From Bactericera cockerelli (taxonomy: Eukaryota > Arthropoda > Insecta > Hemiptera > Triozidae): a stretch of DNA of 64,000 nucleotides. Every line of letters begins with the position of its first letter. Positions within the stretch are counted from its first letter, which is position 1. Where the stretch lies: positions 11,876,391 to 11,940,390 of the forward strand of contig CM044960.1 in NCBI GenBank assembly GCA_024516035.1. Direction: 5' to 3'. A program made the position numbers and the translations under genes. Under the pieces are notes generated by a model. It did no database searches and was not told where the DNA came from. It saw only the letters and a list, made by a program, of their open reading frames with translations. Of this stretch, positions 1 to 64,000 are shown piece after piece.

Positions 1-6
1 CTTTAT

Positions 7-106
7 TTACAGAAATTACACTTTAAGTTTACAGAAATTACACATTAACAATTTTTAAATTTACAGAAATTACACATCAACAACTTTTTATTTGCAGATA
101 TTACAC
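7..106 (+). repeat. Left terminal repeat with four subterminal direct repeats
   Basis: The motif TTACAGAAATTACAC occurs at 7-21, 29-43 and 61-75, with a variant TTGCAGATATTACAC at 92-106. Spacing is 22, 32 and 31 bp. The copy at 23-48 is the one matched in inverted orientation at the right end. Clusters like this at transposon ends are often transposase binding sites; that role is inferred. Confidence 0.75.
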
Positions 107-212
107 TATATATACAGTTAAGAAAAAATACAACTTATATGTTACATTATCAGGGAGCGGTAAAATGGGGTAATAGAAACAGTCAGGTGTCTTTCAGGTA
201 TATTAGTATACC

Positions 213-218
213 TTTATT
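213..218 (-). promoter_or_regulatory. Candidate polyadenylation signal for the transposase
   Basis: AATAAA on the minus strand lies about 92 bp beyond the transposase stop codon at 310. Position and orientation fit, but the hexamer is common in AT-rich DNA. Confidence 0.4.
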
Positions 219-309
219 ACGTATACTCTGTACAGATGAACCTGTATAGCTCTTAGATCACCAGACAGTTAACAGTTATATCATTTATAAAGTTTACAGT
301 TATGCCTAC

Positions 310-2244
310 CTATTCTATGTTGCATCTTAAAGTAACATAAAAAGTGAAGTTGGGTTGAATGGAAAGCGTATGTGGAATGGGAGAAAATAGGTTTTCCAGA
401 GACAAGTACTCTTTCTCTTCGGTCTGTTGTACTACTTTGTATGCTTGAAAGTGGTCAATAAAGTATTGACATTGTAATTTAGAACAAATGAAAAAAACTT
501 GTCCGTTACAAACAAAAATGTCTTCTACTTGAACAAAAATTGGAAGCATAGTGTCCATACAAAGATCTTTCATTAGAATGCTAGATTTTTCTATTTTACA
601 ATTTTTCGTTTCCAACCATGTAATGGAAACGAACAAATCTGGGGAACTAACATTGAATTTGGATTTCAAAAACTCTGAATGCTCTGTGAAAATGCTCGAT
701 TTCCTACCAAAAACTATCCCCTCTACCTTTGAAGTTGATGATAAGTAATGATGTAATGTCAATTGGTTTCGCGTTGCAACTGTTTTGCAAATGTTAACTC
801 TAGTACAAACCGCACGAGCAGCTATTTTTGATACTCTATGCTTAGCTTCAAATCTCATGGTGGACAAAGAAACTAATGGACCAAATTTGAGAAACATATC
901 TGGATAATGTAGAAGGAAATGAAACTTAGGCTTCAGGTTCTCTTTTACAACATCACTAAAAGTCCACAAAAATAGTTCAATTAAATGTCTAAGAGGAGCT
1001 ATTTCATCCTTTGAAAAGGAACGTACCATTAATTTATCTAATAGTTTCCTCAACAAGACATAAAGGTCCCAGACCCTGTCGTCTTCAGGAACGTAATACC
1101 CAATAATAAGACCAAAATATTTGACAAAAACCATCATTTCAGATCCTGAGCATTTCAGTTTGATTGTGGCAGATCCATCATCAAATAAAATATTTGAAGG
1201 TTTATTTCGGCTATCCGGACCGAAATCGAAGAAAAAAATTTTTCTTTGTAAGAGTTCAATAGTCACAAATTTTTTTTCTTTAATTACATAATTTACAACG
1301 TAAGATAAGACATAACGACAACAACCTTCTAAATAATCATGAAGAATATCAACAGCAACATTGTCAAAGAGAGAAAACCCATCTAACTCTAACCAAACAC
1401 ACTTTTCTTTTATTCCTGTTTTTGAAGGATCGTTTACTTCCAGATCTCTGTTATAAGATTCCATGTCTCGCAATAGAGTAGTATCTAAAGTATGCATGGT
1501 TGCAAGTGCACTCTTGTCAACAGAACAAATTCTACAACAATAATTACCTATGAAACTCTCAACGAAACCCAAAATACCGTTTAAGCCCAAATTATCACCA
1601 GTGATACTAACGACATGGAATTTTACAGTGCCCTGGAAGTATCTATTGTGAACAGATATACCGTTACTACTTAGAAAATTTAGTTTCTGGATAATCGGGC
1701 TAAAAATAGCCTTGTTCCCAAAGGTACGTCTATCAGACGCATGGAACATCGACAACATAATAATGTTGTTCAACTGAGAAAACCAATATGGTGGGAGAAA
1801 TGGAAGAGACAAATAAACCCCACCCAGTTTTTGAATTCCTGCATGGCTACCTAAGGGATTATTTACTTCGAAATCATCAAAGTATAAAATTAGTGGGAGA
1901 TGCATTTCATTTTCTGATTGAACAAAATTTCTTCTTTGCCAAGCATTTCCTTGAACAATGTTACTCATTAATTCAGATGAATTGTTAACCATTCTGAAAT
2001 AGTCAGAAATGCCCTTGAAAATGTGATCAAGGGATAAAATTTTTCCCAAAACCAACTCAACTGGTATCAACTGAAGAGTACAAGGAGAATGAGACAAACC
2101 TCTTCTAACCATATCTAAACGAGACCCTATTGTAATTTCAACGGGTAAAATTAACGTTCCCAAAATCTGGAAACTCAGAATTCTTTTATGGTCTGAATTC
2201 AGATCAGACATTTCGTTTTCAGATGCTACGAACAAGTCTCTTAA
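310..2244 (-). CDS. DDE-like transposase, catalytic portion (3' part of a split ORF)
   Basis: This minus-strand frame gives about 644 residues and is open up to the edge of the MITE at 2241. I see blocks typical of a DDE-type transposase family found in many invertebrates: YFDDFEVNNPLGSHAG near residue 125, LHDYLEG near residue 308, and KFHFLLHYP followed by RFEAKHR near residues 440-470. The Asp of the first block, the Asp of HDYLEG and the Glu of RFEAKH are plausible catalytic acids by analogy with Tnp2-like enzymes; this is inference. No ATG lies near its 5' end. The frame enters the MITE at its TTAA, and removing the MITE joins it in frame to the zinc-finger ORF at 2528-3025, giving about 806 aa. 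As it stands the gene is broken unless the MITE is spliced out. The long intact frame suggests recent activity. Confidence 0.75.
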   Translation of the reverse strand, partial: LRDLFVASENEMSDLNSDHKRILSFQILGTLILPVEITIGSRLDMVRRGLSHSPCTLQLIPVELVLGKILSLDHIFKGISDYFRMVNNSSELMSNIVQGNAWQRRNFVQSENEMHLPLILYFDDFEVNNPLGSHAGIQKLGGVYLSLPFLPPYWFSQLNNIIMLSMFHASDRRTFGNKAIFSPIIQKLNFLSSNGISVHNRYFQGTVKFHVVSITGDNLGLNGILGFVESFIGNYCCRICSVDKSALATMHTLDTTLLRDMESYNRDLEVNDPSKTGIKEKCVWLELDGFSLFDNVAVDILHDYLEGCCRYVLSYVVNYVIKEKKFVTIELLQRKIFFFDFGPDSRNKPSNILFDDGSATIKLKCSGSEMMVFVKYFGLIIGYYVPEDDRVWDLYVLLRKLLDKLMVRSFSKDEIAPLRHLIELFLWTFSDVVKENLKPKFHFLLHYPDMFLKFGPLVSLSTMRFEAKHRVSKIAARAVCTRVNICKTVATRNQLTLHHYLSSTSKVEGIVFGRKSSIFTEHSEFLKSKFNVSSPDLFVSITWLETKNCKIEKSSILMKDLCMDTMLPIFVQVEDIFVCNGQVFFICSKLQCQYFIDHFQAYKVVQQTEEKEYLSLENLFSPIPHTLSIQPNFTFYVTLRCNIE

Positions 2245-2539
2245 CACGTTGAGTACCTGTCAACCACATGTGGTGGACTTTTGAGTTTCCCCATGTTCCA
2301 CGGTCACAAGCCCAAAAAGTCATAAGGTCCCAAAAAGGCTGTGTTCCAAAGAACAGACTTCTCGTAAGAAATACATTGAAATGTCAACCACCAGAGAATG
2401 CCAGGAACATAAAGTACTGTACCTCAAGTCAACCACTAGTGGTTGACAGGTACGTAGAGCATTGCTTCATGTCAACCACATATGGTTGACAGGAACAGAA
2501 AAAAATACTGGAAAATTGCTGTGGTGTTTAACGTGTTAA
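2241..2539. mobile_element. TTAA-flanked MITE inserted in the transposase ORF
   Basis: The 299-bp segment begins TTAACACGTTGAG and ends with the reverse complement of TTAACACGTTAAA. Ten bases of the ends match exactly and TTAA, the usual target of piggyBac-type elements, is at both edges. It has no coding capacity. Inside are repeated palindromes (2258-2490). The same ends occur on a second element at 48150-48424. Deleting it to a single TTAA restores one continuous transposase frame, which shows that it inserted into a coding exon. Confidence 0.85.
2258..2490. repeat. Palindrome array inside the TTAA MITE
   Basis: GTCAACCACTAGTGGTTGAC at 2428-2447 is a perfect 20-bp palindrome. GTCAACCACATATGGTTGAC at 2471-2490 has 8-bp perfect arms and an imperfect copy starts near 2259. 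A half-site GTCAACCAC is near 2383. Function is unknown. Confidence 0.8.
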
Positions 2540-3025
2540 ATACAAGTGATAATAACTCTTAGGGAACCCTGATTTATCTATCAAATCAATAACCCTGGTT
2601 AAATGATTATTATAGGATGTCAAAAATTCTTCAATGTTAATTACAGAATTTTGAATGGTACTTCTTGGAATGCCTGGATTTGCATATAGAGAAGTGACTA
2701 ACTTTCGCAAAGAATCTTTCACCGAGCTTGCTGTGTTCGCTATTTCACGAGACACATCAATTTCCATGGAAATAGTACTAGCAAGTGGATTATCATCTCG
2801 TATGAAAGAATCATTAAGCTCAGATGGTTCACAATCATGATGTAATGTTTTCAAATGCTTGCGTAGTGCATGCAAATTTGAATAATGTCGACGACAAGAA
2901 GGCGCTCCACATGTGAATCGGGAGGAATTACCATTTCTAGCACGTACAGGACATGAGTCCTTAATGTGCTTACAATATGAAAAAATAGTTTGGAACAATT
3001 TTTGACAGTCCTCGCAAGTGAACAT
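2528..3025 (-). CDS. C2H2 zinc-finger N-terminal portion of the split transposase
   Basis: The first ATG of this frame is at 3025 on the minus strand; nine bases upstream there is only a near-cognate TTG. The product has two Cys/His clusters. The second is a textbook C2H2 finger, with C-x4-C, a 12-residue spacer and H-x4-H (from CGAPSC to HLKTLH). The first begins CEDC and ends in CKHIKDSC and may be a related finger. DNA binding at the transposon ends is the likely role. The frame runs into the MITE at 2539 and stops at 2528 after two MITE-encoded codons. Codons before the MITE (ending in HLY and Leu) continue in frame into the catalytic part once the MITE is removed. Confidence 0.7.
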   Translation of the reverse strand: MFTCEDCQKLFQTIFSYCKHIKDSCPVRARNGNSSRFTCGAPSCRRHYSNLHALRKHLKTLHHDCEPSELNDSFIRDDNPLASTISMEIDVSREIANTASSVKDSLRKLVTSLYANPGIPRSTIQNSVINIEEFLTSYNNHLTRVIDLIDKSGFPKSYYHLYLTR

Positions 3026-3166
3026 AGTAAACAATTATAGTAAGCAAATTGAAATAGATTAAAACAACAAAAATACGATAAAGGAGCTCAAAATTTGTAC
3101 CTACAAGTAAACTAAACTAAAACAAATATATTAAAAAAAATTCTGTGTAGGGGGCTGACACATGTA

Positions 3167-3336
3167 GGGGAAGGTGGGGCAAAATGGAAAAGACAAAAAG
3201 AAAATGTTTTCAAATATTGGAGGAAGAGAGCAGAAAATAGAGCAAGTTTAACAGCTCAAAAAGAGGATTGTAAAACCGAGACTTTGATGGTCTGAAATTT
3301 AATTAAACTTAACCTCCTTTAGTCCCCACATTCCCC
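3167..3336. mobile_element. Short TA-flanked MITE
   Basis: GGGGAAGGTGGGG at the left end is matched by the reverse complement of GGGGAATGTGGGG at the right, and TA flanks both edges (3165-3166 and 3337-3338). A TA target and GC-rich short TIRs suggest a Tc1/mariner-type non-autonomous element. It sits between the transposase and the SAM-domain gene. Confidence 0.65.
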
Positions 3337-3357
3337 TACTTTGAGCAGACAAATTAC

Positions 3358-4038
3358 CTACCTAGATGCCCTGGCTGCTCTATTTGCTTTAGGCATCAAT
3401 GCAAGGTCAGCTAAAAGTTTAGTAGTCGGTGCATGAATCTTATCATACTTGGTGGATATTTCGTAGAAACCTAGCTGCAGTGTAAGCCACAGATGTTGAC
3501 TCTCTTCTGGGTAATTACAATGCGTTACAAAGAAAATCTTGAAACAAAGATCTACAGCTGCTACAATTGAATTTTGAGGTTGTAGAATGTCATCTACAAC
3601 ACAATAAACATTGGTTGGATTTTTAAAATCACCTACATACATGACATAGGGTAAAGTGGGTCTGTACATTTTAGTCAATTTTTCAATCCGACTCACCCTG
3701 CAGGTTTCTATGTTAGAAGGACTGGACACATGCATTATGAATCCCTCGCAAACTTCAGACCTTGATGGTTTCCAAGAGTAACTCTTCACCTTTTTTGTGG
3801 CAGGAACTGATGTGAGGTAGGGCAGCAATAGCAGGCACTGCGCAGTCCGAACGTCCATGTTAGCGTTGGGTGACAACTCTTCTAGGAAACTGACGAGATC
3901 ACTGGATACAAGATCTTTCCGAGAGGCCCTCTCTTTCACGGCTTTTGCTAGGGTGATGATCTTCTCCCTGTGATGGAGAAGGCCTTCAATCAAGCACGTT
4001 GTTCTTCCAGGATGCAATATGTCAAAGTCCATGTTTAT
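3358..4038 (-). CDS. SAM-domain (SAMD3-like) protein, exon 4, C-terminal domain
   Basis: The last exon begins after a TTCTAG acceptor and codes 226 residues to a TAG at 3358. It contains DFDILHPGRTTCLIEGLLHH near the start and ends with a region rich in hydrophobic residues (VDLCFKIFFVTHCNYPEE, then LQLGFYEIST). This layout matches the C-terminal half of the multicopy SAMD3-like proteins of fish and invertebrates, as I recall the family; no biochemical function is established for it. A donor-like AGGTAGGT overlaps the stop, so a further small exon cannot be excluded. Confidence 0.7.
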   Translation of the reverse strand: MNMDFDILHPGRTTCLIEGLLHHREKIITLAKAVKERASRKDLVSSDLVSFLEELSPNANMDVRTAQCLLLLPYLTSVPATKKVKSYSWKPSRSEVCEGFIMHVSSPSNIETCRVSRIEKLTKMYRPTLPYVMYVGDFKNPTNVYCVVDDILQPQNSIVAAVDLCFKIFFVTHCNYPEESQHLWLTLQLGFYEISTKYDKIHAPTTKLLADLALMPKANRAARASR

Positions 4039-4173
4039 CTAGAACAAAGAAGAACACACGAGATAAATAATCAACTATCATTGATAGTCAAGAGAAAGAA
4101 AAAGAAATAAAGAATGAGAAAAGAAAGTGAGATCGAAATAAATAAAAAATGAATAGAAAAATAAAAATAAACG

Positions 4174-4178
4174 AAAGA

Positions 4179-4248
<70 letters not shown>

Positions 4249-4312
4249 AGAGAGAGAGGGATAGAGAGAGAGAGAGGGATAGAGAGAGAGAGAGAGATAG
4301 AGAGAGAGAGAA
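4174..4312. repeat. GA microsatellite in intron 3 of the SAM-domain gene
   Basis: About 140 bp of (GA)n with GATA-like interruptions. Leu/Ser-repeat reading frames on the minus strand are artefacts of the dinucleotide. Confidence 0.95.
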
Positions 4313-4521
4313 ATAGAATTGAAAGTAAAATAAAGTGAGAAAAATAGTACTATCCCACATAACAAGAAAATCACCGATTTTCTTAGTGTGGGTTGTTTAG
4401 GGCATGTTACTCGTATGTCAGTAAATAATAATTATCTATTCAGTATTCAAGTTAATATTAAGGACTTATTGTAAAAATGTAATTTCATATAATATCAAAA
4501 ATCAAAAAAGAAATAACTTAC

Positions 4522-4724
4522 CAACACAGGTCCTCTTTCAGGATCCCGCAGAATACGATATGTGTTGAAGTACTGGATGATTGATTGAAATTTCTCATTG
4601 CCCGCCTGCAAACATTGGAGTCTGTCCCTTGATGTCTCCTCCCAACGGAGTTTGATAGTCTCGAAGGAATCACTTGGAGTAGCAGTCTCTAACCATTGCA
4701 GATAGTTTTGAACTACGGTGTTTT
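4522..4724 (-). CDS. SAM-domain (SAMD3-like) protein, exon 3
   Basis: The exon is bounded by TTTTCAG and GTAAGT on the minus strand. Exon 2 ends in codon phase 1 and this exon completes a Glu codon, then reads ENTVVQNYLQWLETATP. It ends in phase 0, so exon 4 follows in frame. Family members have a similar Trp-rich helical stretch here (KLRWEETSRDRL). Confidence 0.7.
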
Positions 4725-4810
4725 CTGAAAACAAAACAACACATGTTATTAAAAAAGTCACGTAGCCCCACATCTGAGATATAAAATTATTTTTTTATAA
4801 TTTTTTTTTA

Positions 4811-4952
4811 GTTATTTGTACTAATCACTATTTTGATCACAACTACCCAAACTCGCTTTACCAAATATATGCTTAACCTGGTACTCGAACCTCCGACCTC
4901 CAGGTTACGAGTCCGTCGCCTTATTGATCAGGCTACTGAGGTCTGTTATAAG
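4811..4952 (-). mobile_element. SINE-A copy (tRNA-derived), in intron 2 of the SAM gene
   Basis: Minus-strand copy of the commonest SINE in the window. The head carries ACCTCAGTAGCYTGATC (A-box side) and GGTTCGAGTACC-like B box; the tail reads AAAGCGAGTTTGGGTAGT and then a GTGATTAACACAAAT-like block. This copy is diverged. Confidence 0.8.
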
Positions 4953-4983
4953 TTATCGAATTGTAGTTTAAGTATATACATAC

Positions 4984-5973
4984 CTACGGTAATGAATGTG
5001 TCTGTTGCAATGCTTTTGTTCAACTCCGAGTCCTCCTGCTCTTGGTTTTCACGGTTCTGACTTGGCCTTCGCTTCTTGAACTCGATGACACCTTCCTTCT
5101 TTCCTTTATTTCTGAGATTTCGCCAGATTTCATACAGCAAGCCGGACGTGGAGCTCCGGTAAGGCTTATCTTTCTTTGAAGAAAATGCTTCAGGTAGATC
5201 ATTGTCGCTGTCATTGGAACGGTACAATTTGAACCAGATGGTGGAGGTTTCTCGTTCAAAAGGAAACTGTTCTATGATTAGGTCCCGTATTCTCATGAAG
5301 TCGATTGTTGAAAGTGTCCGCTGGGGGCAGTGTGAAAATATGTACTTCATGATTGCTTGAGCAACAGCCTGCCGATCATATGACATGAAGGAAGTCATGT
5401 TGAGGTATGATTGCTTCTGCGAATTTGATACTCTTGAGAGCGCTCTATGAATCAGTGGTTTGTCAAGTGCCACAAAGATATTAGAGGTGTCGGGCATATT
5501 GCTTCCTGTAGTTACATTGCTTGGTGTTCCTTCAGGTGTCAAGGCTGGCGTGAGTCCAGGTGTCAAGACTGGCGTGAGTCCGGACTCTGGTGTCACAACT
5601 GGTGTGGTGTGCCCACCCACCGGTGTTGATGTCCAAGACCCCGAAGAACTCCATTGTGAAGAGTCATAATGAGACGATGAAGCAGTTCTCCATGCATCTA
5701 ATATGACACTACTTGAAGAATGGCCAACGTTGTCTAGAGTTGTGTACGATCCTCCGTCTTGCAGAGATTGGCCATGTGGGAACTGATGTGATGTGCTTGG
5801 TTGAAATTGAATCATCGAGGTGTCTTCTTGTAAGAATTGGCTTTGTTGTTCACACTGTTTAATCCATTCGTCCCGTTTTTTGCGTAGAATGATGATGTGA
5901 GCAACACAGTCAATGAGCAGTTTCATCTCCGCCGGCTCCATGTCCCTCAGAATGTCCGTGGTGATTTGGTTAT
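4984..5973 (-). CDS. SAM-domain (SAMD3-like) protein, exon 2
   Basis: A 990-bp exon between TTTCAG and GTATGT on the minus strand. Its first residues finish the SAM domain (ITTDILRDMEPAEMKLLIDC). A Ser/Thr/Pro-rich low-complexity linker follows with iterated LTP units, then a globular block around SYDRQAVAQAIMKYIFSHCP and SGLLYEIWRNLRNKGKKEG with a basic stretch. The second block matches the central domain of SAMD3-like proteins. It ends in phase 1. Confidence 0.75.
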
Positions 5974-6581
5974 CTGAAACAGACATGAGTACCAATATAT
6001 ACTAGTGGATCAAACTGATCAGGTATTCAGGTTAGGCATTAAATTTGGCATTAAAAAATGCCCAATATGGGCTTTCAAATTTGGTAGGGGGCCCAAATTT
6101 TTCAAAATGAAATAGCCCTTAATACCAGACAAAACATAATATCAAAATTTTATTTTTAAGGAATAAAAACTATACAGCAAAATTCCTTCGGCACGTTCAA
6201 AAACTATAGCGAAGGTAATTATTTGAAAAACAGCATTTAATATTTCTCACCTGATTTCATATATTATATTTTGTTTTAAACAAATTAGATAACAGAGAAA
6301 AACGTGTTTTGGCAATGAAAACTGACTATCGAAAATTTTGGTCGATTCCATTATTTTCCTTTCTTAAAGGACAAAGAAATTAAAGAGGTAACACTGGAGT
6401 CAGATTTAAATGAGAATTTTCCGAGGAAAGAATTGAAATAACTAAAAGGAAAGACTTTGAATAACAGTAAATTGGATATTACGAACAACCGTCGAACACT
6501 TGTACTGGCCAACAATGTAAATTTCGATTCGAACCGTCGGAAATTTCAATTTTGTGTTAAAGGAAATAAAGGAAAACTTAC

Positions 6582-6651
6582 TTGCAAATGTTTCCACGTA
6601 CTGCTGTAGTCCCCAGGCAGTTAGAAGGTCTGATACTGATACACTGTCCAT
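6582..6651 (-). CDS. SAM-domain (SAMD3-like) protein, exon 1 with start codon
   Basis: ATG at 6651 starts MDSVSVSDLLTAWGLQQYVE, the first helix of a SAM domain, and the exon ends at a GTAAGT donor in phase 1. Joined to exons 2-4 (5973-4984, 4724-4522, 4038-3358) it gives one 647-aa frame with no stop. A TATA box lies about 130 bp upstream at 6778-6785. The gene lies inside the transposon ends on the same strand as the transposase, so it is either an accessory transposition protein or captured host cargo; SAM domains mediate self- or partner-oligomerisation. Confidence 0.75.
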
Positions 6652-6777
6652 GATGAGTCTTCAAGAATAACCAACTCACACAAGCACTCGACAACAACTA
6701 ATGAGGAAGAACCAAGGAGCACTTGACTTGATAGCAACTAATGAAGTAATGAGACATTGCACCCAGGTTAAGGTGCT

Positions 6778-6785
6778 TATATAGG
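6778..6785 (-). promoter_or_regulatory. TATA box of the SAM-domain gene
   Basis: CTATATAAGCACC reads on the minus strand. A start site about 30 bp downstream, near 6750, would give a 5' leader of about 100 nt before the ATG at 6651. Confidence 0.5.
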
Positions 6786-6958
6786 ACCTTTGAACATCAA
6801 AGGTTGAATCCTCTTCGAGGGTACACTCCACTAAGAAGATTTAGATTACATAATAGGTACAAATTTTGAGCTGAACTAAATATTTTAAGTAACTAAGATA
6901 CTATGTGAACAATAAGAAACTGGGTACATTTTTTTAGAATAGGTAGGTAAAATTTAAA

Positions 6959-6984
6959 TTAATGTGTAATTTCTGTAAACTTAA
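6959..6984 (-). repeat. Right terminal inverted repeat of the 7-kb transposon
   Basis: Exact 26-bp reverse complement of 23-48. The reverse-complement match extends a few bases with mismatches (both sides then run into AATTTAAATTT-like sequence). Confidence 0.85.
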
Positions 6985-7149
6985 GCAAGATTTTAATTTT
7001 ATCATTAAGCTATTTCATTTTAGACTTTTTAGCAGACAATTCCTCTCCTTCGCCTGCGTCGTCTCCTAAAATTTCACTCACTGACATTACGAACGTACTT
7101 AATACAACCTTGCCTTGTCACACTTAAAAAGAAATGATCGAACCGAACA

Positions 7150-7430
7150 CAACTATCTTTATTGGAAACATAAAACCTTAGCATGAAATCATACAAACCG
7201 CCCTATTTCTATGCTAAAAATTATGCAGACTTTACATAAGTCTATACGAAGAATGTCAATCATGTTAAATTAGCATGAATCTATAGCTCTTATTTTTATG
7301 TTTGTATAGTTTTATACGAACAGCCCTCATTGGCATGAAATGCATGCGTAAAGTAGCATACAATTACTTTATATGCGAAACACGTATGGTTTATGCTAAT
7401 AGTTTAGCATAGCAGTTATGCTAAGACTGT
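7150..7430. repeat. AT-rich field of TTAGCAT/ATGCTAA motifs
   Basis: TTAGCAT and ATGCTAA recur every 20-60 bp on both strands, mixed with TATACGAA. The same vocabulary returns at 9520-9905. No ORF. Possibly the two ends of one larger element. Confidence 0.5.
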
Positions 7431-7432
7431 GA

Positions 7433-7985
7433 GGTATACGAATTTGGCTTGAAGTTATGTCTTCAATTTTCCTGTATGTATAACTCTATGCAAACATTTT
7501 GCGTTGACATAAAAAGCATGCAGAATTAAGTATAAAGTGCCTTTTTGTACGAAAAATGCATGGTTCATGCCACCAAGTTTATGTTAAGCACGAGCGGTGT
7601 ACCAATTTAGCTTGAAGTTATGTCTTCAAATTTCCTGTATGTATAACTTTATGCAAACATTTTGCGTTGACATAAAAAGTATGCGGAAATAGGTGTAAAG
7701 TGCCTTTTTGTACGAAAAATGCATGGTTTATGCGACCGAGATTATGTTAAGCACGAGCGGTGTACCAATTTGGCTTGAAGTTATGTCTTCAAATTTCCTG
7801 TATGTATAACTTTATGCAAACATTTTGCGTTGACATAAAAAGTATGCGGAAATAGGTGTAAAGTGCCTTTTTGTACGAAAAATGCATGGTTTATGCGACC
7901 GAGATTATGCTAAGCACGAGCGGTGTACCAATTTGGCTTGAAGTTATGTCTTCAAATATTTCATTTGTATAACTTTATGTGTGTG
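7433..7985 (+). repeat. 163-bp tandem repeat, about 3.4 copies
   Basis: Units start with GGTGTACCAATTTGGCTTGA at 7433, 7596, 7759 and 7922, exactly 163 bp apart. Copies 2 and 3 are nearly identical; copy 1 is diverged and copy 4 breaks off at the CA microsatellite. Confidence 0.95.
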
Positions 7986-8011
7986 CATCGATACTGTTAT
8001 GTTCAGGATCG

Positions 8012-8012
8012 T

Positions 8013-8068
<56 letters not shown>

Positions 8069-8285
8069 CCACATACACACACACATTACACACACACAGT
8101 ACACACACACAGTACACACACATACATACACACACGCAGTACACACAAACACACACACACACATACATACACACATACACATACATACACACACACACAG
8201 TACACACACACATACATACACACACACACACACAGTACACACACACACAGTACACACAAACACACACAGACACACACACAGTACA
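8012..8285. repeat. CA/GT microsatellite
   Basis: Long (CA)n with AGTACACA and ATACATACA interruptions. His/Thr and Cys/Val frames here are artefacts. Confidence 0.97.
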
Positions 8286-8634
8286 AATGAAAAATATTTG
8301 GGCAAAAAAGTGGTTTTTTGTGAAATTGGTATGAAAAGTTGAAAGTTTAACAATTGTCTTTAGTAATTCAGGTAATTTTTATAACATTTTACTCTCGAAC
8401 ATTTTGCTCTCAGATCATTCATTTTTGCTGCAGAACTCCCGTAAGTTGAGTTGATCATTTTTCCCCAATTCAGGTGGCCACTAATAATTTGTAGGTATAT
8501 AGGTGCTCATATAGGTGCTCACTACAGCATTGTAGGATTTTTTCCAGTAAATCCAAATCTAATTATATAATCCATCTTTTCTGTAATTGCTGAGGACAAG
8601 TCGCTATGGACAATACCTCCATATATAGATTGTC

Positions 8635-8755
8635 GTTACGAGGCTGAATGGGTCCCGAAAACATCCAAACCCATGTTGACAAATTATTGTCTCCGCCGGG
8701 ATTCGAGCCCGGGTCTAACGAGTGCAAAGACCACTGAGCCATGTGCTGTGGGAGC
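8635..8755 (-). mobile_element. tRNA-derived SINE head
   Basis: On the minus strand GGCTCAGTGGTC (A-box like) is followed by GGGCTCGAATCCCGG (B-box like) and a non-tRNA tail. It is not a foldable intact tRNA. Confidence 0.6.
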
Positions 8756-8985
8756 TGGTCCCGTCGTATATTAACATCAGGTATATGAATTGTACACACA
8801 ATACTTTATACTCCACATAGGTGTTTCGAAGTTCAGTTCAAATGTTCCAAATGTCATTAAAAAAGGTTCTTTCACTCGTATACCTGCGATCCATGCAAAA
8901 ACAGAGGATGACCTCTCTCCATTAGTGACCCAATTGATATACGTCGCCGGCTGGTCAATATGAGTGGTGTGGTTATACATAACAT

Positions 8986-9420
8986 AATATAGGTATATAT
9001 GCTTTAAATTTCCGAAAGCCTCATCACCGTTAAATATACCTTTAACCTTTGCCTCTAAAATCCTTCCATTGTGTATTATTACCTAATATTAATAGATTTC
9101 AGAGTCCATTTCTCGAGTCTAGCCCATAGCACTATTTCATTTATTTATATAAGCTACGCAACGCTCAGGTAGGTATAACAGGTAGGTTTAAAGGTATATT
9201 AATGTGTTTCCCACGGAATCTGTTTGAGTAATTACAACACAAAAGCTAAGAATAATATAGGTATTAGATAATATTCCCGGGAATTACGTTTAAGGATTAT
9301 TTAACATGGGCGAAACACATTTGAAAATATTATCAAGGTTTCTATATGATTAATTTTTTGTAAAGGTATATCACATTATAATATAATACGTATTGTAGTA
9401 TCCCCAGCTAAATGTAGAAC
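8986..9420. other. No gene seen
   Basis: AT-rich sequence with no recognisable coding or structural feature. Confidence 0.5.
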
Positions 9421-9454
9421 CCTCGTCAGTAACTTAAACAGTAACCAAACCATC

Positions 9455-9515
9455 ACGGTTGCAAATTATTGCCCCCGTCAGGGTTCGAACCCGGGTACTC
9501 ATTCATGCGGGAGCT
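9455..9515. mobile_element. tRNA-like SINE fragment
   Basis: Contains GGGTTCGAACCCGGG, a B-box-like sequence that is nearly palindromic, in the same setting (ATTATTGCCCCC) as the copy at 8635-8755. Confidence 0.45.
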
Positions 9516-9519
9516 GGAC

Positions 9520-9905
9520 TAGTTTAGCATATAATTCATGCTAAAGTATTTATGCTACCCTAAGAAAACAGTTATTTTATGTTAAGATTTTGTTAGCATG
9601 AAATTATACGAACTTCACTATACATGTTCCGCATAAAAAGCTTCTCTTAGCATACATGTGGCACTGTTAGCATACATGAGATGACGTCATTAAAACCTGT
9701 TGTATAAAATTAAGCTAATTTTAGTATAAAAAACTTTTATGCTAAAGCCATTTTTATACGAACGGCTCTTTTTGTGTAAATTATGCTAAAATTATGTATA
9801 AACGCGAAAAAATTGATTTTTTTTAGCATAAAATATGCTAAATTACTATAGTTTTTTATGCGAATGGTTTTTATACAAACTTTTTAAAAAATCCTTTTTC
9901 AGCGT
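9520..9905. repeat. Second TTAGCAT/ATGCTAA motif field
   Basis: At least ten TTAGCAT or ATGCTAA motifs in about 385 bp, including a hairpin-like pair near 9817-9840. Shares TATACGAA and ATGCTAA words with 7150-7430. Confidence 0.5.
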
Positions 9906-11480
9906 GTAATTATGTAATGGCACTATTGTTACAATTACACTCCTCATCCGAAGCTCAAATAGGACTAATAAATTGGTTTACTTTCGAGTTTATTTAAAAA
10001 ATTACTTCCGAGAAATTTCTAATATTAGAAATCGGAAGCATTTCCTCTTTTGTGGAATTCCATTGTGAACAGTAAGAATACCTGTGAAGTGTTAAGTGGA
10101 TCAGTGGGAATTTAAACCTACGTCCCAAGGATAAGAAGACACACAATGTTTTTCCCAATACAAAGATCTGTTTATAATGTTTTATATTCCAAAATGATCT
10201 TTCATTTGACAAGCACCGCGATGAAATTCGACTTTCCCCTGCATATCGCCAATGAGCGACCTTGCCTCACTTGTATGTCGAGTGTGGCGTTAATTTATAT
10301 AGTCTACCTCATTATCTCGGGTTAAATACACCATGTCTCCTCTGGTCCCACGAACTGTCTTGCAGTTCGGAACAAAGAGTTTTGCTTTTCGCCAATTTAA
10401 AAAAAATCACCGTGTAACCACACACGACACGCTAGAAACCAGGCCCTACGTATGTACAACCTACCGGGTGGTCTCACAGTTCACTGGATAGCCCAGAGGT
10501 ATCTAGTATGGCGTAAATGGTTCATTGTTTCACTCGGTTTAACAACAAACATTCCTCCGATCTGGAGGTTACGCATTGGGCTAACAGCCTCCCACCCTGT
10601 AAAAAGGAATTCTGGAAACCATATACCAGACTCAAAGTCCAAACCCCTCAAGGCTCAAGATTTTTACTGCAAAATGCGGAGTAAATAAGATTAGTTTTTG
10701 AAAGTTTTGGGACCTAGCAGCCCAACAGAACAGAAGATTAATATTATAAATGGTTCAATAACTGACTCCATAGTCAGTATAATCAGTATAAACAGAAAAG
10801 AGGGAGGTTGTATTGGATGTACATGAATATCAGAACATACCTAGACAGCTGTTTCGAGCTTATTTGCTCTCTATAGTTTATTAATCTTGTGTTGACCAGA
10901 GGTAGACATGCATTAGTCACATCATTTCCTCACGAATTTAAGTAAAAGTCAACAACCCCTAATAATATAATCAACAGGAAGGTATTCGATGTCATTTTGT
11001 CTATGACCATGGCAAGTAATTTAAACCAAACAATAGAAAAGATAACCAGAAGTCGAGGATTCCTCTGACCCTGACCAACAAGGCAACTACGTTCATCAAA
11101 GTAATTCATCCACTTTCTAGCCCAAAAAAAAATGTCCCGTCGCCGTCTCAAAGTGGTCACCCAGTATTGAAGCCCAATTAGACGTAGCTTAACACATGAA
11201 CACATGCAGTTCTGTGCCACCACCACCCACCGAGTCTTTTCCATCTTAACACGTTCACTTCTAACTTGTGTCCAATTGCGATAGCTCGCAGTTGCTTCGC
11301 AGTGTTTCTTCCTTTTCTCATGTTGTATCTTGGTGTCCCGCTTTATTAACACGATACTAATTCATATAGCACGACTTGAGCATATCAGCTTGTGATGGCT
11401 GTCCCTGCAGAAGGAAACAAAGCTTCTTCTTGTCCCACCAGATGGATAAGGACGTGCATGTATAGTTAACCGGTTTAAAT
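9906..11480. other. No convincing gene
   Basis: Holds a fragment near 10285-10310 sharing GTTAATTTATATAGTC with the TTAA MITE at 48150-48424, and a short interspersed repeat at 10785-10870 (starting CAGTATAAACAGAAAAG) that recurs at 24315-24420, 30612-30680 and inverted near 39810. A 140-codon minus frame at 10930-11352 has no recognisable features. Confidence 0.5.
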
Positions 11481-11488
11481 TAAAGTCT

Positions 11489-11700
11489 GTCCCGGTAGCT
11501 CAGTGGTAAAGGCGGCACTCAGTGAATCCAGAAGTTCCAGAGGTCGTGGGTTCGAAACCCAGCCGGGACATGACAAGTTATCTTCCCATTTGGGATTTTT
11601 ACCATATAATAATAAGTCTTGGGCTTACTGCTGGAAAAATGGGACTTTAAGAGTCCTTACCGGGCAGTATAAAAAAGACGATATTATTGTTTATTATTAT
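11489..11700 (+). mobile_element. SINE-C copy (tRNA-derived), sense
   Basis: Head starts GTCCCGGTAGCTCAGTGG and closes with GGGTTCGAAACCC and CCGGGACA, so the first and last 7 bases pair as an acceptor stem and the A and B boxes are intact. The anticodon arm is irregular, so this is SINE rather than a working tRNA. The body reads CATTTGGGATTTTTACCA and then GTCTTGGGCTTACTGC. It forms a large inverted pair with 11735-11932. Confidence 0.85.
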
Positions 11701-11734
11701 TTAAAAATTGTTTATTTATTATAATAATATAAAT

Positions 11735-11932
11735 AATAATATCGTCTTATTTATATTGCCAAATTAGGGCTATAAAAGTCCCATTATTCCAGCAGTAAGC
11801 CCAAGACATATTTTTATGTGGTAAAAATTCCAAATGGGAGGATAACATGTCATGTCCCAGCCGGGTTTCGAACCCACGACCTCTGGAATCTTTGGATTCA
11901 CAGAGTGCCGCCTTTACCACTGAGCTACCGGA
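11735..11932 (-). mobile_element. SINE-C copy, antisense
   Basis: Reverse-complement copy of the same SINE, separated from the sense copy by about 35 bp of AT-rich sequence, so transcripts through both could form a long hairpin. Confidence 0.85.
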
Positions 11933-12039
11933 ATATTATTATAGATCGTAAAAGTATTGAAACCAGCAGATTCTCATGCAGATTTCCTGGTCACCGCGAC
12001 GAAGACGTGCTGGGAGGGCATTTTGTCGCCGCCGTCTAG

Positions 12040-12410
12040 TAACCCAGTCATAGGAACCTTTGCTTGTAAATAGGTGCCTAATAACCCAGTCATAGGAACC
12101 TTTGCTTGTAAATAGGTGCCTAATAACCCAGTCATAGGAACCTTTGCTTGTAAATAGGTGCCTAATAACCCAGTCATAGGAACCTTTGCTTGTAAATAGG
12201 TGCCTAATAACCCAGTCATAGGAACCTTTGCTTGTAAATAGGTGCCTAATAACCCAGTCATAGGAACCTTTGCTTGTAAATAGGTGCCTAATAACCCAGT
12301 CATAGGAACCTTTGCTTGTAAATAGGTGCCTAATAACCCAGTCATAGGAACCTTTGCTTGTAATTAGGTGCCTAATAACCCAGTCGTAGGAACCTTTGCT
12401 TGTAATTAGG
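12040..12410. repeat. 42-bp tandem repeat, about nine copies
   Basis: Unit contains AACCCAGTCATAGGAACC and AAATAGGTGCC. Copies are nearly identical until the last two. The unit length is a multiple of three, which creates a periodic 14-residue frame on the minus strand; I do not treat this as coding. Confidence 0.97.
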
Positions 12411-13375
12411 CGAGCGTTTACCGGCTGCCTAGTATATGACGAAGTAGACCCTTCCTCCGAAGAAATCTTTTTCGTGATAGTAAAATTCTACAAGCTGTAT
12501 TATCTTGTAAAATCTGACGGCACATGGGTTTTTGCTATCTGTTCATTCCATTTCAATGTATTTTGTGACGATCGGGGCAAAATTAAGCGCAGGAAAAACG
12601 TTTTCGGCAAGTTTTTAGAAGTTAACCAACCAACCATCTTGAGAGAGAAAAAAATAGGTCCAATTCAATATGTACTAGTAACTCGTTTTGTAGGAAGTAC
12701 CTACTTTGGTGTACTTAGTTCACTTACCCGGTATCCAAGCAGTAAGCAAGGTAAGTAGACACTTCCCGACTATCAACAATACCTGATATCAGTGATAACA
12801 AATAGCTGCTAGGAACTGGGTCGTGCGTCCGCTGTTGCCTAATAACCGCCCGGGACGGGACTTTCCTCACTTCATCCCTGCAAAGAACGTCTAGAGAGTA
12901 TGGACGAAGAAATTGAATTAACTGAGTAGTGCGTCCACTTTCCTCAACTTGTTACTCTTCTTAGAGACTTGTGAACTGCATCCCTGTAGCATGAAAGGAA
13001 TATTGACGAATAATAAGTGCAATTGACTTTTCTTCTGTTGAATCCATGATCGAATCGAGATATTTGCGAGAAGCTACGTGCACTTTTCTTTCTAACATTG
13101 TAAGAAATGTAACAAGCACAAGTTTCGAGCAAACACGTGTGATGTAGTTTACTGCCCTGCCGCTGAGTTCACGGAATCTGGTCTGATCTATAGTGGTTCA
13201 CAGAAAACTGATCTGTTGTTGTTGGTGTAACCATCATGGCTACAGTGAAGATGTCCGGTGGACTTTATAATTGTTTCGTCCTGAACCACATACTAATATG
13301 TGCGATCAACCATCTCCTCTGCGTGAGCTGCGTCGCCTCTGCCTTTATATGCGCCCCGCCTTTTTGTGTGTTTAA
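12411..13375. other. No gene seen
   Basis: Several short frames (up to 120 codons at 12396-12758) without domains, codon bias or splice support. Confidence 0.5.
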
Positions 13376-13377
13376 GC

Positions 13378-13715
13378 TGGTCACTGATCCAAGTGCCTTA
13401 GAGCTGATCACTGATCCAAGTGCCTTGGAGATGATCATCACTGATCCAAGAGCCTTGAAGCTGGTCACTGATCCAAGTAGCCTTGAAAGCTGGTCACTGA
13501 TCAAGAGCCTTGAAGCTGGTCACTGATCCAAGTGCCTTGAAGCTGATCACTGATCCAAGTGCCTTGAAGCTGATCACTGATCCAAGTGTTGAGCGCTGAT
13601 TCAAGTGCCTTGGAGTTGATCACTGAATGTCACGATTCAGTGCCTTGATATCACGATCGTGCTTAAGTGACACTGATCTAAGTGCCTTGAAGCTGATCAC
13701 TGATCAAGTCTCAAT
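13378..13715. repeat. Degenerate 27-bp minisatellite
   Basis: Unit approximates CTGATCCAAGTGCCTTGAAG followed by CTGATCA. About twelve diverged copies, some shortened. Confidence 0.85.
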
Positions 13716-14180
13716 TTGAGATTCGATCCGACAGAACCCTGTTTACGAGACCACCGCACTAGCCCTGTTCGGTCACTAGCACATTGGACCACTCGATCAT
13801 ACCAGTGTCAGACGGCCCCTGGTGCTTCCTCTTACCTCTTCCTTCACATTGTAAGTGGATAAAACGACTCCTAGTTCATATTTTAGGACCTTATTTCAAT
13901 GTATTTCTTTATCTTGCAGAACATTTTAGCAAAATGAAAAGCGACAAGTTCCAGGAACGGAGTGAGTCATTCTACCCAATTAGAACATTATGGAATAGTT
14001 GCAGTGATAAACAAATCACTTACCAGACTCTTATCAGCGCGAGCTCACTCGCTGTTCTGTGTTTATCTCGAGAACAAGAGCACAGATATTGCTTGCCACA
14101 GTAGTCGATAGTAAATCACCTTCTTATCAACAAATTGCTATTTAGCCTTGCAAAGTAACACTTTCTAATTTGTATACACC

Positions 14181-14229
14181 ATTTCTTCAAACTTCACACC
14201 ATTCCAAGTGGTGTGAAGTTTGAAGAAAT
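14181..14229. repeat. Perfect 21-bp-arm hairpin
   Basis: ATTTCTTCAAACTTCACACC (plus A) at 14181-14201 is repeated as its exact reverse complement at 14209-14229 with a 7-bp spacer. No T-run follows, so it does not look like a terminator; origin unknown. Confidence 0.9.
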
Positions 14230-14259
14230 ATTTTATCTGTAAAAAATATAATAATGTAT

Positions 14260-14560
14260 GTATGATTTTATTTGCGGTGAAGCACAAGGCCTCTTCACAA
14301 TTTTTGTGGGTAGCGCAGCATTACTAAGAGCTTCCTGTACTTTTTGAATTCTATTACATTTATTTCTTTTTACTCTGGTAATGCCGCCACTGGTCGTTAC
14401 TCATACAAGTAACTACTCATTTTTCCTCACGAGGTATGAGTGGACCCCGAACATCCAAGCACAGAGCAGAAAAATTCCTGCCCCGCTGGGAATTGAACCC
14501 AGGTCACCATGCGTTCAATGCCTAGTGCGCAACTCACTCTGCCACGGTGACTACTTATGT
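14260..14560 (-). mobile_element. SINE-B copy (tRNA-derived)
   Basis: Minus-strand head reads GTGGCAGAGTGAGTTGCGC and CTGGGTTCAATTCCC; the tail includes TGGGTAGCGCAGCATT (plus strand) and GATTTTATTTGCGGT. A sense copy is at 31868-32050. Confidence 0.8.
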
Positions 14561-14599
14561 ACAATTTAAAAATATGTATACTAGATGAATTTCTTTCCC

Positions 14600-16260
14600 A
14601 AAAATTTCTGTCTTCTTCTATCACTGTGCCTTTTCCCAGACTTCTGTTTGGTGATATTGTTCCATCCTCATGGTTGAGTTTGTTTCTTTCTGGCAATCCT
14701 GTTCCACATTTTTTACAACTTAATACTCTTTCATAATGCTAACTCTGTTAAGAGCACCAATGATTTCTGTTGACTTTGAATCGACATTGGTGATACCATA
14801 ATTGTTAATAGAGACTATTGTCTCAAAATTCACATTATTGGGTCAGATATTTAGTTTTCAAGAGGCTCTTTAGTTTTGAAGAGAATACTCATTTTCTCGT
14901 ATCATAGAAAATCAGCTCAAATTCGGCAAACTCCATGCACAATTTCAGACTTATAGTTGCAATTCTAGAAGTACAGCAATCAGTGAATGAATGAAATATG
15001 GTAATTTTTTGATCAAGTCACATAGTAAGGTTCTATCAGCAAATACCTGAACCCCGGATATTCTGTGTATATGTACCTCGTTAGACTTGTGGTCACTAGT
15101 TACCATGGAAACCACACTGATGTAGTGACGAGCAATACTGAAAGAAAGCCTTATTTTCTGAGCCTTGAGCTTTATTATGAGTGTTACGGAAGTGTACAAT
15201 GCCTATTAAGATAGCTATCTATTAAACGAACATTAGAAAGTATAATGATTGATTATAATAATCAAAATGAAGAAATTGATGATGGTGGTGGAGGAGCTGC
15301 TAGCACAGGCAGACCTCTGATGATGTAAACGTCTAAATGGTAACAGATAGCAAAAATTCATACATGTAAAAGAAAAGTCGGATCGACTTTTATGATCATG
15401 CCTAAGTGGAAATTTAACTTCATCCCGTCACGAAGTACGAGCAAAGAGCTAGTATTCAATATTGAGTACTCCTGTACCTCGCAGGATCATCTTATTTCAC
15501 AGACTGGAAGGATTTCTCGTAGTCTGCAAAGCTCGGTGCAGCCACTCAGACCAGAACTTTAGCATGAGTCATCATTGGGTACGGGCAATGGCGGGTAATT
15601 CCGAATACCGCTCTGGTATATACGAGTATATAGGTCTGGATACCAATCTTAAAAAACTTTAGACAATAATATGTATAGACACATACTTGAGTATATATAG
15701 ACATACTCGAGTGTCTGAATAGGTGTGGATAGGGCTGGGCTACCCATTTTAACTACATAGTTATCCACTTATTCTTGCGAGCGTGTTGTACAGGCCTGGG
15801 GTAGCCATCATACAGATATACGTGAGTGTCTTACTCATCATGCAGATTGCTATCCACTTTGTGTCTTGAGATTGGTGCTGGCTCTCTGGTATCCTTCTTC
15901 TACACAAGAGAGTGTGGTCTTGTATAGGGTGGTATGGAAATCCTTTGAGAAGCTATGTACTTACGAGTAAGAAGTGTTTGAGGCGGTTTGAGGCATTGGT
16001 AGTGAGCGGAAAAATATATCCTAAAAAATACCTACCAAAATTTAAGAGATATTTTTAAAATTATGCATCATTTTAACACATATTATTACACTAAACACCA
16101 TGCACTACACACTGGATAGTCCTGGATACGGAAGGAGTCGTCCAAAGGGTTCACCCATATCAATCCTTCCACCACCATGACATTACACGTGAACTCGGAA
16201 AGTAAGTAGTGTGAGTTACTAAATGAGTGTTTATTTTTTTTTTTTTTAATTGAACTAAGA
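14600..16260. other. No gene seen
   Basis: Mixed low-complexity sequence, including GAGTATATA-type motifs near 15620-15720. Nothing coding recognised. Confidence 0.5.
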
Positions 16261-16264
16261 CCTG

Positions 16265-16346
16265 AACCGACCTCAGTAGCTTGATGCTCGATGGATGAGA
16301 CTGCGGACTCGTAACCTGAAGGTCGGTCGTGTTCGAGTCCCAAACA
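16265..16346 (+). mobile_element. SINE-A-related tRNA head
   Basis: ACCGACCTCAGTAGCTTGAT followed by a diverged anticodon region and GTTCGAGTCCC. The SINE-A tail is absent. Confidence 0.6.
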
Positions 16347-16399
16347 TGTCAAAAAGGTGTATTTCGCGACATCACGATCATGATCTCTATTGTATATAA

Positions 16400-16620
16400 A
16401 TGTCAAAGTAGTCACTGACCACTGACTGATCATCGCTCTACAGCCCAAACCGTAAGTCCTAGGAAGCTGAAATTTGGTAGGTAGCTTTGTCTTATAGTCT
16501 AGATGTGCAATAAGACGGGATTTTTCGAAACTCCCACTACAACACCTGCCATTGACGAAAAAGGATTTTTTGCTTTCACGGCCATGCCTCGGCCCGCAAA
16601 GCGGGCGACAGCCCGCTAGT
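16400..16620 (-). mobile_element. Interspersed repeat family F copy
   Basis: On the minus strand it starts ACTAGCGGGCTG, passes through TGGCCGTGAAAGC and TTTCAGCTTCCTAGGACT, and ends in CAGTCAGTGGTCAGTGAC and CATTTATATAC. It aligns almost base for base with the sense copy at 31288-31508. Class not assigned. Confidence 0.75.
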
Positions 16621-16679
16621 TTATTTATATGTATAGTTTTATCGTATGGCTTTATTACACATCTCAAAGTGAGAACACA

Positions 16680-18150
16680 TATGTAATAAACTAGATTGGG
16701 AAATCTGATGGCAGTGATTGTCTGATCGCCAAAATTGTCAGTACTTTAGCCGCATGTCAATGCGTTGCCCAGGGTGAATCACGAGGAGGCGTACTAACAT
16801 TACTAACACAATCATGATAAACACATTATAATAACACGATCAAGATAAACACATTATGATATCTGATAACTTTTTTTTTACCAACAAAAGCAGAATGAAT
16901 GGTCTCACTGACAGCTAAACGACCAAGACATGATTCAAACTGACGATGACGCCTGTCTTCTGCATGGTAGGTTCATATACTCACCAGACACCCTGTAGCA
17001 TGATGTGGCGTTCATATACAGATAGCATGTTGCGTTCATATACACCCTGTAGTTATGAGCTCGCCTCAGCCAGAAGAAAGAAGAAGGACCTCGTTATCCT
17101 TGAACTTAATAAACACAATAATAATATCCCTCGTCTTCTTATATCCCCTCCTATGTGGGCTCCCCTTTTCAGTATCTCCACAGTCCATAATATATTCTCC
17201 TTATTAATTGTCCCAAGGGGGAGAAATACATCCCCCCTCCTCCCCATTTATTTCAATCATCAGCACTCCTAGCTCTTAAAAAAAAAAAGCAAGATTTTGC
17301 CTGACTTGGTGATGTATCACAATCGGAATATAATAACCGAGGGAGAACTGATTTTTTGCCAGGAATCTTCCCGACTTGAGATTCCCGCCTCTTGTTATTT
17401 CTGCTTGTTCAGTGTTGTAGAATCTGTTCTGCATAATTCTAGAGTACCTACCAAAATAATATGTATGTATTTCATGTGTAGCTCTTCTGCATATATATTG
17501 TAAATTTGTAGAGCATCTACAACTAAATTACGTAGAATTTCTTTTGTATAATTAGAATTCTTGATGGATCATTGATAATATAATCAATTTACTCGAGTAT
17601 TTCAACAGGTATTTTTTTTTTTTTTTTTTTTTTAATTATGAGAAAAAACCCAGTTGTGGTCCTTTTTGATGATGAGTTGCGTTATAGTTTTTCCTTTGAT
17701 TGAACAATTTTACCAATTTATTATCTCATACCTCGTGTGGAAAAATGAGTAGCTATTTGTATAGATAGCGTTCAGTCGTTCAGTGGCGGGCAAAATGATT
17801 TTTTTTTTCTCAATAAAAATGTAAGGAAAGAAGTGAAACAATTCTGAAGGATTCTTTTTATCAACAAATTTCATCATCAGACTGGATACCCGTGATCTTC
17901 TGTGCACTACCTTACACTATGTGAGCCCCTCTCCTGTTACGCATCTTCCTGTCTGCTGAATATGATACCGTGGATCTTGTATTTCTTGTTCCACTTGTAA
18001 AATCCTTTCTTTCCCGCTCAAAAACACCAGGATGTAGGTTAGAAATGTTGCTTGTTCTCTCCGCGGCAGTGGGGATGACTCATATCCCATACTGTCTGGA
18101 CTCCACCCCCCCCCCTCACTTCTCTCTGACTCTTCACTTCTTCTGGGTTC
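16680..18150. other. No gene seen
   Basis: Contains short direct repeats at 16795-16860 (GATAAACACATTATRAT) and 16970-17050 (GTTCATATACA), and a T tract at 17610-17632. Confidence 0.5.
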
Positions 18151-18154
18151 CGGT

Positions 18155-18345
18155 GCTACCTAGAATATTTATTATTATGATAGTATGTTTTATTAGGTAG
18201 AACAAAAAATATATATACAGTGAAATAATAATTAAATAGATTGAGCAAAGAAACAAGAACTAATAAGAGAAAGAAGCTAAAGTCCTACCTAAAGGCGGGG
18301 TTATACCCTGTGGCAATCTCTTCCACCCAACCCTTTGTTTATTTT
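18155..18345 (-). mobile_element. Retroelement 3' end, family L1-like tail copy 1
   Basis: On the minus strand it runs from GGTGGAAGAGATTGCCACAG through CCTTTAGGTAGGAC to CTAATAAAACATACTATC. Two further copies exist (28815-29000 with an A tail, 63690-63870). Shared 3' ends with an AATAAA and poly(A) suggest a non-LTR retrotransposon; no reverse transcriptase is present here. Confidence 0.7.
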
Positions 18346-18384
18346 ATAGAATATTTGGTTCTTTTCGGTATCTTGGGTTATTAT

Positions 18385-18532
18385 TAGTTAGTTAACGTAC
18401 TTGTGTTGATCACTTTCGTGATAACTGCAAACTGCTCAAACTAGTAAGTCTACGCTGAAACCGGGACTTTAACCACCGACCTCCAGGTTACAAGTCCACC
18501 GTCTTATCGATCAAAAGCTATCTAGATCGGTT
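18385..18532 (-). mobile_element. SINE-A copy
   Basis: Antisense copy with the standard tail (GTGTTGATCACTTTCGTG) and head (CGACCTCCAGGTTACAAGTC). Confidence 0.85.
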
Positions 18533-18534
18533 TG

Positions 18535-19745
18535 GGTTATTATAACCTGGTTGAAGTTCCAAAAGAGGATCTCGAATTATCACACCGACCTCTATTAGAT
18601 CTATTGTGACCTATCTTGTGTTAGCTCTACGATCAATATGAGCTGCAAGGAATGAGTTGGGCTCTTTTTTTCGGAATTCTTATAAATATAATAATCTTGA
18701 TTATGATTAAAGAATGTTTTCCTGTTAATCTTCTGCAAGAAACTTCTGCTTGAAATCCCATCCATCCAGGTTGACTTTATTTTTATTAACAAACTTCAAA
18801 ATCACTATAACTAACTGAAACAAACGTGTTTGCATATTAGACTGACAATCAAAAACTATTTCGTTGAGCTCTATAAATAAATACAATAATTATGCGTTAT
18901 CTTCCTTGTGAATGATCCCTGTTGAATCGGTCATCCTCAATCATAGGTACCAATTATTAGCTCATGTAAACGAGCCCTGTTGCATAAACCGCACTAATGA
19001 GGTACGAGGCATAGCTGATCTAGTCCTCCTATGATGCAAGGCCTTCAAGCCAGGCCACTTGCCAGCTCTATACTTCAGCACAACAGGTTCAGCCAAACCT
19101 GTAGCCTACAACAGGTTTCCTTGTAGTCCCGTAGTATTAACAGCACAGGAGGTTCACAGGTTATTCTCTATCTGTATAGGAGAATAGAGTAGTTGGTTAG
19201 TAACAGAATATTGTACATTATCAATATCCTAACAATGATTATATGAATCAAGTTCAAAATTGATATAAAAAGCATAAAAACTTAGGAACCTAATTTGACT
19301 CGAAATGCCATCAGCTAAATTTCGAATAGATTGACCAATACTTTTTTCTACTTTGTTTGTTGAAAATAAAAATACTTGCCACATTTTTAGAGCTAAGCAA
19401 GCAAGTCAGACAATTCCGTGAAGGCTCACAAATGAAATGTAGTAGACAGCTACTAGCTATGTATGTATATGTAAATTATCGACTTAAATTATAACTTATT
19501 TTTTGCCTCTTGTGCTTACACGATGATATTGATAAGTTATATGATTGCCTCGGATCAGATTAATTACTGACGACGAGTATGAGTATGGCTTTAATTGATT
19601 CTGCACGTGGCTCAGAATGCCCATGATTATCTTGTCTCTTATCGGGTTAGCGAATGAAGCAAATCCAAGCTTGTCCGCGAAACTTGAAGAAATGCCAGTA
19701 GCAAGGCCGACAAGGGTTATCTAGTCGTTCTATAATCTATGCTAA
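18535..19745. other. No gene seen
   Basis: Unremarkable AT-rich spacer. Confidence 0.5.
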
Positions 19746-19749
19746 TCCC

Positions 19750-20645
19750 TGTCTATAGTGCCAGTTCCACAGCCATACACTCTATTCTAGTCCCCTGCTC
19801 CCCAGCCATACATTCTATTCTAGCCCCTGTATATACTCCCCTGTTCCCCAGCCATACATTCTATCCTAGCCCCTGTTTATAGTCCCCTGCTTCCCAGCCA
19901 TACATTCTATTCTGGTCCCTGTTTATAGTCCCCTGCTCCCAGACATACATTCTATTCTAGTCCCTGTTTATAGTCCCCTGTTCCCCAGCCATACATACAT
20001 TCTATTCTAGTCCCTGTTTATAGTCCCCTGTTCCCCAGCCATACATACATTCTATTCTAGTCCCTGTTTATAGTCCCCTGCTTCCCAGCCATACATTCTT
20101 TTCTAGTCCCTGTATATAGTCCCCTGCTCCCCAGCCATACATTCTATCCTAGTCCCTGTATATACTCCCCTGCTCCCCAGCCATACATTCTATCCTAGTC
20201 CCTGTTTATAGTCCCCTGCTCCCCAGAGATACATTCTATTCTAGTCCCTGTTTATAGTCCCCTGCTTCCCAGCCATACACTCTATTCCAGTCCCTGCTTA
20301 TAGTCCCCAGTTCCCCAGCCTACATTCTATTCTAGTCCCTGTTTATAGTCCCCTGCTTCCCAGCCATACATTATTTTCTAGTCCCTGTATATAGTCCCCT
20401 GCTCCCCAGGCATACATTCTATCCTAGTCCCTGTATATACTCCCCTGCTCCCCAGCCATACATTCTATCCTAGTCCCTGTTTATAGTCCCCGCTCCCCAG
20501 CCATACATTCTATTCTAGTCCCAGTTTATAGTCCCCTGCTCCCCAGCCATACATTCTATTCTAGTTCCTGTTTATAGTCCCCTGCTCCCTAGCCATACAT
20601 TCTATTCTAGTCCCTGTTTATAGTCCCCTGCTCCCCAGCCAGGCA
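19750..20645. repeat. 46-bp minisatellite, about 19 copies
   Basis: Unit approximates TCTAGTCCCTGTTTATAGTC followed by CCCTGCTCCCCAGCCATACATTCTAT-like sequence. Copies vary at CTGTATATAC versus CTGTTTATAG and by CATA insertions. Confidence 0.95.
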
Positions 20646-20649
20646 GCCA

Positions 20650-22040
20650 TATCCTCAACTTTAATGGTCGATTCTGGGTGGAGAGTGAGTTTCTCTACCG
20701 GCCCTAGTCTCTTATTGAATATTTGCACACAAAAAACGTCTTGATAGTAATAATTCTCTTTAGTGGACCTCCCGTGGGGATCTTTAGTGGGATCCGATCT
20801 ACAGATCACAGATCCACGCGGTGGATTGTTTAAATTACAGATCCAGCGCCGTAACAGCATCGACTACACCAATCTTGTTGAATATTGGCAACAAAAAACA
20901 AAAGAAACTGTTGACAAAATCAGACTTCTTGTCTTGAATCGCCGCCCGTCTAAATGAAGTGCTACCATACTGTCCTTCATTCAGTGTTCATTCAGGACTC
21001 TAGAAGGCTAAATATATTGCACCACTGCACCAGCATTAGTCCAAACAAAATATCACCAGAAGTAAAGGTAACCAAATTTAATTGCGGGTACAAAAGAAGC
21101 GAACTTAAAGTGTGTTTGATGCATGTGATGCCGCCATACCAAAACATTCAGCTTCGCTTTCACTATTTAACTTCCAAGTTCACTTGAAAAAAATGCTCAT
21201 AAATGACCCAAGCACATTACTTTTGAGTGACTACATAACTTTCCTTTATATGATAAGGCATGTGAAATGGAAAAAAAACTATGGCAAAATTCTTCTGGTG
21301 ATCAGAATGGTTCCCATATCATTAGCATATGATTCAGACGTGTGAAGGCATTAGCATATGATTCAGACGTGTGAAGGCAATGGATTTCAGGAATTTACTT
21401 TAAGGAAGTACGCTGCTAAAACCTCAGCTTGCCCAATCACTCTTGTATTGGCCATTCCTTGTTTAAGATAACTAGGGAAGGAAATGTCACATATACGTAC
21501 ACCATAACTTGATCAACATTTATTCGAGAGCCTAATACCTAATAAATATTTCCGTCATCGGTCAATAAATTTGGTAACATTTGTTTTAATGTTAAAGGTA
21601 ATCGACGTTTTGAAATATCTCTAAGAAACCCTTTTGCTATTCCTTAATATGAAGAATTTTTGTTCTGTTATCTGCAAAAAACCAACAAAACTTGTAATTT
21701 GGTGCAATTGAACGTCAACTCTAGAAGCCGAAGAAACAATTTAAAAAATGATAACATCTTGTATTTCTTATGGCACTACTGACTTACTTCGTACAGAGTT
21801 GACTCAGATTGCGGGAATCATCAAACCAGTTGTGAAGTTGATAATAAATTAATGTGAGGTAAATTAGTTTAATGGCAGTATAATACAATAATAATATATT
21901 CAAGTATCTCAACGTCTTGTGCGCATTAAATCGCATGATTAATATCAATATGAAGTCATTTGAAGGCTATAAAGACAAATTCACACGATGTACACAGCAC
22001 AAGGTACCTGTCAGAGGCGGTGTGTCTGATTTGCTGTACA
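20650..22040. other. No gene; one short direct duplication
   Basis: ATTAGCATATGATTCAGACG plus GTGTGAAGGC is duplicated in tandem at 21319-21379. Otherwise nothing recognised. Confidence 0.5.
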
Positions 22041-22045
22041 GAATC

Positions 22046-22220
22046 CCTATAGGACAGGTACTCCTATACACAGGACAGGTACTCCTATACATAGGACAGG
22101 TACTCCTATACACAGGACAGGTACTCCTATACATAGGACAGGTACTCCTATACAACTCCTATACATAGGACAGGTACTCCTATACATATAGGACAGGTAC
22201 TCCTATACATAGGACAGGTA
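22046..22220. repeat. 21-bp minisatellite, about eight copies
   Basis: Unit is AGGACAGGTACTCCTATACA with one further base. Each unit contains CAGGTACTCC. Confidence 0.95.
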
Positions 22221-22494
22221 CATATGATTCGCTCCGTCCTGGACCGGAACCATGAAAACAGTTTTTCATTCACATGATTTCCTCCTGTAGCACACATCAT
22301 ATTCAATAATACCATACTGACACGCTCATAATGGACTCTCAACCTTTCACACGCGTGATTATGGCCATACAATGAATATGTTCGATGTGTGTACAAATAT
22401 CTATGTACAATGTACAGTCAATGTTAGCTATCAGAGAGGCCTTGACGGAAAACTCATCTCAACCTTGCAAACTGCAGGCAGAATAAACAGGAAA

Positions 22495-22650
22495 TCAGAG
22501 AAGTCTGATGTCTAGATCTGAACTCCAGACCTAGTAGCGGCAGTGATGTAGACACAGAGAAGTCTGATTACTAGATCTGAACTCCAGACCTAGTAGCGGC
22601 AGTGATGTAGACACAGAGAAGTCTGATGACAAAACTCCAGACCTTAGTGG
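22495..22650. repeat. 61-bp tandem repeat, 2.5 copies
   Basis: Unit includes AGAGAAGTCTGATGTCTAGA and CAGACCTAGTAGCGGCAGTG. Confidence 0.9.
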
Positions 22651-22654
22651 CATT

Positions 22655-25600
22655 GTGACGTCAGGAGAATTAAAACTATTAAAAGACGTACAACTTGTGA
22701 ATTCTACTTTGGAGACTCGAGTACTCAACTGTCCGGGCACCCTATACACAAATCTACATGGCTTTATATGCTTCATTAGTAAGCTTATTACCCTCATGTG
22801 CTCTCTCCTCCCCTCGCCCAATCTCTCTCATAACTTACTCATCTCTGACCACAGTTGAGTACATAATAATCAATTAAAGAGAATATTCATAATCATCACA
22901 GTACTCGCAATAGTACTTCCCATGAACTACAGACCATATTGTAAATAATGACTGTCTCCATAAGCAATGGCACTTGCTAATAAGGACTACATGCACTAAT
23001 GTAAATAATGACTCTAAAATTAATAGCTATTCCTCTGGACTGAAGGCAGTTCAAATATTTCTCCCTTCCTTTCTTTTGGGCATATGACAAAGTAATTAAG
23101 AAATCATTAACTTGGTTAGAGGCTCGATGACTCATACAATCTATCCAATGCTAAAATACATAAAGTTTAGCATTCATTTAACACTTAATTTTCAAGTATG
23201 TTGTATACATTTTTGCTGTACCAAATAACTCAAATAAGCCTATAAGATTCTGTTCATTTTATTTTCTCCAAATTATCCAACGGTTCTTCAGATTTCTCAA
23301 ATGTAGAGTTCTTACTCCAGTTGGTTATTTTCTAATAGAGGAATTTTATCTTGAACTTCATCTACCATTTCATTCTCTTCCAAAAGAGGAAGACCAAACA
23401 AACATACGAAAACATCATAACCGAAATAGCTAGATCAAGAGAGAAATCCTATTCTGATGTAAAAAGAATTTCCAGGCAAAGGAATGAATTCCGACGTTGG
23501 ATAATTGAGGAAATCGACGCTCTCTAGGACATCAGAGAAGAGACAAAAAACAAGAAATTTCTCTTCAAAATTGTCTGTTAAGTTCTTAATTAAAATCCTG
23601 CATTAAGAACTTATCAACAGGGTGTTATTACAATAACATACGCTATTTTTAATTGTTATTCTTCTGATACAATGGAACGTATGTGGGTAATGCAGGTATG
23701 CGGTGTTCCTGCACCTCAGAAAGGCAATGCTCACGGTTGAGTGAAGGTTCTGGTGGCCAAAGTAAACAAACACTCCGGTGTGTTTACAGTTCCCGAGGAG
23801 TAGAGACCTCACTGAGGCAGTACATAGGAATGAAGAGTAACCTGAGAACATAGGAAGCATTGCCATAATGATGGACTTTCTCCATAGCAATAATACTTTA
23901 GGATACCTTACCTATAATAAAACTCAAAGTTGTTGCCAGCCACTCATGTATTTTATGTATGTTTGTTAAGGTAAACTATGTTGTGATGTGTAATAGGTTC
24001 TTGTGGCCAAGTGTTGACTCTAGCTACTTGCAACTCCAACTCATGTACTTATGTTCTATCAGTATGATGTGATTCTACTGCTTCATCTATCACATGTAGT
24101 CCCGAGTGTATGTAATATCGTCATCCAATAGATACAAACCTTTGTGCTTTACACCTCATTACCATGCTCCGGGGTTTTCTGTAGATTGTTAGGGGTGACC
24201 CAAAATTTATTTAAATTTTGATTTGAACTTTTCATCTTCAAGCCTTCGCCAATTTTCTTTCTGAAGGTTTTAGTAAGTATAATGGAACTTGGCCTGGCGC
24301 ACTGCCGTGCGCTCAGATCAGTATAAACAGAAAAGTGAGAAATATGTAATGTACAGTATGTACATTAATATCAGAACATATCAGGACAGCTGTTTTGAAC
24401 TTATTTGCTCTCAAGTAGAAGGCTATGTACAATTGTACAATAATGGTTTCAATATTTATCAAATCTCTATATAAACACTAATCATAACATAATATTTTTA
24501 ATGGTGGACTAGATCAGTAGTGTTTCGGACTGCTTCAGTCATTTTTCAACACAAGACATTCTCCCCTCTCCATTGTTTTTATTCTGTCCACTATCAGTCT
24601 GCCCTCGTGTGCATATTGCAATTATGCAACTCGACTCACGCAGGCGGTCGCACAGTTCTGCCCGCGTTGCATCATTGCACTTCCTGTGTACTCTTTCTGC
24701 TGATTTGCCAATTTCGTATCCACCAACCATCCTCTCTATTATGTTAACATAGGAGAGTTCTCACTCATTGGCGAAACAAACCAAGATGAGATCTCAAGTG
24801 ATGCTGTTCACACAACGTTGAAATTAATGTTTGTGTTCAGACCGCTCTCACCTGGTTATATTATTAAACAATTTTGATGCACAAAATGGAAGTTCACACG
24901 TAGCAATTCGCATAGAAATGTTCAGTTTGCTTAATTTACTAATAATATACTATCCATTCTTAATGCTTGAGTTGTGCACTAGGTGTAATTTGTTGTCGTA
25001 ACGGCGCCGTGGTGGTAGCCAAGCCAAACTGTTTTAATGATATCTAAAGGGTTGGTAAACTTTTTCGCTATTCCCTGGAGTGGGCAGCACTTGGTACTAT
25101 TACTATAATAGCATTGTAGGGAATTGCTAACAGCATCTATTCCAAGGTTGTCAAGGCCCACAGTACTCTTCTGAATGAGGATCTGTGCTTCGTGTGAGCT
25201 TTTTGGTGTTTTCTTTCAATTTTTCAACCCTCAAAAAATTTGTAGTCTCATATGACAGGGCGGGAAGCCCGAAGTCATTGTTTCCCCCGGTGCTAGACGG
25301 GAAATATTTGTGTAGTTTGATCAGGCCTTGTAGTGAGGCTTACACTGTGTACTACAGTCATTTTGATCTGTGGTCTACAAAGTATTCTTCACTCTTCTCT
25401 TGACATGATAGGGAGCAGGATCGCCTCTACTTCTCACTACCAAACCAACCACTTCCTTTACTTTCTTCTTCTATGTTTTCTGTTCAGGTTGAAATCTTAC
25501 GTAAGCTCAAGTGTGAATTCCCTCTCAATATTTACCTGATACTCAGATTACTCGAGCCAAGTCAAACATACACAGGTTGTTATCTGAGAAGAGAGCCAAT

Positions 25601-26040
25601 GTGTAAACGTAAATATAACACTTATTACTGATGTACATCTTCGGATTTCATAAAATATTAGCAGATCTATTAATGGAATTTACAACAACAACAAAAATAT
25701 TTTGTTCTGTACTGTTTTATTTGCGCATTTAAAAATCTAAGGATCGATCAAATTTCTCTGATCATCCTTGTCATCAAAATTGGAGGAACTCGTTACTATG
25801 AGATGAGCAAATAATTGGTCAATTTTGAATTTCCATACCTGACAACGCCGTTAACTATACCATTAGTTTTCGCCATTAAATTACTGAAAGTCCCACATCT
25901 TCCAACTCAGTTGTGTGCTTACTAGCTGCTCTACTCTAGCCTCGCCACGGCTCGGGGCCCGAATTATGAAACATGATTTTGTGTATCTTAGTGGACACTA
26001 AAGCTGTGTTTTTCTTTTGGATTAAAAAAAAATAATCCAG
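22655..26040. other. No gene seen; scattered repeat fragments
   Basis: A hairpin-bearing fragment GGCGCACTGCCGTGCGCTCA at about 24295-24314 recurs near 59854. The CAGTATAAACAGAAAAG family is at 24315-24420. Short frames have no recognisable domains. Confidence 0.5.
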
Positions 26041-26049
26041 GTTTGGTTT

Positions 26050-26185
26050 TTTGATCGCTTGATCGATAAGGCGGCGGATGTGTAACCTGGAGGTCGGTAG
26101 TTCAAGTCCGGGTTTCAGCATAGATTTAGTAAAGCGAGTTTGAGTAGTTGTGATATCACAAAGTGATTAACACAAATATTATAAG
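26050..26185 (+). mobile_element. SINE-A copy
   Basis: Sense copy with GATCGATAAGGCGGCGGATG, GGTAGTTCAAGTCCG and the tail AAAGCGAGTTTGAGTAGTTG. Confidence 0.85.
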
Positions 26186-26305
26186 TTAACTTCTGTAACG
26201 TAACGGAGCTTTGGCCAGCCTTCGTGACGGAAAATCTTATTTTAGAATACCTACCAGTCAGCTGATAAGGGTCGGCTTAGATTAACTAATCCTGTTTCAT
26301 ACAAT

Positions 26306-26545
26306 ACTAGCCGTTTGCCCGTGCTTTGCAACGGGACTAAATTTCAAATTTACTAAGGCATGGCCGTACTGCTGGACAGCAATGCCTTTTTGAACTTTTT
26401 ATAATTTTTCTGGACAAAGCGATAATGGTTTTGGGGGGGGTCAATTCTGAGACATTTTTCGCTATCTCTTACCGTTTTGGCTAAACAACTCCGGACAAAC
26501 AAACAAACAAACAAACATAGGTAGGTAGGTAGGTAGGTAGTCCTT
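26306..26545 (+). mobile_element. Interspersed repeat related to family F, with simple-repeat tail
   Basis: Starts TACTAGCCGTTTGCCCGTGC and ends in (AAAC)n then (TAGG)n. Such tails are typical of non-LTR or SINE-like insertions. Confidence 0.6.
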
Positions 26546-27430
26546 TTTTCTGTTTTATATCATACAATATGGCCCTCAGACTCGCCCCTGTCTGGAATGA
26601 ATGGAGAACTCATCCTCACCAGGGCCCGTGGTATCCTTGGCGAGTCTCATTAGGTTTATTATTAGGATCCCCGGTAGTCAACCATCGGGTCCGAACATGT
26701 AATCTGCCCCTCCTCCTCCCCCCTGCTCTCCCTCTCGCATGAGAACATCAAATGAAAAACCTTGGAAAAACATCTATGTACGATAAATGTGAGCTACCTA
26801 TCAGTACAATATACACAGTGTTCATTATCATCGTGCTATTACCAGTACTATTACTAGACAGCCGGTAATTGAATACAAGACAGAAGATAGAGTTGTACAT
26901 CACCATTAGCACTAATAGGTACCTATATAGGGTGTACCTAATATGTACATTTTACATTTATGTATAGAATAACATGAAGTAAGGTCAGTACTAATGAGCA
27001 AAAAAATATCCAGGTATTAAAGATCGCAAGAAAATCAGGAACTTCATGTAGGAAAAAGAAATATCACGCATTATCCATATCTTCTCCAATGTCTTCTGTC
27101 ACCAGAAATGGCGCATCAATTAAAATAAATCTTGATTGCTTTATCTTTACACGTCTCAATATCTATTACTTACCAGGTATAGTTGTGAATCACTGTTCTA
27201 TGAACAATAATGAGCTATCATTAGACACCATCATAATATGTCTACTTGTCTACATAAGAATGACGAACAATGTTCCAGAATTAGAAAGAGAATTTCAGGT
27301 ACTTACTCTTCCAGCAAGGTGGTTATTCCATATTAATAAGTATGAGATGGTCGTGAAATATGAGAAAATCTTTGTAGGTGGAACATCCTATGGACTACAG
27401 TATGATTTCGCTTTTCTCTTGCGGAACTAA

Positions 27431-27814
27431 ATGTCGATTCTTCCACCCCCAAAAATTCCTCCTGAAATTGACATCTTGTCCCATCAGGCTGTTCCGAAGT
27501 TCAGCAAGATTTCAAGAATTCCCAACAATTCCAACGTCTCAAATAAAGAAAAATTCAACCCTAAAGAGTTTTGGGAAATCCTTGCTTGTTTTTTTCTTGT
27601 CTACGTTTTTTTCTTCGGTGTCTCTTTCTTGCAAAGCAGTGTAGCATACACACTCGGAAATCGGTTGTATGATGATGTGGTTGATGTGAGGCCTCATGTA
27701 GTCCCGAGTATTACTAATAGATTAGCGAGAAGTCGGCCGAAGGAATGTGAAGTGAGAATATCTATGATGTGCGTCTATCCGAGGAATCTGATGCCATTCC
27801 ATGCATTCTGTTGA
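27431..27814 (+). CDS. Unidentified 127-codon ORF with one hydrophobic segment
   Basis: An ATG-started frame with a Pro-rich N terminus and one strongly hydrophobic stretch (EILACFFLVYVFFFGVSFLQ) around residues 48-67 that could span a membrane. I recognise no family. There is no splice, promoter or homology support, and neighbouring sequence is repeat, so it may be chance. Confidence 0.2.
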   Translation: MSILPPPKIPPEIDILSHQAVPKFSKISRIPNNSNVSNKEKFNPKEFWEILACFFLVYVFFFGVSFLQSSVAYTLGNRLYDDVVDVRPHVVPSITNRLARSRPKECEVRISMMCVYPRNLMPFHAFC

Positions 27815-27999
27815 AGCACATAGCGAAGGCCTGGACTCTGTCATTATAGTCATTACCTAATAGATCTCGATGACGGATGCGAGCAGCGTTTATGTCTTTA
27901 ACTCTTACTTTGGTTCTTTCGAAATATATTGGTTGGTGTGAGTAATGGGTGAATTAGGTTCACGTGGATTCTGGTAGGACTAGCAGTCTTGCTGGGAGA

Positions 28000-28165
28000 C
28001 TGTAAACAGGGAGTAGACCAGCATTATCTTGGTTCTGGTGGCCTTTGTCAATTATTAGCCTCGTTGTAAAAACAGTGGTAGAACTGCTGAGTCATTTCTC
28101 CATTGGCTGGCTACCATCGTTCACGATGACGCCACCCTATGATGATGATTGTATCCAGTGTTTGA
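28000..28165 (+). repeat. Interspersed block shared with 35680-35855 (inverted)
   Basis: AACAGGGAGTAGACCAGC, GTCAATTATTAGCCTC and GCTACCATCGTTCACGATGA, ending in ATGATGATG. The reverse-complement copy starts with (ATC)n at 35690. Confidence 0.8.
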
Positions 28166-28304
28166 ATATGCTATTACCACTTCTAATAGTGCTCTTAGGT
28201 TTGTCAATAGAACTATACCATCTGATGCCGATGTGTAGCTTTCAGATTCACACGTTTGATAATATATTGAGTTTTCTGTAGCTACGCGTGAGTCTTAGTA
28301 TGAG

Positions 28305-28452
28305 GGACCGACCTCAGTAGCTTGATCGAAAAGGCGGCGGATGTGTAGCCTGGAGGTCGGGGGTTCAAGTCCCGGTTTCAGCGTGGATTTAGTAGAGCGA
28401 GTTTGAGTAGTTGTGGTATCACGAAAGAGATCAACACAAATATGATAACTTT
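28305..28452 (+). mobile_element. SINE-A copy
   Basis: Well-preserved sense copy: GACCGACCTCAGTAGCTTGA to GATCAACACAAATATGATAA. Confidence 0.9.
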
Positions 28453-28814
28453 TTACTCGTGAGTCTTCTACTCTTCTTAATTTTGCTTCGGAAACAATCA
28501 TTCTTCTTTGAACAGTCAGTTGAATAAAAGAATTCTCATACAACCACCTAAGGTAACACGTACTTTTACTCCCAATTCCTAACACAGCAAACCACACAAG
28601 CTCCTCTCATGATGTCCTCAAGGATAAAACGGCCCATAATATCCTGCATGCCACTCTTCTGCTACTGTAAACAAACCAGGAGTGACAGTTTTCCACAGGC
28701 AAGATATGTCTGTGGAATGAACACGACGCGTTCTGTTAGTTGAGGTAGGTGACTCCTGGCCAAAGTCCAAACCGAGAGATATGTAAACACTAACACGCGG
28801 GGATGACGTCGGGT

Positions 28815-29000
28815 GGCGGTTGGGTGGAAGAGATTGCCAGAGGCAATAACCCCGCCCTTTAGGTAGGACAATATTGTTATTTTCTTTTTCACTTATTTAT
28901 TTTGTTTTCTTTTTTCTTTTTCTTAATTTTATACTGTTACCATTGTACTTTGTCCTCCTAATAAAGCTTAAAAAAAAGAAAAAAAAAAAAAAAAAACAAT
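28815..29000 (+). mobile_element. Retroelement 3' end with poly(A), copy 2
   Basis: GGTGGAAGAGATTGCCAGAG ... CCTAATAAAGCTTAAAAA followed by an A-rich tail to 28997. Same family as 18155-18345 and 63690-63870. Confidence 0.75.
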
Positions 29001-29067
29001 CAGCTTTCTGTTGTGTGAACTCAACATTGTGCCATCCATCGAGAAAAGTCGGTATCTGTGATACCGC

Positions 29068-29212
29068 GACTTCAGTTGCTTTATCGATATAAGGTGGCGA
29101 GCGGACTTCTAATCTGGAGGTTGGCAGTTAAGTCCCTATAGTTGAGTAATAATTTAGTAGAGCGAGTTTGAGTAATTTTAATACCATGATTGTAATAAAC
29201 ACAAATATGATA
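29068..29212 (+). mobile_element. Diverged SINE-A copy
   Basis: CGACTTCAGTTGCTTTATCG, CTGGAGGTTGGCAGTTAAGT and AGAGCGAGTTTGAGTAA-like tail. It lies just downstream of the poly(A) of the preceding element. Confidence 0.75.
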
Positions 29213-29234
29213 ACTTTTTTTTTAATTTTAGTTT

Positions 29235-29350
29235 AACTTCGCTTTCAACTGCATGGTCAAATCACGACGGGGGTTTTAACCTGCATTTGCTGAAAACTCA
29301 CAAACCAGCTACTCAAATTAACCTCACCCTGAGTGGGGCCAGGGCTATGC
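29235..29350 (-). mobile_element. 5S-SINE body, head missing
   Basis: Antisense copy of the body seen at 57940-58045 (ACCCCCGTCGTGATTTGACC; CAGTTGAAAGCGAAGTT). The 5S rRNA-like head is absent. Confidence 0.65.
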
Positions 29351-29352
29351 TC

Positions 29353-30875
29353 CTAGGATGAAGATCAAATTCATCTAGGAGCTTTTTTATGGAATCGAAC
29401 TATGATTGGTTGGATTTCACCCCTTAAAAAGGAAGGGAAATAATGGATGGCGCCGAATTCTTGCCCGAAACGATGTACGGAAATGCCTCATTGTTTGGAG
29501 TAGGTTTAGGAAAACAAAACAAGGCCATGCCTCTCAGGTGCAGCCAAAAAAACATCTCACTATCTTTTCAATCATTATTATCTGAGTCATTTTTCGTATC
29601 AAACGCTTCATGGTTAGGTCAGTGTTTCGGAGTGTACCATGATCCCCGAAGCCCTATAATGTAGCATCAGACCCCCTGTCCGTATGGTATTGATTGCAAC
29701 TTGTGGCGTAGCCGATACGTACGCATTCTGAACTTGGGGATAGGGGGGTGCGTTAGTCATCTAGCGTTATTTATAAACCATTAGCCAGTCAGTACCAATC
29801 AAAACATACAGGTCGTAAACGAAGAATGACCAGAAAGAACTGTAGTAATTAATTACAAGTCCCATTTTTTTTTAAATTATATTTACAGAAAGAGTGGGTC
29901 TAAGTTATTATTTTCTAAAGATGACTGTTTCCACAGCCTTTTTAATTTCGTAGCCATGAAACAGGAGCTACTGTCTTTCACAAACACACCCACTTTATTG
30001 GGTAACTCGTAGCTGTTACACCCTTTCTAGCATTTTCTTTATCTCCGATAGATGTTTGCTACATCCATCAGATGTACATCCACTGATATCAGACAAGAAG
30101 TGTTTATGTTCTCAGCGTAGCAGTGATAAAGCGGGTCCGATGATGAATGAAAAACACACTTCCCATACATACCTCGACACGATAACCTTGAAGCGTGCGA
30201 GTACAATAAATGTATGTATGTACAATTATTGTACATATACTTATTTACATATCAATGTTATGATGAAATGGAAAATATATGATTTCACTTTCAGAATTAT
30301 CATCTTACTCACTGCCGAATCTCGCTTTATTATTATTCTTTTTGTTGAATGAATGATGAGCAATAAGGAAGAGCGCCAGAGTATGAACGGCGTGTAGTAA
30401 TCGCTAGAATATTTGACGTCTTATGAGTTATTAGGCTACTGGTCGCTACAAAAAGAGTTAGGTATGAGGCAAAAAGAGCTAGGAACTGAAAGAACAAGAT
30501 TCAGTACTTCAGTTACTAAGTCCAACACTCGTAGAACAATCATTAAAATGAAAATAACAACAGGATACGATACCGAACAATTTTGTAGTTTGTGAAATAC
30601 AGGACTCGGGAGTATCAGTATAAACAGAAAGTGAGAAGTTGTACCAGATGTACAATATGTACTTGTACATACATGATGAGTGACAGGGTGAAATTGAATA
30701 ATCGACGTTTTTTTATTCCATATCTCTGTGGTACTTGAATGTCCTGAATCGTGTGTCTAGTTTTAAATTGATACAAATCATCAATAAAACTCGAAAGTCT
30801 GCATGTACCAATTTCGCACCAAGTCCGACAGGATACAAAAACAACGTTAAAATCAATGAGAGTTGTTTTTTTTTC
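29353..30875. other. No gene seen
   Basis: A small imperfect hairpin GCTCCTAGGATGAA/TTCATCTAGGAGC followed by T6 spans 29349-29388. The CAGTATAAACAGAAAGTG repeat is at 30612-30680. Confidence 0.5.
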
Positions 30876-30879
30876 AGTT

Positions 30880-31023
30880 AGTTATCATATTTGTGTTAAT
30901 CACTTTCGTGATGTCACAACTACTCAAACTTGCTTTACTAAATCTACGCTGAAACCGGGACTCGAACCACCGACATCCAGGTTACAAGTCCGCCGCCTTA
31001 TCGATCAAGCTACTGAGGTCGGT
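30880..31023 (-). mobile_element. SINE-A copy
   Basis: Antisense; one of two copies that bracket the family F element at 31288-31508. Confidence 0.9.
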
Positions 31024-31287
31024 AATCAATGAGAGTTGTGGCTGAATTGTTTCGTCAGAATGGCAAATTGACAGTTGGCAACACGCACTTCTCTCGCATG
31101 TGGCTCATGTATCATTGGATCTGATTCGCCCCATTCGCCCCCTCCACTGAATACCGGGTTACCCTGGGTCGACCCGCCACACAGCCACCCGACCTGGTCC
31201 TGTCAAGGTGAGGCAGGTCCCGTGTCGGCAACACCGCCGCATGTTCCTGTTGGGTGGCGATAGTACACCCTTCTTTATCTATATATA

Positions 31288-31508
31288 TACTAGCGGGCCG
31301 CGGCATGGCCGTGAAAGCAAAAAATCCTTTTTCGCCAATGGCAGCTGTTGTAGTGGGAATTACGAAAATCCCTTCTTATTGCACATCTAGACTATAAGAC
31401 AAAGCTACCTACCAAATTTCAGCTTCCTAGGACTTACGGTTTGGGCTGTAGAGCGATGATCAGTCAGTCAGTCAGTGGTCAGTGACTTTGACATTTATAT
31501 ATTAAGAT
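31288..31508 (+). mobile_element. Interspersed repeat family F copy
   Basis: ATACTAGCGGGCCGCGGCAT ... CAGCTTCCTAGGACTTACGG ... (TCAG)n ... CATTTATATATTAAGAT. Aligns to 16400-16620. Confidence 0.75.
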
Positions 31509-31653
31509 AGTTATCATATTTGTGTTAATCACTATCGTGATATCACAACTACTCAAACTCGCTTTACTAAATCTACGCTGAAGCCAGGACTTGAACCACC
31601 GACCTCCAGGTTACAAGTCCGCTGCCTTATCGATGAAGCTACTGAGGTCGGTT
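31506..31653 (-). mobile_element. SINE-A copy
   Basis: Antisense, well preserved, directly abutting the family F repeat. Confidence 0.9.
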
Positions 31654-31867
31654 TACACCCTTTATCTATTCCTTACAACTGGCAACCAAGTCGTGTATTT
31701 GTTGCAATTTTCAGTGAGCATTCAAAGTAGAAACAGGAAAATTTGTTCAAATTTGTGACACGGTGATTCTAAAAAATACTTTGTTGCTTTTTTTTTAAGA
31801 ACACGCTTTTATTTTCATGCTATCAACTATGGTCAATATTCACTCAATACCTGTACTTTTTATGGTA

Positions 31868-32050
31868 GTCACCGTTGCCGAGTGAGTTAGCGCGCTAGGC
31901 ATTGCACGCATAGTGACTTGGGTTCAATCCCTAGCAGGGCAGGAATTTTTCTGCTCTGTACTTGGATGTTCAGGCTCTTAGTAATGCTGCGCTACCCACA
32001 AAAATTGTCAAGATGCCTTGTGCTTTACCGCAAATAAAATCAAAGTTGTG
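31868..32050 (+). mobile_element. SINE-B copy
   Basis: GTTGCCGAGTGAGTTAGCGC, GGGTTCAATCCCTAGC, then CTCTTAGTAATGCTGCGC and GCAAATAAAATCAAAG. Same family as 14260-14560 in sense orientation. Confidence 0.85.
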
Positions 32051-32054
32051 TACC

Positions 32055-33595
32055 GAAAAGTATGATCAAGCTTTCCCTGGCACAATATGAAAATATGAAG
32101 GTTCACCTAGTTCAGACTTCAATTTTGTATACAACCTCTCTCCTTACCAATGGTTAAAAAACTAATTGGTAGCATGATTACCTACCTATTTTTAAAACGG
32201 GTTTACGCTCTTGAAATACGAAGAATTAGATAGGATGGGAAGTCTGACGATGTGACGACTCTAGACTCAGAAGCCCATTTTATTATTCTCTTCTTCGATG
32301 AAAGTCAGTTCTGATGTAGAATCGAACCTCAGCTTTCAGCACAGGGAACAAGTGTGTCGTCTTGAGACCACCACAGCGCTACACTCCACATGCATGTAGT
32401 ATAGTGTAGTACCAATCATTACGCCACTAACCCACATCACTAATTGACGATAATAAAGATATCAATAATACTGATGTCGATACAATCTTAAGGATATTCA
32501 TTATTGAGAGTGAACGACTTGCTAATCTGTTTATTTGATCGTGAGTTGGACGGCGCTGCTCAATTAGTCTCGTACTGGGTGGAGCCGCCATTAGTTAAAC
32601 AATACGTTTAGTAACGCCTGATTAGAAACACTCGACAGGAATTAGTGAAATGCTAAGAGAGCTACACAACATGTGACCTTTCAGATCTTTGTTGAGACAA
32701 CAAACAGTTGAAAATGAAGTCATTTAGAATATAAAATATGGTCTGTAATCCATGTTGAACCGACTTATCGGACAAGACACTTTGTTTAGGAGAGGTTTAT
32801 TTAGAGTTAGGAGAGAAAGTTCTGTTCCGAATTTTGTATATTAGAACTCCCTAAGAAAAATATTAGAGATTAAACCAATTATCTTATTCACATGTGGCTT
32901 CATAGGATATAACTTGGTTTCTTTATGTCATCCAATCCATTGTAACTTTGTATGTAGTACATGTACATTTTAACATATTATATCATTGAGATGACTAAAA
33001 ACTCACTATGCGCCGAACGAGATTTGAACTTGTGTTCCGCCGATCATCAGGTGAACTCATAATAGCGATAAAGCGCGTTTCAAGTGGGTGAACATTCTGT
33101 ATCTCAAGAGTCACTATAGTGATGATTTGATGAGTATAGAGTATCACGTGATCATCGAAATGTCTAAGTGTTCGGAATAGAATATTCAGCATTTGCATTT
33201 GTGTGTAGATAATTGCGGCTCTTGATGGCTATACATAGCCTTCTCCTAGCCCCACCCTGGATTGTTTAGTCTCCCAAGCCATCCACCTGCCGGCTCTCTA
33301 GACAAACTCGAGTGTCAATAATACTCACGCTTTCTATCAGCGAGCTTGAAGTTATCATACATAGACCTATGTAATCTATGTATGTATGTATGTAAGTATG
33401 TATATGTAGATTGTCCACTCCCTATTGACTTACCCAGGTCGCAGGTACATGGAACTCTGTACAACAGTAATTCAATTAGAGCATCTTGATAGTAGTATCG
33501 GGGGTATATGGAATGCTCACGACGTGTTATGTGTTCAACCTGATTGCGCTATGTATCCGACTCCTCGGCAGTGGGTCCGGCCAAGTTCCGGACAG
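32055..33595. other. No gene; two further tRNA-like SINE heads
   Basis: B-box-like sequences on the minus strand at about 32320-32390 (GAGGTTCGATTC) and 33005-33075 (CAAGTTCAAATCTC) suggest old SINEs. TATG microsatellite at 33375-33405. Confidence 0.45.
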
Positions 33596-33599
33596 TTCA

Positions 33600-33855
33600 G
33601 TCCCTTGAAATTTACCTGGTTGTTGTATTCTCTCCTCTACCCAGGCTGGGTGAGGTTAATGTGGGTAGCTGGTACGATTTCCAACCAATGGAGGGTAAAA
33701 CCCCTGTCCTAATCAAGGACGTTAAATCAAATAGAATCGGCCTTATAGGAAGGGCATCCAGCCGTAAAAAATGTGCCAAAACCAATCAACCTCAACCATG
33801 AGGTTGAACAATGCCGACCCTGCTCAAGCGCGATAAGACAGAGTAAAAGAAGAAG
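33600..33855 (+). mobile_element. Non-LTR retrotransposon 3' tail with (GAA)n
   Basis: GGAAGGGCATCCAGCCGTAA, CATGAGGTTGAACAATGCCG and GCGATAAGACAGAGTAAAAG followed by (AAG)n. The antisense copy is at 51542-51650. GGCATCCAGCCGTAAAA is a common arthropod LINE 3' motif, as I recall. Confidence 0.65.
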
Positions 33856-36300
33856 AAGAAGTTGAATTATCTCCTCTAGGGAGCTAGTTCAGTAGTTATG
33901 CAGTGTTTATCCACCTCAATGGTATGTCTCATTACGAGAAATCTAGATTGGACTTTTTGAAAATATTGAATGAGTTCCAAATAATTTGGGTGCTTTAACC
34001 GTGGAGATATAAATACAACAAGAACTCCTAAAGTTATTTGAGGTAGGTGTATTCATCAAAGATATCAAGAACAGCCAAAAAATCCTTTGTACTGGAGGCT
34101 CCATCGTACTCATGCATTAAGTCGGAATGACTCTTATATGCTTTTATTTGTCTTAAACCGATCTGTGGATTTTAATGTTTCTGGTTAATGGTGGAATAAC
34201 AGGTAGAACGTTTCTGGTTAACGGTGGAATAATCAGGTTAACAGCTAAAAGCACAAGAGTCGAAATCACTTAATTCTGCTCGCTTGGGACTCAAACCACC
34301 GACTTCCGAGTTCGCATGCCTTAAGAATCGAACTACTGAGGTCCGTCTTCATTAAACTAATTTGTGGTATAGTAAGGATAGCGCGGATGTGCAGAGGCCT
34401 TGAGAGTGAAAGGACGACATGTGATATAACCTTGCAAGGATAGAGGAGAAAGTGTGTATGAACCTGTCTGGCCGGATACCAATCAATACACAATTAGCTT
34501 CCTGATCGGCAGGTTCTGGGTTCAAAATCCTCGTTCGACATAAATTTGTTAAATAAAGACAGTAAGTTGTGATATCACGAGGGTGATTAACTCAAATTTG
34601 GAAATGGAATTCTACTCACATTAGATGTAGGTACTAAACTAGATGACGATTGACATGATACTATTACTGCTTTTTCTTTTTCCCCGTACAACAGGACTAA
34701 ATTTAAATAAATCTAATTTAAATTAAAGAAATTTAAATTTTATAGGGTAGCTTGATCGATTTGGATACAGAAGCTCTAAAGGTGTGGTGGAGTTGGTGTG
34801 GTTTTGAGTCCTTCTTCCAAAAGTGCTGTTAAGACATACATAATTATGTCAAGACATCATACATAATTATGTATTTCGAAGAAGTCAATGACAAACGTGA
34901 TGTTGCAATTAAAAACTCTTCTTACTAAAGACTCGAACCCCCGAACTCCAGTTCACGAGTTCGTCCTATTATCAATCTACTGGGGTCGGATTATTCGTTC
35001 CGACTCTTCTCGCGGACTTGCCAAATAAGTGATAATATAGAGGAAGCGATGAAAGCAAATCATCAGCATTTAACATAATGTTACCAGGAATATGATTGCA
35101 TTTAACATTCGAGTATTTGAATAGAAACATGAATGCCATTGTAAGGAGATCCCAGCGTGTTCCTGTAACATCCGAGTGGGATTATGACGAGTGTGAGGGA
35201 ATAGAAGACAGAAGGTGAGGCACTGAGAGATGAGTTCAAATGATTGAATTGAGTTCCGAGACGATTGATGTAATTGTGTAATGAAGACTTGATGGAGTTA
35301 TGTAAACACCAGCTGAATGTCCGTACTTAGCCATGGGAATTCACCATGCTATTACCAGTTGACTATGTTAAAATGATACCTATTAAGCAACAAGTATGGA
35401 AAGACCATAAATGTTTGACCACTAACTATGCTTCGTATTATTATTCTTAATTTGTGTTTAACATTGCTTTCAACTGCATGGTCCTATCACGACGGGGGGT
35501 TTACCCTCCATTCGCTGGAAACTCACAAACTTACCTCACCCAGCCTCAGTGGGGCCGAGAATCCCTACTTAACACAACGAAGCTGATGGTGTTAACTTCA
35601 CCTATCTGACACGTTTTCATCATGGACCCTATGCTGCTTCTTACCGAACAGTATCGCTTCATCTCTACAGATGACATCGGTAACTGTTTTCATCATCATC
35701 ATCATAGGGTGGCGTCATCGTGAACGATGGTAGCCAGACAGTGAAGGAATGACTCAGCACTTCTACCACTGTCTTTACAAGGAGGCTAATAATTGACAAG
35801 GGCCCCCAGAACCAAGCCAATGCTGGTCTACTCCCTGTTTATAGCCCCCCAGCCAGACTGTTTTATGTTACAATAAATTAATGAGCTTCACGAGTATTTA
35901 AATGAATTTTCTATTTACATCCTAGTGAGTCACCCAGGTGTATGTCATCCGCATGACCTCATGGTACTGGACCTCGTGATCACTTTTATTTTTACCTCGT
36001 GACCTGGAAAAGTGATGGCGGTGTTTTTTTATCACCTCTGCCAGTTTTCCGCCGGTTTCTTCTCTCTTCTTTGTAATGCTTGCATATTCTAACATGTCAT
36101 TTTTCTTCTTCTTTTTTTTTCTTATGCGCAATTCACTGGAATACAGGATACTGGTATTACTAAACACATCGGGCGGTTGCTCACTAACCACCCAGGGCCA
36201 TGTAGCCACAAGGAAAGCGCCCACTAGAGGAATCAACGATCTGTTGGCTGCCTAGTGGGCGCTATACCAGACAATGTGGCGCTAAGGCTCATTTTTGCTG
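33856..36300. other. No gene; decayed SINE copies
   Basis: Decayed SINE-A copies at 34268-34345 (antisense), 34490-34600 (sense) and 34905-34992 (antisense); 5S-SINE body antisense at 35455-35560; shared block at 35680-35855. Confidence 0.55.
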
Positions 36301-36309
36301 GTTAGTGGG

Positions 36310-36670
36310 CGATCGTCCTTTGCCCCTCTCCCTCTCTTCCCACCCATTCCTCCTCCTGAAGCTCCCCGATGACCTAACAATATTCAACTGCAGTCAAACC
36401 AGGGTATAAAAGAACTCAAGAGACCGGAATTCGTTGCTTAAAATAACTCTACCACACACAGTACTTTCAAACCAATGTAAAAAAGATAATGATGGTTTCT
36501 TCTTTCTCTTTCCCCCTTCTTTACCACCTCCCATTCAAGTAGAGTCGACCTTTGCCCCTCTCCCTCTCTTCCCACCCATTCCTCCTCCTGAAGCTTCCCG
36601 ATAACCTAACAATATTCAACTACAGTCGAACCAGAGTATAAGAGAACTCAAGAGACCGGAATTTTTCCCT
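36310..36670. repeat. 125-bp direct duplication
   Basis: CCTTTGCCCCTCTCCCTCTC through CAAGAGACCGGAATT occurs at about 36317-36432 and 36549-36663 with few differences. Confidence 0.85.
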
Positions 36671-36766
36671 CTTATATCCAGGTTTCTTTCATAAAGAGGT
36701 TGACTACCCTCAAACAGAGCTAAAATTATCCTGGAAATCGTTCTTTTAGATCCAGGTTTGACTGTA
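36621..36766. mobile_element. Pogo/Tigger-like MITE
   Basis: TACAGTCGAACC at 36621 is matched by GGTTTGACTGTA ending at 36766, with TA at both ends. A partial copy starts near 36394 and a related end CAGTTGAACGTGC is at 39372. CAGT-starting TIRs with TA targets are typical of pogo-type mariner elements. Confidence 0.65.
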
Positions 36767-36786
36767 TAATGAGTGTCTATGTTCCC

Positions 36787-36950
36787 TTTCAATTTTTCCC
36801 ACCCATACTACCCGGTCCTAATAAAGCTCATCTACGTGTTACCCTCCCTTTCAAATTTTCCCACCCATACTACCCGGTCCTAATAAAGCTCATCTCTTTC
36901 AAATTTTCCCACCCATACTACCCGGTCCTAATAAAGCTCATCTCTGTGTG
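36787..36950. repeat. Three copies of a pyrimidine-rich repeat
   Basis: CCCACCCATACTACCCGGTC plus CTAATAAAGCTCATCT occurs three times at spacings of about 61 and 49 bp. Confidence 0.9.
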
Positions 36951-37029
36951 TTACCCTCTCTCTTGTGCATGCTGCTCTACTAACGCTCTTCTAGGCGTCT
37001 AACACGCCGATTGTCCTGCTCAAGCGCAT

Positions 37030-37110
37030 CAGGAAAACGGTGAGGAAACCAGTGGACTCGGACGGGGATAGCAGTGATCCTGAGTTCGAATCCCTGGTAA
37101 GGCGCGCAAC
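37030..37110 (+). mobile_element. tRNA-like SINE head
   Basis: GAGTTCGAATCCC is a good B box with an upstream A-box-like stretch; no intact cloverleaf. Confidence 0.4.
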
Positions 37111-38090
37111 CTGTAGACCTCACGTAGTTCTTGGATTGTTGTCAACCAATTTGATTTGAACCTACTACTAAATAATAAAAGTTCCTATCATTAGTGGAAT
37201 AGTTGTCTGGAAGAACCACCTATGTGAAAATTTCGATTTTTTTTTTCTTTCAAAAATGGGACCTATGTGTAAGTCTTGAATCACTAGAGCAGTCAGCATA
37301 CATAGCATTTTTGTTCTCGTTTTTAATCGTCTTTTTTCGTTAAAACGGAGCATTTGGGTGCTGCATTAATGGTATTACTAAAAGTACCTAACTGAAAAGT
37401 GCCCAAAAACATATAGGTGGTTCTTCTAGACAACCATTCAGTTATTGTTTTGAATGACATGCTATGTACGCATGCAATGTATATTAATACATAAATACTG
37501 TAGTTTGTGTAATTGTAAATCTTCTTCACTCACTCACTGCTTTCTAGTTGATACCGTAGTTAATGTAGTTATTATTCATACCTTTATTTTTACTATCAAT
37601 TCTTTCTCCCTTCACTTTCCCTTTCTTTTATATTATTTATGTTCTAATTTTCTGTTTATAATCTTTGTATTTCAATTAGTTATTTTTACATTATTATATT
37701 GACATCTACTCGTTTCTTTTTATTTTTAAGGATCATATTATTTATGAAGTAGTTAGAATCATTCATATTTTGTAAGATTTGTATTAAATATTAATGCTTG
37801 TGCATGAAATTTCTCCAAAACACATGTGCAATGTGTATATTGTTCTGTTCAAAGGAAACCGCACATTGTCCTCATTATTTTTTTTCAATTTTACCATATA
37901 TTTTGTTACTGTATTATGTTTATCATGAAATAAAATAGATGGAACCCATTATTTGGAATTTTTAGTAAGAAACGCTTAACAGAGAAATAAACCCATCAAT
38001 CGCACCTAAACATTATTACACAGCAAGGTTTATTACAGCAAGCTTTATTTGGTAGTTGTGAGACTTGTGACTTTTCAGCATGTCTCACTA
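37111..38090. other. No gene seen
   Basis: AT-rich spacer or intron. No sequence resembling the missing FERM F1 exons of Moesin was recognised here. Confidence 0.5.
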
Positions 38091-38091
38091 A

Positions 38092-38230
38092 CCGACCTCA
38101 GTAGCTTAATCGATAAGGCGGCGGACTTGTAACCGGGAGGTCGGTGGTTCAAGTCCATCGTAGATTTAATAAAGCTATAGTTTGAGTACTTGTGAAATCA
38201 CGAAAGTGATTAACACAAATATGATAACCT
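38092..38230 (+). mobile_element. SINE-A copy
   Basis: Sense copy ending just before the exon A acceptor array. Confidence 0.85.
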
Positions 38231-38254
38231 GGAAAAAAAATTAAATATCTCACT

Positions 38255-38490
38255 AACAGAAATTAAACAGCCCCCTCCCCCGTTGTTAGTAGGGAAATGT
38301 CTCACTAACACGAACTGAACAGCCCCCTAATGAGCCTCCCCCTCCCCCGTTGTTAGTAGGGAAATGTCTCCACTAACATGAACTGAACAGCCCCCTAATG
38401 AGCCTCCCCCTCCCCCGTTGTTAGTAGGGAAATGTCTCACTAACATGAACTGAACAGCCCCCTAATGAGCCTTCCCCTCCCCCGTTGTGT
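38255..38490 (+). repeat. 67-bp branch-point/pyrimidine-tract array before Moesin exon A
   Basis: Units start GTTGTTAGTAGGGAAATGTC at 38282, 38349 and 38417 and a diverged one at 38484, which runs directly into the exon A acceptor. Each unit carries CTCACTAAC or CCACTAAC, a good branch-point sequence, and a long CCTCCCCCTCCCCC tract. Confidence 0.9.
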
Positions 38491-38497
38491 CCCCCAG

Positions 38498-38620
38498 GTG
38501 ATGAGCCAAGACGTGAAGAAGGAGAATCCTCTCCAGTTCAAGTTCCGCGCCAAATTCTACCCCGAGGATGTGGTGGAGGAGATTATACAGGACATCACCC
38601 TGCGGCTCTTCTACCTACAG
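38498..38620 (+). CDS. Moe: Moesin (ERM protein), first exon in window (exon A)
   Basis: ERM proteins link cortical F-actin to membrane proteins and PIP2. The eight exons here (38498-38620, 42625-42776, 44590-44820, 45890-46150, 47844-48054, 49146-49292, 50681-50932, 53429-53593) join in one frame of 513 residues; insect Moesin is about 578, so about 64 N-terminal residues (FERM lobe F1) are missing and must be encoded upstream. This exon starts after CCCCCAG, reads [20 protein letters not shown] and ends LRLFYLQ at a GTAAGT donor in phase 0. It covers the F1-F2 junction and start of F2. Exons are GC-rich against an AT-rich background. Confidence 0.96.
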
Positions 38621-38714
38621 GTAAGTGTCGTCCTGTCCCATGTGTCTTGACGAACGAGAAAACTGTCGCTCGTATTCCCTTCTCTGTCGCATGTCGTCTG
38701 GGTGAAAGCGTATA

Positions 38715-38890
38715 ATAAGTCTGGTGGTTAACGCGCTAGTCTGGTAATCCAGGTAGCGTAGGGATTCGTTGGTTTGAATCCCACCCAGTGCATAAATGAG
38801 AGACCCTCTGAGAGTAAGGTGGCAGAAAATGCTTTGGGCATTAACCGCGCCGGGTGGATACCTTCCACTAAAGAGTGTTATTATTAGTAT
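38715..38890 (+). mobile_element. SINE-D copy
   Basis: TGGTTAACGCGCTAGTCTGG, GGTTTGAATCCCACCCAGTG, then AGAAAATGCTTTGGGCATTA and AAAGAGTGTTATTATTA. tRNA-like head, lies in Moesin intron A. Confidence 0.8.
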
Positions 38891-38902
38891 ACACCCGCCC
38901 GA

Positions 38903-39022
38903 CCGCATTAGCTTGATCGATTACACGGTGGACTTATAACCTGGAGGTCGGTGGTTCAAGTCCCGAAGCGAGTAACTAATATCACCACGATTGTGATTAA
39001 CACAAATATGGATAACTTACAG
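38903..39022 (+). mobile_element. SINE-A copy, shortened
   Basis: Sense copy lacking part of the middle (CAAGTCCC is followed at once by GAAGCGAGTAACT). Confidence 0.8.
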
Positions 39023-39204
39023 CCGCCCACAATGAGTGACGAGACATCCTTTGTGACGCGACGTGGTAATGCGAACCCGGGTTCGAACCCCAGAGCCGAC
39101 AAAAATTGTATTCAAAATTTGGTTACAGTTGTTTGTAAGTTGTAAGGAAGACATTACAATTGACTCGTAGCAGCGGCAGAGGGGTGATTACCAGAGAAAG
39201 CCTA

Positions 39205-39370
39205 AGGGCCGAATTATAAAACAAGATTAGATTTAACGTGGACACTATCCCATGACACAATCTCAATTCTGAATTTCAACCAATCACAGCGCTGATTCAT
39301 AATTTGTTCTGAAAGCATGAAAAAAGAAAATTATTGAAGCATTAAATCTCAACTTCCACTAAAGGATCGA
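39205..39370. mobile_element. Interspersed repeat with GCCGAATTATAAAAC end
   Basis: GGCCGAATTATAAAACAAGA, CACTATCCCATGACACAATC and CTGAATTTCAACCAATCACA. Relatives: 46172-46450 and 49475-49555, and a fragment at 25955-26010. Probably a DNA element; class unresolved. Confidence 0.5.
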
Positions 39371-40022
39371 TTACAGTTGAACGTGCATATAACAGAACTG
39401 AAGAGAATGATTTTTTTTTTTTTTTCTCCTATTTATATCCAGGTTTTTCTCATAATCGAAAATTTGAGCTGGAAATACTTCTCTCATATCCAGGTTGGTT
39501 CCCCGAGTATTAGTATTGAGGATAATGTATACTATATACATGTAGCGTATGTGGAGTATCTGCCCTTGTTGAATGACTGGGTGTGATCCGTGTTGTTGAC
39601 AGATAAGCTTAGAGTCGATGGCAAACTTCTCATAATAGAGAAATACTGGGTGAGACAAATAGTGTTTTTTTTGTTTTTTTTTTTTTTTGTTTGTTTGTTT
39701 ACTTTCATCTAATAACATCTGTTGATTTTTAATTTAAGTCTAAAAAAAGTATCGCAAACGCTCACTTTGCAAGAAACATTATTGATTGAGCTGGATTTTA
39801 CTTACCACTTCTCACTTCCTTGTTTATACTGATACCATTCAAAGATTGTATAGATAACCAAATAAATAATCCCCGTCTTCTTCACAGTTTTAACTTTGAA
39901 GACGGGTATACCTTCCTATTATTTTTTATTGTAATAATTTATCTTTGTCAAATAAATGGAAATGTTGTTTAAAAAAAAATTGATCTGGGCTTCTTCTATG
40001 TCTAATTATTAAATATATTTAT

Positions 40023-40110
40023 TGACGGGACTTTTACTATCCATTCGTTGAACACCACACTAGATACCCCCACACTAATGTCAACCAGCCTGCGTTGGGC
40101 GAGAATTGCC
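40023..40110 (-). mobile_element. 5S-SINE body fragment
   Basis: Diverged antisense body (GACGGGACTTTTACTATCCA; AACCAGCCTGCGTTGGGC). Confidence 0.45.
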
Positions 40111-40169
40111 AATTTCGTGTTATTTACTTGAATGATAATAGGAATAATTCTATCAACCGGGATATACTA

Positions 40170-40398
40170 TAGTGAACTGGTAGTCCAATGGTTAATGCGC
40201 TAGTCTGTTGATCCAGGTAGCGTAGGGATCCGTTGGTTCGAAATTTCGAATCTCACCCAGTACATGAATTTTTTCCTCATTAATTTGAGTTTGTGACCAC
40301 ATAATAATAAGACTCTGAGGGTCAAGTGGTAGAAAATGCTTTGAGCATTAACCTCGCCTGGTGGTTACCTACTAAAGAGTGTTATTATTATATTATAC
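40170..40398 (+). mobile_element. SINE-D copy
   Basis: GAACTGGTAGTCCAATGGTT, GGTTCGAAATTTCGAATCTC, then TAGAAAATGCTTTGAGCATT. Its tail is the founder of the 103-bp array that follows. Confidence 0.85.
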
Positions 40399-40915
40399 TC
40401 ACTACTCTGTTGAGACTCTGATGGTTAGGTTGTAGAAAATGCTTTGAGCATTCACCTCGCCTCGTGGTTACCTACTAAAGAGTGTTATTATTATATTATA
40501 CTCACTACTCTGTTGAGACTCTGATGGTTAGGTTGTAGAAAATGCTTTGAGCATTAACCTCGCCTGGTGGTTACCTACTAAAGAGTGTTATTATTATATT
40601 ATACTCACTACTCTGTTGAGACTCTGAGGGTTAGGTTGTAGAAAATGCTTTGAGCATTCACCTCGCCTCGTGGTTACCTACTAAAGAGTGTTATTATTAT
40701 ATTATACTCACTACTCTGTTGAGACTCTGATGGTTAGGTTGTAGAAAATGCTTTGAGCATTAACCTCGCCTGGTGGTTACCTACTAAAGAGTGTTATTAT
40801 TATATTATACTCACTACTCTGTTGAGACTCTGAGGGTTAGGTTGTAGAAAATGCTTTGAGCATTCACCTCGCCTCGTGGTTACCTACTAAAGAGTGTTAT
40901 TATTATTATTTTACT
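40399..40915 (+). repeat. 103-bp higher-order array grown from a SINE-D tail
   Basis: TGAGACTCTG recurs at 40411, 40514, 40617 and on, 103 bp apart, about five copies. Units alternate strictly between GCATTAACCTCGCCTGGTGG and GCATTCACCTCGCCTCGTGG, so the true period of later amplification is a 206-bp dimer. Confidence 0.95.
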
Positions 40916-41044
40916 CACTACTCTGGACACAGAAGAGTAACCTAGGAATCACTGCACGACGGAGGTCGGCTTCAATTGACTTGATTCACCCTGAACAGAG
41001 AGAAGAGCACAGAACTCGTGAATGTGGAGGATAAGATAAGAGTC

Positions 41045-41815
41045 GGGGCGTGCCCTGTCTACTCAGATACCTACCTGTACCTGATGTATACAGAGTGGCT
41101 CATCATACATGTGGTACATGGTATTCTGAGGGCCCCTTGTCTACTCAGATACCTACCTGTACCTGTTGTATACAGAGTGGTTCATCATACATATGGTACA
41201 TAACATAGTATTCTGAGGCCCCTTGTGTACTCAGATACCTACCTGTACCTGTTGTATACAGAGTGGTTCATCATACATGTGGTACATGGTATTCTGAGGG
41301 TCCCTGTCTACTCAGATACCTACCTGTACCTGTTGTATACAGAGTGGTTCATCATACATATGGTACATAACATAGTATTCTGAGGCCCCTTGTGTACTCA
41401 GATACCTACCTGTACCTGTTGTATACAGAGTGGTTCATCGTGCATATGGTACATAGTATTCTGAGGGCCCCTTGTCTACTCAGATACCTACCTGTACCTG
41501 TTGTATACAGAGTGGTTCATCATACATATGGTACATAACATAGTATTCTGAGGCCCCTTGTGTACTCAGATACCTACCTGTACCTGTTGTATACAGAGTG
41601 GTTCATCGTGCATATGGTACATAGTATTCTGAGGGCCCCTTGTCTACTCAGATACCTACCTGTACCTGTTGTATACAGAGTGGTTCATCGTGCATATGGT
41701 ACATAACATAGTATTCTGAGGGCCCCTTGTCTACTCAGATACCTACCTGTACCTGTTGCATACAGAGTGGTTCATTAATTTCATCATACATACGGTACAT
41801 AGTATTCTGAGGGGA
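41045..41815 (+). repeat. 82/86-bp dimeric minisatellite
   Basis: CTACTCAGATACCTACCTGT recurs about nine times. Short units (about 82 bp) and units with the extra CATAA (about 86 bp) tend to alternate, again a dimeric structure. Located in Moesin intron A. Confidence 0.93.
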
Positions 41816-42193
41816 ATCAGAATTTTTTTATGAAAGAAAAAAATCGTTTTTTTTTTTCATTGCTTTTAGAATGACCTACAACCCTTAATTGTAAATAATC
41901 TTGCAGGATAGAAAATAACACAGATACCTACCCGTTGTATACAGAGTATTGTTCATTGTTACTTACGATGAGGGCAATTAAATTCGATCTGTATTTTATG
42001 AAAGAAAATATAGTTACTTCTCATTATTTTCAAGATGACCTACCTATAATACAGTTGATAATTAATTAATGATCATGAATACATGCAAAAACAATTCAAT
42101 TTTTTTGATCCCATGGTGACCAAAATTTCCTGTCAAAATACGTGTTTAATTTCTATTATTCCCTATCACTGATTTTGTCATAAATGGACAGAT

Positions 42194-42374
42194 ATAGGGC
42201 GGAATGAATGGACTTTTATGTTGACTGTGGTCATGAGTCTTGATTTTGCGTATTGTTTTATGTGGGAAAATTAGGGCGAAATTAATAAACGTTTTATAGT
42301 TCTGTGGCGCTATGTCTCGGATTGCGTACTGTTTTAGATGGCAAAAACGTTTGTCTATCAATTTCGCCCCGAAT
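42194..42374. mobile_element. GGGCGGAATTAAT-end MITE cluster
   Basis: An inner copy spans about 42267-42374 (TTAGGGCGAAATTAATAAAC to GTCTATCAATTTCGCCCC) with a partial outer copy starting at 42194. Shares its left flank TTTGTCATAAATGGACAGA with 42440-42460. Confidence 0.7.
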
Positions 42375-42460
42375 GCTTAAGTACAAACTTATGATTTTGA
42401 TTTATCTTTTAATTTCGCCCATAATATTCTCAATAGCTATTTTGTCATAAATGGACAGAA

Positions 42461-42597
42461 TTAAGGGCGGAATTAATAGACGTTTTTGTAATACCTCTGT
42501 GGCGCTAAGTCAAGGATTGCGTACTGTGTAAGATAGGGAAAACCGACACTTACCAACGGCTTAAGTTATTTATGTTGTCTATTAATTCCGCCCTAAA
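42461..42597. mobile_element. GGGCGGAATTAAT-end MITE
   Basis: TTAAGGGCGGAATTAATAGA at the left and GTCTATTAATTCCGCCCTAA at the right are inverted repeats. Body includes GGATTGCGTACTG. Related copies: 42194-42374, 46610-46672 (half) and 60948-61077. Confidence 0.85.
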
Positions 42598-42624
42598 ATT
42601 CGTAACACTTGCTCTCCCCCGCAG

Positions 42625-42776
42625 GTAAAGAACGCCATCCTCTCAGACGAGATCTACTGCCCCCCCGAGACCTCTGTGCTGCTGGCGTCCTACGCCGTGC
42701 AGGCGCGACACGGCGACTTCAACTCCTCCAGCCACGGCCCTGGCTTCCTCGCCAACGACAGACTGCTCCCACAGAG
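42625..42776 (+). CDS. Moe: Moesin exon B (FERM F2)
   Basis: Starts after CCCCCGCAG with [20 protein letters not shown] and continues through FERM F2 to [11 protein letters not shown] plus two bases (AG) of an Arg codon. The donor is GTAATG, weaker than the other donors of this gene. The last 14 bases of the exon are the seed of the 22-bp array that follows. Confidence 0.96.
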
Positions 42777-43790
42777 GTAATGTACTGCTCCCACAGAGGT
42801 AATATACTGCTCCTACAGAGGTAATATACTGCTCGCACAGAGGTAATATACTGCTCCTACAGAGGTAATATACTGCTCGCACAGAGGTAATATACTGCTC
42901 CTACAGAGGTAATATACTGCTCGCACAGAGGTAATATACTGCTCCTACAGAGGTAATATACTGCTCGCACAGAGGTAATATACTGCTCCTACAGAGGTAA
43001 TATACTGCTCCCACAGAGGTAATATACTGCTCCCTCAGAGGTAATACACTGCTCCCACAGTGGTAATATACTGCTCCCTCAGAGGTAATATACTGCTCCC
43101 TCAGAGGTAATATACTGCTCCCACAGAGGTAATATTATACTGCTCCCACAGAGGTAATATACTGCTCCCACAGTGGTAATATTATACTGCTCCCACAGAG
43201 GTAATATACTGCTCGCACAGAGGTAATATACTGCTCCCACAGAGGTAATACACTGCTCCCACAGTGGTAATATACTGCTCCCTCAGAGGTAATATACTGC
43301 TCCCTCAGAGGTAATATACTGCTCCCACAGAGGTAATATTATACTGCTCCCACAGAGGTAATATACTGCTCCCACAGTGGTAATATTATACTGCTCCCAC
43401 AGAGGTAATATACTGCTCGCACAGAGGTAATATACTGCTCCCACAGAGGTAATATACTGCTCCCACAGTGGTAATATTATACTGCTCCCACAGAGGTAAT
43501 ATACTGCTCGCACAGAGGTAATATACTGCTCCCACAGAGGTAATACATGCTCCCACAGAGGTAATATTATACTGCTCCCACAGTGGTAATATTATACTGC
43601 TCCCACAGAGGTAATATACTGCTCGCACAGAGGTAATATACTGCTCCCACAGAGGTAATATACTGCTCCCACAGAGGTAATATACTCCTCCCACGCCTCC
43701 CACAGAGGTAATACTATGCATAAATTGCTTCCACAGAGGTAATATACTGCTCCCACAGTGGTAATATTATGCATTGCATAAATTGCTTCC
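42763..43790 (+). repeat. 22-bp donor-site minisatellite, about 46 copies
   Basis: Unit CTGCTCCCACAGAGGTAATA plus TA is exactly the last 14 bases of exon B and the first 8 of the intron. Variants include CTCGCACAG, CTCCTACAG, CTCCCTCAG, CACAGTGG and an inserted TTA. Each unit holds an AGGT, hence both a potential acceptor (CACAG) and donor (GTAATA). Confidence 0.97.
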
Positions 43791-43879
43791 ACAGAGGCCT
43801 CCTAGCAGGACAATATTATCGGTCCTTTGAATTGCTCTTATCCCAGCTTGATCAGCATATGTGTCTTTTGTAATTGATG

Positions 43880-44589
43880 ACCTCCTCCCCTGGTGAAAGG
43901 AGCACAAGGGCATGTAGATAGTATGCTGATTGTTATCTAATATTCTCTCCCCTAGGGTGATGGATCAGCACAAGATGTCTCCCAGTGAGTGGGAGAGCAG
44001 CATCACAAGGGCATGTAGATAGTATGCTGATTGTTATCTAATATTCTCCCGCAGGGTGATGGATCAGCACAAGATGTCTCTGATTGTTATCTAATATTCT
44101 CCCGCAGGGTGATGGATCAGCACAAGATGTCTCCGAGCGAGTGGGAGAGCAGCATCACGACCTGGTGGAAGGAGCACAAGGGAATGTAGATAGTATGCTG
44201 ACTGTTATCTAATATTCTCCCCCCAGGGTGATGGATCAGCACAAGATGTCTCGTCATTTACATAATATGCTGATTGTTTTATGAATTCTCCTCCAGGGTG
44301 ATGGATCTGCACAAGATGTCTCGTCATTTAGATAATATGCTGATTGTTTTATGAATTCTCCCCTCAGGGTGATGGATCAGTACAAGATGTCTCGTGATTT
44401 AGATAATATGCTGATTGTTTTATGAATTCTCCCCCAGGGTGATGGATCAGCACAAGATGTCTCTGATTGTTATCTAATATTCTCCCCCAGGGTGATGGAT
44501 CAGCACAAGATGTCTCCCAGCGAGTGGGAGAGCAGCATCACAAGGGCATGTAGATAGTATGCTGATTGTTATCTAATATTCTCCCCCAG
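43880..44589 (+). repeat. Eight duplicated acceptor plus exon-start segments before Moesin exon C
   Basis: GGTGATGGATCAGCACAAGA (or a one-base variant) preceded by a pyrimidine tract and AG occurs at 43956, 44055, 44108, 44227, 44297, 44368, 44438 and 44491, before the real one at 44590. Copies carry 25 to 75 bases of exon C. Read in frame, every copy reaches a stop (TAG, TAA or TGA) before the next acceptor. A further eroded exon fragment lies near 43893-43916. Confidence 0.95.
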
Positions 44590-44820
44590 GGTGATGGATC
44601 AGCACAAGATGTCTCCGAGCGAGTGGGAGAGCAGCATCACGACCTGGTGGAAGGAGCACAAGGGCATGCTGAGGGAGGACGCCATGATGGAGTACCTGAA
44701 GATAGCGCAGGACCTGGAGATGTACGGGGTCAACTACTTCGAGATCAAGAACAAGAAGGGGACGGAGCTGTGGCTGGGGGTGGACGCGCTGGGGTTGAAC
44801 ATATACGAGAAGGAAGACAA
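44590..44820 (+). CDS. Moe: Moesin exon C (FERM F2-F3)
   Basis: Completes the Arg codon then reads [20 protein letters not shown] and continues through [20 protein letters not shown] and [11 protein letters not shown]. It covers the end of F2 and most of the first half of F3. I chose 44590 because only this copy continues without a stop into the conserved sequence. Donor GTGAGT, phase 2. Confidence 0.95.
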
Positions 44821-44825
44821 GTGAG

Positions 44826-45015
44826 TGTAACACTGTAACATACAGGGTGCCCATTTTTTCTGTGTGTAACATACAAGGTGCCAATTTTTTCTGAGTGTAA
44901 CATACAAGGTGCCAATTTTTTCTGAGTGTAACATTCAAGGTGCCAATTATTTCTGAGTGTCACATACAAGGTGCCAATTTTTTCTGAGTGTAACATACAA
45001 GGTGCCAATTTTTTT
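44826..45015 (+). repeat. 31-bp array at the exon C donor, six copies
   Basis: Begins six bases into the intron. Unit: GTAACATACAAGGTGCCAAT then TTTTTCTGAGT. Each unit repeats GAGTGTAAC, present at the real donor, and a weaker AAGGTGCC. Confidence 0.93.
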
Positions 45016-45889
45016 CTTATTTGTATATATTTATTTATGTTTTTAACTATTTATAGAATATAAAAAAATGCTTTCCAAGTCTGAGGAACGAGGCATTGTG
45101 CCCATCACAGCTGCTGCATTTCCTCTCTGGATACCCAGAGAAATTTTTTCTTATAGAAATTTTCAGAATCAAACTGTAGGGGGCATTCTAAGACTATATT
45201 AATCTTCGACCATTTTTTTTCTTCTAAAAATGCCGTCGAACGGAGATACGGACTAAATACACTGACTGGCAAATTTAGCGGAACGCAAAGGTTTTTTCTC
45301 GTATAAGGTGTGTATTTCTTGTTGCACCAATGTAATGCAATGTAAATTTTAATGTATTGTAAATTACATTACATTACATTTGTACAATTAAAATTACACA
45401 TTTTAACATAAAATACATAAAACACAGTAAAGTTGTACAAAATCAGAGTGGTATGTGAGGCCTCTCCTTATAAGGAGGCATGTGAACAATCGGTCCAAAC
45501 CCGGGCTAAAGATTAAAATAAAATTAAAACTACTTTAATTTAGATTTAAATTAAATAATTACTTCGATTAAGTCTTAGATGATGCTACAAGTAAGATAAT
45601 AACTCTAATTCATATATCAGTTGCTCGATCGATAAGGTGGTTGATTTGTAAGCTGGATGTTCCTGAGCTATAATCAAATTTTATTAACATTTTCTAGGAC
45701 AATTTTGAATTGAATTGAATACTTTTATTTATTTGTACACAAGAAAGATATTATAAACAATACATCGCCTATAAGCCAAGTCTAACTTCTGAGGAAAGGA
45801 GGAGACAAAATATAAATACAAAAAAAATCTATACCAAAATATAAAACCTGGAGTTTTGAATAATAACTCTATTCACTTTCCCTCGCCAG
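45016..45889. other. Moesin intron C remainder
   Basis: AT-rich; SINE-A fragment at 45612-45665 (GATCGATAAGGTGG). Near 45240-45300 a possible mariner-like end (ACTGACTGGCAAATTTAGCG). No coding sequence. Confidence 0.5.
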
Positions 45890-46150
45890 ACTAACGCCCA
45901 AGATCGGGTTCCCGTGGTCGGAGATCCGCAACATCTCGTTCAACGACCGCAAGTTCATCATCAAGCCCATAGACAAGAAGGCGCCCGACTTTGTGTTCTT
46001 CGCGCCGCGTGTGCGCGTTAACAAGCGGATCCTGGCGCTCTGCATGGGCAATCACGAGTTGTACATGCGGCGCCGCAAGCCAGACACTATTGACGTGCAG
46101 CAGATGAAGGCGCAGGCACGGGAGGAGAAGAACGCGAAGCAGCAGCAGAG
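45890..46150 (+). CDS. Moe: Moesin exon D (FERM F3 to helical domain)
   Basis: After CTCGCCAG it reads [20 protein letters not shown], then the F3 beta strands and [20 protein letters not shown] and the start of the long helix ([17 protein letters not shown]). GTGAGG donor, phase 2. Neither junction is duplicated. Confidence 0.97.
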
Positions 46151-46609
46151 GTGAGGGGCTGAGAATGCCTAAGGGTTGAATTATAAAACGGGTTTTTTTT
46201 TTACTGATCAAGCTCGCTGGGAGGCGAGCGCTCGTCAAGTAGCGCCAGCCAACCGGTCTATATTAACACGAAACAGAGGTTATATGTATTTTGTTTTCGC
46301 CCACTTCCCGCTAACTTTTATATTTATTTACAGAGACGACTTGAAAATCCTTGCTACTATAAAAAAGGATAAGGTTTAATCTAAGTGGGCATTATCCCTT
46401 AACACGCCCTCAAGTCTGAATTTCAAGCAATCACAGGTATGAGTCGAAATGGTTTGCGTTCAAGGCTATGTTATTCAAGTTACTTCAGTGTGGACGGCTT
46501 TGCTGAACATTCAGAATAAAATTGTTCAAATAACATTGTTAGCTAACGATGTTAGCCACATATTTTGTTCGCGAATAATGTTAGGCAACAATGTTCGCTT
46601 AGTGTGAAC

Positions 46610-46672
46610 CCGGCATTATACAATACGCAATCCGAGACTTGATGCTACAGAGTTATGTCCATTAATTCCGCC
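46610..46672. mobile_element. Half copy of the GGGCGGAATTAAT MITE
   Basis: TACGCAATCCGAGACTTGAT to GTCCATTAATTCCGCCCTA; the left half is missing. Confidence 0.65.
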
Positions 46673-46679
46673 CTATTTG

Positions 46680-47500
46680 TTAAAAAATTCTTTAAGCATG
46701 AATCTTACCTTCCACTGAAGGGTCTCTTATTATTATTCAATGTCCCCACGACTCCGCACCCTATTATTATTATTCAATGTCCCCACGACTCCGCACCCTA
46801 TTATTATTATTCAATGTCCCCACGACTCCGCACCCTATTACTATTCAATGTCCCCACAACTCCGCACCCTATTACTATTCAATGTCCCCACAACTCCGCA
46901 CCCTATTATTATTATTCAATGTCCCCACGACTCCGCACCCTATTATTATTCAATGTCCCCACGACTCCGCACCCTATTATTATTATTCAATGTCCCCACG
47001 ACTCCGCACCCTATTATTATTATTCAATGTCCCCACGACTCCGCACCCTATTACTATTCAATGTCCCCACGACTCCGCACCCTATTATTATTATTCAATG
47101 TCCCCACGACTCCGCACCCTATTACTATTCAATGTCCCCACAACTCCGCACCCTATTACTATTCAATGTCCCCACAACTCCGCACCCTATTATTATTATT
47201 CAATGTCCCCACGACTCCGCACCCTATTATTATTCAATGTCCCCACGACTCCACACCCCGCAGGGAAATTCTTTAAGCATGAATCTTACCTTCCACTGAA
47301 GGGTCTCTTATTATTATTCAATTTCCACGACTCCGCACCCCTTAGGGAAATTTTTTAAGCATGAATCTTACCTTCCACTGAAGGGTCTCTTATTATTATT
47401 CAATGTCCCCACGACTCCGCACCCTGCAGGGACATTCTTTAAGCATGAATCTTACCTTCCACTACAGGGTCTCTATTATTCAATGTCCATGACTCCGCAC
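46680..47500 (+). repeat. 31/37-bp array with about 83-bp outer units in Moesin intron D
   Basis: Inner unit TATTCAATGTCCCCACGACT then CCGCACCCTAT, about fifteen copies with (TAT) length variation. It is framed by longer units TTTAAGCATGAATCTTACCT ... CACTGAAGGGTCTC at 46683, 47267, 47355 and about 47438. Some copies end CACACCCCGCAGGGAAA, resembling the exon E acceptor (CAACCCCGCAGGGACAAG). Pro/Thr/His frames here are periodicity artefacts. Confidence 0.92.
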
Positions 47501-47581
47501 GTCATAAGTTATTTTATACTAGCTTAGGAGATGTTATTTTTGTAAATTTAAAATTGTTATGAATAAAAATAAACCAAATTT

Positions 47582-47630
47582 TGTGTTAATTATAATTACT
47601 ATTAAGGATAGTAATTATAATTAACACAAA
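47582..47630. repeat. Perfect 22-bp-arm hairpin
   Basis: TTGTGTTAATTATAATTACT (plus AT) is followed by 5 bases and its exact reverse complement. Confidence 0.9.
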
Positions 47631-47843
47631 AACTAGAACAAGGCTGCATCCCACGACACAAGGACCATACTTCATAGGTGTGGCCCTTAGTGTGAGATGA
47701 CGACAGCCAAAAGAAACTAGCATAAGTTCAATTAAAAATATTATGAATTATGTAAACTGTCATTGTTATATATATATATTTGAACCATTTACTTGTCATG
47801 TATTAAATAAATAAAATAAATAAAAATCAAATCAACCCCGCAG

Positions 47844-48054
47844 GGACAAGCTGCAGCTGGAGATCGCGGCGCGGGAGAAGGCGGAGAAGAAGCACCAGGA
47901 GTCGATAGAGAGACTCAAGGCGCTGGAGATGGAGATGGCGAAGAGGGACCAGGATCTGGTGGAGGCGCAGGAGATGATCCGCCGCCTCGAGGAGCAACTG
48001 AAGCAGCTGCAAGCCGCCAAGGATGAGCTGGAGGCCCGCCAGACAGAACTGCAG
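47844..48054 (+). CDS. Moe: Moesin exon E (coiled coil)
   Basis: Reads [20 protein letters not shown] and [20 protein letters not shown], the charged alpha-helical coiled coil. Acceptor CCCCGCAG, donor GTGAGT, ends in phase 0. Confidence 0.97.
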
Positions 48055-48149
48055 GTGAGTGGTGGGGCGGTCAAGTCTAGAAGAGGTTGAAGGAGGTTTG
48101 TGATTAAGTGTAGGTGATAAACTTGGCGGGTCGGAGCGCTACCGCGTTC

Positions 48150-48424
48150 TTAACACGTTGAATGCCGAGGTAAGTTTTGGACACTTTACCCGTACGCCAC
48201 GTTAATTTATATAGTCACACCATATTATGTGACGTGGCATGCAGAGGTGGTTTTTTAATACTGTACGCCACGCTTCCAAATCATCATTTAAAATACACTT
48301 AATGTCACACCATTCCAGTGTGACACTCATTCAAAGTAGCATCTACTGTCACACATGTGTGACGTGGCGTATAGGTTTAACATTGTATCACACATATAGT
48401 GTGACAAGGCAGTTAATGTGTTAA
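48150..48424. mobile_element. Second TTAA MITE with internal palindromes
   Basis: Ends TTAACACGTTGAATGCC and, inverted, TTAACACATTAACTGCC, each with TTAA. Inside are four palindromes built on GTCACAC/GTGTGAC, including perfect GTCACACATGTGTGAC. Lies in Moesin intron E. Confidence 0.85.
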
Positions 48425-49145
48425 TGAGGAGAAAAAAACTTGAAAGGAAATATATTGTCTCTTACTTTATAACTTCAAAAAGTGTTTCAGTACTAAATAT
48501 TCGCTTACAGAATAAAGACGGTGAATCAATTTTTTTGAAATGGGTCAAGCAAATGTAATTTTTTTTGAGTGAATGACTGATGTTAATAATATTTACACTG
48601 ATATACCAGAAAAAGCCATTTCCGTCATCAAAACCACGAAAAAGGAACGCGAAAGACCTAAAATAAGCCTTTAAAGTTGCCGGGTCGGATATAAACGTAC
48701 CCGCTTTTATCCGATGTGCCGTCATATTTTCACCCAGTTTGATTTTTCAGGAATCGTGACGAGCATTTAGAACTTTAAAAAAAAAAAATATATTTCCAAA
48801 TATCCACTGTTTGACGGACTTTTAACAAGGTTCCTGGGCTTAAAAAATAATAAATAAAATATACCTTGGAAATCATTACGACGAACTCTTTCGATAGAGC
48901 CAGTAAAAAAATATATGCAAGTGATCCATTCCTATTTTATTACTTCCGCGAATATCTATTCATATCGAAAGTATTGTGTGTGTGCATTCTTGTAATTTTC
49001 ATTTATGATATCAGTTAACTATAATTTCTTGAGGAAATTTTTATTTATTTTTTCTATTCTTTTTATGTCCAAATTGCTCAATTCAAAAATACTACTACCT
49101 GCCCAATGGCACCTCTTACAACTCCTCTCCCCCTTTCGCCTCCAG

Positions 49146-49292
49146 AGCATGATGGAGAGACTGGAGGACGCGAAGAACATGGAGGCGGCAGAGCGAGCCA
49201 AGCTGGAGGAGGAGATCCAAGCCAAGCAGGAGGAGGTGCAGCGCATCCAGACAGAGGTTAACACTAAGGACGAGGAGACCAAGAGACTCCAG
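49146..49292 (+). CDS. Moe: Moesin exon F (coiled coil)
   Basis: Reads [20 protein letters not shown] to [11 protein letters not shown], 49 codons, phase 0 at both ends. Donor GTGAGT. Confidence 0.97.
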
Positions 49293-49327
49293 GTGAGTTG
49301 TGGATAGGGTGACCATACGTCCCGCTT

Positions 49328-49416
49328 CAACACCAAGGACGAGGAGACCAAGAGACTCCAGGTGAGTTGTGCAACACTAAGGACGAGGAGACCAAGAGAC
49401 TCCAGGTGAGTTGTGG
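49328..49416 (+). repeat. Two extra copies of the exon F end plus donor
   Basis: AACACYAAGGACGAGGAGAC through CTCCAGGTGAGTTGT is present at 49255-49304 (real), 49329-49370 and 49373-49416. Read-through from the real donor hits a TAG within five codons. Confidence 0.95.
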
Positions 49417-50159
49417 ACCACCCGGTATGCATTGCTGATCAACTGTTGTAAAAAAAAAAATGCGAACAAGGGCCACATTATGAAACAGGATTAAAGTTAA
49501 AGTCGGAGTTTCACAGCACACTATGACCCGAGTTGAGGGATAGTGTCCACTTAGAATGCTTAGAACAGTTCAGATGCTGCCAATAGTTGTCAGGCAATAT
49601 TATAGTACTCTTAGTTGGTAATATATTTAGTTTAATAATATTGATTTGAATGAAAGAAGATTGAGGAATATTTTTCACTATGTACATATTTTTATTTATT
49701 TTTAAGCTGACTATTAACTCTTTGCTGTTAATGATCCATAGCGAGAACGATATACCTAGATGTTGAGTAGATTTTTTAGAAAATATAAAGGTATCCCTTA
49801 CAATTGTTAGTGCGCTCCTTCATACCTTCCGAAGCGCTCGTGTTGACCGAGCCTCTAAAGGGCAAGTCAAAAAATATTCCTTCACCAGTCTTCCTTGTTC
49901 GAAAGATTTATTAGTCTATTAAAACAAATGAAAACGACCATATTTGCCCTTATTGTATGTACCAAGTTTATTTGTTTCGTATCACTGAATATGGTTTTTA
50001 CAATATCTTGAATTAGTATGATGAATCTTGGTTCAGGCTTCATATGCTCGGTTGACCTTGAGGTTTGGATTAGGTATTTGGATTAATAATTTATTATTTT
50101 TTACTCTTGAGGTTTACATACATAGTAATGAGAATTGTCAATTGCTGTTCTTTGATACT

Positions 50160-50680
50160 ATTATTATTTCTAACACTAACATATTCGTGTTTCCCCATCC
50201 CAGGAGGAGGTGGAGAACCTATTATTAATTCTAACACTAACATATCCCTCTTCCCCCCCCCAGGAGGAGGTGGAGAACCTATTATTAATTCTAACACTAA
50301 CATATCCCTCTTCCCCCCCCCAGGAGGAGGTGGAGAACCTATTATTAATTCTAACACTAACATATCCCTCTTCCCCCCCCAGGAGGAGGTGGAGAACCTA
50401 TTATTAATTCTAACACTAACATATCCCTCTTCCCCCCCCAGGAGGAGGTGGAGAACCTATTATTAATTCTAACACTAACATATCCCTCTTCCCCCCCCCA
50501 GGAGGAGGTGGAGAACCTATTATTAATTCTAACACTAACATATCCCTCTTCCCCCCCCAGGAGGAGGTGGAGAACCTATTATTAATTCTAACACTAACAT
50601 ATCCCTCTTCCCCCCCCCAGGAGGAGGTGGAGAACCTATTATTAATTCTAACACTAACATATCCCTCTTCCCCCCCCCAG
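50160..50680 (+). repeat. 59/60-bp acceptor array before Moesin exon G, eight extra copies
   Basis: Each unit has CTAACACTAAC (branch point), CCCTCTTCCCCCCCC, AG and the first 15 bases of exon G (GAGGAGGTGGAGAAC). Acceptors precede 50204, 50264, 50324, 50383, 50442, 50502, 50561 and 50621; the real one precedes 50681. Length varies in the C run. Confidence 0.97.
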
Positions 50681-50932
50681 GAGGAGGTGGAGAACGCCCG
50701 CGCGGCCCGCAAGGCCCAGGACGAGGCCTCTGCGGCCCTCCTGCTCGCCACGGCCACGCCCCCTCACCATCACGTGTTGGAGAACGAGCACGACGAGAAC
50801 GATGACGTCATCATGAACGGGGGCGGGGACCACGAGTCACGTGACCTGGACACGGACGCCACCATCGTGGACCCGGTGGAGGAGCGGAGGACTCTGGCCG
50901 AGAGGAACGAGAGACTGCAGGACCAGCTCAAG
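50681..50932 (+). CDS. Moe: Moesin exon G (linker and start of C-ERMAD)
   Basis: Reads [20 protein letters not shown], a His-containing linker (TPPHHH), an acidic stretch, then [20 protein letters not shown] and [11 protein letters not shown] of the C-terminal ERM-association domain. Phase 0 at both ends; donor GTGAGT. Confidence 0.96.
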
Positions 50933-51308
50933 GTGAGTGGAGAATAATTATTTTTATGTACATAATGTAAGTATTTTTTTTGTTTGTTTTTATGTACTAT
51001 CAGTATGTATTGTATACCTATATATTATATGATTGTACATAAACACACAATAAATATATTCGCATCTGTAATTGCTTGTCTAGCCCTAAAAAGCTGGCAA
51101 GTGTTGATGTTGAAAAAAAAAAAAATATATTCATGCAACAGATCATTAACAATGTAAAAATATAATATACCTACTCTTTTAAAGGAGGCCCTAGCCCATT
51201 AATTTGGGTGCCAATGGAGCTTTATAAATAAATAAATAAATGTCCATTTATATCTAATAAAGCATTGTATAATAATAATAGTGTTTCGAGTTTTTTTTTA
51301 ATTCTGGG

Positions 51309-51540
51309 CGTAATAGTAATAATAATAACACGTTTTAGTGGAAGGTAACCAACTACCAGGCGACGTTAATGCTCAAAGCATTTTATAATAATAATAATAT
51401 CACAGGACCAGCTCAAGGTGAGTGTTGAGAGTTTTTTTTTTTAGTCTTTGGCGTAATGGTAATAATAATAATAACACTTTTAGTGGAAGGTAACCACCAG
51501 GTGAGTTTAATGCTCAAAGCATTTTTAATGCTCAAAGCAC
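51309..51540 (-). mobile_element. SINE-D tail fragments
   Basis: Two antisense tail pieces (GGAAGGTAACCAACTACCAG near 51342 and GGAAGGTAACCACCAGG near 51484) around a duplicated exon G end. Confidence 0.65.
51405..51424 (+). repeat. Duplicated exon G end forming a microexon-like unit
   Basis: CACAG, then GACCAGCTCAAG (codons for DQLK), then GTGAGTG. Identical to the last 12 bases of exon G with its donor, here preceded by an AG. Confidence 0.85.
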
Positions 51541-51541
51541 C

Positions 51542-51650
51542 TTCTTCTTCTTTTACTCTGTCTTATCCCGCTTAAGCAGGGTCGACGTTGTTCAACTTCA
51601 TGGTTAAGGTTGGTTAGTTTTGGCCCTCCTCCTATCCCTCATAATAGTAG
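51542..51650 (-). mobile_element. Non-LTR retrotransposon 3' tail
   Basis: (TTC)n then TTTACTCTGTCTTATCCCGC; antisense copy of 33600-33855. Confidence 0.65.
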
Positions 51651-51659
51651 TAATAGTTT

Positions 51660-51885
51660 TGTGCTTTTGAAGCCCAGAACTAAAATAATAATACTCTTTA
51701 GTGGAAGGTAACCACCAAGCGTGGTTGATGCTCAATGCATTTTATACCACCTAACCCTCAGAGTCTTATTATTATGGGGTCACAAACTCAAATTAATGAG
51801 GAAAAATTCGTGCACTGGGTGGGATTCGAACCAACGGATCCCTACGTACGCTACCTGGATTACTAGAAAATAAATCGGATTGATT
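51660..51885 (-). mobile_element. SINE-D copy
   Basis: Antisense: TGGGTGGGATTCGAACCAAC and ACGCTACCTGGATTACTAG mark the tRNA-like head. Confidence 0.8.
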
Positions 51886-51947
51886 GACGAGAAAGCGCAT
51901 TGTTCTACTGTCCCAACTTGTATGTTTGAAGTAAAATAGTTGCGTCA

Positions 51948-53428
51948 TGACGTTGCTAGATAACTAACTGTGTGTGTGTGTTACCCCCGCCAGATACTTT
52001 GCTAGATAACTAACTGTGTGTGTGTGTTGCCCCCGCCAGATACTTTGCTAGATAACTAACTGTGTGTGTGTGTTGCCCCCGCCAGATACTTTGCTAGATA
52101 ACTAACTGTGTGTGTGTGTTGCCCCCGCCAGATAATTTGCTAGATAACTAACTGTGTGTGTGTGTGTGTTGCCCCCGCCAGATACTTTGCTAGATAACTA
52201 ACTGTGTGTGTGTGTGTGTGTTGCCCCGCCAGATACTTTGCTAGATAACTAACTGTGTGTGTGTGTGTTGCCCCGCCAGATACTTTGCTAGATGGGTCAT
52301 TTTCATTTATCTTGGGCATATCAAGTCCGCAACCTTTCTCCTTTAATAAATGTGAAAATAATAGGGATATATGACTAAAATCTATTTGATCACATAGGAA
52401 ACAATTTTTTTTATAAATTACAATAATAAATTGTCTTTTAAACTAATGTGGAGACTCAAAATTGCCAGTTATGTAAGTAACGTTCATGATATTTTAGGTG
52501 TCCCTTAGTCTAAGATTTTACTGTGTCTGATAGAAAAAAATGCATTTCTCCCCATTATTTTCACCAAAATCCAATATAAATGAGAAAAATACAGTTTATT
52601 TAGGATGTGACCATTAGTTTTCATAAAAATAATAATGTTCACCTCATTCTACAGACGTGTAAAGTTGTGTCCCTACGAAGAAAAAAAAATCTCCGTCATG
52701 AATGTTACCCCCAAAAAAATGTAAACCATTTTGAAAAACCCTTAGAATGAGAAGTTAGCAGCTGCCGCCATTTTGCTTCTTACAGATGACATTGTTTTTG
52801 TTTTGAAATTTCCTGTCAGTTGGATGTTGGATGCAGTACAGTGAGGGACAATGGTGGGTCTAATTTTTTTTGACAAGAACGTTACGCGGTTTTTTAAATA
52901 AATTGTAATGATTCTTTAATATATAATGTATTTCTTTAATTCGTCTGCATGTCCTCTTTCCAATCAAATAATTTTTTTTGTAAAGTGAATATTCTTTTAT
53001 TGAGAAAAGATTGTTTTAGTGGCGTGTTACTCATGAACGTTACCGTCATGAACGTTACCCGTGGTCATGAACGTTACCTGGTACGTTAAGTTTTTGTAAT
53101 TTTGTGTGAAGAGGTAGCTGCTAGAAATATTCTAAATGAAAGCTTTTGCTCAAAGGTATTTGTCTTAGTCTTCTGAGCCTAAAAATTGTTTAGGAAAAAG
53201 GTAACGTTCATGACTTGAAAAAATCCAATTGCCCAAGATAAATGAAAATGACCCAGATAACTAACTGTGTGTGTGTGTTGCCCCCGCCAGATACTTTGCT
53301 AGATAACTAACTGTGTGTGTGTTGCCCCCGCCAGATACTTTGCTAGATAACTAACTGTATGTGTGTGTGTTGCCCCCGCCAGATACTTTGCTAGATAACT
53401 AACTGTGTGTGTGTGTTGCCCCCGCCAG
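51948..53428 (+). repeat. 46-51-bp acceptor array before Moesin exon H, ten extra copies
   Basis: Unit: ATACTTTGCTAGATAACTAA CTG (GT)n TTGCCCCCGCCAG. Decoy exon starts at 51994, 52040, 52086, 52132, 52182, 52233, 52280, 53291, 53335 and 53383; the real one is 53429. CTAACTG is a fair branch point. The array is split by the element at 52294-53254. Each decoy reads to TAG at codon 4. Confidence 0.95.
52294..53254. mobile_element. 961-bp TIR element inserted in the exon H array
   Basis: GGGTCATTTTCATTTATCTT (plus GGGCA) at the left is exactly inverted at 53230-53254. AGAT flanks both sides (52290-52293 and 53255-53258), a likely 4-bp target duplication. TCATGAACGTTACC is repeated at 53030-53080 and occurs inverted elsewhere. 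No coding capacity. Confidence 0.88.
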
Positions 53429-53593
53429 ATGCTGAAGGAGGACCTGGCAGGCACGCGGGACGAGACCAAGGAGACAGCCATGGACAAGATCCACCGCGAG
53501 AATGTGAAGCAGGGCCGGGACAAGTACAAGACGCTGCGGGAGATACGCAAGGGCAACACCAAGCGGCGCGTCGACCAGTTCGAGAACATGTAA
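53429..53593 (+). CDS. Moe: Moesin last exon H (C-ERMAD, stop)
   Basis: Reads [20 protein letters not shown] to [13 protein letters not shown] and TAA at 53591. It holds the F-actin-binding tail and the conserved regulatory threonine in [10 protein letters not shown] (codon 53531-53533), the site whose phosphorylation opens ERM proteins. Essentially identical to other insect Moesins over the last 25 residues. Confidence 0.98.
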
Positions 53594-53749
53594 ACGCGCC
53601 CTACCCCCCCACTCGTGTATACGGTCCCTGGTCCTGCCATTCTAGTGCCGCGCGTAGAGACACGGGGTGGGTGTGGGCTCAGTGGAATCAGACCTCCCGG
53701 CTCCAACTGTACAGAGCTCCAACTCATTTACCCATGAAATATATCTGTC

Positions 53750-53950
53750 TGTCCCGGTAGCTCAGTGGTAAAGGCGGTACTCTGTGAATCCAGAGATTCG
53801 AGAGGTCGTAGGTTCGAAACCCAGCCGGGACATGACAAGTTACCCTCCTCCCATTTGGGATTTTTACCACATAATAATAAGTCTTGGGCTTACTGCTGGA
53901 ATAATGGGACTTTAATAGTCCTAATCGGGCAGTATAATTAAGGCGATATT
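53750..53950 (+). mobile_element. SINE-C copy in the Moesin 3' region
   Basis: TGTCCCGGTAGCTCAGTGGT ... GGTTCGAAACCCAGCCGGGA ... GTCTTGGGCTTACTGCTGG, starting about 155 bp after the stop, so probably inside the 3' UTR. No polyadenylation signal precedes it; the first clear AATAAA I see is near 55016. Confidence 0.85.
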
Positions 53951-55235
53951 ATATTATGTATAAGATCTGTTTGACTGCTGGAGTCAAGGGACTTTTCAGT
54001 CTTATCTCGGCAGTATAAACAAGGTGTATTCCATTCTATTCAATGAATGATTAGAGGGTGGAGTCAGTAAACGTTCTGTACAACTTCTGTGAGTCACACA
54101 AGTTTGGAATTTGGTGTGTTGGTGAATTGATTTCAATGGTTATAATGCCACCCCAAAACTCTTGCACTATACAGATTGTGTGTAACAGCAGCACCTGTTG
54201 ATAATATGCACCCACCCACTCTTCCAAGATGTATTGGATTGTTTCCCTTGAGAAGTGTGTAACTCTATGCGTAGGTATGAGAATCGGACGACAGAAGGGT
54301 AGCCCATGGTATATTATTTATTCATTAGAACGAAAAATGTGGTTGTGAGCGTGTTTGAATTATTGTATAGAAAACAGTAGCAGTAGGCTAGAGCGTCTAT
54401 TTGTTTGGGTGTCCTCCACTAGGTTAGAGCTGTCTGGCGAACTTTATCCCTGGAACTGCGAGTACTTCTTTACAGGAACAAAACATTTAAGTGTCCTTTT
54501 TTAAATGCCTTTCAGTTTTATTTAGTTCCATGGTGAGGTGAAGTGGTCAGGAGAGGAGAGACTATCATGTTACTGTCTAGTCACTAGTGCTCCTCCCCGG
54601 TGCACCAGAAGTAATTTTTTGCTTCTAGAGCCAGAGGTCGCGGGTTTGATTCCAGCCGCGGGGTAACTGTTTCTAGGACAGAGATCATTCACCCCGCTTA
54701 TCAGCGTGCTAGTTTTCTTCTCTCCCGACGGATAAGAGCATCCATCTTCCGTACATGCAGGAAGCATATCTCAATGAGCAGGAAAAGTGAGACTATTGTG
54801 ACAGATAAATCTTTTATGAGGAACTTGATTATTCTAATATTCCAAATGATAGATCTATGCATATCTGGATAAATATTATTGTGTACATTAAAACTAATTG
54901 ATCAACTACATAGTATCTTGGTTTAAAATAATATAATCCGGTTGTGTAGTCACTACTGAAAATAATTTGTATCCCTAATTCCCTATCCATAGTAGCCATG
55001 CTTCCTGTTGACCTAAATAAAATCTGTCCAAAGGCATTTGTAGACAATAAGACATCCCGGTATATTTTTTAGACGATTATATATATATATTTTAATTATT
55101 ACTATTTACTAGGTATTTTTATTCTATTTATTGTGGTATTATTCTATTTTTCTTTTGTGTACAGTATTTTTAATTATTTTATCTAACACGTATAGACGCG
55201 TTATTCATGGGCGGTCTACAGACATTGAACTTATT
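53951..55235. other. Probable Moesin 3' UTR / spacer
   Basis: One tRNA-like SINE head at about 54597-54665 (GGTCGCGGGTTTGATTCC). Otherwise no feature recognised. Confidence 0.4.
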
Positions 55236-55237
55236 CC

Positions 55238-55740
55238 GAGCTGAAGGTTTTTCCTTACCAAACGGTGGCCTTAAATTAATACTTACTTTTCATACATCCA
55301 ATATTTTTTCAATTATTAATAAACATTGATGCAGTATTTTATAACCGTTAAGGCCCTAGACATTGTATTATTTATTGTCTACGATTTTTTATATACTAAA
55401 CTAAAACATACGATTTATTACCGCAAGGCCTTAAGTAATAACTGTCTATACAATTTTTTTATGATAAATCATCATATTTGTGAAAAATATTTTTCCGCGA
55501 GGCCTTAGCATTTTTATATACGAGATTTTTTTTCTATTTAAAACTTACAGTATTTTTAACCGATATACTATCGAGAGGCCTCTATTCTTCTAACCATTGT
55601 ATTATCTATACGACATTTTTTCTAGTAAGTCAACAGTATTTATAACAAATTTATTTTCTGTGAGACCTTCAAATATTGTTTTTACGAATTTAGTTCTAAC
55701 AATAAAAACCGTATTTATAACGACGATATTTTCCTTCTAT
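55238..55740. repeat. Highly degenerate repeat of about 90-100 bp
   Basis: GAGGCCTT-like words recur at about 55270, 55353, 55425, 55500, 55575 and 55660, each followed by ATTGTATTATTTATTGTCTA-like and ACGATTTTTT-like stretches. Confidence 0.55.
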
Positions 55741-55744
55741 CATT

Positions 55745-56685
55745 GTACTTCCAATTTAAAATAGATTTTTTTAGAAGGAAACAAAAATAAATTAATTTGT
55801 AGAAGAAAAAATAATGTAGGAGTTCACTTTAAACGTCTTCCCCAGATCAAAGTCTCCTCTACGATAAACTATTCACTTTGATATCTTCTTGTATAATAGT
55901 TATTTAATTTTAATTTACAATTAACACTTTATTACCTACTAGATATTATTACTTATTTTTCCGTTCTACTATGATTATATTGTATTTATTTTATTTTTAT
56001 TCCTTCCCTCTTTTATTATTTAAATAATATCTAAGCATTTAATTTTTAATGACTTGTTATTAAAATTGTAAGGGGTATTATAACCTGAAATTGGTCGTTT
56101 TATAAATTTTATTTCGAGGCTCCTTGTTGACTGCTACTGCTTGGAGGTTTATTATTTTTGGCTGAGCTGAATCTAAAAGGAGTTCCGGACGAACTGTCAT
56201 TAATTGAAAGTTTCCCTCTCAAAAGTTGTCCACCAACCTTAAGCTGGCAGGGTGCAAACCATTACAGTATTTTACATTATTTGAGTTACCGTTAGAACAA
56301 AGTAGTTAGATCGTGCCTAGCCGATATTAAATGAAAAATGCAGAAACATATGAATATTTCCAATCGTGTACTTTGGTATTCTAGTGCCTACCGTGTTTCT
56401 ACATAGTATAATATTATGCCCGAGTACAGTTATTCACATCAAAGTGCTTTTGACCAACAGCTCCCGTATCAGTGGTCATAATTTTATTTCTTACAACTTA
56501 CTCTTTTTCGGGATTTGTGAGCCTTATAAAAATTTACGAAATTATACATACTTCTTATTATTTAATTTTTATTTGAATTCTTGTCTCTTATTTGTCCTTC
56601 GTTTGTTTCAGTGTTCCTACCTCAAGTGTAAAATTATGTTAGGTAACAAGGCCAAGGGGGGCAAAACAAATGTTCACATTCTTTG
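55745..56685. other. No gene seen
   Basis: AT-rich. A 116-codon frame at 56366-56716 runs into a SINE and is not credible. Confidence 0.5.
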
Positions 56686-56689
56686 TCTA

Positions 56690-56788
56690 AAACTCGCTTT
56701 ACTCAATCTTTGCTGAACCCTGGACTTGAACCACCAACCTCCAGGTTACAAGTCCGCCGCCTTATCTATCAAGCTACTGAGGTTGGTA
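56690..56788 (-). mobile_element. SINE-A copy, tail truncated
   Basis: Antisense head and middle; the usual tail is missing. Confidence 0.8.
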
Positions 56789-57714
56789 AAAACCAACATT
56801 GTATTTCCTAAGGACAAAATCAATTGAAAAGTAATAGGAAATCAGCTGGAAAATATTGTTCTTATTGCAGCAGCAGAAATCAAAGCAAACAAGGTCGCTC
56901 TAAAACAATGCAACCATCTTCCCTTCCATATATATTATCTTTATACATTCTACAAATCAAGGAACAGAAGAAACAAGGTAAGTAATAGTGAAATCTTCAA
57001 ACAAGGAAAAGCTTCCATCTCCTAATGAAGCTAAGTATTTTGCTATGATGCTTGACTATGCGGACACTTTGCAATTAGAGAGAGAAATGTATCTGAGCTA
57101 TTTGATAAAAAGTGACCCCACCATAGAAATGGAAAAGAGAGAGCGAAAAAAAAATCTTTTTTTCCGAGAATATTACACCAAGTCGTCAAGATTTCAACCC
57201 TCCAGGAGGCGAAGGCTTAATTTTGTTGTGATTGAGAAGAAAGATACTTAATTCTCTTTTCTGGAAAATCTTATTATTTAGTTTAAAAAATTGAACATAT
57301 ACCTAGGTACCTATCATAATTGGAAAAGTGTAGATAATAAAATTGCGCCTTTGCTCTTTTTCTTGGATACAAATGGGACTATTCCAATCAAAAAGTGATT
57401 GAGGTAGATCCCTAATCCGTACTCATCATGCTAGGGTAACAGCGCAGCGTCCAGACCGATTTTCCTTCTTTTCAAATGTCTCTCCTCTCAAATGCCCAAA
57501 ACAGAATCCAATAGAGCCCTTTACCAACCACGATAGCAATGGTAGAAGGCGACAACGAAGTAAGTTGGTAAGTTTCAAATGTGAGTTTCGTTACTCAGAA
57601 ATCTCAAGTCTAGAAAGTTTTGCTCTTTTTTGGAAATTAGAGGATTGGGTTTCTGAATTCTCTGAACGAATTCAGTTTCCTAGATACCAAAAAGTAGTTG
57701 ATAATAATAATAAT
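56789..57714. other. No convincing gene
   Basis: An 87-codon frame at 56988-57251 is charged and protein-like but lacks a proper start and has no recognisable family. Confidence 0.4.
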
Positions 57715-57800
57715 AATATCGCCTGATTTTTACTGCCCGATTAAGGCTAATAAGTACCATTATTCCAGCAGTAAGCCCAAGACGTATTATTATATGCTAA
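57715..57800 (-). mobile_element. SINE-C tail fragment
   Basis: TTATTCCAGCAGTAAGCCCA is the antisense of the SINE-C body; head absent. Confidence 0.7.
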
Positions 57801-57827
57801 AAAGACGTTATGCAAAAACAGAAAGTG

Positions 57828-58045
57828 ACTCTGCCAACGAGAATGGCGCGATGAATGCACCAGTTCTCGCAGGATCACCGAAGTTAAGCAACGTCCAGCG
57901 AGGTGAAGACTTCGTGATGCTGGCATTTCGGTCACACCTAGGCTGGATGAGTTTAATGTGGATGGCAAGTTTTTGAGTTTCCTGTGAATGGAGAGTAACA
58001 CCCCCGTCGTGATATAAATATGACCAGTTGAAAGTGACTTTTACC
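57828..58045 (+). mobile_element. 5S rRNA-derived SINE
   Basis: GATCACCGAAGTTAAGCAAC (57873 on) and surrounding bases from TGAATGCACCAGTTCTCG to GAAGACTTCGTGATGCTGG follow animal 5S rRNA closely over about 80 bases, including the internal promoter region. A non-5S body follows (GGCTGGATGAGTTTAATGTG; ACCCCCGTCGTGATA). The body recurs at 29235, 35455 and 40023. Confidence 0.75.
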
Positions 58046-58765
58046 CAAATTAAAATAAAAACTTTGGAAATACAGAATCCCGTGTGGACGAGGTTCACAA
58101 GGCACCCTGCTGATCTACAGATAACACAGCGGCTTGATTGATCTCCTGCTGACTCTTAGTACTACGATGCGTATTCCCCATATTACCTGCTAGAGAGAGA
58201 GAGAAAGTAAAATTTATTTACTAAAAATTAGGTAGGTAGGTACCATCTTCTCGGTAGGTATACCTACTGAAATGCTGACTCGGATTCTTTGTACAGGGGA
58301 TTTTTTTTAATACTTGCCAACCCTGTAAACTCAAGAACGGTTTAAAATTAAAAAATACGAAAAAATCCGTATACCTACCTACATTTTTTAGAGCATTAAG
58401 ATTTGGCAAAAAAAAATCCACCCAGAATGCCCCAGTCAGGCTGGGGGCATGGACCATCTTTACCATCTTCAATGGAATGTTGTGGCATGTCGTTTTAAAG
58501 GTCTCACTGAGAAAAGTTTGCAAAATATTTTAGTGATCTACGACTTACAGTGCACGAGATACAGGGTAGAAAGTGTAAAAATGACCTCAAGCTTAAAATT
58601 ATCTCAACTAATTCTTTTTACAACTGAAAATTTTACTTCATGTTAGAAGCCAAATAAAAATTGCTTAGGTTGGGTCCTCTGTATACAAAAAAATTAAAAA
58701 TAAAACAAAATTATTTATTATTTTTATTACTTTAAAGTCGGGGGGACTATTCTAGTTAACTTGAC
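58046..58765. other. No gene seen
   Basis: Short AG-rich microsatellite at 58193-58206; nothing else recognised. Confidence 0.5.
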
Positions 58766-58767
58766 CC

Positions 58768-59221
58768 ACAAAAAACTACCGTTAAAAAAAGGGCCAAGTT
58801 CCAGAACTAATATCCAAAAAGGTTTCACCAATGAATGCAGTGATATCTTGTTTGCGGCCAAGTTGTCTTGGTACTAAACTATTTCTTTTTATTAAAACCC
58901 GTTTTCTGAGTTCCTCATTTTGTATGTCTATCCTCTAACTTGGCCAGTTTCGCTCCTTGTGATGGTTATATTGTCATTTTGTACCTATACATATAGTGGT
59001 AATATTCTATACAACGATAGCATAAAACTGGCCATGTTAGAGGATAGTTTGCAGTTAAAAACATACAAAATGAAGAACTCAGAAAACGGGTTTTAATAAA
59101 AAGAAATAGTTTAGTACCAAGACAACTTGGCCGCAAACAAGATATCACTGCATTCATTGGCGAAACCTTTTTGGATAGGAGTTCTGGAACTTGGCCCTTT
59201 TTTAACGGTAGTTTTTTGTGG
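58768..59221. mobile_element. Foldback element with arms of about 190 bp
   Basis: CCACAAAAAACTACCGTTAA at 58768 is inverted at 59221, and the match continues through AATGCAGTGATATCTTG and AAAACCCGTTTTCTGAG on both arms, with a loop of about 60 bp. Arms are nearly identical. One arm plus loop is repeated at 62932-63118. Confidence 0.9.
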
Positions 59222-59309
59222 GATATCATTACTTTTTGTAAATTTAAATGGTTAGTTTCACAGCACGTTTCATTATTTTTTTATTAAAAATTTCAGGATT
59301 CTTCACTTT

Positions 59310-59630
59310 AATATGCTTCCTAAAACGCCACCGTTTAACAGCAGAAATAGTGCGAAAGTTCCAGTTTTCAGATTTTTCCCTGTACTTTTACAATGAACCC
59401 TAGCACCATACAAAATGTCAGCTTTGTAGGTATTATGAAAGTGCCTCATAACTTATATGCATAATCGAGTATACTTCCTCCCTAAAATGACACCGTTTAA
59501 CAGCATGATAAGTGCGAAAGTTCCAGTTTTCAGATTTTTCCCTGTATTTTTACAATAAACCCTACCATTATGCACAATTTCAGCCTTCTAGGTAGTCGGG
59601 AAGTGCCTCATAATTTTGATGATCTGTCAG
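59310..59630. repeat. 160-bp direct repeat, two copies
   Basis: GTGCGAAAGTTCCAGTTTTC and AGATTTTTCCCTGTA occur at about 59351 and 59511 with similar flanks, diverged. Confidence 0.85.
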
Positions 59631-60077
59631 TCAGTCAGTATCAAAATTGCAAATTTCAAAATTACATTTCTCTGAAAGTTTATTGCATAGAGTCTTGAAA
59701 TTTTTCATTGTCTTTTTAATGATATTAGGGCAATCTCTGTTCCAAATTTCATATCTCTATGATCAATTGAACCGAAGATATGAGGGTGTGAAAAACCGGG
59801 TGAATTGGTTCGTGTAAAGATACACTGCCGTGCTTGCTGGAACTTGGCCTGGCGCACTGCCGTGCGCTCAGATTTTTATTGTATAAAAATGTGTTGACTG
59901 TATTAGAGACTTGAAACAATAAAATAAAAGTAGGGTATCTATCGAAAAAAATCCCTGCAGGCCAGTGAATAACTTTGGATTTTATCAATGAACTATTGTA
60001 CATTATAAATCACGAAAATAAATATCCACATCCAAATTCCCTGTCTGCTCTCAAAATTTTAGTTTAAAAAAAGTTAT

Positions 60078-60222
60078 AAGTTATCATATTATTGTGTTAA
60101 TCACTTTCGCGATACCACATCTACTCAAACTCGTTTCACTAAATCTACGCTGAAATCGGGAATAGAACCACCGACCTCCAGGTTACAAGTCTGCCGCCTT
60201 ATCGATCAAGCTACTGAGGTCC
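60078..60222 (-). mobile_element. SINE-A copy
   Basis: Antisense, full length. Confidence 0.9.
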
Positions 60223-60354
60223 GTAAAAAAATAAGCAAAACACAAAGTCCTGAAGATTGTTTATATTCTACGTAGCGTGTCGCGGATTTGGTTTATTTGG
60301 ACAAAAAATGTTTCATTAACGTAACGAATGTTTCATTTAACGAAGAAAAAAAAC

Positions 60355-60500
60355 ATTATGATATTTTTGTGTTAATCACTTTCGTGATACCACAACTACT
60401 CAAACTCGCATTACTAAATCCACGCTGAAACCGGGACTTGAACCACCGACCTCCAGGTTACAAGTCCGCCGCCTTACTGATCAAGCTAATGAGGTCGGTT
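60355..60500 (-). mobile_element. SINE-A copy
   Basis: Antisense, full length, 130 bp from the previous copy. Confidence 0.9.
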
Positions 60501-60947
60501 TAACAAAAAAATGTTGCTGATATAGACGACATGAAAATTTGTTTTTCCACCACAACACAGAGCGTGCCGATAATCTATATTTCATGAATATTTGGAACAA
60601 CGAAGATGCATTAGTTTTCCCAAGGGTTCAATGACTTCAACGGCTCGTGAAGAAAAAGCTCAAGTTATCACGATGGATGATCGCACGAATATTTGGTTCA
60701 GGAAGAGCCAGCTAACAGTTGACTGGAGACCATCACTCAGCCCCAGTTGTAGCCAAGCTCGTAACAACACAAACAACAACAGCATGTGATACAATCAGAA
60801 TATTGACAAGAGAAGAAGAGATGGGTTGGCAATGGAGATATTTGTCTTGGGGATTTTTAATTGTTTTACGCTGCCTATGATGATGGGTTTCAAGGATACT
60901 TTTAGGTTAAAATAGGGGATTTTTTTCAACAAACTTGTATACTTAGG

Positions 60948-61077
60948 GCGAAATTAATAGACAAAATCTATAATTTGAGTATTTCCTTAGCTTCGGTTTT
61001 CCTCATTTAAGACAGTACGCAATCTAAGACGCAGTGCCACAGAGGTATTACAAAAACGTCTATTAATTTCGGCCTTA
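60948..61077. mobile_element. GGGCGAAATTAAT MITE
   Basis: TTAGGGCGAAATTAATAGAC at the left and GTCTATTAATTTCGGCC at the right, with CAGTACGCAATCTAAGA inside. Confidence 0.8.
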
Positions 61078-61183
61078 CTAATCGCAGGAAAAAAATATTA
61101 AAATAATATCCGTGATTTGTTTTGAATGACCTTTCAAACTTTGAACGCCAAAAATGAATTAGTACGACGCAACAATAGTTAAA

Positions 61184-61256
61184 ATGAGTCGTCAAGTCAT
61201 CATAAATCTAATAACTATCAGTTATCTTCTTTTTTTAAATTGTGAAACTAAAAAAG
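61184..61256 (+). CDS. Possible signal-peptide exon of a small secreted protein
   Basis: ATG starts MSRQVIINLITISYLLFLNC followed by ETKK and a GTGAGT donor. A short basic start, a 15-residue hydrophobic core and a Cys are what a signal peptide looks like. The next acceptor-like site (CACTTGCAG at 61464) leads into the 41-bp array and, joined, reads about 37 more codons before a stop. No family recognised; the gene call is tentative. Confidence 0.35.
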
Positions 61257-61464
61257 GTGAGTTTACATTAAATTTATTAGTACATGAAAACAAATTTATT
61301 TCGATAAATAATTATAGATTTTTCTTTAAAATCAATACGATATAATACGTAACTAAAAATACTTAGTTTGTTTATATTGAAAAAATACTTCTTTGCAATT
61401 CATTAAAAAAATAATATATAGTTTGTTAAAAATCTATTAAATTGCTTTGGTTTTTCACTTGCAG

Positions 61465-62466
61465 TCTTCAAAATCACAAACAACGGTATTAGTCAAATCA
61501 AAATCTCCAGTCTACAAAATCATCAGTTCAAAATAAAATCAAAATCTCCAGTCTACAAAATCATCAGTTCCAAATAAATTCAAAATCTGCAGTCTTCAAA
61601 ATCATCAGTTCAAAATAAAATCAAAATCTCCAGTCTACAAAATCATCAGTTCAAAATAAAATCAAAATCTCCAGTCTACAAAATCATCAGTTCAAAATAA
61701 AATCAAAATCTGCAGTCTTCAAAATCATCAGTTCAAAATTAAATCAAAACCTGGAGTCTTCAAAATCATCAGTTCAAAATAAAATCAAAATCTGGAGTCT
61801 TCAAAATCATCAGTTCAAAATAAAATCAAAATCTGGAGTCTTCAAAATCATCAGTTCAAAATAAAATCAAAATCTGGAGTCTTCAAAATCATCAGTTCAA
61901 AATAAAATCAAAATGTGGAGTCTTCAAAATCATCAGTTCAAAATATAATCAAAATCTGGAGTCTTCAAAATCATCAGTTCAAAATAAAATCAAAATCTGG
62001 AGTCTTCAAAATCATCAGTTCAAAATTAAATCAAAATCTGGAGTCTTCAAAATCATCAGTTCCAAGTAAAATCAAAATCTCCAGTCTACAAAATCATCAG
62101 TTCCAAATAAAATCAAAATCTCCAGTCTACAAAATCATCAGTTCAAAATCTGCAGTCTTCAAAATCATCAGTTCCAAATAAAATCAAAATCTCCAGTCTT
62201 CGAAATCATCAGATCAAAATCTCCAGTCTACAAAATCATCAGTTCCAAATAAAATCAAAATCTCCAGTCTACAAAATCATCAGTTCAAAATCTCCAGTCT
62301 ACAAAATCATCAGTTCAAAATCTGCAGTCTTCAAAATCATCAGTTCCAAATAAAATCAAAATCTCCAGTCTTCGAAATCATCAGTTCAAAATAAAATCAA
62401 AATCTCCCGTCTACAAAATCATCAGTTCAAAATAAAATCAAAATCTCCAGTCTTCAAAATCATCAG
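61465..62466 (+). repeat. 41-bp minisatellite, about 24 copies, flanked by splice-like sites
   Basis: Unit AAAATCTGGAGTCTTCAAAA TCATCAGTTCAAAATAAAATC with CTCCAG, CTGCAG and CTGGAG variants and some shortened units. The array starts right after TTTTTCACTTGCAG and ends in AAAATCATCAG followed by GTAAGA. Its length is 1002 bp. The unit is not a multiple of three and contains TAA, so it is not open throughout. Confidence 0.9.
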
Positions 62467-62931
62467 GTAAGAGAACAAATGATTGCCTCCTTTTTTTCAG
62501 ATTTTTGATGACTTGACTGAGACAAAAATTCGCATTTAAAAAGATAAAGGTCATTCAAAGAAAGAGTTAAAATTATTGTGTACAGAGACGTTTTTGTAAT
62601 TTTGTTAAATTAATATAAAATTGTACAAAATCTTCAAAAAAATATTATAAAAGAAATTTTGTATTGTTATTTTGTGTTTGCACCAAACGGCACTTGCACT
62701 CAGGAAAAAATGTCCGATTCTATTGTAAATATATCATTCAAGCCATTTCTGCGATCAAAACCACCAAAAACGAGCTTCAAATACCTTAAAAAGCCTACGA
62801 AAGTTGCCTGAGCAACGTGGCTAAGGCTCAGAGGATCAAGAAAGAGGCTTGTATTTTATTGTTATTTTTATGAATTGTTTTTTTTTTATTAGCATTTATT
62901 ATATTTTTTATGTATTAATTTTATTCGCCAA

Positions 62932-63118
62932 TGAATGCAGTGATATCTTGGTACTAAACTATTTCTTTTATGAAAACCCGTTTTCCGAGTACCTCATTTT
63001 GTATGTTTTTAACTGCAAAATATCCTCTAACTTGGCCAGTTTCGCTCCTTGTGATGGTTATATTGTTATTCTGTACCTATACATATAGTCGTAATATTCC
63101 ATACAACCGATGGCATAA
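62932..63118 (+). mobile_element. Single-arm copy of the foldback element
   Basis: AATGAATGCAGTGATATCTT to CCATACAACCGATGGCATAAAA-like end, matching 58825-59030 with a deletion. Confidence 0.85.
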
Positions 63119-63120
63119 AA

Positions 63121-63250
63121 CTATTAACCTCAACCAGCCTGGGTTGGGCCAAAATGTCAGCATCACGCAGTCTTCAGCTCGCTGGACGTTGCTTTACTTT
63201 GGTAATCCTACGAGAACCGGTGCATTGAACGCGCCATCGACGCTTGCAAC
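63121..63250 (-). mobile_element. 5S rRNA-derived SINE, head, antisense
   Basis: On the minus strand: CAATGCACCGGTTCTCGTAG, AAAGCAACGTCCAGCG and CTGAAGACTGCGTGATGCTG, followed by the start of the body. Second independent copy of the 5S-like head. Confidence 0.75.
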
Positions 63251-63689
63251 TATTCTTCTGTTTAGTTATAACTATTCTTCATAGGCTTAGCAGAGAAACA
63301 AACTCAATTATTCGCCACAATACTTAGCTATTTCGCTATATGTTAAATAGATAAATTTGAAATACATATGTATTAGATCTTTTTCTTAAGAGAATAGACG
63401 ACAACCCAAACTTGCGAATACCAGGAAACCGTACGGCTTCATGTGAGACCAAAAATGTTAGAATAATACACAGTTGTAAATCTAACGAATAGGTGCGCAC
63501 CTTTCACTGTTTCCAATCTATTGAATTGTGAAAATACGTGAGCAACATAAAGCATCTCGCACCTCAAATTTGACTTTGACTGGTTACCTACCTATCTTTC
63601 GGCTAAATTTTTATTGATCCAAAAATCGAACATGACCAACTCAATAGCATTCCGTCGTGGCTGTAAATGTTAAACCATGGCTGGTCTAT

Positions 63690-63870
63690 TATTATTATAG
63701 TATGCTTTATTAGGTAGAACAAAAATATATACAGTAAAATACAATGAAATTATAAAGAAAAATTAAATAGATTGAGCAAAGAAACAAGAACAAAAAAAAG
63801 GAAAGAAGCTTAAGTCCTACCTAAAGGGAGGGATTATTGCCCGTGGCAATCTCTTCCCCCCAACTCTTTT
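63690..63870 (-). mobile_element. Retroelement 3' end, copy 3
   Basis: Antisense; GAAGAGATTGCCACGGGCAA to CTAATAAAGCATACTATAAT. Same family as 18155 and 28815. Confidence 0.75.
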
Positions 63871-64000
63871 TGTGTGGTACCTACACATTCTACATCACAA
63901 GTACCTACCTTACAAATTAATCTAAAAACTATTATTTTTTGTACTCATGTTTTCAATAGCCATTCACTATTTCCTAGCCATGAAACAACGTTTGTGGTCT

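Follow-up and report, generated by a model that had tools for sequence, protein, structure and literature searches.

Intron gain through duplication of a splice border is an old model for which recent cases are few, and in 2007 Zhuo et al. reportedly described human alternatively spliced introns that had arisen from tandem arrays. In the potato RdRp gene, a tandem duplication crossing an exon border carries the branch site, the pyrimidine tract and the 3' splice site, with a functional site coming from the second copy; the consulted part of that report also describes proven recent intron gains as few (Ma et al., 2016; PMC4974935). In the Rogers model, as presented with Drosophila cases in the consulted part of its source (PMC2891723), an exonic AGGT is duplicated inside coding sequence and gives rise to a new intron. 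A study of induced breaks and cell genomes, known here from its abstract, describes how short direct tandem duplications form in general (2021; PMC8355091). In the literature searched, which excluded most subscription journals, we found no published account of border arrays spread over the genes of psyllids or other insects, and the word "tandem" is absent from the consulted part of a paper on three psyllid assemblies (PMC12203342).

We mapped 17 junctions of the moesin gene in the 565 Mb assembly of the psyllid Bactericera cockerelli; its spliced translation shares 81-95% identity with the 120 proteins listed among 5174 matches. Positions are those of the window, the whole 64,000-nucleotide stretch of DNA that was analysed. 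Exon A is preceded, at a distance of about 50 kb, by the canonical first coding exon, neither border of which has a copy. The preliminary description reported tandem arrays spanning or abutting the splice junctions of this gene, and our analysis bears this out, with five of the 17 junctions inside a local tandem duplication and two more abutting one. It was also correct in describing the junctions of exons D and E as clean, with no local copy on either side of both exons, and in assigning one extra displaced copy to the G donor, an exact match 485 bp downstream. The A donor, the B acceptor, the F acceptor and the Z donor likewise lack a local copy.

Positions in the window of moesin exons, border arrays and other repeats; copy counts include the true junction copy
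Feature	Position	Strand	Remarks
Exon Z (alternative 5' exon)	about 36990..37098	+	matches N-terminus of Diaphorina citri M8J75_000548; acceptor position inferred
Exon A	38498..38620	+	
Exon B	42625..42776	+	
Exon C	44590..44820	+	
Exon D	45890..46150	+	acceptor and donor clean
Exon E	47844..48054	+	acceptor and donor clean
Exon F	49146..49292	+	
Exon G	50681..50932	+	
Exon H, with stop codon	53429..53593	+	
48-bp array near Z acceptor	36848..36945	+	ends 44 bp before acceptor
67-bp array abutting A acceptor	38271..38488	+	ends 9 bp upstream of splice site
103-bp array deep in intron A-B, off junctions	40310..40925	+	SINE-like 3' end by eye
82-87-bp array deep in intron A-B, off junctions	41056..41813	+	
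B donor array, spanning	42762..43767	+	44 GGTAAT copies, in most cases 22 bp apart (range 21-31)
C acceptor array	43889..44668	+	9 copies of acceptor with 25-84 nt of exon C; spacing 53-119
31-bp array abutting C donor	44834..45014	+	starts 13 bp downstream of splice site
35-82-bp array in intron D-E, off junctions	46726..47480	+	
F donor copies	49259..49417	+	3 copies, ~34 nt exon and 10 nt intron; intervals of 69 and 44 bp
G acceptor array, spanning	50158..50695	+	9 copies, 59/60 bp (~45 nt intron and 15 nt exon)
G donor displaced copy	51403..51424	+	22-nt exact copy (15 exon and 7 intron)
H acceptor array, first half	51953..52293	+	46-51 bp unit
Element splitting H array	52294..53254	+	perfect 25-bp terminal inverted repeats; AGAT on both sides
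H acceptor array, second half	53255..53430	+	enters exon H by 2-5 nt

The junction units, 22-67 bp long as called by Tandem Repeats Finder, are arranged head to tail as in a minisatellite (unit of about 10-100 bp), with the C acceptor and F donor arrays only partly regular; about 25 nt of other DNA lies between the first and second copies at the F donor. The interrupted array at the H acceptor holds 11 copies in total, spaced 44-51 bp within each half. Because the units differ between junctions, the arrays record several independent events, as had been proposed.

The placement of the arrays was compared with chance in three genes: moesin, clathrin heavy chain, which was picked before its repeats were seen, and merlin. 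For moesin, one unit per array was placed randomly in the gene with its arrays collapsed. Five of the 11 arrays span a junction where 1.12 are expected (P=0.0019), and seven lie within 15 bp of one where 1.42 are expected (P=0.0001); with mobile-looking stretches also removed, the corresponding values are P=0.0067 and P=0.0002. A looser, automatic definition of an array gives five of 16 spanning against 1.48 expected (P=0.012). In clathrin heavy chain 13 of 34 arrays span a junction, 2.10 being expected, a number reached in none of 50,000 simulations (P<2e-5); GC-matched placement lowers the expectation to 1.73 and is again never matched in 50,000 simulations, and recent copies taken by themselves give eight of 23 against 1.4 (P=4e-5). 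Merlin has two donor arrays, and its excess is non-significant for all arrays (2/9 against 0.79 expected, P=0.18) and for recent copies (2/5, P=0.07). The enrichment elsewhere, for which the preliminary description proposed a test, is thus present in clathrin heavy chain and not significant in merlin alone, a partial version of the scan it had in mind.

These results bear on the reading that this is a plain minisatellite-prone genome, in which moesin was noticed as an extreme and border placement reflects chance or composition. Arrays do make up 32% of the moesin region against 7-13% of the rest of the window, and a local copy was found for only four of 17 symmetric junction 40-mers, compared with 36.8% of 2175 moesin intron positions, so that junction sequence is repeated no more often than intron sequence; merlin too fits such a genome. 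However, the intron figure is inflated, since every original base enters the count as many times as it has copies, and coverage therefore overstates the chance expectation; we dropped this comparison as the main test since it counts every array copy. The border-indifferent placement of a neutral minisatellite was found neither in clathrin heavy chain, which had not been selected for repeats, nor in moesin under the looser definition. Border placement exceeds the plain minisatellite expectation in both genes, as had been argued, and we consider that reading unlikely. The motif AGGT[AG] was seen in 12 of the 31 array units, where 5.3 would be expected (P=0.002); as a driver of all arrays it was rejected and is kept as a lead only, since it was picked post hoc and several of the units that bear it are themselves junction arrays. 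Five minus-strand ORFs at 310-6660 were considered as a control within the window. Four have no Pfam match, the fifth has three matches below the curated cut-offs, and a search with one of the five found no homologs; they are therefore unusable as a junction control.

Consideration of the shape and direction of the copies gives insight into how they arose. Within 6 kb, moesin, clathrin heavy chain, its second copy and merlin hold 261 exon-containing copies, of which 253 cross a junction; seven of the remaining eight begin or terminate no more than 18 nt from one. Not one is inverted, with a single inverted match farther off, and none crosses both ends of an exon; all lie in the adjoining intron, acceptor copies upstream and donor copies downstream. 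Exon sequence outweighs intron sequence in length at 20 of the 26 junctions (P=0.009), including 13 of 15 donors, in a tally that takes lengths at B and H from the array unit and the others from alignment, and that omits six second-copy borders shared with the first copy, merlin acc6 and clathrin don1 (intron-heavy). Nine of 15 donors contribute 3-14 nt of intron. For four acceptors with tandem copies, namely G and H of moesin and acc5 and acc21 of clathrin, the intron part is about 41-56 nt, acc21 having only 12 nt in a tighter alignment. The intron parts of donors and tandem acceptors roughly match the needs of a usable splice site. Some displaced acceptor copies have only 4-20 nt of intron, and several copies sit at distances from hundreds of bp up to 2.2 kb. 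In eight gaps that separate displaced copies, 0-69% of the sequence matches other loci compared, and mobile DNA as the filler therefore holds only partly; an insert of 376 bp in clathrin's second copy matched nothing but itself among these loci.

Mutation tied to splicing or transcription could target the borders directly, through R-loops at 5' splice sites or with spliceosome-bound pre-mRNA as a template in cis. The exclusively sense orientation of the local copies would suit such a process, but ordinary tandem duplication also yields direct orientation. Similarly, the many donor copies that end 3-14 nt into the intron and the several acceptor copies that reach about 40 nt upstream would come close to the extent of splice-site recognition, or the footprint of the spliceosome, yet a filter for working splice sites gives the same extents, and 21 of the 34 clathrin arrays span no junction at all. 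We regard targeted mutation as rather unlikely. Lariat-templated repair, one form suggested in the preliminary description, is not supported because the copies contain exon contiguous with intron.

Selection for extra splice sites, as decoys or back-up, might instead retain the duplications. The copies retain the splice dinucleotide in 567 of 574 cells, compared with 94.3% at other positions, but such cell counts exaggerate retention because the copies share ancestry. When variants are counted as distinct events the signal is gone, with two at donor +1/+2 (about five expected) and seven at acceptor -2/-1 (about five expected). Some units could be read in frame, namely the 147-bp unit of Diaphorina citri and the last two upstream copies of the moesin G acceptor, whereas the other moesin copies at B, F and H and most of those at G would shift the frame or hit a stop (at B, as read from the sequence). 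The earlier proposal of decoy sites is not supported, and selection of this kind seems quite unlikely.

A second clathrin copy, near-identical and inverted, lies about 0.26 Mb away, and blocks outside the arrays are about 96-100% alike between the two copies, which could be paralogs or haplotypes. Six of ten shared borders differ in copy number, as minisatellites do, with pairs such as 11 and 1, 6 and 13, and 5 and 20, and at one border the duplication is confined to a single gene copy. The border arrays are young, because two near-identical gene copies differ so strongly in array size. The nearby inverted copy could also point to an artefact of assembly, in which divergent haplotypes are joined into false tandem duplications; these have been reported in the D. 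citri v3.0 assembly, according to the consulted part of that source (PMC11659978). However, joining of haplotypes is not expected to produce units of 22-150 bp in many internally different copies that end at splice borders, and the predicted moesin of D. citri has its own, differently built 147-bp array at the same G acceptor border, which makes an artefact very improbable.

We propose that tandem duplication combined with a filter imposed by splicing is the best explanation of the border arrays, at a probability of about 0.5. Short tandem duplications, of some 20-150 bp and sometimes interrupted by other DNA, would arise no less readily in exons than in introns. Breakpoint densities are consistent with this rate, which we infer, at 20 in 7.2 kb of exon and 98 in 69.2 kb of intron (2.78 against 1.42 per kb, P=0.010); exon and intron are near equal in merlin (1.34 and 1.13 per kb) and in moesin (3.03 and 2.72 per kb), and the hotter exons therefore rest on clathrin. 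A duplication wholly within an exon would break the protein and be lost, while one that crosses a border with a complete splice site would survive, because splicing hides the extra copy: the exon-proximal site would presumably still be used and the copy be treated as intron. Slippage or unequal exchange could later expand such copies into arrays of up to dozens, and introns would lengthen by accreting copies of their own borders. With a filter and nothing else, duplications at junctions should survive equally well, not better, and therefore an as yet unexplained difference in rate is still needed. The distant copies, the short intron parts of some displaced acceptors, the non-significance of merlin and the coverage comparison also weigh against the proposal.

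Taken together, our data give roughly even odds that exon borders in psyllids form a persistent hot spot of recent tandem duplication, with more than a quarter of the junctions self-copied in some genes, introns accreting their own borders and splicing shielding the exons. If true, introns could lengthen in this way throughout the genome, and the duplications would supply raw material for new introns. Border duplications that are frequent, young and still changing would allow intron lengthening to be watched directly, and such a genome would reveal how the spliceosome chooses among many similar sites and how splicing conceals coding mutations. The idea that introns originate or grow by border duplication is now open to direct test in a psyllid genome. 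The D. citri moesin gene model seems to hold its array as 196 extra residues (four 49-residue units); annotators should be aware that a border array can seemingly become extra protein.

Introners, in which a similar intron occurs at many unrelated sites, were not found among 84 junction windows of the three genes; there were 19 cross matches (several per pair), of 13-39 nt among the 15 listed, the longer being TATTC-type pyrimidine tracts of a few acceptors. The abstract of the 2021 study is silent on exon borders (PMC8355091). As in potato RdRp, so far as the consulted part of that report describes it, the psyllid segments cross the intron-exon border with splice signals intact; that case comprises one gene and one 3' border duplication with a new intron confirmed by RNA-seq (PMC4974935), whereas the psyllid arrays, known here from DNA alone, involve donors and acceptors, many borders and up to dozens of copies. 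As in the consulted account of the Rogers model, sequence with AG/GT signals is duplicated beside coding DNA (PMC2891723). However, that model takes a segment wholly within an exon, whereas 253 of the 261 nearby exon copies run across a junction that already exists; intron gain in action, as first suggested, is not borne out, and the psyllid duplications instead take existing borders and lengthen existing introns.

The gene in the window, which is plus-strand DNA at 11876391-11940390 of contig CM044960.1 in an assembly of 565,017,811 bases in 1032 contigs, encodes an insect moesin. Once exons A-H are spliced and translated, 5174 proteins match the product; among the 120 of these that were listed the best identity, 95% across 79% of the query, is with Diaphorina citri M8J75_000548, followed by other psyllids (Cacopsylla, 91%; Cyamophila, 90%). 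The canonical first coding exon is found about 50 kb upstream of exon A, with no local copies at either of its borders. When the border copies were aligned in register, five of the seven junctions previously proposed to carry tandem arrays were found to be spanned (B donor, C, G and H acceptors, and F donor), while the other two are merely abutted, the A acceptor array ending 9 bp from the splice site and the C donor array lying 13 bp off it. The displaced copy described for the G donor is present, and the junctions of D and E are clean as reported, with no local copy at either side. Ten borders in all are clean: both of D, both of E, the B and F acceptors, the A and Z donors, and the two of the upstream first coding exon; an array lies 44 bp from the Z acceptor.

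Features of the moesin region. Positions are counted within the window; array copy numbers include the true copy.
Feature	Position	Copies	Details
Exon Z, additional 5' moesin exon	~36990-37098
B donor array		44	22-bp unit
C acceptor array		9
F donor array		3
G acceptor array		9
H acceptor array		11
G donor			single displaced copy, 22 nt, exact
Large deep-intron array	40310-40925
Large deep-intron array	41056-41813
Large deep-intron array	46726-47480
Element splitting H acceptor array	52294-53254		perfect 25-bp inverted terminal repeats (GGGTCATTTTCATTTATCTTGGGCA); AGAT at either side

By eye, the first and third of the deep-intron arrays look as if they had been seeded on the tails of tRNA-derived SINEs, which may be another site prone to duplication; similar stretches occur near 38700-38890 and 51290-51870. 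The AGAT flanking the element in the H acceptor array is likely a 4-bp target duplication, and the element arrived after part of the array had grown. AGGT[AG] is enriched in the array units of the window (12/31 vs 5.3 expected from same-length background, P=0.002), and also occurs in arrays with no known junction (7433, 8497, 12036 and 22081). On the minus strand, 310-6660 holds long ORFs of 649, 351, 226 and 168 aa, possibly an intron-bearing mobile element; Pfam gave matches for the 168-aa ORF only, every one below the cut-off, and no homologs of the 351-aa ORF were found.

The position of the arrays was compared with chance by dropping one unit per array at random in the gene. In the uncollapsed moesin gene 5/11 arrays span a junction (0.67 expected) and 7/11 lie within 15 bp of one (0.85 expected; the observed count was reached in 0/20,000 trials). 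With the arrays collapsed the expectations are 1.12 (P=0.0019) and 1.42 (P=0.0001), and with mobile-looking stretches also removed 1.38 (P=0.0067) and 1.75 (P=0.0002). An automatic self-alignment definition, with the same rule for every gene, gives 5/16 spanning arrays vs 1.48 expected (P=0.012). These P values are optimistic, because moesin was picked for its striking look. A coverage test showed no junction excess in moesin, where a copy at 75% identity occurs nearby for 4/17 of the junction 40-mers vs 36.8% of intron positions (9.4% of positions outside moesin); we take the count of events to be the fairer test, since coverage counts every original base once per copy.

Clathrin, a gene independent of moesin, shows the enrichment too. 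The heavy chain was picked for being long and made of many exons, and the human sequence served to locate it. It was mapped over 24 introns, with one further unresolved intron left out; the search did not recover the 3' end past residue 1542 of this copy, and human protein fragments match many additional partial exon copies. Here 13/48 junctions are spanned and 4/48 abutted, and 13/34 arrays span a junction vs 2.10 expected, the observed count being reached in 0/50,000 simulations and again in 0/50,000 with GC-matched placement (1.73 expected); GC content does not account for the excess in clathrin or moesin. Recent copies alone (93% identity) give 8/23 vs 1.4 expected (P=4e-5), and when aligned more tightly, within 3.5 kb, 16/48 junctions have copies (donors 9/24, acceptors 7/24). 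Merlin, reached via a paralog match, has donor arrays of 19 and 13 copies at 2/20 mapped junctions; under the automatic rule one of them also covers that exon's acceptor. Alone, merlin is not significant (2/9 arrays vs 0.79 expected, P=0.18; recent only 2/5, P=0.07). TATTC-type repeats are common to the pyrimidine tracts of clathrin acceptors 8365, 31602 and 60269 and merlin acceptor 45208 (joined coordinates).

About 0.26 Mb from the first clathrin copy is a second one, inverted and partial (contig C8, 24671162-24707026), in which residues beyond 1542 are present. It has 8/14 junctions spanned, a count not independent of the first copy, with blocks outside the arrays about 96-100% identical between the two. 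Of the ten shared borders, four have equal copy numbers (two in each gene copy at one border, one in each at the other three) and six have unequal ones (11 vs 1, 2 vs 3, 6 vs 13, 2 vs 3, 5 vs 20 and 1 vs 2). The arrays are young because their copy numbers differ between near-identical gene copies, and this holds whether these are paralogs or haplotypes, through a real duplication or a misplaced haplotype. One acceptor border occurs once in the first gene copy and twice in the second, where 376 bp of new DNA (7120-7496 of the second copy, joined reverse strand) separate two 103-bp direct repeats, each of 12 nt of intron and 91 nt of exon; this looks like an exon insertion with a very long target duplication, the exon being kept whole downstream.

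The anatomy of the copies bears on their origin. Across moesin, both clathrin copies and merlin, we collected 261 copies that lie no more than 6 kb away and include 12 nt of exon or more; the H array falls outside this set because it has only 2-5 nt of exon per copy. The junction is crossed by 253/261; of the eight that fail this strict rule, seven have one end no more than 18 nt from a junction and the eighth is part of the moesin C array. Every copy is direct (one inverted match lies farther away) and in the adjoining intron, upstream for acceptors and downstream for donors, and no copy takes in an exon from end to end. Lariat-templated repair, raised in the preliminary description, and spliced mRNA are ruled out as sources, as the copies hold exon contiguous with intron. 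Within the three genes compared, the units do not represent a mobile sequence that they have in common. The exon part exceeds the intron part at 20/26 junctions in a tally with sign test (B and H by array units; six borders that the second clathrin copy shares with the first, merlin acc6 and clathrin don1 were not counted). In 9/15 donors the copied intron amounts to 3-14 nt, and in four tandem acceptors (moesin G and H, clathrin acc5 and acc21, the last only 12 in the tighter alignment) to about 41-56 nt, about the need of a branch site and pyrimidine tract; in some displaced acceptor copies it is only 4-20 nt. These extents roughly resemble the survivors of a working-splice-site filter.

We propose that small tandem duplications, which fill-in at breaks with 3' overhangs can yield (PMC8355091), would strike exons no less often than introns. 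Pooled over three genes, breakpoints per kb are 2.78 in exons vs 1.42 in introns (P=0.010), a difference that stems from clathrin. Duplications inside exons would be lost, those carrying a whole splice site would do no harm, as the exon-proximal site would remain functional, and the surviving border duplications would later expand into arrays. Among the moesin B, F, G and H copies checked, splicing at the other F and H copies or at most G copies would give a stop or frame shift, and read-through at B meets an immediate TAA in the sequence. At G, the last two upstream acceptor copies (50561-50680) are open and in frame with exon G (+60, +120 nt), and if used could add 20 or 40 residues. Selection for decoy sites, also suggested earlier, is unsupported once variants are counted as events.

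The G acceptor of D. citri also seems, from its predicted protein, to bear an array, with a 147-bp unit unlike the 60-bp unit of B. cockerelli. The predicted moesin (M8J75_000548) has four full copies of a 49-residue unit, each the start of exon G and then about 18 residues resembling the intron tail, followed by a fifth copy of the exon G start. Other psyllid moesins join exon F straight to exon G, and each of the other 32 matches to the repeat region covers at most 39% of it. From their position and these other moesins, we infer that intron sequence, translated as if coding, supplies the additional residues; the public model, with its in-frame exon-plus-intron repeats, is probably an annotation error due to a border array.

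Intron gain in action had been suggested as a possibility for the moesin locus; no new intron was demonstrated. In potato RdRp, one tandem duplication across a 3' border created a new intron (PMC4974935); border-crossing tandem duplication is an event class already known. As far as an incomplete literature search tells, the novelty here lies in how often, and on how large a scale, it occurs in an animal genome: the potato case is a single event at a 3' border, whereas in B. cockerelli both border types are affected, repeatedly and with large arrays.
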